From the NCBI GenBank assembly GCA_028386065.3, contig JAKUCV010002314.1, forward strand, positions 63,143 to 127,142: a stretch of DNA of 64,000 nucleotides, read 5' to 3'. The notes below the pieces were generated by a model. It was not told where the DNA came from. It saw only the letters and a list, made by a program, of their open reading frames with translations, and did no database searches. This document shows positions 1-64,000 of the stretch, piece after piece. Position numbers and translations under genes: made by a program. The DNA is from Turnera subulata (Eukaryota > Streptophyta > Magnoliopsida > Malpighiales > Passifloraceae). How positions within the stretch are numbered: position 1 is the stretch's first letter; the number at the start of each line of letters is the position of its first letter.

Positions 1-1239
1 GGTCCATGCTGGCTAGCTTGTCCAGTGACGGGGCCCGGAAGATAAAATTGGTAATAAAAACTAATAAGTAATCTTTGGGTCTTGGTTCAGTATTGATTAA
101 GATGTGCTTGATATGATTAGGTAGATTCCTCTGTTGTGTTGTTTGAGTTGTATTCCACTGTTATGCTGTTTTGTGATAGTTCCTTGTGATGTGAGGGTTT
201 GCTTATTGTTGTGATGGTTGCATTACTACGAAAGTATTATGGTTGAATATATATCACTGTTTATCTTTCGTCGGTGAGCGTTTCGGACTCACCCCTCGCC
301 TGCGGGGTTTCATCCCGTAGGATGAGTTGTTTCATGTACAGGCTAGGGGTGTAATCGAGCCGAGCCGAGCCCGAATATAGGTAGGCTCGGCTCGAGCTCG
401 TTAGAAAAAAGCTCGGCTCGAGCTCGGCTCGAGTTCGGTTAAGTTTTGATTTTCAGGCTCGAGCTCGAGCTCGAAAGATCATTGAGGAGCTCGAGCTCGG
501 CTCGATTAAGCTCGACTAAGGTCCAAGTTTTTAATCGGGAAAAAAATTTTGGGCTTTTGATTCTTTTTAATTTAAAATTAAATGATTATTATGGGGTATA
601 AAAATGCAGCCCAATTTATTTCTTAAAATGAAGCCCAATTTAAAAATAAAAGCCCATAAAATAAAATAATGGATGTTTGGTTATGGTTAAAATAGTAATA
701 TAGGCCCAATTTAAATAAAAAAGCCCATGTTTTATCGAAAGCTCGATTAGGCTCGCGAGCCTAACGAACTGAGTACTTCCAAGCTCGAGTTCGGCTCGAT
801 TAACATTAAAGCTCGGCTCGAGCTCGGCTCGAGTTCGATAATGTCGAGTCGAATACGAACTTTCATCGAGCCGATCTCGAACAACTCACGAACTGGTCCG
901 GCTCGTTTACACCCCTAGTACAGGCTTAGTGCATTCCAGACAGGCTGCAGCGTTTCCCTTGGACGGGCTTGGATCCATAGATTGCATGTGTCGCATATAG
1001 TGTTAGTTAACTAAAGTCTTCCGCTGTGCACGTTTTTATTATTGTTGGGCCATTGGGCCAGATTTGATATGTTATTGTTGGGCCATTGGGCCGTGTTGAG
1101 ATAATATCGATGTTTTTATTATGGGCTGTTGTGCCCGAGTTATTGTGATATACACTGTATGCTAGGCCTTGTTGGGTCGGGTGGTCACAGTTCCGGCACG
1201 TGTTTACTGTGTACGGTAAATACGGGTCGGGGCGTTACA
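1..1239 (+). mobile_element. 3' part of a large Ty3-type LTR (solo LTR or element edge)
   Basis: The block matches the 3' halves of the LTRs at 32231-34980 (same strand) and 37484-41879 and 60338-63196 (opposite strand). Shared landmarks are the 'gacggggcccggaag' box near 27-41, the 'cctgcggggtttcatcccg' box near 299-317, and the terminus 'acgggtcggggcgttaca' ending at 1239. The 5' end lies outside the window, so solo LTR and full element cannot be told apart. A hAT-like MITE interrupts it at 344-917. Confidence 0.8.
344..917. mobile_element. hAT-like MITE rich in GCTCG/CGAGC repeats
   Basis: The terminal inverted repeats are TAGGGGTGTAA at 344 and TTACACCCCTA ending at 917. They are flanked by a perfect 8-bp target duplication, gtacaggc, at 336-343 and 918-925. 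An 8-bp duplication and this terminus are typical of hAT elements. The related LTRs elsewhere in the window lack the insert at this position, which confirms it as an insertion. The body is full of short inverted GAGCTCGGCTCGAG-type repeats and has no transposase, so it is non-autonomous (574 bp). Confidence 0.85.
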
Positions 1240-1429
1240 GTAAGAGGACATAATTAGTCGTAATTAGATAGGGAGGCTATTCTTATCATTATCATATACT
1301 TGGGAGACTAAACATATATTTAACCGAAAAAAATACTTTTTCTCTTGGAAATCAAGCACCAATTTGATGCATTATCTTCCTATAACTAAAAAATAACCAG
1401 TCTCCTCCTGTGTATGTCTCATGGTGTCG

Positions 1430-1860
1430 TAAAATTTTGGGGGGTTTTGGCATATTTGGTACTAAAGTTATTAAATTTGGTTCATGTATGTATTTAAACT
1501 TTTATTTTGTTCAATCATATAATTAAACTTTTATATTATGTTCAATCATGTACCTCGGTCAGCCTCAAGTGATGACTCAGCTGCGCCGGTGTGGAATTAT
1601 TGACTTTTTGGATACGTGGCAACTCCATTCATCAACCACATGGCAAAAAAAAATATCAGTGGGTCCCACACTGGGGCTACTGAGTCAGCACCTGAGGCTG
1701 ACATAGGTACACGATTGAACACAATTTAAAAATTCAAGTATATGATTGAACATAATTTAAAAATTTAGGCATAGGATTGAACAAAATAAAATTTTTAGAT
1801 ACATAAAATGAATAAAACCTAATAACTTAGGTACCAAATATGTTAATGGTCTTTCAAAAT
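1430..1860. mobile_element. Foldback MITE with long inverted arms
   Basis: The left arm (from about 1451, catatttggtac) pairs with the right arm (ending about 1842, gtaccaaatatg), and the pairing continues inward for well over 80 bp with motifs such as 'ttttgttcaatcatat' on one side and 'aggattgaacaaaat' on the other. The central part repeats the tgactcag/ctgagtca theme. I found no clear target duplication, so the outer edges are approximate and the superfamily is open (MULE-like is likely). Confidence 0.65.
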
Positions 1861-3728
1861 GACCCATATCTTTCAAGTAAAGCGCATGAGGCGTGTATTT
1901 TTCTCCAAACCAGATCTAAAATTTCAAAATTCAAGTACACCATGTCTCAATCCTTACCGATCTTGGCCGGATAACCACTCATTCAATCAAATATTTTGTC
2001 AATCTTCCGCTTGTGAGGCTTCATCTCTCCTTATTAAGTTTCAAGTATTTCGGTTTCTCTCAATTCTGGTCCAATAGTCGGAGACAAAGTAAACCCACTT
2101 GCACGATGGGTCTCCATACCAGTACACCCACTAATTGGTATTGTGGGTTGGATCTTTACAGACACAGGCTCATGGTTGGCAACAAACGGTTGGATGTCTA
2201 GTTCAACCATGGTGGAGGAGTTGCAGATACCGCCAGATTCCGCGCAGTAGCGTCGGGAACCATTTTTTAGGGAGTCGCTTTGGCTCGCCCTAACAACCAT
2301 CAACTGAAGGTGGAGATTAGTCCGACATTTTGGTAGGGAGGCCAAAATGTCGTGGCCTTTTGGTCACCCTCAGGTGAGAGTCATCAATTCTTCCCTCTTT
2401 AGATTGATGTTTCAACTTCTTTTCTCCTTTTTCGATAACAATTCAAGGTCATGGGTGTTGTCCAACCACAATATTTTGTGCACCAAGCTTGGCCTCTGGT
2501 GGTTGGGATTGTGATTGAAGGGTTTGCTCTTTTTTGGGTTGTGTTGGTTTTGATTTTGCAGGTTTACAATTTGCACTCAGAAAAAGGAGCATGGATGCAA
2601 CACGCTTTCAATTATCTTAGTGCATGAGTTTAGCGAGAGTTGTGACTCTCTGACTGATAACCTTTCTTGATTTAAAGGAAATGTTGCCTATATAAAACAT
2701 GGTGATGGAATTGTTATTTGCAGTTTGCTCTCTTCTTTCTTTTTGCTGTAAAAAAATTGTATTTGGTTTGGATTTCATGTTTATATGGCTTTGCTTATGT
2801 TGATAGGCTTGGTTTCGAACAGATGTTTATGTCCAAGTTTTCACTAACACAAATATTTTCTATGTACTCCAGTAATATAACTGTTAACATTCTATAGATC
2901 CAAATAGAGATGAATACAAAGAAAACAGTATAATTAAATTATTCCAAACTAAATATGGTACTTAGATTAATAAAGATTTACCTGGAATTTCCAAAATGAT
3001 AAAATGATTCTATCGCTTGAAGTTGTGCCATGTGTCATAATTTCAGAACATTCTTTGGTGAAGGCTTTGGTATTACGTAGTAAAATCAGTGTTTTAAAAT
3101 CCAGTCCGTCCCTATTAGTTTAACCTATGTAACCGTGACCTGGTAAGTTTTTCAAGTCCACTTCCTTTGTAGTTTTTCGGTTGAACCCGGGTTTAATCAC
3201 TGTTGAATCTGAAAAACCGTGACTTGATAGCTCGACGGGGTCAATTGTCAGTCCGGATTTAACAACCATGAGTAGAGTAGACGTATTGGTGAATGATACC
3301 GTTTCAGGATAATCCTATACCTTATCCAGCATAAAAAGAATTCTCACAAAATCTTCCACAATCATCATACTCTTAAACCAGGATCATGAATTATGATGCT
3401 CAAGTCTCCTTCCCTGGAAGCGAATAATTAATACGCAACATTCGGGGTTAGACCGACACGCTTCGACGTCGTTTTATTTTAACGTGGTCCCGGATACGCA
3501 TCGAAAACGCTGGGCAAAACACGACAAAGCGAAAACCTATCAGGAGTAACCACTTGTTTCCCTGTGTGGCTCAAAACTTCAAAAAACCGTGAAGTAGTTG
3601 TAAGTACTTACTCTCAAACACTTCAGTCACTGAGAAATAAGGACTCTACCGCTTCCACTGTAGTAGGCAGCAGCCAGAGCCAGAGCCAGAGCCAGAGCAT
3701 AACAAGAAAAAACGAAAACGGTTACAAA
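1861..3728. other. Intergenic region upstream of the pyrophosphatase gene
   Basis: No coding region is supported. Short open frames near 1859-2345 overlap on both strands and resemble no family I know. The last ~250 bases before 3729 hold the promoter and 5' leader of the pyrophosphatase gene; a (cagagc)n microsatellite lies at about 3673-3697. An upstream in-frame ATG at 3564 would add 55 residues that do not look like a plastid transit peptide. Confidence 0.5.
3092..3275. mobile_element. Possible small MITE
   Basis: The left end gttttaaaatccagtcc and the reverse complement of the right end (gttgttaaatccggactg) are imperfect inverted repeats about 180 bp apart, and the body contains internal partial repeats (aaccgtgacctggtaag and aaccgtgacttgatag). 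No convincing target duplication was found, so this is tentative. Confidence 0.3.
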
Positions 3729-6247
3729 ATGGCGACAACGACGGCGAGGGTGATGGCAGTTGCCGCAACCAACACAACCACCGCCGCTTCTTGCCTCCTC
3801 CTAAAACGACCTTTCCCCGGATTGAACAGGACGGGAAGCCTCTGCTTCAGCAACCGAAGGCACGCGCCTTCTTCCTTCTCGAAGAGGTTGTTCTCCTGCA
3901 GGGCCATCTATAACCCCAGTGTCCAGATCAAGGAGGAAGGCCAGCCCGAAACTCTCGATTACCGTGTCTTCTTCGTCGACAACTCTGGCAAAAGGGTCTT
4001 GATTCTTTCCCTCTTTTTTCCTTCTTCTTTTCTCACTCGCTTGATTTCGCTCTCTGTGTTCGGTATTGTTGTTTGATGTTTTGGGGGAATGCGAATTTTG
4101 TGACTCTGGTCGAAAATGAGGATTAGCTAGTGATGTTTTTGAGCCGAAACTATAACGAATTAGTCGATTGTGTGAATGACATGTCGCCTACGCGCAACAA
4201 ACCTCATCATTTTTGTTGATTTTGCGCTTGTCTCATTCTGTGTTCAATGTTGGCATTTCTGTCTTACATTCATTGCCGGTGTGTAGTCATACCCTTAATT
4301 TGAGGGACTATATTAAACATATCTGTGGAGCAGAGGGACTGCATTGGCTATGATAGGAAAATGTGGAGGGAATATTGATTTTAGGGGACATATCCAAGTG
4401 TTATTCCTGAATTGATATGCAACTGATTTGTTTCGTTCGATGTAGGTTTCTCCGTGGCATGACATACCACTCCAATTGGGCGATGGAGTTTTCAACTTCA
4501 TTGTGGAAATACCAAAAGAGTCCAGTGCAAAGATGGAGGTTGCTACGGATGAGCAATTCACTCCTATCAAGCAGGATACCAAAAAGGGGAAGCTGAGATA
4601 CTATCCGTAAGTTTTTTGCCTGTCTCTTTCCTGCCTGTTTCAGTGCTCTTCTGTGCTTTTAGTGTGAGCCTGCTTTTGTTGGGAATGCAACTGCCTCACC
4701 TATTCATGTTTTCAATTATCAGTTACAACATAAACTGGAACTACGGTTTGCTTCCACAAACATGGGAAGACCCATCATTGGCAAATAATGAAGTTGAAGG
4801 GGCTTTTGGAGACAATGATCCCGGTATATGTCTGTTGTATATATGTTGTTGTTGTTGAAAGAAGATGTAATTCTGGTGCTCTTATCACGGTCGCTTTGTT
4901 AACCTGCAGTTGATGTTGTTGAGATTGGTGAGAGACGGGGAAAGATTGGTGAAATTCTCAGGGTCAAGCCTTTGGGTGCTCTGGCTATGATTGATGAGGG
5001 AGAACTTGACTGGAAAATTGTTGCCATCTCTTTGGATGATCCACGAGCTTCTCTTGTAAATGACGTTGGGGATGTAGAGAAGCATTTTCCTGTAAGCTCT
5101 CCTTTTAATATCTTACATATGTGTGAAGAATGTAAGAAAGTAAATCTATATGTTCAGGTTATAGGATTTGCTGAGGTTTAGGTTTTTATCTGATGATCAT
5201 TCGCGTGATTCTCTCATCCAGTTCATGACTTATTCCTTAACATTTTCCTTTCAAGGCATTTGTAACTTATGCTTACCAGCTTGAGGACGTAGTTGATTAA
5301 TTTGAGGTAGCTATGAGCATTGAGGTGGGAAAGTATGGGGGAAATCTGCAGACTTGCAAAAAGTAGCGTAAACATTAACTTGTGGATTTGGAATTTGCCA
5401 GTTGCTCTTTTATACATTATACTATACATTTACTAATAACAGTAGTGTGCATTTGACCCGGGTTCAGTATGTGATGAAAAATTACTTGGTAGTCGAGTTT
5501 TTGTGTAGATTTGAGAATAAATAACACAGAAATGATCCTTGATAGAAGGAAACGATGCTCTGGCTTTCACAGTCAACATAATCATTTCAAGTAAGTCGAT
5601 TTTCAGGACTAATCTGGTGGTTATCTGCAGGGAACTCTGACTGCAATCAGAGACTGGTTCAGAGACTACAAGATTCCTGATGGAAAACCTGCTAATAAGT
5701 TTGGTCTTGGCAACAAGGCCGCAAATAAGGTAATTATGTTGCATGCCTTCGGTGTGTTGTCTATTCTATATTGTAATGATTTGCTTCTCCTTCTCTTCCC
5801 TTTTTTCTCTTTAACCTTCTGTTTGCTATTTTCCTGTAAATCTGGTTTCTCATCCCACAACATTGTGAAAATGTTGGGGCGGTATGCCCTCTTAACATGA
5901 AGTGAATCTTATGTTGTTAACTAAAAAATAAAAATGTTTGTTGACTTGGATGTTTGATGATAATGCCAGTGGGTCTTCATGTTGTGAAGATTTTGCTAGA
6001 CCTTTGCCGCATACCTATTTATATATGTCCTAATTTCAACGAATGTAATCACATAGCTCTCTCATTTTTCTCTCCATGCTAAAAGTTTAATGGTTTGTCG
6101 CTGCATATCCATACTCTGTTTTCTTGTCTGATTAATGGTCTCCTGCAATATCAGGATTATGCCCTCAAGGTCATCACCGAGACTAACGAATCATGGGCTA
6201 AACTGGTGAAGAGATCGATTCCGGCTGGGGAGCTGTCACTAGCGTAA
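3729..6247 (+). CDS. PPA6: Soluble inorganic pyrophosphatase, plastid-targeted (PPA6-like)
   Basis: The enzyme hydrolyses diphosphate to two phosphates with Mg2+, pulling plastid biosynthesis forward. I read six exons with consistent phases: 3729-3995, 4446-4606, 4723-4823, 4910-5091, 5631-5729 and 6155-6247, all with GT-AG introns; together they encode 300 aa. Residues 1 to about 60 are rich in Ala, Thr, Ser and Arg, as expected of a chloroplast transit peptide. The mature part carries the family I active-site signature DNDPVDV (exon 3-4 junction), a conserved NWNYGLLPQTWEDP stretch and an EKHFPGTLTAIRDWFRDYK segment. Length and sequence fit Arabidopsis PPA6. I chose ATG 3729 because the family starts MAxxTRV-like there; an in-frame ATG at 3564 is unlikely. 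No frame break is seen. The next open frame downstream is convergent. Confidence 0.95.
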
Positions 6248-6977
6248 ATGCAGCTGGCAGAGTCGGAGACAGAAGCATTGATTGTGCTCTACTGTCTTGC
6301 CAGAGTTTTGCCTTCTGCCAAGTCTTAGTAACAAACATCACCCGGTGTTGTTAGAACATTTTTCTCGGTATTGAGTTTGAATAATCGAGTCCCTGCGTAG
6401 TTTATCTGCACTCTTGTTTACTCTTAAAACTATTTTTTCCCAGATGACATATGACTGCTGTCATTTTGTCTGTGCCAAATAAGGCTATCCACTCACCAAC
6501 ACATCGAATGTGATAATATTGGGTCACTCTTTTTAATAAGAATCAAATAAGTGCCTAACCTTATGTTGTTGATCGGCGCTACGATATAGGCCAACATATA
6601 GACATAAAGACCAACTCTCCCGTAATCGCAGTGGATTTTCTAAAATGTTAAAATCGGTGGTGAAGGAGAACCCTTAGGCGTCCTTCCCCACTGTGTTACA
6701 AAATCGGTGGTGGTTATCGCAGTGTATTCGATTAATTAAACCAAGTTACCAGGGTTTTATATTTTCCATGATAGAAAAGAACAATCAATCCAGTTGAGTA
6801 ATGTTAACCTTGCTATGAATCGTATTCATCAGAACCAATACGTATAGGAAACGGAACTTTGGATTGAATATACAAGAAGTAAATTGCCAGTGCATGATCA
6901 GTGAGGGATGTACATAAGGGGACTAAGATAAAAGCACAACTTAAAAGACTCAAACCCCTTTGAGCTTTCCCTCATCA
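6248..6977. other. 3' untranslated and intergenic sequence
   Basis: This holds the 3' end of the pyrophosphatase transcript and a convergent intergenic spacer. A short repeated phrase, 'aaatcggtgg(tg)', occurs at about 6650 and 6701. I see no gene or transposon terminus. Confidence 0.4.
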
Positions 6978-7340
6978 TCACCATAAGCTATGATCAAGGG
7001 CCAATCCGAACTTATTTTCCGTGGCAGAATCATGATCAGCCACCGACTCTTTGTCCTTGATAATGATGGGTTTCTCTTTGAGCATCCATATCATGGAAGA
7101 GAGCTTTGCCCCAAAGGAAGATGAGGAGGGTGTTGGAGCAGCAGATGTTGAAACAGGAACAGGATGAGATGGTGCAGAAGTGGATTTGATGTGGAGGGGA
7201 AGTAGGAGCATTGCCGCTGTAGGAGCCATTTGATCAAGTTCCCTCCCTTTCTGTGTAAAAAGACAGACCAAACTGGTAAAATGAAAGCAGAAAGTAACTC
7301 TTATTAATCTTTGTTGTGCAGGTACAGAGTGAGAGGACAT
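6978..7340 (-). CDS. Possible two-exon gene for a 104-aa protein of unknown function
   Basis: Exon 1 (7299-7340, 14 codons from ATG at 7340) ends before GT; an intron with a pyrimidine-rich end and CAG leads to exon 2 (6978-7250, 91 codons with stop TGA). The phases join cleanly (both phase 0). The product begins MSSHSVPAQQ and contains a Ser/Pro/Ala-rich middle (VPVSTSAAPTPSSSSFG) and a Lys-rich stretch (MLKEKPIIIKDKESVADHD). No signal peptide, membrane segment or known domain is evident. It lies convergent to the pyrophosphatase gene. It could be a genuine small plant gene or a chance frame; transcript data would decide. Confidence 0.35.
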   Translation of the reverse strand: MSSHSVPAQQRLIRVTFCFHFTSLVCLFTQKGRELDQMAPTAAMLLLPLHIKSTSAPSHPVPVSTSAAPTPSSSSFGAKLSSMIWMLKEKPIIIKDKESVADHDSATENKFGLALDHSLW

Positions 7341-8678
7341 GGAGGGGAGAGCCAATACACATATATATTGGTATTAGCCCACTGACGAGGTTGGAATGTG
7401 AAAAACAGGCAGTGGCACCAATGAATCAGTGGGCTATTGATGGAAACAACGAGTGATCACACAATAATAGGCAGACAACCTGTGGGCCTTGACTGGACGA
7501 AAACAACAATCCACGTGTGTATGCATGTAAGATTAGCTTATGCACGCGCCTTGCCTCGAGTTTTTGGGCTTAAGGGTAGCTCAGGCACGTGCCTCGGCTT
7601 CAGTTTTTTGGATTAAAGTTTCCTTTTTGGTGCTGGAGATTATCCAAATTGGCTCCCGAGTTGGGATGCTTTAATTTTTAAATAATGACTATTACCAAAG
7701 TTAGGGACGTTGATTGTTTCACTAAACGAGATGCCTGCATATTATATTGACAAAGAAAAATTGTCACACTCAAACTTGATGTATTAAAAAAATCTAAATA
7801 CTCTCTAACTGACGGGCACTATCTTAGATTAGAACAAAGAGTTAAACACTACAATTTTGACTCATGGATAAAGGGATGCAGTATTTTGGATTAGGACAAA
7901 GAGTAACCATGACAATTTTGACTCATAAATCATGATAAGGGGTCTAGTCGGTCTTAATAGTTCTATTATCAACTCAATTTTATCATCAATTTCGTGTTTT
8001 TATCATTGAATTATAAACAGTGGTTACTTGCATGTATTTCCTTTTTTTTCTATGTACTCATACATCTCTGTATTCTCTTATACGTTTCGAATCAATAAAG
8101 CTTTCGTTAGCACAAAAAGGAAAGTATAAACATTTGGTATAAAAATCCGATGCACCGAGTATTTGCCAACGTATTCTGTAAATGGCACGTTTCAAAGCCT
8201 TACGTCCAAACTTCGATCTATGTTTATGAATTTTTATTGCTAAATTTGAACTAGGGCGATAAATTGACTAATTTTCAATTCCCCCAATTCTATGATGTTG
8301 ATAGCCGACGTGTTATTTAATACCGGAACATCCAATGCCGACAGACTTGATCGAATTAGTAGAACTGCAACTGGAGTCGCATTATGACATTGTAAATTCC
8401 TAATACCGTGGAAAGAGAAAAGCTGGTACATAGACAGAAGAGATAAGAACATACATAATAGAAACAAATTTATACTGCTACTTTTGGCACACTGCAAGTT
8501 CCAGTCTTTCCTTCTCGAACAAAAACCAGCAATTTACCCAGGACATTATTTACATAAAAAATTATCTTCATCATCTAACCTATAGCCCTATACTACGTGC
8601 CTGTGACGGGCCAAAATGAATCTCAAAGAAAAAGCAAAAAAGAAGCATTTACAATTAGGATGGTTTCTCTCGTGGACA
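7341..8678. other. Intergenic region with transporter 3' UTR
   Basis: No gene supported. The part nearest 8678 is probably the 3' untranslated region of the transporter. Near 7547-7612 a phrase of the type 'cacg(c/t)gccttgcctcgag...ttttgg' is repeated twice with differences. Confidence 0.4.
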
Positions 8679-11600
8679 TTATGCCTGTGCAGAAGTTTCT
8701 GCTGTTCCTGCTGCTGCTTTCTCTTCAAGCAAAGGTGTCACGTTTGACCTCTCATTTGTGGTCACTACTGGATGACCACTCTCCTCATCGGATCTATCAA
8801 CAGCGTGCATAAAGATACCTGTGGTGCGGCAAATGATAAGAAATTCCTCAATTAATTGACAGAAACCCGATTTTACATAAATTTAACGAGCATAACCCGC
8901 GTCCTTGAATAACACTTGAAAAGCCTCCATAAGTAACTATAGAAGTCTGCGAAATGAATGCCGGGTATTATACCTATAAACCATATCCCCGCAGCTGGAA
9001 ACAAAATAGCTGTCAGAACCAGAGCAGTAACCCTCCAGTTGTTAATATGATCCTGCAGTGCATCTCCAAGTTAAGAAACTTCTCCAAACTATAGCAGTAG
9101 AGGCATCATTATTTTCTATTTGGAGAAGCCATATATTGCAATTTGTTGGCTAATAATGGTACCTTGAATTCAAAGTGACTGTTTCTGATACCATTACATG
9201 ATTGTTGATAAAATCTAGAAATGCTTCTAAAAGCTAACTAAAAAGATGTCATGCTCTTAAATAATCATGGAAATTCTAGAAAATCAGCCTTTTTAAGCTA
9301 GTAATATCAGCCCCTGTAGTTGTCAAGGAACTGAAAACAAACCTGTAGGACCCCAACAAGTGGTGATGAAGGCACGTCCCCGAATATATGAATTGAAACA
9401 GTAGATATTGCCATAGAGAGCGCCCTCAGGCTAGGTTTTACACAGTGGAGACATACATAATTTACAGGGCCCTGTAAATCAATATGCAAAAAGCTTATTC
9501 TTTAGTGGAAGAATAATGAAACAAAATAAGTACCACATTACTTATATGGCACCATCATGGAGTAGTCAATTTCAAACAGGGAATCCCTGTTCAAGAAAGG
9601 AGCATACCTGAGTAGCAAAGACAAGTAGTTCACCAATAGCAAAAAAGGCAAGGAAAGCATACATGCTCTTAAAACAGAAGGCAGCAAAGCAAAATATTGC
9701 CCCAAGAAAGGTAGCTGTTGAAAGAAGCTGCAAGAGTTTAAGCAATTCAGAAAAGGACCAAAAATATGTGAATAGCATAAAGGAAATTCTTTCAGCGATG
9801 TTGTATGTTGGAACAGTAAATTGAACTAAGAAACAAATGAAACTGACAATATAAAATTAAATGTTTTGCATGCAATTTTTGAAACCAATCTTCTTGGGTT
9901 ACCAAAGCCAGAACCACAATGAGTGACTACCACAACCAGATGATATCACCAGCTTTTCAACCTAGCTTGTTATATGTATAATCCGGAGAAGTAAGATAAA
10001 TCATATATTAGTACAGTTCACCTCTTTATGGACCCAATCTGGAAAATTAGCAGAGTGACACAGACTGTACACATACAAAGATGTGGAAAGGGTGTGTAAC
10101 AAGATTGTTCTACCAAGAACATTTCCTTTTAAACCCTAGAAACGTACCTTGAAAGCATTAGGTATAGTGGAAGTCATATAATCCAGAATGTAACCCCCGG
10201 CTATAGTGCCCAATATTCCGCAAACGACAGTGATCCCACCAAATATCATATCTGCATTTTTCTGCCAATGAATAATGGTGGTAGATGCGTTAGATGGGAT
10301 CTCTAAATAACCAAATCCCTGTGTTGCCCTAGGTAAGCAACGATCAGTCAAAAGATTACAACTACACTGAAATACTGCCAGCATATTAAGGATAAAGCTT
10401 ACCATATTATAGATGTTATAACCAGCCTTAGGTCCCCAATACGAGTATGCACCGATGACAAAATTGTATGCTACATAGCCTGATAAAGAAGGCCAGATAC
10501 AGTTTAGAAATCAATTTTTGGATCTCAGAGAATAGTTAGTTCCAACATGTCATGGAATAGTATACAGATTTAGCTAACTTTGATTTAAGATAAAGCCAAG
10601 CATGAAATCAATAGAAAAACCAATGACATAAGAGTAGGACTTTATTTTCATAAAAAATTATATAACCTTCACGTGATGGTTCTTTTAAAATAAGAATAGC
10701 CAAAGGTTGGTAAGAAGCACACAACAGGAATGAAATATTACCCAGAACATTCACAACAAAAATCTTTTCGAGCAAAAGTGCTTTCATATCTTTCAGAAAT
10801 AGCTTGAGATTCAATTTTGCCCTGCAAGAAATTTTAGAGCCAAAAACTCACAGTTTAGAGAACATTATATGCATGCACGCATCTTCTGGGTGTGTACAGA
10901 ATCTTAAAGGAAAATGGTGGACAACCTACTATGAAACTACTTATGTTGGATCTACTTTCTGTTACAATGACAAGCAGTGTAGAGAACTTACCTACGACAT
11001 AATAATCAGAGAAATTAATGATATGAGCTAATTAAGGATAATAAGCTCACTTGTTAGATTTATTTGAGCTTTTATCTTCATATCCTGCCTTCGTAGATGA
11101 TGTGCCACCTTTACCAACAGAAACCTCATCTGTGTTTAGAGAACAAGAAATTTGTAGTGTCAAAGCATGCAGTTCAAGCACGAGAGTCTAATTAATGCAC
11201 CATTGATATGCTCCAGTTCGGTTAATTGTTAGAAGCTGATGTTGGATATGGTAAAACATATTACGGACAAGGACTTTGAATAAGGAATGAGTTAAGAGAT
11301 TTTGAAGACATTTCATGACCGTTTGAACAACAAAAAAAACTGTCTCTTGGAGCTAAAAAAAATATATTATACTAAACGGTAACTTCACCTGTGAACTTAT
11401 CCCCTGGCCAAATATACCAGTTTGAACAATTGATTGTTGACTGTAACGAGGGTCTATCAGAATTTTTTTATAAAAAATATTCAGTTCTCTACTAAAGAAC
11501 AAAATACATCAAAGATATATGTATATTGTCATGACATACAGCACCTTGAACATCTGGGACAACTGCTTCTACAGAAGTCAGTGCCTTTTTGGATTCAGCA

Positions 11601-14600
11601 GGAGCAAAACCTGTATGATTTTTGCTGAATGTGAGTTGTAAACTTGTTGGCAACCAAAAAATGGACAAAGATGTGATAAACCTGCACCTTTCAACTGTGG
11701 GGGCTTCATACAAAAGCCTAAGATAGCAAACGGAAGCATCAAAATTGCCTCCCCAAAGAATGCATAACGCCAACTTAAATGACTTCCAACCTATTCACAA
11801 TAAAAATGAATCATGCTCAAACAGTTCCAATCCTATCCTCCATATAAATCAAAACTGCACTTGACAGTGCAGAATCTCACAATAACCTCATTAATGCTAG
11901 CACGTAAGGATGTTATGGACTTACCTGCCCACCGTAGACATAGCCAATTGCATAGCCGGTTGGAATACACATGTAGAAAATCCCAAGCCAAGCGTTTTTC
12001 TGGTATAACAAAAGGACATAGGGTAGGTCTAAACAAAATGACTTTTAATTGCAGAGGTTTTAGCATAGTTCATTCCTGGGAAAAGTGACTGCAACCAATC
12101 CAAGATGAATATGCCAACAGGGTATGTATCCAAGGTAAAGAGAAGTTTACAGCATATAAAATTAAATCAGAGGTATATTTGCAAATTTGAGTGTAGATGA
12201 GGAAAGAATACTGAAGCACAGAAACCAAAAAACAGATGTCTGTTTCAGAAGTAGCCCGAACATAATATTGGCTTTCATCTATAGGCTACTCAGACTTTCT
12301 AAGGGCTCTTACCAAGAAGTTAGGATTTGAATCATCTCAATTTTCTGGAAATGTACCTTCTCTTGGTTTATTTCGATAACGATAGCAGTTCATCAAAATT
12401 AATGATCAACATGCACTATTCAACCAGTTCCGCATATGGCTTCACCAATGAGTAATGTTTAATTCTGCTAAAGATAGGGACTGCATGCTCTATCTTTAAG
12501 ATGTGCACGAATTAGGAAACTAAGAGAAGTACAAGATCAATGGTTTAAGGTGGAGATAGAATAAGAAGTTCGAGAGTTGCATGTTCTTCAAGCCTTTGGC
12601 AGTAAAGAGCAAATGCCTAATTTTTATGGCACTACTTCCATGTCTCTACACGCAATAGAATGTATGTATACACTATCAACCAAAGCATTTTAAACTTGTA
12701 GGATGATTAAAGAGGGAAAATAACAAAACCTGAGTAATGGGGGCATTATCATCAATAAATGGGGCTGCAAGACTTATAAATGAAGCCTCACCAACACCTA
12801 CCAACCTAGAAGGAACAAGGAAAGCATCAGAATTGGTGCATTAGAAAGCATATTAGTATGAAAAGTGTGAATACTACAAATAAAAGGAAAAGGGAGTTTA
12901 TTGGTTTATTTATTTAGCAAATTAGGAATTCAAATCAAGATACATAAAGCAATCTACTCACATGCGGCAGGCTGCAATGAACCAGTAAGCAAATGAAACG
13001 CCACAGCCAATGACTGCGAGTGTCCAAACTGATAGTCCAACTCCAATAAGCCTGAATGGGTTAACACTGAAACATTCCACAAACATATTGAGTCATTGGG
13101 AAGTAATGTACAGGAAAAAGGAATCCAACTTTTACCATACACTGAGGAGTAAGGACATAAATAAGGAATAGAGAACAAAATTCGTTCCAGGGTTTTATAT
13201 ATTTTCCTTTGTGCCATATCTTCATTCCAGTCTCATTAATGGGTTCACAGAAAGACTCAATTTTGGAGTTTCCGTCTTCACCAATTTTCTTTATCCAGGC
13301 AAACATATTGATTCTTTTAGTTTTGAACCATTTCATAAGCTTCATAATAAAGTCAAATGTCAGAACAAGACCAGTAGCAATATACCTCTTTGCCAATGAT
13401 GCAAAAATGGGACAAGCCACAAGAAGGCCAACCATGAAAGCAGAAGACAACACTCCATCTTCGAAGTTGCTTAAATCAAACTCCCCTCTGCGAAAAACAA
13501 GGAAATAGATTTAACCCACAAAAGACAAAAAAAAGCCTAGATGCTCTATGAACAACAGATGCCCTTAATAAAAATACTCAACATCAGCAGCATATGAATG
13601 AATATATACTTTCTACTTTCCCTATGAATCATGCATTTTGCAAATTTTGCTCAACAATAACAGGAACGTGGAGGCATAAATCCAGAGAAGCAGGATTCTC
13701 ATTCTATATTTTTTGAGTGCTCCACTGATAAGAGAATAAATCTAGCGTATCTACTCGCATGCACACATTCCTACTTCTCAACTTTAATCTAAGCGAGAAC
13801 ACTAACAGATGCGCATACACAGATTAGATTAATGACTTCGAACTGGTACACCAATAAAATGTTTTCACTTAAACAGCACTTAGCAAGCATACGAGTAACC
13901 AATGAAGAGTAATTCTACAGGTACAAATAATCTAGACGAATACGTATCAATCAGTCAGAACGATTACAAGTAAAAGAAAACATGCACAACTAGCAAGCCT
14001 GCAGCAGTAATAAAGCAAAACAGCAGCTCAGTCACCATTACCAAGCTGGAATTTTAAGTGCTAAGAGTCAAAAGTTCCAAGCAACTCTTACTGTATCCCA
14101 GTTCCAGCTGTGCAATGGCCACTTTTTGAGCAGGTTTTGCGACTCCCATTGACACCATTGCTTGCTATTGCTCCTCTATCCATGTAATTTATCATGTTGA
14201 TCACGCAAAAGATAACCAGCAGCCTGCAAGTAATGCCACAAAGCTTGTGAGCACATAAGTGCAGCAACCAGGAAACAGTCACTAATTAGCGAATCAAAAC
14301 TCAATTTTTTGTTTCTCCATGGCATGCACAAAGGCCCAAACATCATACTCTCACAATTTTCTTTCTCTAAAATCTCACGGAGCCAGTAGAAATGAACTTC
14401 CAGAAGCAACAAAAGAATTGAATTGAACCGTACATTCTGCAAAACTTCCCTATATTTCCATTACAACGTAATAAAAAATTCAAGATTAGTATCAAAAAGA
14501 AAAAAATCAAGATGGGTAATAAAGTGCCTTGTCCAGATGACCTGTCAATCAATCCCAAAGCTGCCAATCTAAACCAAGAGTGAATCTCAAAAGAAGCACC

Positions 14601-14915
14601 AACCAACGAAACAACCCAGAAACAAAGAAGCAAAAGAAAAGAAAAGAAACCAAAACAGAGCACGGGAAAACACACTGAAACAATCCGCTTAAAGCATAAA
14701 AGGCAAAGACCAAAATCTTTTTTATTGAAGGAGGTGGAAATAAGAAGAAGGCACCTTTTTGGAGTGAACCATGATTGTGCTGGAGCTGGTAATGGAGTTG
14801 CATTCCTCGCCATCTCTGTTTCCGTCGTGGATGGTGGGTTTGGGTTTGGGTTTGTGTCTGGTTTTGGCTCCTGGGTTGAAGCTTTCGCTTCCTTGGCTAC
14901 TTCTTCTTCTACCAT
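8679..14915 (-). CDS. SPNS2: Spinster-homologue sphingolipid transporter (major facilitator superfamily)
   Basis: The predicted protein is a multi-pass MFS carrier, by family a probable sphingolipid exporter of endomembranes. Sixteen exons were traced with consistent phases: 14755-14915, 14092-14223, 13386-13487, 12962-13066, 12730-12805, 11925-11999, 11688-11790, 11545-11610, 11051-11129, 10742-10821, 10403-10479, 10148-10261, 9608-9727, 9343-9471, 8974-9052 and 8679-8818, giving 545 aa and no frame break. Recognisable segments in order: hydrophilic N-terminus, SWFTPKR, VINMINYMDRGAIASNG, SNFEDGVLSSAFMVGLLVA, the GVGEASF motif of exon 5, FYMCIPTGYAIGYVYGG, a variable loop (exons 8-9), YSYWGPKAGYNIYNM, and SIHIFGDVPSSPLVGVLQ. 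These match plant spinster homologues (At5g64500 type). The gene symbol is by family resemblance; which SPNS paralogue it is cannot be told from the sequence alone. Confidence 0.93.
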
Positions 14916-15221
14916 GAAAGCGAAATGGCTTTAATATTTTCCTAAAATAAAATTGAATAATATGGTCGCGGACTTTTGAATGGTAGTTGACAAGAAGGAG
15001 AAGTAAATAAATGATAATGGCCTTGGCTTTTTCTACTTTCCTTTCCCGGTCACTGGTGTGGTGTGTGAGATGGTGGTGGTGAAAGTGATCTTCGTTAAAT
15101 TTTAGCTTTTATACCGTTGTTTTCTTAGGGGCATCAAATCGTGAAACGATTATCTCAGAATCGAATCTGGATACCGTTAAATATTCTTTCGATTTTTACG
15201 AGTTTTCGTTGGGATATTGGC
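14916..15221. other. Promoter side of the transporter gene
   Basis: About 300 bases between the transporter start codon and the edge of the MULE-like element at 15222. It holds the 5' leader and proximal promoter; no TATA element stands out clearly enough to call. Confidence 0.4.
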
Positions 15222-17162
15222 GGGTTCAATACATTTTACCCCCTGATCTTTAGGTCAAACCTAACTTACCCCCTGAAAAAAAAAAATCGGAATTTTACCC
15301 CCCAAATTTTGTAATTTCCCATTTTACCTCATTTCCGTTAGGGTTTATACATATCTATTATTTGACTTAACGGAATACCTAGATTATCGACACGTGGCAA
15401 TATCATTACCGTTTGTTTCTTTTTTCATTTTAATTGTTAAAAAATTATAAAGAAGGAAAAAAAAAGAAACCACCGGCGCCTCCACCTTTTCTTTCCCTTT
15501 TTCTTTTCTTTCTTCCTTCTACCTCACCACTGCCTCTCTTCCCTCATCTCCCTCTGTCTTTGCCGCCCTCGCCGCCCTGTCTCTTCCTATCTCCCTCTTC
15601 CTCTGCTAACAACCAATCGCCACCTTTGACCCCATCTTCTCTTCATCCCTATCGCCTCCTCCTCTAATACTGTTGCCTGAATGCTATTGCATCAAGTCAA
15701 CATCACTGCCCTCACTTCGTCACCACCACAGGAAGCCGCCGCTTGCAGCAGCTTGGGACCACCCGTGTTGCGTCGCCTCGCCTTTCCCTCATTTCAGCCG
15801 GAGTAGGCCGTTGATTTCCTTCTTCTCCCTCACTCGCGCCGGTCCCTAATCAACCACCGCCTCCGACGTCGTGGGTAAGCAGTGCGCCGCCTGGTGCTTC
15901 TTACTTCCTCCCTCCTCTCTTTAATTTTTCTTGGAGTTGTTATGACGTTGATAAATCCTAATCGGGTTTTTTTTTGTATTGGCTCGTGTCTGCGCTGGTT
16001 GTAGTGGATGCAGTTCAAGTGATGGTGAATGTGGTGAAGCTTGGATGTTTTGATGCTCGGCGAGGTGGATTTTTGGTTATCAAGCCATCCATGGTGCTTT
16101 TCAATTGCAGTGGCGTTAAGAGAGGGAAGGAGGCAGTCACGGAATGTAGCTTTCTGAGTTAGGGTTCGTTGGAGGAGTGGGTATTGGTAAGGTTGATGGT
16201 GGAGCGTGGCGGCGATAGGAGGGTGGTGGCGACGATTTGGGGTTGTTAGATTTTTTTAGGGAGGTCTTACTGTGGTCGACGTGGCCAATTGTGCTGCTAT
16301 TGACGTGGAGCTTCTTCTTCTTGAACATGACCTCGGACGACGAGGAGGATGAAGGAGCGGCGCCGGTCGGTAGTGGTGATATTGGTGGTGGTGGTGGAGG
16401 GGACTGACGAGAGATGGGGAGAAGAAGATAGGGATGGACGAGTTAAAAGAAAATGATGGGGAGGAAAAAAAATTCTATTATTTTTTATATAAATATTATT
16501 TTGTTTTGGTTGGTTTTGGAAAAAAATATATAAAAATATTGAATGGGGTTGGAAAAAAATTCATTCTTTTTTTGATAAAGAAGATAATGGAAAAAAATAT
16601 ATAAAAATATTGAATGGTCATTGTTTTGTTTTTATTCTTATGTTTAATAAAAATATGTAAACATTATTTTTTATATAAATATTTTTGTTTTGTTTTTGGA
16701 AAATAAATATATAAAAATATTGAATGGTCACATATGGCTTAGTGTCATTTTTTTGCAAAACGTGCCAATTTTATTTTTTTATTTTTCATTCTTTTCAATA
16801 TAAATACTTTTTTATTTTTGATAAAGAAGATAATGGAAAAAAATATTCAATGGTCATGGTTGGGAGTAGGGCGAGGCTTCATTTTTTCTTGATTTTCCAA
16901 TATTTTTTCTTTTTTTATATTTATAAATATTCTGTTTTTATTAAAAAAAGAAAATAGAAAAAAGTTATTGAATGGTCATGATATAGCCACGTGTCGGTAA
17001 TCAGCATTCCACGTTATATCACTTAACGGAAACGAAATCGGTCCAACCAAAAGAGTTGAACTCGAGAAAAATGAAGATTAGGGGGTGAAATTCCGGTTTT
17101 TTTTTTTAGGGGGTAAGTTAGGTTTGACCTAAAGATCAGGGGGGTAAAATGTATTGAACCCC
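15222..17162. mobile_element. MULE-like element with GC-rich cargo (Pack-MULE candidate)
   Basis: The left terminus gggttcaatacattttaccc (15222) and the right terminus (reverse complement ggggttcaatacatttta, ending 17162) begin inverted repeats with strong similarity for ~80 bp and weaker similarity (including cgacacgtgg) to roughly 190 bp. A perfect 10-bp target duplication, ggatattggc, lies at 15212-15221 and 17163-17172, as usual for Mutator-like elements. No transposase frame is seen. The 15470-16400 interior is GC-rich and pyrimidine/serine-proline biased, unlike the AT-rich right half, and may be captured host DNA. The right half (16440-16980) has four imperfect repeats of a motif close to ataaaaatattgaatggtca. 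Confidence 0.8.
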
Positions 17163-17172
17163 GGATATTGGC

Positions 17173-18836
17173 TGTTTTAATAATATTATATCATATGCCA
17201 GCCTTTTGTGATTAACCATGACACTGATTCTGACACGTCGTACGCCAGTTACCCTTTGAACTAACAATGCTTTATCCTAAATATTGTTTAAAACTAAATG
17301 GTTGCAATGCAACTTAAATCCCCAACCCCCCACCCCCCAAAAGAATGACTAATCATTTCATCCTAGTGGTACCAAAAAAAAAAAAGGAATAGAAAAGTTG
17401 GGGAGAAAAGAGAGGAAACCTTAAGTGTCATTATCTGTAAGTTTTGGATAAACTAATTATATGATAAGCGTTATATTAAATAAAAGAATAAAAGAGGAAA
17501 TTCATGTCACGGCTAAAATGATCATTAGTGGCACGCAACATATACATGGCGTAGTACAGGATTTGTGTCTTGTTTTTTAGCCAGAAGGAGCAGAGTGTTT
17601 GATTTTGCATAGGATCAGCTTAGATATGGAAATTGCCATCTTATTAGAGATAACAGGATAAGGATGTGAACATGTGGCAGCAGTAAAGCTTAGACGAGAA
17701 ACGATGAATATGTATAGCTAGCCTGTGTGATTAGTTACAACCACAACCAAATTTTAGAGTTTTTCCAAGCTATGCACAGCTACCCCAACCAATGCAAGAA
17801 CTGTTTTTGCTATAAATATTAGTAAACACAAACACCTTTATATATATTCCGCTTCATAGCATGCGACATATTGTTTAGTTTAAGTAAAAACGCGCTGCAT
17901 ATTTTAGGCCAGCGATGTAACTGAATAAATTAGTCCTCCAGAAAAGAATTGCACTAAGTTATAATGATTGGCATATGGTTTATGCTAGTGTTGGTGTCAG
18001 GTCTACTACCATGGGATGGGCACCTCTCTTCATCAAACTTAACAGATCAAATCATTGCAAAACCCAACAACTTTAATTAGTGCCTTTTTTCTCTTCCGAA
18101 AGTAATCTCATTCATGGGGGCATTCCCAGGATAATAATTAAACTTAAGTTATTGTTGGATCACCAATTCACCATCATTATCATCGTTGCTTACCACGCCC
18201 ATGGGCCTGGCCTCATGATCCGATGTCGTGATGATCACACATACCGAGTCGTTTCTATTGTTGGAGGCAGCATGTTGTTTACAAAATTGCGGTACTGGAT
18301 CAAAGAGTTCCTTGAATGCAAAAGGCACCTGAACCGGAAAAGAGATTTGGCAGGCAACAATAACAGAATCTCGTCCGCGCTGTATCACTGTGTGCACAAT
18401 GGATGATGGGGCATGCCATATCTTATCTGCCCGTCTTCTCTTTTGTGCTGCCACCATCTTTGCACTGCTCCTGTCTTTGTCTTTCGCTAATTTGAATTAA
18501 TTATGCACACTACAGGTCTGATAAAAGAGTGCTCCTTTAATTTCCCTACCTGTAACCTTTCATTGTTATATCTTACATGAATTATATATGGGTTCTTTTC
18601 TTTTGTTAGAATATTTTTATTTCAACACTTTAATAGTTTTCACATGTTGAATTGATATGCATCCTTAACTAACTAAGCAAGTTTAAAATTCCTAATTGTA
18701 GGTAAAAAAATACTTTACTAATTCATCATATATATGCAATATTGTCAAACTCATCACTAGTTTTCTTTTCTCTAATCAATAACTTTAGTACTTCTTGTTT
18801 CCTTTCAATGCTAATCCAGATTAATTGCTTTCATTG
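17173..18836. other. Intergenic AT-rich sequence
   Basis: No gene or transposon terminus is recognised. Overlapping 102-108 codon frames on both strands at 18080-18457 match no family I know and are probably fortuitous. Confidence 0.4.
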
Positions 18837-18846
18837 AAAGAACAAG

Positions 18847-19295
18847 GGGTTAAACACCTTTTATATACCTCGAGTTTTCCTTTTGTCCCGATCGTATACC
18901 CCGGAGTTTCTATGTCCCTTTTATGTATCTCGAGTTTCAATTTCTGTCCCTTTTGTGTACCTCGGGCAGCCCGAACGATGACATGGCCATCTTCCCGGGT
19001 CCACTTGACACGTGGCATAATGCCATTGGTGCCATGTGGGAATTTTTGTGGGACCCACAAACTAGAATTTTTTAGAAATAAGGTGGGACCCACAATAAAT
19101 ATCCGTTTGGTGACAATAGAATTGCGACACGTGTCAAGTGGACCCCGGTAGATGGCCATGTCACCAAACGGGCTGCCCGAGGTACACAAAAGGGACAGAA
19201 ATTGAAACTCGAGGTACATAAAAGGGACACAGAAACTCCGGGGTATACGATCGGGACAAAAAGAAAACTCGAGGTATACAAAAGGTGCTTAACCC
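18847..19295. mobile_element. Foldback MULE-type MITE
   Basis: The ends gggttaaacacc and ggtgcttaaccc begin inverted arms of about 180 bp that pair with few mismatches (for example ctcgagtttcaatttctgtc against gacagaaattgaaactcgag). A perfect 10-bp target duplication, aaagaacaag, occupies 18837-18846 and 19296-19305. The loop contains cgacacgtgtc and cacttgacacgtgg blocks. There is no transposase; open frames on both strands come from the arm symmetry. Confidence 0.88.
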
Positions 19296-19594
19296 AAAGA
19301 ACAAGTGAAATTTTAACAAAAGCTAATTAAAATATGAATTTCTTTCGGATTGGATGTATGCTTGTGCATTCAGTTGCTGTTTCCTTCATTAGGCTAGCTT
19401 TCATGGTATGCATTAATATGGTTGAAACTGTTTGATGTATGCTTGTACAAAACCCTGTTTTTTTGTTATCAATAATTCAATATATATGCTTGCGGACGAA
19501 AAAAACCCAGTCTGCCACTTTATTTCGCAGTCTTGGATATGCGATGAAAATATACAACTAACTAGATTACTCGCTAAGGAATTTCTTTTTTATA

Positions 19595-19885
19595 AGGCTA
19601 CTTGATAAGGACTTCATGTTTAGGACTAGAATTGTGATGGCCTGTGCCATTTAGGGTTTTCCAAACCACTCCCGAATCAGTTTCAATCACAACTCTGTGA
19701 AAGCCTCTAACTAGAGCTAGTTTAACCGACTCCATATCCTCTGCTGTCAGAGCCAAGCTACTAGTTGATTGAAACATGACATAAAAATAGCTTTGGAACC
19801 GCCTCTACCATGATTTTGCACTTTCCACGGTGGTATAGGATCCAAACTCATCATAACTTATTATGTACAAGCATTAATTTTGCCC
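19595..19885 (-). pseudogene. LINE-derived RNase H fragment
   Basis: Read on the minus strand the segment gives SLALTAEDMESVKLALVRGF followed by HRVVIETDSGVVWKTLNG, which fits the RVT_3 (RNase H-like) domain at the end of plant LINE ORF2. Frames are broken on both sides. A second, shorter copy of the same fragment lies in the duplicated block starting 21349. Confidence 0.6.
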
Positions 19886-20456
19886 ATTGGTGTAGGTAAT
19901 GGGACCAAGCATTTAGTTCAGTGTAGGCATGGTCCCTGGGGTGCTGGATCCTGGTAGTCAGTAGATAGGTATCATAACCACAGCTCTAGGTTCTTTCTTA
20001 TAATCTTCCTTATTCAAGTCTTATCATGCTTCAGCATCATTTCTTTTTGGTTTCCCAAAACCTTATCCAGAGTTTTGGCCCGACTAATCCGGTCGACCCG
20101 CGTCGCGCACCTGGGTATGGTGGATGGGTCTCCCAATAGGCATTTTCTGCATATACAAGGACTCGAATCCGAAACCTCGGATAAGCGGAACTACGTGATT
20201 TACCACTTGGACCAACCCCAAATTGATTGCTTCAGCATCATTTCTTGCCAAGTGGGAAGCTTCACGCAAATAACGATTTGGTTCCATACATGACTATTTA
20301 TTGAATCATTGTGGAATTGTTGAAGTTTTGCCTTTTCATCTACTTATAAAGTTATCTCCATAAGTAAATATCACAGCATGCAGCGAAAGGGAAAGATTTA
20401 ATACAAATCAATTGAAAAATATTACCATTTGATGTTAATTTGTTGCATATACGACA
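19735..20456. repeat. Segmental duplication, copy 1
   Basis: This block is repeated at 21349-21933 and, after the Copia-A insertion, 27748-27901. The two copies are collinear and differ by scattered substitutions (for example acatcgat-free positions such as ggatccaaactcatc against ggtccaaactcgtc). Both contain the same SINE at the same place, so the duplication is younger than the SINE insertion and older than Copia-A. Confidence 0.88.
20046..20227 (-). mobile_element. tRNA-derived SINE, copy 1
   Basis: On the minus strand the head carries a pol III A box (tggtccaagtgg) and B box (ggattcgagtcc) at tRNA-like spacing, and the 3' end is A-rich. A perfect 19-bp target duplication, tgcttcagcatcatttctt, is present at 20027-20045 and 20228-20246. 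About 182 bp, within the plant SINE range. Confidence 0.85.
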
Positions 20457-21348
20457 ACAATGAGTAAATAGTTTTTTATATCCTTATACTTTATCGATTT
20501 TGCATTTGTTGTCCTTTTTTATTTAATTTCACTCATTATGTCCCTGAACTTACAATTTATCGAGCCACCCTATCCTTTTTACACCTTATAACCGGTCGAT
20601 TGTCTTAATGCTGACACGTGTCACATGACCCCTTAGGCTGTCCATTTTTTATTTTTTCCCCATTTTTTCTAATTTTATTTTTAAAAATGTTTTTTTAAAA
20701 AAACAAATCAATTTTTTAAATAAAGTTAGTAATGTTGGGACCTACACACAAACATTAGTTGCAATTTCACCACAGACTATCACATAACCACCAATCGGCG
20801 ATAATACAAGCTTACTAATTGTAATATAAAATAAACCAATTAATTACGTTAAAAAAGTTAACTAATTAGTCTCACTGAATAAACAGGCCCAATTGAAACG
20901 AACCCAACTATCATCACGCCTCCATCTTCCTCTCAATTATTCTTCCTGATTCTTTCAATTTCCCTAAAATTTTTCTTCCTATCACTCACATTTATCTCCC
21001 CCATCGAAGCCACCTCTCCTTCGTCTTCCTATATCTTTCTCATTTTGCCTATGTTCCATCTGGGTTTAGGAAAAAGTTTTAGATTCAAAGGAACAAAACT
21101 TTCACCATAAACAGGCAACCAAAGCAACAAGAAGCACCAATCGCCGCCATTCCCTCATCCCTCCCTCTCTCCCTCATGCCTTCTTCTTAGCCCCTACATC
21201 CTCTGCGTCATAATCTATCCGCCGATGTTGTGCTCGAGTTATCCCACTAGTATTTTGCTCCTGTTGGAAACAAGAGTTTTTTTCTTTTCTTTCTTTTTTC
21301 TGGGTTTTTGCTGGGATTGGATTTTTTTTGATCGATCTGGGATTGGAT
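20457..21348. other. Spacer between the two duplicated blocks, probably a degenerate element
   Basis: The segment begins with a MITE-like arm (ccttatactttatcgatttt ... gacacgtgtcacatgacccc) for which I could not find the matching opposite arm, followed by AT-rich sequence and a pyrimidine-rich stretch around 20910-21180. No gene is supported. Confidence 0.35.
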
Positions 21349-21671
21349 TTAACCGACTCTATAGCCTCTGCTATCAGAGCCAAGCTACTAGTTGATTGAA
21401 ACATGACATAAAAATAGCTTTGGAACCGCCTCTACCATGATTTTGCACTTTCCACGGTGGTATAGGTCCAAACTCGTCATAACCTATTATGTACAAGCAT
21501 TAATTTTGCCCATTGGTCTAGGTAATGGGACCAAGCATTTAGTTCAGTGTAGGAATGGTCCCTGGGGTGCTGGATCCTGGTAGTCAGTAGATAGGTATCA
21601 TAACCACAGCTCTAGGTTCTTTCTTATAATCTTCCTTGTTCAAGTCCTATCATGCTTCAGCATCATTTTTT

Positions 21672-21853
21672 TTTGGTTTCCCAAAACCTTATCCGGAGCT
21701 TTGCCCTGACTAATCCGGTCGACCCGCGCTGCGCACCTGGGTATGGTGGATGGGTCTCCCAATAAGCATTTTCTGCATACACAAAGACTCGAATCCGAAA
21801 CCTCGGATAAGCGGAACTAAGTGGTTTACCACTTGGACCAACCCCACATTGGT
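21672..21853 (-). mobile_element. tRNA-derived SINE, copy 2
   Basis: The same SINE as at 20046-20227, carried along by the segmental duplication. The flanking duplications (21653-21671 and 21854-21872) are the same 19-mer with a one-base change in the left copy. Confidence 0.85.
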
Positions 21854-21933
21854 TGCTTCAGCATCATTTCTTGCCAAGTGAGAAGCTTCACGCAAATAAC
21901 GGTTTGGTTCCATACATGACTATTTATTGAATC

Positions 21934-22813
21934 TGTTGGCTTTGCTGTTTCTCAAAAACTGATAAATCACATGAACATCGATGTTGGAATCAAAACATCG
22001 ATGTTGTGATGATTCTGGAGCTCCAAATAATCCGGCCGAGAGCTTAGCACATCGATGTTGTCACAAGAACATCGATGTTGCACGAATTCTGGAAGGTTGG
22101 CAGAAGCTCTAGGACATCGATGTTGGCCCTAGAACATCGATGTTTTCTGGAAATTCCAGAAACCTTCAAGAACACCAAGAACACCAGAAAACCTGAATTG
22201 ATCAGAAGTGACTCTGAACCTTTCAGAGTTGTTCTATTAGTGATTGAACAACTGCGTTTACTCTCAAATTACACTCAGAAAAGAAAAGAATGGGTGTTTG
22301 ACAAGTCTCACAGAAATCACACTCAAGAACAGAATATGAACATGAAGAACATTCATGCAATTTTCCAGAATTCAACTCAAATCCAGAAACACAATCAATA
22401 TACACTAAATAATGTAACTCACTCAGGAAACTAACAAAATCAAACTCACTTGAATATGGAAGAGAACAACACGAAATTCTCCACACTTACATTACATTTC
22501 TCGTAGTTTAAATTTGTGTGGTTTTTCCACGTCAGGTGATTGTACCCATGAACACGTCTGTGTGTCTTAAGACTTTTGTGTGTCTCATTCGTACAATGAT
22601 TTGTTCGTACGAGTGGATTGGACTGTGATTTGTCCCTTAAACTTGGTAACACACAAAAGCATAGCAAATTAAAAACAACAATTACTCTCAGACTTCCCTT
22701 CACCAATCTTGTTTCTCTTCCTCCTTTGGTGGGGGCATCCGCAAACCAAACTGTCCATTCTTCCAAGCTGACCAATGGAGTCAGAATTGAGGCAACTTGA
22801 TCACATTCTAACA
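21934..22813 (-). repeat. 3' LTR of Copia-A (left on the map)
   Basis: 880 bp, TGTTGGC...TTCTAACA on the + strand. It carries three pairs of the palindrome AACATCGATGTT near 21974-22145 (one copy per pair may vary by one base). Positions 22502-22639 are the un-reversed complement of the same positions in the other LTR. Confidence 0.93.
22502..22639. other. Un-reversed complement patch inside an LTR
   Basis: Aligned column by column with 27431-27568 of the sister LTR (constant offset 4929), every base here is the Watson-Crick complement of its partner except three, while bases up to 22501 and from 22640 on are identical in register. It is not an inversion, because the order is not reversed. 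The surrounding LTR strand is A/C-rich while this patch is T/G-rich, which suggests this copy, not 27431-27568, is the altered one. Confidence 0.95.
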
Positions 22814-25800
22814 CTCCCTCTTGATCAAGTTGCTGCACACATTTAGTTGAGCTCTCAGCAATTGGGACTTCATTTTCGGAAGTGCCTTGGTGAATATGTC
22901 TGCTACTTGACTTTCGGAGTTGCAATACTAAACCTGAACTTCACCTTCATGCTCTGCCTTCCTTATAATATGGTACTTTATCTTGATGTGTTTGGTTCTG
23001 CCATGATCAATAGGATTTTTAATCATAGCTATTGCTGCTTGATTATCACAGAAGAGTTCAGTTGCCTTCATATCTCCTTGACCAAGATCCTTGAGTAATT
23101 TCCTCAATCAAATAACTTGATTAACAGCAGCTCCTGCAGCCAAATATTCTGCCTCTGCAGTGGACCGAGCAATGGCAGTTTGCTTCTTAGCACACCAAGA
23201 CACCGGATTTGAGCCAATCAAAAGCACAAAACCTGTTGTACTCTTCATATCTTCACAACTTCCAGCCCAATCACTATCACAGAAACCTTTAAGTTGAGCA
23301 TCACTGGAGGTACTATAAACAAGTCCATAATCTGTGGTGCCCCTGATATACCTCAAGACTCTCTTGACTGTTCCAGCATGGATTCTTTTAGGAGCATGTA
23401 GAAACCGAGAGAGCAAATTTACTGTGAACATCAAGTCTGGCCTTGTGATAGTAAAATACATTAAACTTCCCACAAAGCTCCTGTACTCCCTCTCGTCAGT
23501 TGCCTCTTCGTCTCCTTTCAAACTCAACTTTGCACCAACAACTAAAGGAGTCTCTGTTGGATTACATTCACTCATTTTGAACCTTTTCAAAATCTCCTCG
23601 GCATATTTTTGTTGTGAGATGAAGATGTACCCATCCTGTTGATCAACTTCAATTCCCAGAAAGTACTTTATTAGCCCCAAATCTGACATCTCAAAAACCC
23701 TTGCCATTTCAAGCTTGAATGCTTTCACCTTCTCCAAATTACTTCCTGTAATCAGAAGATCATCCACATAAAGTGATACAAATAGGAAATCCTCATTACC
23801 ACTGATCATGGTATAAAGAGTTGGATCATTAATGCTTCTTGTAAAACCAGAATTCAACAAGTGATCATTAATCCTGGTATACCAAGCTCTTGGGGCTTGT
23901 TTCAAGCCGTAGAGGGCTTTGATTAATCTGTACACATGATCTTCTTTTCCTGCCTCCACAAAACCTTCTGGTTGCTCCACATACACTTCTTCCTTAAGAA
24001 AACCATTAAGGAAGGCTGACTTGACATCCAAGTGAAAAACTTTCCACTTATGTTGAGCAGAAAGCGCCAGCAACAATCTGATGGTATCAATTCGTGATAC
24101 TGGTGCAAAGGTTTCGCCATAGTCAATTCCAGCCTCCTGCAAGTATCCCTTGACTACTAACCTTGCTTTGTGCTTGTGAATGGACCCATCTGCATTGAGT
24201 TTGAGCTTGAAAATCCACTTGACACCAATAACCTTCTTGTTTGCAGGCCTAGGTGTGAGTTCCCAAGTTCTATTTTTCTTGATCATTTCCATTTCTTCCT
24301 ACATTGCTCTTCTCCATTCTTCACTGCTTGCTGCTTGTTCAAAATTTGCTGGTTCCAAACACACTTGATTGCATTGTTCATATATTTCAGCCAAAGACTT
24401 GGTTCTCAAGGGTGAAGAATCTGAATCATAGTCTTCCTCATTCAATTCGTCTTCTTCCTTTTCTGCAGATGCTCTTGGCTCCTCCTTCTTTTCAGCCTCA
24501 CTTTTCTCCCAGTTCCAAAAAGCATTTTCTTTAACCTTTATGTCTCTACTTGTAACCACCTTTCCTTCATCCACCAACTCGATAACCCTTGGATTGAGAG
24601 CTATATCCCAAGAACACTGCTTTTCTTACCTTTGCTTCAAGCTTCTTCCTTGTCACATCTGGAACATGGACATAACACAATGATCCAAAAATTCGCAGAT
24701 GTTTCACAGTTGGTTTGACTCCACTCCAAGCTTCAATTGGAGTCTTCCCTTCAACAGACTTGGTAGGAAGTCTATTCAGCAAATATGCAGCAGTATAAGC
24801 TGCCTCTGCCCAAAACTTCAATGGCAACTTCTTGTCACTAAGCATGCATCTGACCATTTCCACAATAGTTCTGTTCTTCCTCTCCACTACGCCATTTTGC
24901 TGAGGTGTATATGCAACAGAGAGCTGGTGATGAATCCCCTGATCTTCACAGAATTTGTCAAAGTCTAATGATGTATATTCCCTTCCTCGATCAGACCTTA
25001 ACACCTTGAGCTTGCACTCACTTTTTCTTTCTGTTAATGCCTTAAATTTTCTGAACACAGAAAGCACTTCTGACTTGTGTCTCAAAAAATAAATCCAAGT
25101 CATACGTGAAAAATCATCAATGAAGAGTAAAAAATACAGATTACCACTCAAGGATGGTGTTCTCATTGGTCCACACAAATCAGAATGGACTAACTCTAGC
25201 TTCTCTTTGGCTCTCCAAGTTGCATTTACTGGAAATGAATTCCTATGCATTTTTCCTGCTTGACATGCTTCACAAACTCCCTCTAACTCACTTAACACAA
25301 GCAAGTCTCTAATCAATTGATTCACAGAGGCTTGCTTCAAGGATTGCAAATTAAAATGACCACATCTACGATGCCACAAACTAGTCTCTTCTTGACTACA
25401 GACAAGTGCCTTTTCAAAAGCAAATTCCCACCTTACTGGGAAACTATTGTTCTCCATTTTAACTTTTCTCAAAAGTTTCCCCTTTCCATCCACAATAACA
25501 CAGCATTCATCTTTAAATTCAACAGTGTAACCATTCTTCATCAATTGAGAAACACTCAGCAGGTTGTGCTTTAGTGTAGGCACAAAGAGAACATTCGAAA
25601 TAAGCTTTGTACCTTGCTTGGTTTTGACAACAACAATGCCTTTGCCTTCAGCTTGAACCACTTCTCCATTTGCCACCTTGACTTGAGTCGCAGCAGACTT
25701 ATTAAGCTCCTTGAACCACCTGGAATCACAAGCCATATGGTTTGTGCATCCACTGTCAATGAACCAAGTTGCAGCACTTGATTCATGATCAAAAGTGATG

Positions 25801-26816
25801 GCCATGAATATAAATTCCTCATTTTGCTGAAAATCAACCATTTTGGCCTGTTGTTGAGGTTGTATTTGATGCTGAGGAGGAGGTTGATCCTGCTGCACAT
25901 GATTTGAACTTGTTCCCTGACCCTGCTTCATTTTGCAAAATCTCTCAATGTGCCTAACCTTGTGGCAGAAATTGCATTTTTTGGTCCTCCAACATCTCTG
26001 TTCAGTATGACTTGCTTTTCCACAATGCTTGCAAGGTGGAAAATTTGTTTGAGATCCTCCCGTCTTTGCAAAATGCTGTGTATGTGGTTTCTTGTCTTTG
26101 AAAAACTTCGAGCTCTCTTTGTTAGAAGAGAACTTAGCAGCTTGCTTCACAAGTAAGGCTTCTTCCGAAAAGGATTCTGCCTTCTTTGTTTGCCTCTGTT
26201 CATGAGCATATAATGATCCCACAAGCTCATTTACAGTGATAGTAGTGATATCCTTGGACTCTTCAATAACTGGTACTCTTGCTTCGAATCTATCCGTGAC
26301 TGTGTTAAGCACCTTTTCTACAATCTTGAGTTCTGGAATCCTTTCTCCATACAACCTCATCTGATTCACAACTTCTTGTACTCTTGAAGAGTAACCTTTG
26401 ATTGATTCTTCTTCTTTCATCTTCAACATTTCAAATTCCCTTCTAAGTGTTTGAAGTCTCATCCGTCTTGTTCTTTCTGATCCTTGAAAGCTTTCCTGCA
26501 ACACTCCCCAAGCTTCTTTTGCAGTTGTGCAGCTCACAATCAGAAGGAAGATTGATTTAGAGACAAGTGAGTGCATGCACGTAATGGCTATATTGGCCTT
26601 TTGAACATTTTCTCTGTGAGTTTTCTGTTGTGCCGCAGTCAAGCTCGCTACATCTTCGGGCTCTTGATATCCATCTTGAATTTGTTCCCACAGGCCATTT
26701 TCCATGAAGAAGGCCTTCATCCTTACTGCCCAATAATCATAGTCTTCTCCATTAAAAGGAGGTGGGGCTGGCAGTGATGAAGTTGGATGTGAGGTTGATG
26801 CTGCATTATTCACCAT
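22808..26816 (-). pseudogene. gag-pol of Copia-A, four lesions
   Basis: Starts at ATG 26816 and ends with TAG at 22808-22810, inside the LTR. Domains in order: gag with two CCHC knuckles (CKHCGKASHTEQRC, CNFCHKVRHIERFC), protease with DSG (FIDSGCTNHMA), integrase with HHCC zinc site and HSDLCGPM, FIDDFSR, GVVERKN, then RT with YVDDLLITG and RNase H with CDSDWAG and STAEAEY. Lesions I can see: a frameshift near 24577, nonsense codons at 24299-24301 (TAG for a Glu-like codon), 23108-23110 (TGA) and 22928-22930 (TAG). Otherwise the frame is long and clean (749 and 394 codons), so the element was active recently. Confidence 0.92.
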
Positions 26817-26862
26817 GTTGATAAGCTTGGTCTCGTAAGATCAGAGCTACTCCGCTACCAAT

Positions 26863-27742
26863 TGTTGGCTTTGTTGTTTCTCAAAAACTGATAAATCACA
26901 TGAACATCGATGTTGGAATCAAAACATCGATGTTGTGATGATTCTGGAGCTCCAAATAATCTGGCCGAGAGCTTAGAACATCGATGTTGTCATAAGAACA
27001 TCGATGTTGCACGAATTCTAGAAGGTTGGCAGAAGCTCTAGGACATCGATGTTGGCCCTAGAACATCGATGTTTTCTGGAAATTCCAGAAACCTTCAAGA
27101 ACATCAAGAACACCAGAAAACCTGAATTGATCAGAAGTGACTCTGAACCTTTCAGAGTTGTTCTATTAGTGATTGAACAACTTCGTTTACTCTCAAATTA
27201 CACTCAGAAACGAAAAGAATGGGTGTTTGACAAGTCTCACAGAAATCACACTCAAGAACAGAATATGAACATGAAGAACATTCATGCAATTTTCCAGAAT
27301 TCAACTCAAATCCAGAAACACAATCAATATACACTAAATAATGTAACTCACTCAGGAAACTAACAGAATCAAACTCACTTGAATATGGAAGAGAACAACA
27401 CAAAATTCTCCACACTTACATTACATTTCTGCATCAAATTTAAACACACAAAAAAGGTGCAGTCCACTAACATGGGTACTTGTACAGACATACAGAATTC
27501 TGAAAACACACAGAGTAAGCATGTTACTAAACAAGCATGCTCACCTAACCTGACACTAAACAGGGAATAACTTGGTAACACACAAAAGCATAGCAAATTA
27601 AAAACAACAATTACTCTCAGACTTCCCTTCACCAATCCTGTTTCTCTTCCTCCTTTGGTGGGGGCATCCGCAAACCAAACTGTCCATTCTTCCAAGCTGA
27701 CCAATGGAGTCAGAATTGAAGCAGCTTGATCACATTCTAACA
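26863..27742 (-). repeat. 5' LTR of Copia-A (right on the map)
   Basis: 880 bp. Six copies of AACATCGATGTT (one with a first-base change) start at 26903, 26923, 26977, 26997, 27042 and 27062: three pairs, each 20 bp start to start. In element orientation they lie near the 3' end of the LTR, just before the primer binding site, so probably in transcribed leader sequence. Confidence 0.93.
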
Positions 27743-27901
27743 GAATCATTGTGGAATTGTTGAAGTTTTGCCTTTGCATCTACTTATAAAGTTATCTCCA
27801 TAAGTAAATATCACAGCATGCAGCGAAAGGGAAAGATTTAATACAAATCAATTGAAAAATATTACCATTTGATGTTAATTTGTTGCATATACGAGAACAA
27901 T

Positions 27902-28172
27902 ACTTGCTAAACACAAATGCGCATCTCAGATTTCAAATATGGAACTGTCACAAGGAAATACTACTACTGTATATAACTATGGGGACTGGAGCCCAAATTA
28001 AGATGTATAGGAATTAATCAAGGCTAGCTGCTGCAATAAAACATGAAATTCACATCACTTATCTTTATTGAATTTCCATTCCACTTATATATATATATAT
28101 ATATATATATGCATCTCTTCAGTTTCTAGTAGAAAGTAGTCAACCGTGCTTGATGGCAAACAAACTGGGCAG
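27902..28172. other. 3' flank of the UGT gene with (AT)n microsatellite
   Basis: Probable 3' untranslated region of the glycosyltransferase (gene on the minus strand). A pure (AT)n run of about 25 bases lies at 28085-28110. Confidence 0.6.
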
Positions 28173-30241
28173 CTAAAAAGACATGAACTCCAGTAACTTG
28201 TTTAAGGCATTGTAGGATGAACCCCCTCTTCCCATGCCTAGTTCAATCTTTTTCTTGAAACTCTTAGCTCTTACCCTTATTTCTTCCCCTTTTTCATCCA
28301 CCATTATTCGTCTCACAGCTCTAGCTACTTCCTCACCATCCAACTTGCTCTCCAATTGCAAGCCTATTCCCCACACATGACTAATGTACCTAGCATTTAC
28401 TAGTTGGTCCCCAAAATTAGGCCTGCATATCATTGGGACCCCTTCAGCTATACTCTCCAGGGTGGAATTCCAACCACAATGGGTCAAAAATCCACCCACT
28501 GCAGCATGTGCTAACACTTGCTTTTGAGGTGCCCACTTCACAATGCAACCCCTTTGGCCAACAGTTTCCAGAAAACCCTTTGGTAGTAATTCAATCCATT
28601 CTGAACCAAGGATGGACCCAGGCCTAATCACCCACAAGAATTTCTGCTCGCTGTTAGCAAGTCCGCGGGCCATTTCAGCAATTTCCGTCTCCTGGATAGA
28701 GACCACACTTCCAAAGCTTACATAAAGGACTGACTTCTCAGGTTGCTTGTTAAGCCAAGAAATGCAGTTGGTGTCCTCCTTTAATAGGCTACTGCTCGAA
28801 GAGGGTGGTGCATATTTGTGCATGGGGCCAATTGGAAATATTGGAACTGGGCACTGCTTCTGCAGCTGTGCTAGTAATGGCTGTTCAAGGCAATCAATGG
28901 TATTCCATACAACAGCTGAAGATGTTCTCGTGTGGCATGCCTCTGCTATGAGCTTCAAGAACTTGTCCTGTGCATTGTACTTGGAAACTGGCAGATCCTT
29001 GAACCTTAACAGTGGAAGATCCGGGACTGGCTCTCCTAATGCAGAATCTGCATGCACCCAGATTTAATTATTTGCAAAAACAAAAGATTAAAATTTAAAA
29101 TAAAACTTTTTTTCCCTTCCTACGACGTATATCTTGGAGAAAGCTTTCTCCATTCCACAAAAGAAATAAGCAAAAAAGAAAAAGAGAGTTTCATATATGA
29201 ATGAGTTTGAGTCAATTTCATTAGTATCTCTCCTCCTGTAAAATAATAATAATAATAATACAAGCTTGCAGGATGGAGTTATATATGTCGCTTGTTAAGA
29301 ATGTGACTTTGATGAACTATTATATCTTTACTGTTTTTTTGATAAGACTATAATATCTTCACTTATCATATTTATGTGACTAATGTTTCATTAGATTTAT
29401 AAGAACTGAACTACAAATTAGTCAATTACCATGTTGTTAGTGTTGATAAGTTCTTGCGTCAACTAATCAGCAGTATTTTCAATTCAATACAAAGTATACC
29501 CTGAGTGTATCAGATACTAAAGGACCATGCATATCTCTAACTCCAACGACAACACTACCTACGGGGGCCGGACTGCAAATATGCACAAGATCATCAAGAC
29601 CTCAGAGAAAAGACAAGATAATTTGATTTCCTGCTTCCTCAAGCGGTGGGATATGAACACTGACAAGTTAAATGCAGTTGCTCAATATAATGCAACATAA
29701 GGGTTCTAGAACTGTACGTGATATGAACAACTAGTATGCAGCACTTTATATGGTCATTGGAGTCACCTTGAAAAGGGAAGCGACCTTCTTCTACGAGGTG
29801 CATAATGGCAAGACGAGAAGCAAAAGTGGCTGCGTTGATTGTTCGCAAAATAATACTTGGAAGCTCTAGATTATTGGCAGCAGCTTCAGCGAAATACATG
29901 AGATCATCATATATAACGCAGGTGACCTGACCACGTCTGAGCACTATCTGTTCAAGGCATTCCTGGAAAGGGTGTTTGCATTTGATATTAAGTCCCGTTA
30001 TAATCTCTAGTAGATTCCCAGAATCGATAACATCCTCTGCCAAGCCATCCTGTATGGATTGGAAGTCGAACTCGGGATGCCTGGAGGGGTTAGGGGAATT
30101 GTATTGGGTGTGAACAATAGTGATGGAGTAGCCCTTAGAATGGAGGGCAGCTCCTAGCTGAAGCATTGGATTTATGTGTCCTTGGAACGGACATGGAATA
30201 AGCACCACACGGGGCTTTCTTTCTCCCTGATTTTGATCCAT
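28173..30241 (-). CDS. UDP-glycosyltransferase, UGT76-like
   Basis: Family 1 glycosyltransferase that transfers a sugar, usually glucose, from UDP-sugar to a small acceptor in the cytosol. Two exons: 29767-30241 and 28173-29047 (phase 1 junction, donor GTGACT, acceptor CAG), 449 aa, stop TAG. The N-terminus has the catalytic-His segment FQGHINPMLQLG at about residues 18-29. The C-terminal PSPG box begins WAPQKQVLAHAAVGGFLTHC and ends with Asp-Gln (NFGDQ), the ending usual for UDP-glucose donors. Length and the position of the single intron fit the UGT76 group (cytokinin, nicotinate or terpenoid acceptors in various plants). The acceptor cannot be told from sequence. No break is seen; Copia-A ends 430 bp beyond its stop codon. 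Confidence 0.93.
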
Positions 30242-30331
30242 ATCTTTCTCTCTTTGGGTCGGCAGAATAATTTAAGGTTGTATATGGTCTATGGCTTGTG
30301 CAGTTTGCCTTTTCTTATCCCTAATTGCAAC

Positions 30332-30358
30332 TATATAAATACTCATATCCTATTGGCT
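30332..30358 (-). promoter_or_regulatory. Putative UGT core promoter (CCAAT and TATA-like boxes)
   Basis: On the minus strand AGCCAATAGG (about 30349-30358) is followed by TATTTATATAG (about 30331-30341), roughly 90 bases before the UGT start codon. The order and spacing fit a core promoter, but this is by inspection only. Confidence 0.35.
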
Positions 30359-31411
30359 ATATATAATATATTTCGGACTTGGGAATGTTTCTTGTATAGT
30401 CTATTACTCTATTACTACTACTGGATAATTAAGGAGAGTAAAAAAACGTGGAAAACAGTGGTTGTACTTGTAGTATAGGATGCCGACAAGAGTAAGAAAA
30501 GAGTGTCGATGGTGTGAAAGTGTCAAAGATGCTCAAGGCTCGCAATTAAGGTGATGAATGTATGGTGCATGCCATAGATATTTTCTTTCTGTGTTCTGTT
30601 CTCCCATGTGGGTGATTATTGCAGGCTCCGAGTGACAGGCCGGTGGTCTCTAGTGTACATTCATATCGAAGCTAGCTATACGTACCGACTATAATTAGAC
30701 TTAGTGGATCAATATGGTCCTAAGATGAATCACGTTTCGTTTGGAGAAAGATACACGTACGACAAATGTCGACTGTGCTGACTTCAAGCATTTAAGCTTA
30801 CCACCAACCTTATTTATGTGAATGCATGTGACCGTCTTGAAGCTGTGTAAGTGTAACCCATGGAAAAGATGGGAGAAGTAAAGACCGCGATGGGAGAATT
30901 AAAACATGGAGATACATACAGGAATAGAGACATAATTAACCCCGCACGAGGATTTGAGTCATAGTAGTTTGTTGTCTTGTAATAGCAGCAGGCACTGTTA
31001 GAGGAACGCTGATGAAGCCGCTGATAGGCTAGTCAACTTGTTGAACATTGTACTAGCTAGCTAGCTAGCAGCCTCCCAAGTTCATGGGTTCTGATTTGGT
31101 TTGCCGTGTAAACGCTACCACATGCTTCTGACAAAGTAATATAGCTAAAGTTTATCTCTGGATCAAAAGGGAGGGGAAAAAAAGAGACAAAAAGCAATGA
31201 ATTGAAGATCGTACATGAGCTTGTTCAAAAAGATATAGGGGACATCCCGAGAACAGCTTTTGAACAAGCAATTTTCTGGTCGGGGGTGGGTGTGTGTAAC
31301 GTGCAACTTTTGCTGCTATTTCTCCAGTCTCCTCCACCCACCGACTGGTGATAGTTAGGAGTTCAGGTGGCATTCGTACGACGTGCAATATATGTTATGT
31401 AACTATTTTTT
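30359..31411. other. Intergenic region upstream of the UGT gene
   Basis: No gene is supported. It contains (tagc)n at about 31055-31072. A 78-codon minus-strand frame at 31152-31388 matches nothing I know. Confidence 0.4.
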
Positions 31412-31499
31412 TTAGACCTGCGATGCACGTGATATTGCTTTTATTATTTATTAATAATTTTATTATTACATTGTTGTGATTAGTAAAACTAGCTCACTT

Positions 31500-34400
31500 C
31501 CCCAGAGTTCTACGGGCTTGCTTATTAATTAATTTTTTGAAAAAAATTTCACATTTCTAGGCATTTATTATGTAATATTAAAAAAACTTGTACATAACTT
31601 GTTTTCAAATTATATATTTTTATCAATTTTTTTTCATTTTGTCATATAGATTTGGAAAATAAATAAAAAATTATTAAAATATAAATTAGAATATAAATCA
31701 GAAAAATAAATAAAATAAAATATTTAATAATAATATAAATAATAATTAATTTTTTAAACTTAAACATGCATTATTGGCCCCTAAAACAAAAACATATTAA
31801 ACAACTGAAGAAAAATTTAAAAGAATTAATTAATAATAACCAAAAAATAAAAAATATAAGAGAGCAATTTTTAAAACATAAATCAGTAAATGAATAAAAA
31901 ATATTATTATATATAAAAAAAGAAAAATATAATATAGATCAAAAAAATAAATTCTTAAAAACCTAATAAATAATAATATAAAAAATAATTAATTTTGCAA
32001 AGTTAAACATGGATCATTGAGCCAAAAAATAACAAAAATATTAAACAACGGAAGTAAAAATCAAAAGCATTAATGAAGGATAACCAAAAGTAAAAAAACC
32101 TAAGAGACTAATATTAAAGAAATATAAACCAGGAAAATAAATAAAAAAATAAAATTATGCAGAAAAAATAAATTAGAAAATAGAATATAAATCAAAAAAA
32201 TAAATAAAATAAACTGTTTAATAATCATATTGTAACAGCCCGGGTAATTTTTTTACGTTTTTACCGTCACCGTAAAATTTATTTTACAGTTATTTACCAT
32301 AAAAATTAATCTTGGGTAATTAATTTACGGTAATTCGTGCATCGGATTTTGAAACCGAGCCCAGTCCCACGCTCGGGATTTTTCTGCGGATTTTCCGGAC
32401 CAAGTTGGAATTTTTCGGGTCCAGGAATCTTCAGAAAAGTCAGGATTAACCCCAAATTATCGGGCCAGAAATAAAGTCAAGGGGGTACATTTGTTATTTT
32501 CTGGTCCGGACAGAACCCGCCTCACATGCTGCACAGTGAAGGGGCTGCAGCCGCCATTCACTGTGAGGCATGTGAGCAGCCAGTGCATGCCCGTGAGTCT
32601 TTTTTCTTCTTCTCCTGCCTTAACATTTCCTCTGCAAAAACTCTTCAACACTCTGCTTATCTGCAAAACCTATTTCCTGCAAACTTCACCTGCAAAAAAA
32701 AAAAAACAACAATTCTTACAACTCACCTTAGAAACTTGCAAATGAAAAGAAGAAAAAAAAAAACAAACAAGACAACACACCCACACCAGCAACGTTGCCG
32801 TTTTGGGCAACCACCACCCACCACCATCTTTTCCCCTCCTTTCCTTTTTCTTTTCTTCCTTCACCCGAGCCACCACTGCCGGCCACCACCACACCACCTC
32901 TCCACCACCAGCACTCGCCACCAACCACTTTTCCTTCCCTCTCTGCCGCGACACCGCCGCTATCCTCCCCGCTGCAGATCGTAGCAGCCACGCCGACAGT
33001 CGCCCGAGACCACCTTCTCGTCGCACCACGTCAATCGCCGTCCCTGCTCGTCCGATCTCCCCGCTCGCGCCGCCTTCTCGCAGCCGCCTCGTCTCCTCCT
33101 CGTCATCGCCTCGCTTGCTTGGTCTCGCCGTGCCGCCTCGTTCCGTCGTCGAGCTCGCCGTCTGCAAGGTGAGCTGCGGGTCGATGGTGACCCATCTGAG
33201 GCGGGTCGACCCGCGACCTGGATGCTTTGTGGGTTAAGTCTCGCGGGCTGGGCCGAGCTAAGATGGGTTGACTTGTGTTTGGGCTGGGTAGGGTTCCAGG
33301 CCTGCGTGTGGGCTTAAGTCTGGGCTCCTGGTTGGGGCCTGGGCTTGGCACTATGCATGGACTGGGCTGACACTAATGGCCCAGTCCGAATTTAATTAAA
33401 AAAAAAAGAGAGAGAAAAGAAAAAGAAATATTCTGGAAAATAAAATAGATATAATTTTGGGAATAAAAATAATTTGTGTTCTGGAAAAAAATATATAAAT
33501 GTGATAATGATAGAAGAGTAATTAATTTGAGGATATAATCATGGAAAAAAAATAATAATAGTAATTAATAATTTTGGAAAGTACATACTTATAGAAATAA
33601 ATATGGAAAGGGTATTATCAAAGTATGTAATAAAATACCGGAATAATATCCGAGTATAGGTATAAGTATAGTATTATTTTTGACACCTAGAAATAAATGG
33701 TGAATGATGATGATAATAGAAATTAACCCGGGGAAGTAACCGAGACGAATTAGTATTTATTTTTCGGTATACAGTAGTAGCATGACATTGCATATCACTT
33801 ATGTGTGCATATTATTTGTTTGATATAGGAGTTGATAACGAGCAGATACCTGAGGAACCGGACTTGGAGTCTGTTGGACAATTCCATAACTGAAAATCGG
33901 CTAAGGTGAGGATGGATAACCTTGGATATGTGCCCGTAATACTGTGTTTGTTTTTGTTGTTTGATTGAACTACTGGATTGATTATCGACTGTTATTTAAT
34001 TGCTGTGGAAATTGTTGATGCTGTTGTTGGATTGTGTTTAGACTTGCGGATATTGTGTTGTATAATGCTGAACTGTTGGCTGAGATTAATTGACGTTATG
34101 AGTCTGTTGATGATTTGAGCTGAGGAATAATCTGGAATAATGGGAAGTTGGATAATTGAGAATAGAGTAATGAAACTGGACTGAACTTGAGATGATGATA
34201 TAATTGTCACGTGGAAAGTAGTGGTACGACTAGATGGTTAGAGGCTAGTTTTGTGGTGTCATGGCCGGTTTGGTTGGTTGTTGGGGATGTTGATCCCGGA
34301 TTTGTTGATATTGGGATGTTGATCCCGGATTGGTTGTGATTGGGATGTTGATCCCGGATTGTGTTTTGGCCTGGCATCCGGAATTAGTTAATAACCAGGT

Positions 34401-35700
34401 ACGACCTTAGTTTGTCCAGTGACGGGGCCCGGAAGATAAAATTGGTAATAATAATAATAAGCATTCTTTTGGTCTTGGCTTAGTTGTTTTATGGTAGATT
34501 CCTTGTGTTGTGATTGTCTGTGCTTATTTCGAAAGTATTACGGTTGATTATATATCTCTGTTTATCCTTCGTCGGTGAGCACTTCGAACTCACCCCTCAC
34601 CTGCGGGGTTTCATCCCGTAGGTTTGGTTGCTTCGTAGTTCAGGTACGACGTACGTTGGCTGCTGCTTTCTTCTCCACCTGACTCTAGATCCATACCTCC
34701 GCTGCACGTGCATATAAGACTTCCGCTGCTGTGTTACATATGTTGCTGTGTTGCTGCTTTCCTATTTGACTTATGATGATGTTTATACTGGTTATGCTGT
34801 TGCTGTTGAGCTAGTGTGTGGTTTGAATAATGGTCCCCGTGTATGGGTGACAGATGATGCTTCTGTTGTATTTGGATTTAATATGTAGTATTTTGACTGC
34901 GATGTACTGTTTGTTCCATCAATAAGGATAGTTTCGGCACGTGTTTACTGTGTATGGTAAATACGGGTCGGGGCGCTTCACATATAAATAATACTTAATT
35001 TTTTATATTTAAACAAACATCAGTGAGTCCCAAAATAAAAAAAATATATATTAAACAATAAAAGAAAAATGAAAAAAATTAAATAATAATAAACAAAAAT
35101 ATAAAAAAATAAAAGGGTAATTTCTAAAAATAAAAAATTAGGAAAAAACTGAAAGAAACTATTATTACGAAAAAAATTAAAATAGAAATTAGAAATAAAA
35201 TTAGAAAAAATATAATAAAATCCTCAATAATAATATAAATAATAGTTAATTTTGTAAATTTATACCTGCAACATTTATGGATCCATGCTTGGGCCTATAT
35301 AATTGACCCTAAAACAAAAAAATATTAAACACAAAATAAAAAATTACAAGAATTAATTAATAGTAAACAAAAAAATAAAAAACATAAAATGAGTCATTTT
35401 TAAAATAAAAATCATAAAAATAAATAGAAAAATATATTATTATGTATAAAAAATTTAATACAAAAAATAAAATATAAATCTGAAAAATAGATAAAAAATA
35501 TTTAATAATAATTAATTTTATAATTTAAACATGCATAATTGAGTCCTAAAATAAAAATAAAAAAATATATAAAACATAAAAGAGACCACAAAAAAATATT
35601 ATATAAAGTAATAATATAAAGAACAATTAATTTATGAAATGAAAATTTAACAAATTAAAAGACATGAAAAATTAAAACGTACTTTTGCATCAATTAAACT
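31500..35700. repeat. AT-rich tandem modules of about 250 bp
   Basis: A phrase close to aaacatgcattattgagtcc recurs at 31762, 32005, 35011, about 35271 and 35527. After removing the solo LTR (2755 bp including one target copy) the spacing is about 243, 251, 260 and 256 bp. The stretches between also share phrases (aataataatataaataataattaa type). Copies are diverged. Confidence 0.6.
32231..34980 (+). mobile_element. Solo LTR of a large Ty3-type family
   Basis: Begins tgtaacagcccgggtaa, ends ggtcggggcgcttca, and is flanked by the 5-bp target duplication catat (32226-32230 and 34981-34985). It has no gag-pol, primer binding site or second LTR, so it is best read as a solo LTR of 2750 bp. GC-rich Ser/Pro-coding stretches around 32800-33240 are frame chance rather than genes. 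Three copies of the hairpin GGGAT-GTTG-ATCCC lie at 34284-34297, 34313-34326 and 34342-34355. Confidence 0.85.
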
Positions 35701-36789
35701 CATATCTATGCTAATAGGAAGGTTCTATAATTTTGTATTCAAGCATTCTTACAATCTCAAAACTCTAACTTGATTTTTCCATAAATCATTGTCAGGAGTC
35801 AATTCATCCAAAACTTTAATATGCATTTTCCTGCACAAACAAAAATATAAAAATAATTAAAATAGATTGGGAAAATAAAAGAATATAAAAACAAATAGGA
35901 TGCTTAATTATGAGAGACAAAGTAACTTTAATATTATATCAACATTCATACGTATGCAAATAGAAAAAAACAAAGAAGGAATTAAAGAGAATGAGTGAAT
36001 TATAGAGAAACTGTATCACACACAGACAGAGACTATATCTAGACTTTGTGTAGTGTAAAAATAAAATAAAGAAGAAGTAAAAGGAAAATAAAATAAAGAA
36101 GAAGTAAAAAGAAATGAATGAATGATTGAAAAAACTGTATCACATACAGAGACTATTATTTCACATACACAAACAAAGACTGTATCTGTATTTATAGAGA
36201 GATGATGGAATTTTTTAGGAGATGTACGATAAAAAAACAAAAATGATTAAAGGTTAGTTGGGTATAATATAATTCTTATCAGATAATAATAATAGAGTAA
36301 ATCACATAATATATATATAACACTCTCTGTGTGTGTGAATTTTCTTTTGACCAATTTGGGTGTGACTGGAATTCTTTTTAAAAGAATACAATTAAGATCA
36401 GATTCATTAATTTAAATAAAAAAAATTTTATCCTTATCTTCATTGATTAGAAACTCTGCTTCGTGTGAATTTTCTTTTGAATAATTTGGGTGTGTCTAGA
36501 ATTCTTTTTAAAAAAGTATAATTAAGATAGATTATCAGTACCAATCTTTCGTGTGAATTTTTATTTGAACAATTTGAGTGTGATTGAAATTATTTTTAAA
36601 AGAATATAATAGATCAGGTTACTCTGGGATAATTATGTTTGTCATTATGGCCAATCAAACTACACTTGCAACCCTCCAGATGGCAATAAAGAAAGAACCC
36701 AAAGCCTCCACATGGCAATAAAGCAAAACTCCAAAAATCCTATGTGTCAAAACCTGGTGAGGGATACAGTTTTAAATATATATAATAGA

Positions 36790-37483
36790 TAATAGATTCA
36801 TAACATAATACATTCTTTTAGATAATAATCACCTTAAAAAACATGAGGTATCATTTTTTTCTTTTTTGTCTTTTTAGAATATTGTGATGTTTGGGAAGGT
36901 GCCGACCCATTACTATTGGAAACAGTGATTTTTTGGACGTCTAAATTGAACCCGGATAAAATGGGATCCACAAATGACATGTCTCCCCAAAAAATAGACA
37001 TATATCTCTAGCAATTCCCACCATCATAAATATCAAATTTAATGAAAATTAAGAAATACATGCATCAAAATTCATGGAAAATCAAGAGTACTAAATTTAA
37101 TATTGAAACCAAATACATGTACCAAAAATATTTTTAACCCGGGATCCCCTCTTGGTTTTCGGCCTCTGTTGATGGCAAATGCAGGGGGTTGGTATTATGA
37201 ACGCCATTAGTGTGTATCCTTGTGCATTATTTCTTTTTTCAACTTTTCCAATGTACCCAAAAAAATATTTAATTTCATATAATTTTTTTTAGGATTTATA
37301 CCAATTATTTATTTCTTCACTTTCTTTTCTTATTACTTATTTATACAATCTTATTTTTTTTCATTTATATTAGTATCTTTGTACCAAGAACTTATATAAA
37401 TTAATTTTTTCCACTTTTCTATAGAATATGAGTTTTTCAGAATTTATATTTAATATATATTTTTGATACTAATATATTTCATA
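36790..37483. other. Intergenic AT-rich sequence
   Basis: No gene or transposon end recognised between the Helitron-like terminus and the next LTR. Confidence 0.4.
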
Positions 37484-38132
37484 TGAAACGCCCCGACCCG
37501 TATTTACCGTACACAGTAAACACGTGCCGGAACTGTGACCACCCGACCCAACAAAGCCCAAGCATACAGTGTGAACTACAATAACTCGGCCCAACGGCCC
37601 AAAATAGTGAACATCGTAAATACAATATCGGCCCAATGGCCCAATAATAGCGAAACATTGCACAGCGGAAGACTTAACAAAACTCACATAGACACTGTAT
37701 GCGACAATGCAAACTATGGATCCAAGCCCGTCCAAGGGATAACGCCGCAGCCTGTCTGGAATGCACCAAGCCTGTACAACAACATCTCATCCTACGGGAT
37801 GAAACCCCGCAGGCGAGGGGTGAGTCCGAAACGCTCACTGACGAAAGATAAACAAAGATATATTCAACCATAATACTTTCGAGGTAAATACAATGCTCAA
37901 ACAGATGAAGCTACACGCACAACACGACAGAGGAATCTAAATCAAACAACGCATCAGAGAATCTAACACAACCAACACGTCAAAGCTATCTCACTAAATC
38001 ACATCAAGCCAAGACCAAAAGATTACTTATTAGTTTTTATTACCAATTTTATCTTCCGGGCCCCGTCACTGGACAAGCTAGGGTCGTACCTGGTTATTAA
38101 CTAATTCTGGATGTCAGGCCCCACCACAATCC

Positions 38133-38258
38133 GGGATCAACATCCCCATATCTCAAATCCGGGATCAACATCCCAATATCTCAAATCCAGGGTCAACACC
38201 CCAATATCACAAATCCGGGATCAACATCCCAATATCACAAATCCGGGGTCAACACCCC
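38133..38258. repeat. Five 28-bp tandem hairpin repeats
   Basis: Units start at 38133, 38161, 38189, 38217 and 38245. Each contains a short inverted repeat with a CAAC loop: GGGAT/ATCCC in units 1, 2 and 4, AGGGT/ACCCC in unit 3 and GGGGT/ACCCC in unit 5. The A-to-G and T-to-C changes in units 3 and 5 keep that base pair. Confidence 0.85.
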
Positions 38259-38370
38259 AACCAACAAACCCTCTGGGAAGACACCACAGAACTAGTCTCT
38301 AACCATCTAGTCGTACCACTACTTTCCAAGTGACAATTACATCATCATCTCAATATCAAATCCAATTCCA

Positions 38371-39955
38371 TTTCCAATACTCATTAAAGGAAAGAGTTAA
38401 TAGGTGTAACTGGTCAAGTAGTAATAAGAGTTGTGTCATAGTGTTAAGGTTATAGTGTCAGATTGTAGTAGTAGTTTATTCCTCAGGTTAATCCACAATC
38501 ACATTCGATCAACAACCTCATGTCACCAATTATTCACAAATAGCAGTTCAACAATATTTCCAATGCAACATACACAGGTCTAACACGATTCAACAACAAC
38601 AACAACATCATCAATTCCATAGCAACCAAGTAACAGTCAACAGTCATTCCAGCAAATCAAACAAACAACAAAATACACACACAGCATTACGGGCACATAT
38701 CAAGGTTTATCCATCCTCACCTGGTATGTCTCTGAAACTGCTATCCAGTCAAATCCCGATACCCTATACGTACATATAGGAACAAAATAATCACTTATAA
38801 TGCACAACAAAATGATTATGCATGATACCGGTTTAGAAATCGTTACACGGCTTGCCTTATATCCAATTTCTTTATTATGAAATTAACCTCTTTATTCATT
38901 ATACCATTTATACTTAATTTCAAATTAAAACCAAAACCGAATTTTCTTATCGATATTCTAATTATTCTTAATTTTTAAACTAAAACCAAATCCGAACGTT
39001 CAAGCCGATATCCCGGCCTTCTAACCCTTTGTCGATAAGGGAAAAACATAAGCATATTAGAATACATGTATATATACGTATATTTATACATAAATTGATA
39101 CTAGATTATATGTATATCTAGTGTGACCATATTTATACATATATAGTAGGTAATTCCCATTTAACCTTATGTTTATATTTATGCGATAAATCAAGTTGTA
39201 ACTTCATTATTTAGCTAAACATAAATTTAGTAGGATATATATATATAGTCATTTATACGTATGTGTTTATAATTCATCAATAATCATATTTATATTTTAG
39301 GCTTACATTTGACAACTAAATCAAGTGAATAAGTATAATTGGGCCTTTAATTATCAACTGTCCAAGTGTACATTAAATAAACCGGATTACTAATTTCCAA
39401 TACTCATTATTCCTTTCTCAATTATCCACATTGACCAGTTCATCATTATTCTCAACACAGTATCACAATTCCAATATCACAGTCTAACATCATCATCAAT
39501 ATTCCTCAGGTTAATCCACAATCACATTCGATCAACAACCTCATGTCACCAATTATTCACAAATAGCAGTTCAACAATATTTCCAATGCAAGATACACAG
39601 GTCTAACACGATTCAACAACAACAACAACAACATCATCAATTCCATAGCAACCAAGTAACAGTCAACAGCCATTCCAGCAAATCAAACAAACAACAAAAT
39701 ACACACACAACATTACGGGCACATATCAAGGTTTATCCATCCTCACCTGGTATGTCTCTGAAACTGCTATCCAGTCAAATCCCGATACCCTATACGTACA
39801 TATAGGAACAAAATAATCACTTATAATGCACAACAAAATGATTATGCATGATACCGGTTTAGGCTTACATTTGACAACTAAATCAAGTGAATAAGTATAA
39901 TTGGGCCTTTAATTATCAACTGTCCAAGTGTACATTAAATAAACCGGATTACTAT
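38371..39955. repeat. Imperfect tandem duplication within the LTR
   Basis: 38371-38856 matches 39394-39861, and 39301-39395 matches 39862-39955; the second copy lacks the part equivalent to about 38846-39300. The copies are nearly identical outside the patch 38387-38476, so the duplication is recent. Confidence 0.85.
38387..38476. other. Second un-reversed complement patch
   Basis: Aligned at constant offset 1023 with 39410-39499, all 90 bases are the complement of their partners, with no exception, while both flanks are identical in register. The related LTR at 32231-34980 (read in reverse) has the 'tctcaattatcca' wording of the 39410 copy, so 38387-38476 is the altered one. Confidence 0.95.
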
Positions 39956-41879
39956 AGGTCTTTCTAATAGTCCAATAAGAAAAAAATTATGAATCGAATT
40001 ACAAAGCATAAATGGAATTAAAAGTTAATATTTGATTAATTAAATTAAATCTTTATTTTAAATTAAACAATTAAGAGTCCGGGCTCATTAACGTTGTTCG
40101 GGTTTCGTTATTAGAATTCGGGGTCCGTTGGTAATGCATATATGTCACGGTAATATGGGCCTCCGCACGTTCGGCCCGTTTTCGAGTCCGTGTGCAAACC
40201 GAGCCCAAACCCGTGCCAAGGTATAATGTGAGTCCAAGGAATTACCGAAGCGTCCGTCCTTTGAGTTCCATTTGCTGAAGACGTACTGTTCACACCGGAG
40301 TTGCCCGGGACTCGCCGGAACCTCGCCGGAATCCGGCGGTTACTGTTCACCGGAGTAGAACACAAGGCCACAGTTTACTGTTCACGAAACCATTTTAACT
40401 TCCTATTGCGGTTCGCCATTCATCATCATACCCAACCCCAAATCAGCACCATTCTGGTCATCGAATCCGCACCCAGGTGCGCCATAGTTCACATCCACAG
40501 CCTCCATCAAGCAACCCACCAAAAAGACAAGCCAATTACTCACTATTCTCAACCAACGAATGAAAGCATGAGAGGATCGAGGTTTCTTACCATGGAACCC
40601 ACCGGCTTGCGCCCGGCAGTGAGGTAGATCGGGAAAGAAGAGGAGCAGAAATTGAGGAAGGGAAGGGATATAGTGGCGGGGATGAGGAAGGAAATAGAGG
40701 AGGAGATCGGCGGCGTTAGGCGGCTGCGAGGAGGAGTGGTTGTGGGCGGCGGTGTGTGCAGAGGTGGTGTCAAGCTCGGCACGGCTTCGTCAGGCGGCGG
40801 CGCTGTTACGGACAGCGAGAAGGCGATACGACGAGGCGACGCGACCGGTGGCGACACAACAGAGGGCGACGGCTGTCGCTGGCCGTAGGAGGTGCGTCTC
40901 GGTGCTGCAGATCGGGACTACTTCATCGTCGCCGGTTGGTCTCCACGGAACGGCGTCCTGCAGTCGCGACGGAAGGAGGAGAGGAGGATGGCATCGACGA
41001 CTGGGTCTGGTGGCGCGGCTCCGGCGGTGTCTCGGGTGGCAGAGGTGGTTCACGGTGGTGGCGGTTGCAGGTGTGGGTGGAGAAGGGGATGAAGGGAGAG
41101 ATAGAGGCAGAGAGGGGGTTCGGCTTGTTGGTGGCAGGGAAAAGGGATGGGGCACTGATGGGTGTGTGTGGTTGGCAGAATGGAGGAGAAGATAATGAAA
41201 ATGAAAGGGAAAAGAAGACAAGGGAGAAAAGAGAATAAAGTGGGGAGGGCCAGCTCGTGGAGAAAACGGGAAGGGGAAAGAAAAATAAAGAAGAAGGGGA
41301 AGGAAGAAGACAGAAAAATAAAGAAAAAGAAAGAAGTGGGGGTAGGCGGCGGCTGAAGGAAAAAGAGAGGAGAAAAGAAAGAAAAGAAAGAAAAGGGAAG
41401 GAAAAGAAAAGGAGGAAAAAGAAGGAAAAGAAAGAAAAGAGGGAAGAAAGTGGGACCCGCACGGCTGGGGAAAAACCGGGAGAGAGGAAAAACGTAGCCG
41501 GGAAAGAGGAAGAGAAAGGAGAGAGGAGGAAGAAGAGTGGCTCGGGCAACCACATTCGGCCGGTCCGGATTCTCGTGTCGGAATCCCGTAAACGCAGGGA
41601 TACTCCCGTCTTTCCGACAAATTCCATCCTGAGTCCAGAAATACAACTTGGGCTCGGAAAATCCGATTAATCCTCCTGAACGTCGTCCAACTCTCGGAAC
41701 TGTAAACCGAGGCTCGGTTAGTCAGGAAGATGCTCCCGAGCGCGGGAAAACTCTCGTTTTCGAAAAACGACTCCCGTTTTACCGTGAATTAATTACCCAA
41801 GGTTAGTTCGTCCGGTAATTCATTGTATAATGACTTTAACAGTCCCGGTAAAAATCCAAATTTTACCCGGGCTGTTACA

Positions 41880-42599
41880 TAATATCTATTCCTTCTCTTT
41901 TTTTTTATATGTAATATTTTATTTATTATTAACGACTAAGATAGTACAAAACTTAAAAATAATACACATAGGATAAATAATCCTTAAACTTCTCCTTAAA
42001 CTTCTCTTCACCATTCTAGATTCTGATAATATTTTCATATTCTTATATTATTATTCACTTATAATAGCACCTTCATACTGTAATCTCCACCATTTATTAT
42101 AAGGAGTTTAAATAATAATGTTTTAAGCTTCTTATATTACATGATATTCTTAAATATTTTTTAAAATATTTTTTATTCACTTAATGTATGAGCAGCTTTA
42201 ATTTTAGAGCATATATTGAAATAATTTTTTATTAAAATTTTAATTTTAATTCTCCATTTCCTAGTTTTTCATTTATATAAATTTTATATATTTTAATACT
42301 AAAATTATTGTAATTTTTTATTTTTTTCTTATTTTATTAGTATAAATCTTCTGTAAACCAAAATTTTGATAGTTTCACCTTTCAATCAAATTTTGAATTC
42401 TTCTACAATTATTTCTGTAATAAATAACTTATTTTGGCATTTGACTCCTTTATATATCTCAATTTTTTTATTTTATTATATACCTCTATCATTATAATTG
42501 ATTTAATTATATATCTCCATCATAGTTGGAAGCTTTTGTGTGCACAAATAGCGAGAAAGTAATTACATATAAATTCCACATATGATTTTGGTAATGGAA
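41880..42599. other. AT-rich intergenic sequence
   Basis: Very AT-rich, no gene seen. It ends at the probable A-tail of the LINE that follows on the minus strand. Confidence 0.4.
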
Positions 42600-44039
42600 A
42601 GCATTTTTTCTTTTGAGAATCAATTCATTTTCAATTGCAAAAATAGGTTAGGAAAACCCTAACAAGATGGACATAGAATCAATTTACAGAAGCTAAACAC
42701 CTGCGTATCTACAACTAAGAAAGTCTAGGCACTATTACAAATATAATCAAAACTTAATGCCCCAAAAGTCACATAGTTCTTGTGATTCCATAGACAGAGG
42801 ACGGGGTTTAAGCTTGGTTAAGCCACGAAAAAAGAAATCTTAAGTGAAGACAAATTACAGCTATAACAGCATCAGATGATCGAGAATAAACAATGTGAGA
42901 AATAAATGGCATTCTGTTCAGGCCATAAGTGGTAAATACATGCACACCAAGCAAGCCACAAAATCAAGGCCTTAATAGATTTCTTTTGAACAAACTGTTG
43001 TGCCCAAAGGAACTCAGAATGCCAAGATTTGACTGTTAGAGAAGCATTACAAAGAAAAAGCAAGACATCAACTGAACAAGAGCATTCAAAAAACAGATGG
43101 TTGCAAGATTCCTCATGGTGAGAATAGAGACAAAATGCATCAGAAATAACACCCCAGTTACGCAGCCTCACACTAGTGGTCATCTTATCTAAAATAACAA
43201 GCTAAGAGATGAAACTATGCTTTGGTTTAAAGCTGGTTGACCACAACAATTTGAACCATGGGACTCGAGGCTGCTTAGTGCGAAGGAAGTTTCAGGCAAC
43301 TTTAACAGTGAATGAACCAGAGAGGGAGAGGGTCCAATGTATACAGTAGAGGATGGAACAATACAATCTATGGCTGATTAATTGTTGTAATTGTGAGATA
43401 ATAGGCAGGATGTAGACTAGTTCCAGGAATTTGCCAAAATTAAGATCATCCACATAAACCAAGAAATAAGCTTTAATTCCATTCTTTTGATAAAAGAACA
43501 AATAGGTTTCGGACTAGGCATAAGCAACTATCAAAACTTTCAGTCATGATACTAGGCGCGAAGAGCCTGTTTAAGAACATAGAATGCTTTTCGAAACCTG
43601 CACACATGAGAAGAAAAATGAGTATCAACCGGGAGGTTGAGACATAAAGAATAACTTAACATATGAACTTTAGCTTGAAGTGGGGTTTTGGTACAGGAAA
43701 TAGGAGAGGAAGGAATAAGAGAGTGCAAAGTATCCTAAGGGTGCCAATTACCCCACCAAATAAAACAAAGGTTGCTTCTCCATTGCCAATGGTGTGAGAA
43801 ATAACACAAGAGAAGAGTGGGTGCAAATTAAGGAGTTTCCTCATGCTCAAAGAGCAGTATCAAGGGATAGGTAGGCTCAAGATACTTCTGTCTTTAACGA
43901 CATAGATAGAGATTCAAGCAACCCATGAGAACCAGCACACAATAGCAAATTCGACAAGTGTTAGGTAATGCAAGCCTGATTCCCGTCCTTAAGTTTTTTC
44001 AGACCAAGTCCCCTTTCTTGCTTTGGTAGTGTTGGCTTT
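42600..44039 (-). pseudogene. LINE ORF2, 3' portion (zinc-binding RT domain)
   Basis: Minus-strand reading just downstream of the Copia-B insertion gives LPKQERGLGLKKLKDGNQAC, the conserved segment that follows KVAWSDL at 57.3 kb, so this is the continuation of the LINE at 57310-58190. Further on come PKHSFISWLVILDKMTTS with an internal stop, then CNHLFFECSCS, typical of the zf-RVT domain. Several stops and frameshifts make it a pseudogene. The 3' end is near 42604, where the minus strand is A-rich. Confidence 0.8.
43430..43640 (-). pseudogene. Small Copia RT remnant within the LINE
   Basis: Minus-strand frames give HVCRFRKAFYVLKQALRA and then, in another frame, FFYQKNGIKAYFLVYVDDL, matching the Copia reverse transcriptase region around the YVDD box. 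It is frameshifted and embedded in LINE sequence. Confidence 0.5.
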
Positions 44040-44551
44040 TCTTTCTTCAATCAATTTTGACAGAGCTCAAGAACATCGATGTTGAACTCAAAACATCGAT
44101 GTTTTGAGAATTTAGAACTCCAAATAATCTGGCAGTGTACTTAGAACATCGATGTTTAAATACTACTGGTCTTCAAAATAATTCTGCCGAATGCTTTGAA
44201 CATCGATGTTTGGTTTAAAACATCGATGTTGAAATGCTACTGGAACTTTGATTAAATTGGTAGAATGTTTTCAACATCGATGTTGGAACAAGAACATCGA
44301 TGTTTCTTCACACTGGAACTTCAAACAATCTGGGCAGTAGTTTTGAACATCGATGTTGTGGCTAGAACATCGATGTTTTTTGGGAAATTCTGGAAAATTT
44401 CCAGAAAACTGCAGAAACCAAGAAGCTGGTTTTCTTGGTTACTGTTTCATTAATTTTCTCTCAATTCACTCAATCTCTTGGCTTGAACACTTAATGAACA
44501 AGTCAAGGAACACTTAATGAAGTGAAACACACTCAATTCACTCTTATTTCA
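44040..44551 (-). repeat. 3' LTR of Copia-B, first part
   Basis: Contains most of the paired AACATCGATGTT palindromes seen in the right LTR; one half-pair is missing through a ~20-base deletion after 'gaacatcgatgttt'. The LTR is cut at 44551 by Copia-C and resumes at 52071. Confidence 0.92.
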
Positions 44552-44906
44552 TGTTGGGTTATATAGGTTATGAGGCCCACTAGAGGTGGTGAGGCCCACT
44601 GGATCCACCCATAAGTTGGGTGCTCATATGTAACCCTAATATACCTCCTATATATACTTATTATTCTTTGGCATAAGGGCTAAGAATAGAATATACAAGG
44701 GTGGCTAGGTTACACCCACACACACCTAACACACAGCTCTAGAAGAGAGGTTTAGGCAGTGGAAACTATGGAGTTGATCCGACACACTGTGACAACCCTA
44801 CACGACCGGTAGATGAAGACCTGGACTCCAAGATCTTCCACTTCCGCTGCAAGGACATCAAGTAGGTGTCCTAATTTACTTTATTCAGGATATATGTTAT
44901 CCTTCA

Positions 44907-47457
44907 TTGGTAGCGGAGCCTAGAGTCTTATCTCTGGTCTAAGTTTCCAATCGGCTAAGGCATGAATCTAGCTTGCGTGTAATCTGAAAAAGGCATGCTT
45001 TATTCCATTAGGCTTGTTTACTGATTGATTCTATTTATATGTAAATTCTAGAATCACATGAATCATTCACGGTATATTCAATATATTGATTTGTTCAATT
45101 CAGAAACAGAATTGCCGTATCGTTTTGTTCAATTCAAAAGTGAATTGATTTTCTGGACTCAATTAATTTGGTTGTTTAGTAATTGATTGTTTACAATTGT
45201 GTATCGTTTACCGTAAAGCAAATCAATTTCTCTATATATGTTATAATCGTTTGTGTACAATAAATGATTGTAGCTGATGAATTAATTGACTTAACAACCG
45301 TTGTTGTTGGATTTGATTTATTGGTGAATTATGGTGGATACTGGATCTGTGTATAAATTTTTTTTGGAAACCCAGAAACAAGAAATCCCAATCCCGGCTA
45401 TTTCACTGCACACGGCGGTGGACAAAGGCATGAACGGCTGCACACGGCGGCAAGGCGCGAAACGCTGCAGACGGCGGCGACTCGATTCCCGGTGCTCGAC
45501 GAGGTGTCCGACGCTGCTCATGGCGGCTCAGTACCTCGTGAAACCCGCAGTGTTGAAGGAGCAGATCTTGCACCACGGCCAGCACTGCAACCTCGCGGCG
45601 GACGTTCCAGAACTAGAGGCTCTGGTGATGGCTGCGAACTCGAGCAGGCCGGCAAATGGCGGGGACGAGGGCGGTGGCTCTCCATGTCCTCGCACGGAGG
45701 AGCGGGTCTCGCGGCTGTGGCTGTAGATCGAGACCTTGACTCGGCAACCTTCGTGGTTGCGGCCTCACGCTAGCGTGGCGGCGCCTGTAGTGGCTGCTCC
45801 TCCCTCTTCCGCCGGTGGTGGTGAGCCCCTGGATGGTTCCGGCGACGAGCTCCAGTTGGAGCGGCATGAGGCGGTGGCGGCTGTGCGTCTTTGGAGAAGA
45901 TGATGCCTAGGGCATCCTTTCCAAATCGACGGTTGAGATTGATCCAAGCGTGCGGGTGAGAGCGATTCAAAAAAAAAAACAAAAACAAAACAAAAAAAAA
46001 ACAAATAAAAAGAAAGGCTGAAAGTGTCGGCTGACCGAGCCGTTTTCGCTTTGATGAGCCGAGCCGAGCCATTGTTGAGCCAATATGCCATGTGGGATGG
46101 GTGTATATGGGCTTGTAGCCCATATTATCTGGGTTGGACAAATTTAATAGGCACAAGGCCTATTGCGGACCTGTTATTTAATACATAATGTCTTACTAAT
46201 TTTATTTTGTATGGCCTATATCAAACATATGGTTTAATTAAAATTAATTTAGGCACACGGTCTATATTAATTAATTTCCTTTTTTTATGTGGCCTATGAA
46301 AATAAAATTGACTTAATTTAGACAGACGGTCTAAAAATATTTTCTTTCTATCAACATATGGTTGAATAAAATAATATGGACTTATTTTAGACATATGGTT
46401 TAAATTATTATTTTTATTGGGTTTGAGTCCTAATAAAATAACTATAAGTCTAATATTATTTTTAGAAAGAGACGGTCCTTTTAGACATATGGTCTAAATT
46501 AAATTTCTTCTATTGACCTATGATCAAAGAAAATATAATAATGATGGACTCCTTTTAGACATATGGTTTAGAACTTAATTTTATTTTGGGTTTATGACCT
46601 GAATAAAATTAAATTGTCTATCTTAGACATATGTTTTTTTTTGTTTTATAGGCTTTTGGCCTAAATAAAATAAAATTATTCGAGACAAAAGTCTAGTATT
46701 ATTATATTTTTTTTTTTAGAAGAGATGGTCGATATAAAAAAATAAATTTTTAGACACACGGTCTAAATAAGTTTTATTTTTATATCTCATGACCTAAGTA
46801 AAATTTGTTCATGTTAGACATATGGTCTAATTAAATTTTATTCTACGGCATACGGCTTAGAATAAAATTATGAAGGGTTCCAATATTTTTCTTAAAAATA
46901 TCCAGATAAAAGATATTTAGTCACACGGGCTAACTGTCTTGACATAAATTTTGTATTTATATTTTATCACCAATAAAATACAATCCAAATATTTCTAGAC
47001 CCATTTTCTTTGTGAATTTGGCACGAGAAATATTTACCCAACGGTTCAAGCATGAGTAACACACGATTACCTGCTTTAATGTTAATTGGTTTAACATTAT
47101 GAACTAGTTGCTATTTGGTTCAGCATCACATGTTAATTAGTTTAACATTGTTGGGTTGTTCAAAAAAAAAAAAGCTTATAATCCACATGGGATTATAAAA
47201 TTGTGCTTGACAAATGTGTTGTTTGGAGCATGATTAATGCTTAGCTGTGTTATTGGTTAAATTAATTTTCATTATGCATTCAACTTTAGGACGATGATTG
47301 GGAACATAGTGAACTTTCGACTCCGGGTTATGTATATGATTATTAACTTAGCCAATCGAAGCTTAGCATTATATATGTATGTATGTTGAACATTATACTT
47401 TAAGTGTGATCCTTTTGTGTATTTTATTTATTAAATATCATTACTGCTTCATGTGTT
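44907..47457 (+). other. Long leader of Copia-C
   Basis: A GC-rich block (about 45390-45960) containing overlapping frames on both strands is followed by an A-rich tract (45968-46015) and then by a 700-bp AT-rich stretch with about twelve near-palindromic agacatatggtctaa-like motifs. None of the frames resembles gag. It may be untranslated leader or captured sequence. Confidence 0.6.
46215..46935. repeat. Dispersed near-palindromic motif ttagacatatggtctaa
   Basis: About twelve variants, spaced roughly 30-130 bp: acatatggttta near 46223, cacacggtctat 46256, agacagacggtctaa 46321, acatatggttga 46354, agacatatggtttaa 46393, agacatatggtctaa 46482, agacatatggttta 46557, agacacacggtctaa 46755, agacatatggtctaa 46824 and others. 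The two halves (ttagac and gtctaa) are inverted around catatg. Confidence 0.75.
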
Positions 47458-50400
47458 ATTGTCGCATAGCTCAACAAAAGGTTGATGCTTGATGGCGATA
47501 ATTATAAAAAATGGAATTTAGAATTCCAATATGTGCTGGTAGAGCAAAAGTGCTCTTGTGATCATCAATATTGTCATGAAAGTTGAAGACAGATCAGTGC
47601 GGCAAACCATACAATGCAAAGTACTGTTGTAACAAAAGTGTTACAATGATGACCAAAAAGGGTCATTTTCCAATGATGAAATTGGATAGTACGATGTGGT
47701 ACTTTACTTTGCATGAGCTAGCAAACTTTGTGTTTGTACACATTATATTGTATGGAGATGCACTACCTAATCAGCGTTAAGTCTCACACGGAGATTAAAA
47801 GTTGACATGCAAGTGGCAACAATAAGGTGTTGCTTAAATACTCATATCATACAAGTTTGTCTTGTGTAACATATGAGAGGTAATCTTACATGATAGATGT
47901 CTTTTCTGACAGGTCTTGGTTTTAGTAACCATACATACTTTCATGAAAAAATTATAAAATTGATTCTGGTTCAATTTTATATGGCTTTAGTCTTATTATG
48001 GAATAATGCTAGATTTGGTCATACGGACCAACAGAGAATGCCAAGGTTAGCAAATAATGTTTGCTTCCTAGCATTATACAATTAGAATTGTCTACTTGTG
48101 AGTGTTATCTAGCTGATTATTGACCATCCGATAAAGTGAATGAAGCCAACTCTTCATTGTTATTCGTCCATCTGGACATCTGTGAGTCCATTTACGTTTG
48201 GACTAGGCATCAAGCATGTTATTCATCTTTTTTTTCTTCATTATGCCCAATTACATCTATTTAATTTTCTAATTTTTAGAGGCATTAAGTTGTTTCTAAA
48301 GCTATATGAGCTTCATAGAAAATTAACTAGATATGAAGATATAAGATCTTCATGCTAATTATGATTGTTTTGTCAATCCAATCAGTGGGTATTTGATGAA
48401 AGGGTATAGTGCATTTGTTGACTATTCCTAATAATCTATGACAAATGTGTTATAGAGTGACGTGATGGAATGCTTTTGTAATGGTTAAGTAAATGAGGGC
48501 ACAAACTTTATTACCACATGGGTAATGTTTGCTTGCTGTCTATCTACTTAACAGTATGCCTACATTGTTAGTTACAACTACTCTACATATGTTGTTGAGT
48601 AAAATGCTTCCCACCAAGTGTTTTAGTAACCTTGGAAATTATGCTACTTATAAACATTATTCCTCTCTACCTGGCAAGATGTGCCTTGAGAGGAAGACAA
48701 GTGTCTTATGAGATACTTACTAACCTCAAAGGTTATATGTTTATAAGTCAACAGAACAGTGGGAGTGTAACTGAGTTTAAACCACCAGATGTCACATTCT
48801 TTGTGAATGAGTTTCCTAAGAAGGGTGAGGTAGGTTAAGGCCTATCTTTATTTGAGGAAGAGGATTAAGACGTGCAATGATTACTTTATTCGAGTGGGAG
48901 GATTTTTACAGATGATGAATTAGTTTCTCATCAATAAACTTCCTCATCATCAAGTCCGAATAAAAGTAATCTTGTTGTTCCAAGTGGGAGCGATAAAGAT
49001 AGATCTTGTTCTAAGTGGGAGCGAGATTAGCGTTTCAATCCTAGTGGGAGCTATGTTGTTCCAAATGGGAACAACATAAATGAATCACAATTAAGTGTGA
49101 TTCTCATAAAAGATTGTCATTGATGATTTGACATCAAAGATAGTGGGTCTTTTATGATATTCCTACATGATGAGCCTAGAAGAGGCTGCCTCAAAATCCT
49201 TCTAAAGAAAAAAAAGGACAAAGGCACTTGAGGAACAGATGGAGTCAATGAGAGTCAATAAAGTTTAAGAACTAGTTGATCTCATTGAAGGACATAATGC
49301 TATTGGGAACAAATGTGTTTTCATAAGCAAGCTTAAGGCTGGTGGCATAGTTGAGAAATTTAAGACTCAACTAATAGGTAAAAAGTACATCACAGAAAGA
49401 GATAGGTTACAAGAGTCAATCTCGATTTCTGTGAGTTTTACCTATATATGGACGTTTCTAGCTATTATTTCAAACTTAAACCTTGGATTACGTCAGACGG
49501 ATGTAATAATGCCTTTCTCAATGGAGATAGAATGAAACAGATTGTGTTTCATTAAAGAGGACCACAAACATACGGTTTGTAGACCTTAAAGTCTATATTG
49601 GTCTTCTAGTCCTGAAGGCATGTACCAAGTAAGTTTGTAATTTACATATAGTATGTACATGGCATACTTATAGCTAGAAATGATATGGAGTTTAATCAAC
49701 AAGGTAAAGAACCTAGTTGTCATCTCAATCGAGATAGATGATATGGATAATGATTGCATATAATCTTGAAATTAAGATTTCAACATATTGTTTCAAGAAA
49801 TTATTGTATTTCTCGTAAGAGAATTACATTAATAAAGATTTGGAATAATACAATATGCATCAAAGTAATCCTATCTAAACTCATATCAATAAATGCCATA
49901 CTTTGAGAAAACGTGTGTCCTAAGACTCCTGTGATGAATAAGCCAAGTTCCATAACGGAGCGCAAGCGGAAGTTTGTTGTACACTATGGTGTATGATAAA
50001 CTAGATATTGGTTAAGCAAATGGCTTAACAGATAGATGTCAATCTGACCTAGGCATAGCACATTACAAGCAGTTAAAAAGGATCATGGGATGTCTATAGA
50101 AGTCTGCTGATTATATTTTTGTCACCAAGTTAGGAAATGTCCTTCTTGGTTGAATACACAAGCCTTGATCATGGAAAAGATCTAGATGGTAGAAAAGTCT
50201 ACATCTAGATATATGCTCTTACTAAATGATGGCGCCATATCATAGAGTAGTAAGAAATGATTATGTGTATTCTTGACTGTGATTGAGGCTAAATATGTGG
50301 CTCTCGCTTCAGCAGTGTAAAAGTTATTTGGTTGAATAAATTCTTGGATTTGTGAGATGGATAATGCATAGAACACTGATCTAGTGTTAGTCGACTATGA

Positions 50401-50640
50401 TAGTGAGACTGCAATTTCCATTGCCAAGAATAGTTAGTTTCACCAAATAAGTAGACATCACATACAACTATGCAGATGGCATTGTTGTATGCAAGGTTGT
50501 GAATGTGAAGTATCTGTCTATAAGAGACAAGTGATTAGATGCACTGTTTAAGCCTTTACCTTGGGATGTGTTTGTGGAACACATTAGGTATTAAAATTGT
50601 GTAGGCTTAAGTACTTCATTTTATGCTTATTATTTTCCCA
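47458..50640 (+). pseudogene. Degenerate gag-pol of Copia-C
   Basis: Short in-frame pieces show the family: LMLDGDNYKKWNLEFQY (gag) near 47490-47540; ELVDLIEGHNAIGNKCVFIS and KLKAGGIVEKFKTQLIGKKY (start of RT) near 49270-49390; QTDVNNAFLNGD near 49495-49530; an RNase H-like FLTVIEAKYVALASAV near 50270-50320; and KPLPWDVFVEHIRYL near 50550-50590. Many stop codons and deletions; clearly not coding. Confidence 0.85.
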
Positions 50641-51710
50641 AAATTCACAACCTGTGTTTAATGTTCATGCTATCAAATAAGTTGATTTGCATACATACAT
50701 GTGGATGAATGTTATGTACATTCCTCATTTATTTTGTTTAAGAGTATGTCGAGTAGACACGAGGTTAGCCCTCTCACACGGGTAACCGCCTCCTTATCTT
50801 AGTGATAAGTGGAGATGAGACAGATTTTAAGCGAAATTATCAGACGGATAATTTGAGAGCTTGTGGCTTAAAATCATAAATGTCGACTATATAATGACAT
50901 AAGGTCATTTTTAATGGTGGAATACGTTCATCAAGTCTACTTAGTGGGCCAGATGCGAGTTCAAGTTGATGTGTAGATCGAGGAACTCAAATTTGGACAC
51001 ATATGGTGTCTAAATATCATCTGTACAGCATTCCATATGGGAATGACATACGCTCAACGGGAAAAGAGAAAATGTTGTAGCACATGTTTCATACCATGTG
51101 TGCGTTTTGTCGACCACGGGTTAGCTAGAGTGTGATCTCAACTTCTAGTTGTGTGAGACCTGGAGCTTCTATGATGGCTCTACCTTATGTACCCTCAGTA
51201 CTCCTATCAGAGACTTGAGATTCGGTTTGATGATCGCTATCTTAGTATGTTGCCTAAGGACCATGTACACAGATTCGGTCTGGCGAGACATGTCTAGAAA
51301 AGCGAGTTGGGCCGGGTCAAGGGAATCGTGAGAAGAGGAAGGTCATAGACAGAATCACATTAGCCTTGTATTCACCGGTGCACCAGTTATGACGTACGGT
51401 TATAATTGTGAATACATTGCGTTGTACTGCATTGCATTACGTTGCATTGCATCACGTTTTGATAGAGGAGATCATATGGATGATTCCTAATGTGATTCAG
51501 ATGATCTAGGGCACTTGCATACTTTTTGATCTACTTGCAGGTACTTTCTCGACGAGAGGCTATATATCCCTAACAGGTGTATAGCATTTTGCTCTCATAG
51601 TATGCCGGTCGCACTGTTCTATTTCCTTGTATGACTATTGTTGTTGTGGCAAGAATGAGTTTCTTGCAAATTGGTGTTTTGAGCACTCTCACTTATGTGT
51701 GAGTGGGAGA

Positions 51711-52065
51711 TGTTGGGTTATATAGGTTATGGGGCCCACTAGAGGTGGTGAGGCCCACTGGATCCACCCATAAGTTGGGTGCTCATATGTAACCCTAATA
51801 TACCTCCTATATATACTTATTATTCTTTGGCATAAGGGCTAAGAATAGAATATACAAGGGTGGCTAGGTTACACCCACACACACCTAACACACAGCTCTA
51901 GAAGAGAGGTTTAGGCAGTGGAAACTATGGAGTTGATCCGACACACTGTGACAACCCTACACGACCGGTAGATGAAGACCTGGACTCCAAGATCTTCCAC
52001 TTCCGCTGCAAGGACATCAAGTAGGTGTCCTAATTTACTTTATTCAGGATATATGTTATCCTTCA
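51711..52065 (+). repeat. 3' LTR of Copia-C
   Basis: 355 bp, identical to 44552-44906 except for one A/G difference near the start (ttatgaggccc against ttatggggccc). Confidence 0.95.
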
Positions 52066-52070
52066 TTTCA

Positions 52071-52392
52071 CTTGTTGAAACCAGATTACAAATCTCAAAT
52101 ATATAGGCCATGTTCCAGCTTGCGGCAGCAACTTGTAGCCCCATACCTTCAACCCATACTACTAGTGCAGCATGAAGACCCATAATCCACTAAGCTGATC
52201 TTCTTGGTTTGCTGACTACCAAGAATGATCAGATAACAAAGAGAACAGTACAATAATAAAAAGACACACACAACTTGCACACTTCTCCTAACACACTTAA
52301 GTTGATGGGACCAACCACACAGCTTGATTATTCTCCACTAACTCCACTAATAACTTGATCACACTAATGCAGCTTGATCACATAATCTAACA
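52071..52392 (-). repeat. 3' LTR of Copia-B, second part
   Basis: Continues the LTR interrupted at 44551; it ends tctaaca at 52392 and is followed by the purine tract and the end of the gag-pol frame. Confidence 0.92.
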
Positions 52393-55300
52393 CTCCCCCT
52401 TGACCAAACTGCTCTTCATATTCAACATGTTCTTCAACAAATCAAACCTGTTCTTGGGCAAAGGCTTTATGAACAGGTTTGCCAATTGCTTTTCGGAGGA
52501 GTAGAATAAAACTTGAACTTCTCCTTCACTTTCAGCTTCTCGAATCACATGGAATCTGATTTTGAAGTGCTTTGTCCTACCATGATCAATTGGATTATTA
52601 ATCATAGCTATAGTGGACTGATTGTCGCAGAATAGCTCCATAGGTTCTTCTTGCTCCATCTTCAAGTCAAACATGATCTTTCTGAACCAAACTACTTAAT
52701 TTACAGTTGAAGCAGCAGCAAGGTACTCTGCTTCAGCTGTGGATTGAGCAACAACAGTTTGTTTCTTGGAACACCACGAAAATGCATTTGAACCAAACAA
52801 GAAAACATAACCTGTTGTGCTTTTCATGTCATCTACACTTCCTGCCCAATCATTGCCACTATATGCCTTCAATTTTGCATCTTTGGATGAGCTGTAATGT
52901 AGACCAAGATCAGTAGTGCCTTTAACATACCTTAGCACTCTCTTCATGACAGCAGCATGACTCTTCTTGGGGGCATTGAGAAACCTTGATAGTAAATTTG
53001 TTACAAATAGTAGATCAGGTTGAGTTGTTGTAAGGTACAGCAAGCTCCCTACACAGCTTCTGAGCACCCTAATTTCAGCATCTTCTTCATCTTCATTCTT
53101 TGCAAGCTTGGTGTTTTGAATTAATGGGGTTGCCACTGATTTGCAAGAGTCCACTTTGAATTTTTCCAGAATAGATTCAGCATATCTTTTCTGAGAGATC
53201 ATAATTCCTTCATTACCTTGCATCACCTCCATTCCGAGGAAGTAGTGCATCAATCCTAAGTCTGACATTTCAAACTCTTTCTTCATTTCAGTCTTGAAAG
53301 TGAAATTTTGTCATGATCTGCTCCGGTGATTAGCATATCATCAATATAGATGGAGACTATGATCAAATCATCACATGAGCTGCCTTTCACATAAAATGTT
53401 GCTTCACTTTCACTTCTTTTAAATCCTTGATGAACCAAGTGACTATCCATGCGACTATACCAAGCTCTTGGAGCCTGTTTTAGTCCATAGGGAGCTTTCT
53501 TCAACCTCTAAACATGATCTTCTTTGCCCTCCACAATGAAGCCTTTAGGTTGCTCAATATAGACTTCTTCTTCTAGAATTCCATTTAGAAATGAGACTTT
53601 ACATCTAAGTGGAATACCTTCCAATTTTTTTGAGATGCAATGGCTAAGAGCAATCTGATTATGTCAAGGCGTGCTACTGGAGCAAATGTTTCAAGATAGT
53701 CTAGGCCATATTGTTGTGCATAGCCTTTAACTACAAGCCTTGCTTTGAACTTGGAAATGGTGCCATCAGGATTCATTTTTGTGCGAAACACCCATTTGAC
53801 TCCAATTATCTTCTGATTTCCAGGTCTTGCAACCAATTCCCAAGTTTCATTCTTATTGATCATGCCAATTTCTTCCTCCATAGCCCTTATCCAATGCTCT
53901 TGATTTGCTGCCTCTTCATAACAATGTGGTTTTGTTTCTATAAAAATACACCTCTCATATACATTAGCAAGTGATCTAACCTTCATTGGAGGTATATCTG
54001 AATCATAGTCCTCTTCATTTAGAGGATGATCTTCTTGTTCTTCAGCTGCATCACCAGGACTGTTCTTTATTACCTTCTTTTCTTTCCAATTCCAATAAGC
54101 TTCTTTATCCACTTTGACATCTCTTGTTATCACCACCTTCTCATTGTCAACCATGAACACCCTGTAGCCTTTGGATTGACTACTGTATCCCAACAATATG
54201 CCTCTTTCAGCTTTGAAGTCCAGCTTCTTTCTCTTTTCTTCTGGAACATGGACATAGCAAAGAGAACCAAATACTTTCAAATGCTTCACAGTTGGTTTCT
54301 TTCCAGACCAAGCTTCTATAGGAGTCATTCCTTCAACTGATTTTGTTGGAAACCTATTGATGAGATACAAGGGGTGTAGGTAGCTTCTGCCAAAAAAATT
54401 TGAGGAAGTTTCTTTTCTGCTAGCATGCTCCTTGCCATCTCCATCACGGTTCTGTTCTTCCTCTCTACCACTCCATTTTGCTGAGGGGAATATGGTACTG
54501 TCAATTGATGAAGAATGCCATTTGAGTTGCAGAACTCTTCAAACATATTTGACATGAACTCTCCCCCTCTATCTGATCTCAGCTTCTTCAAGCTATGATT
54601 GCTTTGTGTTTCTGCCATGCCTTTAAATTTCTTGAATACTTCCAGAGTTGCCAACTTATTCTTCCGGAAGTAAATCCATGTCATGCGTGTTAGATCATCA
54701 ATAGCATGAAATAGATATTACCACTCAAAGAAGGTGTGTGCATTGGACCATAAAGGTCGGTGTGCACCAGCTCCAGCTTCTCTAAGGCTCTTCCTTCTGC
54801 TGCAGCCGGAAATGACTCTCTATGCATCTTTCCCAATTGGCAGGGCTCACAAATTTCTCCAGGAACTTGTATTGGTGGCAAATCCCTGACATACAATCCT
54901 TTTGTGCAGCAAGTTTCAAACAATGCAAGCTAGCATGGCCATCTCTTCTATGCCACAAGCTACTTTTATCTACCTCACATTCATTTACCATCTCATTTTG
55001 CATGATCAAGTTCACAGGAAATGCTTTGTTCTTCATTTTTGTTTTGCAAACAGGTTTGCCTTTCACAGAGATCACACAATAATCATCTTCAAAGTTTACT
55101 GTGTATCCGTTTTTAGTGATTTGAGGCACACTCAAAAGATTGTACTTCAATCCAGGAATGAGCAAAACATCTTTAATGAATTTACTAACTCCATTATAGT
55201 TCATAGAGACAGTACCTCTTCCTTTGGATTTGAGAATGACACCATCAGTAGTTTTGACTTCCACACAGATTGACTTGTCCAAGTCCAAGAACCATTTTGA

Positions 55301-56349
55301 ATTTCCAGTCATGTGACTGGTGCAGCCACTGTCAATGTACCAAACACCATTTTCTTGCTTTTCTGAACTTTCACTTGCCATGAACATGAACTCCTCTTGA
55401 TTTTCTTCGGCTAGTTTAGCTTGATGTTGAGTCTAAATTTGTTGTTGTTGTTGGACTTGATTTTCTCCATTTTGTTTTGCTTTGCAAAAACGTTCAATGT
55501 GCCCAATTTTGTGACAAAAATTGCACTTCTTGTTCTTCCAGCACCTTTGCTTCAAATGGTTTGTCTTTCCACAGAATTTGCAAGGTGAAAACACTGTTTG
55601 TGAACTTGAGACCTCCTTCTGGTGCTTGTATGTACTTTTCTCCGGTTTTTGTTTAACTTCAAATTTGTTGTTGACATTTTTCTGCTTAGTTTGGAAAGCT
55701 TTTTCGATCCCAGCTTCAACTCTTCTCATATTCCTCTGCTCATGAGCTTCTAATTTGCCAATGAGTTCAGGAACTGACATCTCAGTGATGTCTCTTGATT
55801 CTTCAATGGCAGCTACTTTAGCTTTAAATTTATCTACAATCGTGTTGAGAATCTTTTCAACTACTCTTACCTCAGGGATCACTTCTCCATATAGCCTGAT
55901 TTTGTTGACGATGCCTTGAGCTTGGAAGCATACTCCCTAATGGTTTCAGTTTCAGACATCTTTAACATTTCAAAGTCTCTTCTCAACGATTACATCCTTA
56001 TTTGCCTTGTTTCTTTTGACCCTCTGAACTACTTTTCAAGAATGTCCCATGCTTCTTTGACTGTTGTAGCCCCAACAATCAAAGGAAAAATCTTCTCTGA
56101 AACCAAAGAGAACATAAATGAAATTGCAGTATTATATTTCTGCAATCGTTCATTGTATGTTCTCAATTGATTTACAGACATTTCTTCAATGTCCTCTTCT
56201 TTAGTAAAACCTTCTTCAATTAAAAACCACAAACCATTAGCTACAAGGAAGGATTTCATCCTTATAGCCCAATTGTTGTAGTTCTCTCCATCAAAAATAG
56301 GTGGTAGGGGTAATGATGAGGTAGTTCTATTTTCTGGTTGTGTGTTCAT
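52387..56349 (-). pseudogene. gag-pol of Copia-B, many frameshifts
   Basis: Begins at ATG 56349 (MNTQPENRTTSS) and ends SSLVKGEC followed by TAG in the LTR at 52387, as in Copia-A. Pieces in order: gag to about 55433 with CKFCGKTNHLKQRC and CNFCHKIGHIERFC knuckles, protease YIDSGCTSHMTG, integrase around 54330-54920, linker and RT 53585-54370, YIDDMLITG at about 53320-53340, RNase H 52387-53286. At least six frame breaks or stops separate the pieces, so it is older or less constrained than Copia-A. Confidence 0.9.
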
Positions 56350-56446
56350 TTTGAAGTTTGGTGTTTGGAAGGTGTTTGGGGCTAATTTGTTGTGGTTTCA
56401 ATGAATTAGAACAGGCCTGAAAGAAGGAACCTGCTCCGCTACCAAT

Positions 56447-57309
56447 TGTTGGCTTTTCTTTCTTCAATCAATTTTGACAGAGCTCAAGAACATCGATGTT
56501 GAACTCAAAACATCGATGTTTTCAGAATCTGGAACTCCAAATAATCTGACAGTGCACTTAGAACATCGATGTTTAATTTAGAACATCAATGTTGAAATGC
56601 TACTGGTCATCAAAATAATTCTGCCGAATGCTTTGAACATCGATGTTTGGTTTAAACATCGATGTTGAAATGCTACTGGAACTTTGATTAAATTGGCAGA
56701 ATGTTTTCAGCATCGATGTTGGAACAAGAACATCGATGTTTCTTCACACTGGAACTTCAAACAATTTGGGCAGTAGTTTTGAACATCGACGTTGTGGCTA
56801 GAACATCGATGTTTTCTAGGAAATTCTGGAAAATTTCCAGAAAACTGCAGAAACCAAGAAGCTGGTTTTCTTGGTTACTGTTTCATTAATTTTCTCTCAG
56901 TTCACTCAATCTCTTGGCTTAAACACTTAATGAACAAGTCAAGGAACACTTAATGAAGTGAAACACACTCAATTCACTCTTATTTCACTTGTTGAAACCA
57001 GATTACAAATCTCAAATATATAGGCCATGTTCCAGCTTGATGCAGCAACTTGCAGTCCCATACCTTCAACCCATACTACTAGTGCAGCATGGAGACCCAT
57101 AATCCACTAAGCTGATCTTCTTAGTTTGCTAACTACCAAGAATGATCAGATAACAAAGAGAACATTACAATAACAAAAAGACACACACAACTTGCACACT
57201 TTTCCTAACGCACTTAAGTTGATGGGACCAACCACACAGCTTGATTATTCTCCACTAACTCCACTAAAAACTTGATCACACTAATGCAGCTTGATCACAT
57301 AATCTAACA
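56447..57309 (-). repeat. 5' LTR of Copia-B
   Basis: 863 bp. Ten copies or near-copies of AACATCGATGTT start at 56489, 56509, 56562, 56582, 56636, 56655, 56709, 56729, 56782 and 56802: five pairs, four of them 20 bp and one 19 bp start to start. Confidence 0.93.
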
Positions 57310-58190
57310 GGTAGTACGTAAGATCTGACCATGCAACCTTTGCCTTGCGAGCATTAGTTGAAGTTCCTGACCATGGGAATGATGAACATAGCCTCTCACC
57401 TTCTTTTAAAAACTTTGTAGTTGGAATGAATATGCTAGTCCAGTTGTTTTGAATGCCAAATAAAACAAACATGACCACCTAGAGTTTGCCGGAAAACGAG
57501 AGCTATTTTGCACTCCATGAGTTGATTCGAGCAAGAATCTTGGTGATCAGAGGCTAACAGTAGGCGTAGGAGAGCCGGTCGGAAATCAGAAGAACATCAA
57601 GGTATCGGACAGGAAGTGCACCCAATTTAAACCTTCAAATTTGAATGAACCACGACTCTAAAGGATCAGGGATACTTGCTGAAAAGATTTCGCTTTTTGA
57701 GGGGTTGAATTTGAGTTCGAAAAGGAGATAAAACTCCTGAAATAGTGTTGTAATAATAGTAGCCGCCTGAAGACTTCTATCCGAGGAAATCATAAGGTCA
57801 TCAACAAAGCAAAGGTGGGTGAGTTGTATTTTGGAGCATTTTAGATGATAGGGTAAAGACTTATCATTTGTAGCTTTAGTAGGTAGACAAGAGAGTACCT
57901 CCATTGCGACGACAAAGAGGTAAGGCCGGTAGTAGCCTAGGGGGCTGAGGGTGGCCATGGCTCCCCTAAAATTTTAATTTTTTCATATAAGTCCTATTGC
58001 TATTTTTATTTTGGTCCTTCCTAAATTTTATTTTTTCACATAAGTCCTTATTTTTACGGAAAAAAATTTATATTGGCTCCTTTAAAAATTTTGTCTAGCT
58101 TCGCCACTAGGTATGGCCAAAGAAGATCACCATGCTCATTGCCTTTATCCCCTTGAAAGTAACCATATAAAGCGCCATTAACCAAGCATA
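57310..58190 (-). pseudogene. LINE ORF2, RT portion
   Basis: Minus-strand reading gives INGALYGYFQGDKG, an interruption, then YLFVVAMEVLS, LTHLCFVDDLMI (F-x-DD catalytic box), FNPSKSEIFSAS, LPVRYLDVLLISDRLSYAYC and SFPWSGTSTNARKAKVAWSD, all in the order of a plant L1-type LINE. Copia-B cuts it at 57309; the continuation is at 44039 downward. Frameshifts and stops are present. The 5' end is truncated near 58190. Confidence 0.85.
57958..58115. mobile_element. Small AT-rich insertion within the LINE
   Basis: About 158 bp (atggctcccctaaaatttta ... gtctagcttcgccactag) interrupts the LINE frame between the QGDKG segment and the PYLF segment. Both ends carry a 'ggcca'-type sequence, which might be the target duplication. 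The wording is common in plant repeats, but I cannot assign a superfamily. Confidence 0.5.
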
Positions 58191-59344
58191 AATGAATGGA
58201 ATACATTTTTGTATAATTGTATTTCATTCATTTATATATCTATACCTTTTTTTTTAACTGTTATATAACTATACGGTTTTATTTGATTCGATCATATACA
58301 TTGCCAAACCATGACCTAGTATGTAAGGCACTAATGTAACATAAACATAAACATGGCATGAAAACACGTGAATTCCAAATAGAATCCGCATCTTTGACGT
58401 AAAACCTACTACTTTTGTCCATTGTTTTGATTTTTGTGTTTTTTTTTAATTTTAAAATCTTTAATTCTTGATAATAAATTTGAATATAACCTTTTAAGAA
58501 AACAAAAACAATGAGTTGTTTTAATAAAAATCACAATTTGTAAGAAACGTACCCAACTTAATTAGGTTTCCTTTTTCAATTCCGGAGTTTGGATTGATTC
58601 GGATTTAAATCCCATAAAGGAAGACCTAATATATCTGGATTGGGTATATATTTTACAAAATATGATTGATGGTGGATTGAACATTTACTATCTTTCCAAT
58701 ATTTTTTAAAAGGACATATATTTTGATTTATTTTACAGAATAAAATATTTCAAAAAAAAAAAGAAATTTCAATTTTTTTTAGAGAAAAAGTTAATGCGTC
58801 CTAAATGAAACACCTGGTTCCTACAGTATAACTATTTATTTTCATGCAATGTATATGCCACATGTGCGCCAAATAAACGATGCCAATCCAATAGAAACCG
58901 AATCCAAAACATTTTGTTGATTAATTGCCAACAATAAATACATTGTTTATGATAAAACAAAATGGAATAAGATTTTCATTGCTGTTCCCATCCCCGTTAT
59001 TCACATTCCCATTCTTTCTAAGCAAACACAGTCAAAGGAGAGTGCTTGGTAGAGATAAGAACAATCATTTTGGTGGGGATCTTAAATCTGGTCTGGAGCA
59101 TTACTTACTTGTAGCTTTAAATGCATTCCCAGGTCTGCCAATGAAGTTGGCTAGCTAAGGCCACTATTAAAGGGTGCTGCCCTCCAACATGGCGCTCATG
59201 CCATCCTGCCTTGGAGAGGCTGAATTGTAATGATCTTATTTCAGTATCTAATATTACTGCCTTCGTTTACGACAAAGAGTATTTGATTCATTTACATACC
59301 TTTAATTATTTTTTTTTTTTACCCATTATATATCTATACTAATG
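58191..59344. other. Intergenic sequence
   Basis: AT-rich, no gene or transposon terminus recognised. Confidence 0.4.
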
Positions 59345-60007
59345 ACTAGAGCTTTCCACACCATCTCCAAATCAGCTCCACAGAAATTCTGGGCCATCCT
59401 CTAGCTAATGCTAGGTTAACTGATTCTTTTACTGCTAGTGCCTCCACCAAATTACAATTTACAGGAGAGGTACTTGTTTTTTTTTTTTTTTTATGCTAGG
59501 CGAGGTACTTGTTGTCTTGACACATATGCGCCATCCACCACCTACGTATCATGGTTTCTGCAGATGACTCCCAAACCAGTTGCCTTTCTTTCCTTCAGGA
59601 ACGCAGTTAACCTTGTAGGTGTTAGCATCCGGCCTTTCCCATATTGCAGAGCTCCTTTGTACAAATCTATTACATGCAGAAGCACTTCAATTACTCAGCA
59701 CAAGCTTATCATCCATCTCTCTTTGAATCTGCTCGCTTTTCCTTGTTCAATTCTGCTCCCTTCAAAAAAATTGTACTATTCCTCATCAGCCAGATCTGCC
59801 ATGAGATGTTTGCTGCAGCACTCTGGATTCTTCTTTCTTTCTTCTCAAAACCACTTCCCAACTCGCTCCACCACTTCGATAGAACGCCAAAGCTTTCCTG
59901 TTCCACCTTGTATCCCAAACAAGAACCAAACCAAACCGTTTTTGCATAGGGGCAGAAGAAGAACATGTGATCTGGCTACTCATTATCATCATTGTGTGCG
60001 ACAAATA
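59345..60007 (-). pseudogene. LINE 3' fragment (zinc-binding and RNase H domains)
   Basis: Minus-strand reading gives HMFFFCPYAKTVWFGSCLG (zf-RVT end), IWLMRNSTIF, then TYKVNCVPEGKKGNWFGSHL and, in another frame, EALAVKESVNLALARGW (RVT_3 RNase H). Broken by stops, by a poly-T insertion at 59479-59501, and at 60008 by a Helitron-like end. Confidence 0.7.
59467..59513 (-). mobile_element. Minimal poly-A retroinsertion with 12-bp target duplication
   Basis: gaggtacttgtt is duplicated at 59467-59478 and 59502-59513 around a 23-bp insert made of a T run plus atgctaggc. This looks like an insertion by LINE machinery of little more than a poly-A tail. Confidence 0.6.
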
Positions 60008-60337
60008 TCTATTATATATATTTTAAGCTGTATCTCTCACCAAGTTTTGACACAGAATTTTTGAAGTCTTGTTTTATTGCCATGTGGAGGCTTTAAGATC
60101 TTCCATTATTGACATGTGGAGGGTTGTAGGTGTAGTTTGATTGGCTATAATGACAAATATAATTATCCCAGACAAACCTGATCTATTATACTGTTTTAAA
60201 AAGAATTCCAATCACACCCAAATTGTTCAAAAGAAAATTCACACGCAAGATTGGTATTATGTATATTTATTATGATGTTATCTTTTAGTTTTAATAATTA
60301 TACTCTTATCAGGAAAGCTGATAAATCAAAACAAAAT

Positions 60338-63196
60338 TGAAACGCCCCGACCCGTATTTACCGTCCACAGTAAACACAGGCCGGAACTGTGACAACCCAA
60401 CCCAACAAGGCCTAGCATACAGTGTATATCACAAATATCCGGGCTCAACAGCCCATAATAAAAACATCGATAATATCTCAACACGGCCCAATAGCCCAAC
60501 AATAATAAAAATAATGCACAGCGGAAGACTTTAAATAACTAACACAAACACTGTATGCGACACATGCAACCTATGGATCCAAGCCCGTCCAAGGGAAACG
60601 TCGCAGCCTGTCTGGAATGCACCAAACCTGTACATGAAACAACTCATCCTACGGGATGAAAGCCCGCAGGTGAGGGGTGAGTCCGAAGTGCTCACGACAA
60701 TGGAAAGACGATCAGTATGCACACTATAACTACTCAAGTCAAAAATCCCAATCAAACCGGCATCAACATGCCCATCACAAGTAACCCAGATCATGGCACC
60801 ACAAAACAGTCACAAACCATCCGGTCGTACCTCTACTTACCACGTGACAATTATATCATCATTAAAAACCAAACTCAGGGATCGACATCCCTAACCAAAA
60901 TACCGAGGATCGACATCCTCATCACAATTCATTAATTATCCATTTACTTATTCCAAACGACACAGAAAATCGACACGGGGATAAACATCCCAAAATACCA
61001 AACAAGATTCCGGGATAAACATCCCGAACCAAAACACATCCAAAAGCAACAATCAACAATGCACAATCATCAAAACATGATAACCGAGTAATATAGGCAC
61101 ATATTGAAGGAAATCCATCCTCACCTTGGCCGATTACTCAACTTCGGAGACAATGACCGGTCCGACGCCGGCTCCTCGGGAAACTGCCCGATATCCAAAC
61201 CTATACACAAAATCATACATACACATAAATGCACATAAGAGTATGTCATGATGCCAAACTACGAATTAATCCCATCCCGGTTCTATATCTGTTATTATTA
61301 TCTTTTATCGAAAATAATTTTCCGAACGTAATTCCGAATATAATTTCGGTACCATACTTTAATTAAAATTCTTTCAAAATATTTTTCATAAAGTAACTAT
61401 AATTCCCAAAATAATAATCTTCATAATTTTTCCAGAAAAATAATAAGCTACTTATAATTTTCAGAAAATATTTATCTAGTATTTATCTTTTTCTAAATAT
61501 ATATATAATAATATTTTTCAACACAAAATATAATTAACTTTAATTTACAAGTACACATATATGTATAATTTCCATAACCATAATTTCCAGACGAAAATAA
61601 TATACATATTAATTTCCAAAAAATTAATTTCAAGTTACATATATATTTTTTTCCAATTTAATAATAGTTTCCAAAACAAAACTTAATTATTTAACCAAGT
61701 AAGTATATTTATATTTTAACAAAAATATCAGATTTAAATTGGCATTAATTTACTCAAAATAACTATATATTTTTTTTCAAATTTATTTATCAGAAAATGA
61801 ATAAATAAATACATATGTATATATAGTTTTTTTAAAAAAAAATTAAATGGACTGGGCTGTGAATAGTATCGGCCCAGACCAAGGCAGCAGGCTCGAAGCT
61901 CAGGCCCACGCCTAGATCCGGCCCAACACATCACAACCCAACCCACTTAACACCCAGCCCAACTGAACAGCACCTAGGCGCGACCCGACCAACTAATACG
62001 GGTCGGACGCGTCGCGGGTCGGCTTACCTCACGGGTCGAGCGGCTGGCGACGACGGCAGGCGCGACTGACGGGAAGGGAAGACGGCCACGAGGAAGGCGA
62101 CCTCGAGGCGACTCCAAGGTGGCGGAAGGACGGCGCGAGGCGGCACGGCGTGAGGCGGCGGCTGGGCTGAAGCAGATCCGCCGGGTCTGCCGACGGGTCG
62201 TTGNCAGCACCTAGGCGCGACCCGACCAACTAATACGGGTCGGACGCGTCGCGGGTCGGCTTACCTCACGGGTCGAGCGGCTGGCGACGACGGCAGGCGC
62301 GACTGACGGGAAGGGAAGACGGCCACGAGGAAGGCGACCTCGAGGCGACTCCAAGGTGGCGGAAGGACGGCGCGAGGCGGCACGGCGTGAGGCGGCGGCT
62401 GGGCTGAAGCAGATCCGCCGGGTCTGCCGACGGGTCGTTGGCGCGTGACGGCGGCTCCGGCGACGGAACGACTCGCGGGCGACGGGGGTGAGGTCGCGTC
62501 GGCCTTGCGAGCACGGTGGTGGTGTCGGTGCGGCGAGATGACGGCCGGAGATCATCCTGGTGAACAGTGAAGAGGCGGCTCCGGGTGGCAAACTGTTACT
62601 CCTCCTCTTTTTTTTTTCTTTCATTTTCTTTTCATTTTCTTTGATTTTCTTCTTTTTTTCTTTTCTGATTTCTTTTTCTTTCCTCTTTTTTTTTCTATTT
62701 TTCTAATTTTCTGATTGGTTGTTCTTTTTTTATTATTATTGTTTTCTTCCTTTCTTTTTTTTTCTCTCTTTTCTTTTTTTTCTCCTTTTTCTCTCTTTTT
62801 TTTTTTTCTTCTCTTCTTCCTTTTTTTCTTCTTCTCTTCTGCCTTCCACCGGCTCACTTCCTTCTTTTAAACTGAAAATTTTACTGTTTGGCATGTGAAT
62901 ATCAAATAATTCGATTCGTCCATATTACGGGCGAATCCGATCCGGACCAGAAAATAACAGATACCTCCTTAGTTATTTTCCGGTGTGATTTTCTGAGAAA
63001 TTCCGAAACCCGAAAAATACCAACTTAGTTCCGAAAAATTCACGGGAAAATCACGAGCGCGGGAAAACCCTTGGTTTCGAAAAACGACTCCCGATTTACA
63101 TTGAATTAATTACCCAAGATTAATTCAACAGTAAATCACGGTAAATAGACTTTTACAGTCCGGTAAAAATCCAAAATTTTTACCCGGGCTGTTACA
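60338..63196 (-). mobile_element. Solo LTR of the large Ty3-type family
   Basis: Begins tgaaacgccccgacccg on the + strand and ends tttttacccgggctgttaca, with the perfect target duplication aaaat at 60333-60337 and 63197-63201. Length 2859 bp, of which 237 bp is the duplicated contig end at the N. It carries hairpins at 60759-60772, 60878-60891, 60905-60920, 60978-60991 and 61012-61025. A 250-bp pyrimidine-rich tract lies at 62590-62840. Confidence 0.88.
61968..62440. other. Single-N join with 236-bp duplicated flanks (assembly artefact)
   Basis: 61968-62203 and 62205-62440 are identical, separated by one N at 62204. The pattern is expected when two overlapping contig ends are placed side by side without being merged. 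Confidence 0.92.
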
Positions 63197-63661
63197 AAAA
63201 TACTGATAACTACTAGATGTTTATCATAAAAGCTGATAAAGTTATTTATTTAATAAGCTTCATATTATCTTTTTTAAAAAACAATCCTAACAAGAATTAT
63301 AATCTTATCAGATAAGCTATTAAATTGTTATCACTAAAACTAATAAGATTTTTGTTAAGGTGAACCGTAACAAAAGTTTACACGTCAAAAGAGCAAACTC
63401 AAATAAAAAACAAAAACAGGATAACAAACATAATGAATTTTTTGATTTTATAATATACCATATAGCTATTTTTTATTTGAACATAACGAAATTATAGGCT
63501 TTTTTTCTTCTTTTTATTAAACTGATAAGAATTAAACTGTTATTCCTTGATAAGATTTTTGTTATCATTTTTTTCTTTATTTGATTTTTGTTTATTCCCA
63601 CAGAACTAATATAAATACTGGTATAGACACTGTGATGCAGCTTAATTTGTGTGTCACTGTA

Positions 63662-64000
63662 TGAAACGCCCCGACCCGTATTTACCGTACACAGTAAACA
63701 CGTGCCGGAACTATGACAACCCAACCCAATAAAGGCCAACAACAGTAAATAAAATGACAAACTGGCCAACGGCCCAATAACAAAACTGAAATCTGGCCCT
63801 TCGGCCCAACAAGGTACTCGTCACCCGAATCCCCGGGGACATCAACAACAACCACCATCCGGCCCAATGGCCCAATCACAATATACACACAGCAGAAAAC
63901 TCAACAATATGCACAGCGGAAGACTTATGACTCACATGTTAACATATGCAAGCCCAATGCAACTAATGGATCCGAGTCCTGTCCGAGGGTACGCATCAGC
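63662..64000 (-). mobile_element. Another LTR of the large Ty3-type family, cut by the window edge
   Basis: Starts tgaaacgccccgacccg and continues with the gtatttaccgtacacagtaa block of the family to the end of the window. The rest lies outside. Confidence 0.8.

Follow-up and report, generated by a model that had tools for sequence, protein, structure and literature searches.

The Copia-A element and its surroundings

Copia-A is an ordinary Ty1/copia retrotransposon on the minus strand of the window (the whole 64-kb stretch of DNA analysed here), with two TG...CA LTRs, a 5-bp target duplication (GAATC) and integrase ahead of reverse transcriptase, the Pfam domains PF14223, PF00665 and PF07727 occurring in that order by ORF positions. 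The longest identical run between its LTRs is 154 bp, and a scan of viral_contigs with part of the Copia-A polyprotein as query returned no relative. The surrounding segment is duplicated (19721-20461 against 21348-21933 plus 27743-27901), and because one copy carries Copia-A and the other lacks it, the latter presents an empty target site. The features of the element are:

20303 to 20307, plus strand: unfilled target site GAATC, in the paralogous copy without Copia-A
21934 to 22813, minus strand: left-hand LTR of Copia-A, 880 bp, starting with TGTTGG and ending with CTAACA, with 13 differences over the 742 positions outside the patch described below
23108 to 26816, minus strand: coding part of Copia-A with gag, integrase and reverse transcriptase in two ORFs (PF14223, PF00665, PF07727)
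26863 to 27742, minus strand: right-hand LTR of Copia-A, 880 bp, followed by the GAATC target duplication

Further along lies Copia-B (44030-57309), whose right LTR measures about 860 bp and whose left LTR appears interrupted at about 44552-52067 by a nested element, the latter bounded by 358-bp terminal repeats that are 99.7% identical. The LTRs of Copia-A and Copia-B hold several copies, uncounted, of the palindromic motif AACATCGATGTT (21990-22145, 44141-44305 and 56561-56741). The window also carries a UGT gene, with an exon at 28173-29057 that is 100% identical over 99% to the Turnera subulata protein Tsubulata_002887; its first and second exons (158 and 291 residues) together give the whole 449-residue protein with no difference. 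These matches make T. subulata very likely the source of the window.

Same-order complements within two unrelated repeats

Occupying the same place within the two Copia-A LTRs, positions 22502-22639 and 27431-27568 complement each other without any reversal of order at 135 of 138 positions and are identical at 0 of 138 (offset 4929), with the register exact, as the original prediction had described. The match to the twin LTR resumes at position 22501 on the left and from 22640 onward on the right without any shift, and since no base is its own complement, the borders of this patch (patch 1) are exact on both sides. The flanks had been called identical, which holds for the missing shift and for the nearest 28 and 69 bases (the closest differences lie at 22473 and 22709), but not for the flanks overall, which reach 98.2% identity over 568 bp and 98.3% over 174 bp. 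Chance had been excluded as an origin, and is indeed ruled out: a given placement has a probability of about 10^-76, and there are about 10^9.3 possible pairings. The exclusion of an inversion likewise stands, because reverse-complement identity between patch 1 and its twin is 44/138 and mirror identity 42/138; the latter also rules out mirror symmetry.

A second parallel complement, absent from the original prediction, lies about 16 kb away, where 38387-38476 complements 39410-39499 at 90/90 positions and in register (patch 2). Its left flank is identical over 17 bp, and its right flank reaches 99% identity over 137 nt. Both patches sit in near-identical repeats, and the two repeats are mutually unrelated. 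The stretches concerned are:

22502 to 22639, plus strand: patch 1, seemingly the altered copy; a 138-bp parallel complement with a base context unnatural as written and natural once complemented
27431 to 27568, plus strand: twin of patch 1 in the other LTR, seemingly ordinary by complement comparison and base context
34121 to 34190, minus strand: third copy facing patch 2, used for deciding which copy is altered
38387 to 38476, plus strand: patch 2, seemingly the altered copy; 90 bp, 90/90 complement, flanks in register, the third copy siding with its twin
39410 to 39499, plus strand: twin of patch 2, seemingly ordinary by complement comparison, base context and the third copy

In the same neighbourhood, a 470-bp segment (39393-39862) is a close copy of 38370-38836 and stands between exact 97-bp copies at 39296-39392 and 39858-39954; the arrangement in 39296-39954 reflects either a patch-type break repair or another assembly join.

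To place these patches within the window as a whole, the 64 kb were compared with themselves after applying each of the 24 base permutations, both forward and reversed, using 16-base words with low-complexity words filtered. Ordinary direct and inverted repeats aside, long diagonals came only from the plain complement in forward order, and these were patches 1 and 2; the other permutations in this filtered scan, in either order, gave short, self-matching or scattered words only. A self-comparison of the window that allowed gapped complement matches agreed, in that the two patches were the sole matches of at least 90% identity and at least 40 bp, with 0 such matches in the reversed control. At E values up to 10 this search returned 99 matches forward and 106 in the reversed control. 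The ten next-best forward matches after the patches had 58-64% identity and lay in stretches of 80-90% A+T, and among all forward matches of at least 60 bp other than the patches none exceeded 71.1% identity.

Only repeats make such patches visible. The near-identical pairs able to reveal them comprised 8 pairs with at least 93% identity (2,692 compared positions) plus the 880-bp LTR pair, which the 93% filter had dropped because patch 1 itself lowers LTR-pair identity to 88.7%. For a related reason, a search for complement matches adjoining ordinary repeat matches listed patch 2 and missed patch 1, since the LTRs align as a single 88.7% piece running through the patch. Two patches per roughly 3.6 kb of comparable repeat pairs is a high rate, which counts against the gap-filling reading given below. 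The UGT exons, which agree with the annotated protein, contain no patch.

Polarity and divergence of the patches

In both cases it is the left copy that appears to have been altered, to judge from the sequence. For patch 1 we judged polarity by two properties, base context and composition. The context model was strand-symmetric and trained on the window minus the four stretches (patches and twins). It favours the right copies as they stand and the left copies in complemented form: at order 3, patches 1 and 2 score -6.0 and -6.7 against +4.9 and +6.9 for their twins, and equally low scores occur in 0.45% and 0.04% of windows. An order-1 model separates them less clearly, with 3.4% and 0.9% of windows as low. 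Patch 1 holds 6 CpG and 0 GpC while its twin holds 0 CpG and 5 GpC, against 1438 CpG and 2368 GpC in the whole window; patch 2 and its twin have 0 CpG and 0 GpC. A and C together make up 0.36 of patch 1, and 0.48 to 0.70 of 138-bp windows along the right LTR.

Patch 2 could be polarised further with the inverted third copy at 34121-34190, which aligns with the twin of patch 2 at a score of 36 (p 0.005, 2000 shuffles) and with patch 2 itself at a score of 13 (p 0.37, shuffles). The original choice of the left copy as the altered one is therefore backed by base context for patch 1, and the same polarity is backed by the third copy as well for patch 2. Copia-B left the polarity of patch 1 undecided, as its score against either form of the stretch was no better than that of 12 shuffles. 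A third copy of this LTR stretch turned up neither in Copia-B nor among predicted proteins nor by exact junction patterns: the ORF of the right LTR had no homologue among predicted proteins at E values up to 10, the ordinary junction occurred 0 times as an exact pattern in genome_contigs and 0 times in viral_contigs, and viral_contigs, the sole set searched for the altered junction, held 0 exact matches to it. An exact LTR word was likewise found 0 times in viral_contigs.

After complementing, 3/138 positions of patch 1 differ from the twin, compared with 13/742 elsewhere in the LTR (Fisher p 0.73). Patch 1 is therefore ordinary LTR sequence that has diverged like its surroundings, and no mere duplicate of the right-hand one.

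When windows were scanned blind for unnatural base context, the patches came fifth and sixth among the 15 listed. Four windows scored below them (34536-34655, 40072-40191, 3431-3550 and 801-920); none of the four has a twin showing a patch, and for this reason we claim no further patch. In these four and in 3070-3189, which also lacks a patch-showing twin, the base context looks more natural when complemented; 34536-34655 overlaps ordinary repeat copies.

Origin of the patches

The window carries an assembly flaw of another kind near its right end:

61968 to 62440, plus strand: direct duplication around the single N at 62204, 236/236 identical, read as an unmerged contig overlap

SSPACE, when it joins overlapping contigs without merging them, leaves an N with duplicated flanks, and the single N with its exact 236-bp direct duplication on either side points to such an unmerged contig join nearby, which speaks for an assembly origin of the patches as well.

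We consider patches 1 and 2 most likely a gap-filling error of the draft assembly and not biology, on the grounds that two patches lie in unrelated repeats, that the divergence of patch 1 is LTR-typical and that the assembly route included a gap closer with a 155-bp limit. The T. subulata draft, to which the window appears to belong, was built from a PCR-free Illumina PE250 library and mate pairs, and its assembly is described as DISCOVAR de novo followed by SSPACE, GapCloser v1.12 and a further scaffolding round, with the maximum read length in GapCloser set to 155 bp (PMC9862265). Both patch lengths, 138 and 90 bp, fall below this read limit for filling. A fill extended leftward from the right flank of a gap, on the opposite strand, would be the reverse complement of the true fill; reversing it without complementing would then yield the plain complement, with order, length and register all correct and with exact joins to both flanks. 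Patches 1 and 2 would accordingly be former scaffold gaps in which a complement step was missed when the fill was written back, and we infer that GapCloser, and not another step, wrote them. The original prediction had left room for a single biological puzzle, a reading that the second patch, the ordinary divergence and the gap closer do not support. It had also named an artefact as a possible outcome, and the second patch, the patch divergence and the assembly route now favour it.

Gap-filling errors of a general kind are on record. Read mapping validated 6/46 full closures by GapCloser in a sea bass draft and 2737/3299 in a bed bug draft, so that unvalidated GapCloser fills are documented in general (PMC6551238). 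The errors reported are doubtful sequence placed at gaps between correct flanks, as our patches would be; they are described as read-unvalidated closures and greedy filling, whereas an un-reversed complement is not among the errors in the available text of these sources (PMC6551238, PMC9575681). Among the matches listed in a literature search, none was a published description of such a GapCloser fault.

One conserved 16S word, taken as its parallel complement, occurred 0 times in genome_contigs. Some of the genomes in that set were presumably gap-closed in the same way, and this absence would count against a fault common to all drafts. With 154 bp as the longest run identical in both LTRs, 250-bp reads could have separated them, so that a gap at patch 1 would call for additional, more similar copies at other places in the genome.

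Should the gap-filling reading be correct, published drafts may contain un-reversed complements introduced by a widely used gap closer; such patches keep length and flanks and become visible only beside a near-identical copy.

Among the other explanations, the one that survives best is that the patches entered after deposition, through file handling or a deliberate alteration of the window. We regard this as unlikely: the operation is trivial for any script, but the published pipeline, as far as it is described in PMC9862265, has a step capable of making such patches, and the window has its other assembly flaw in the single N with its exact duplication. Still less probable is another assembly step, for example a consensus caller that complemented reverse-strand reads already in reference orientation. 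A complement applied column by column should also yield exact register, and both patch lengths fit within one 250-bp read; against this, the main text of PMC9862265 names no polishing ('polish' occurs 0 times).

Real DNA could in principle arise from polymerisation that exchanges A<->T and C<->G over a stretch ('swinger' replication), and both patches show its defining pattern, a sharply bounded exchange that is systematic along a long stretch. As of 2016, swinger DNA was described as known only for exactly A<->T + C<->G, with sharp switches, as in Kamimuria wangi, where 16S rDNA of this kind lies within an ordinary mitogenome (PMC4942731), which speaks for this explanation, and RNA swingers follow other rules too, for instance A<->T in 219/347 ESTs (PMC7027195). 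Published swinger DNA thus resembles our patches in being a same-direction complement with sharp switches and register kept, and has been attributed to polymerases, mostly for mitochondrial sequences and rRNA genes (PMC4942731, PMC7027195). The patches differ in being short, in lying within nuclear repeats of a gap-closed short-read draft and in having a software cause at hand.

Several observations make swinger replication a very improbable source of the patches. Its one DNA rule is what a strand slip in software would be expected to make; the parallel complement of the 1542-nt E. coli 16S gave 0 matches in 20,395 E. coli records; and patch 1 shows no extra divergence. We know of no enzyme or chemistry for swinger replication. 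That swinger DNA should be restricted to the one strand-slip rule seems to fit software better than polymerases, and published swinger DNA and our patches may share such a cause. The gap-filling reading, if it holds, would accordingly offer a plain explanation for the reports of swinger DNA, leaving the RNA reports under other rules uncovered.

Equally slim is the prospect that the plant DNA truly carries parallel-complement tracts, formed within recombining repeats when a strand was read and its partner's letters were laid in the same direction; the patches would then be two independent cases in nuclear repeats, 16 kb apart and each accompanied by an ordinary twin. If raw reads did carry the patches, they would call for a kind of DNA synthesis that is not accepted at present. 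Least of all can an ordinary inversion or a mirror-repeat effect within the LTR account for patch 1. Inversions are a familiar route to an exchange of strand letters, and a small LTR inversion would, like patch 1, exchange them within sharp borders, but it gives the reverse complement whereas patch 1 keeps the order, so that the low reverse-complement and mirror identities given above refute this explanation and leave it practically no chance.
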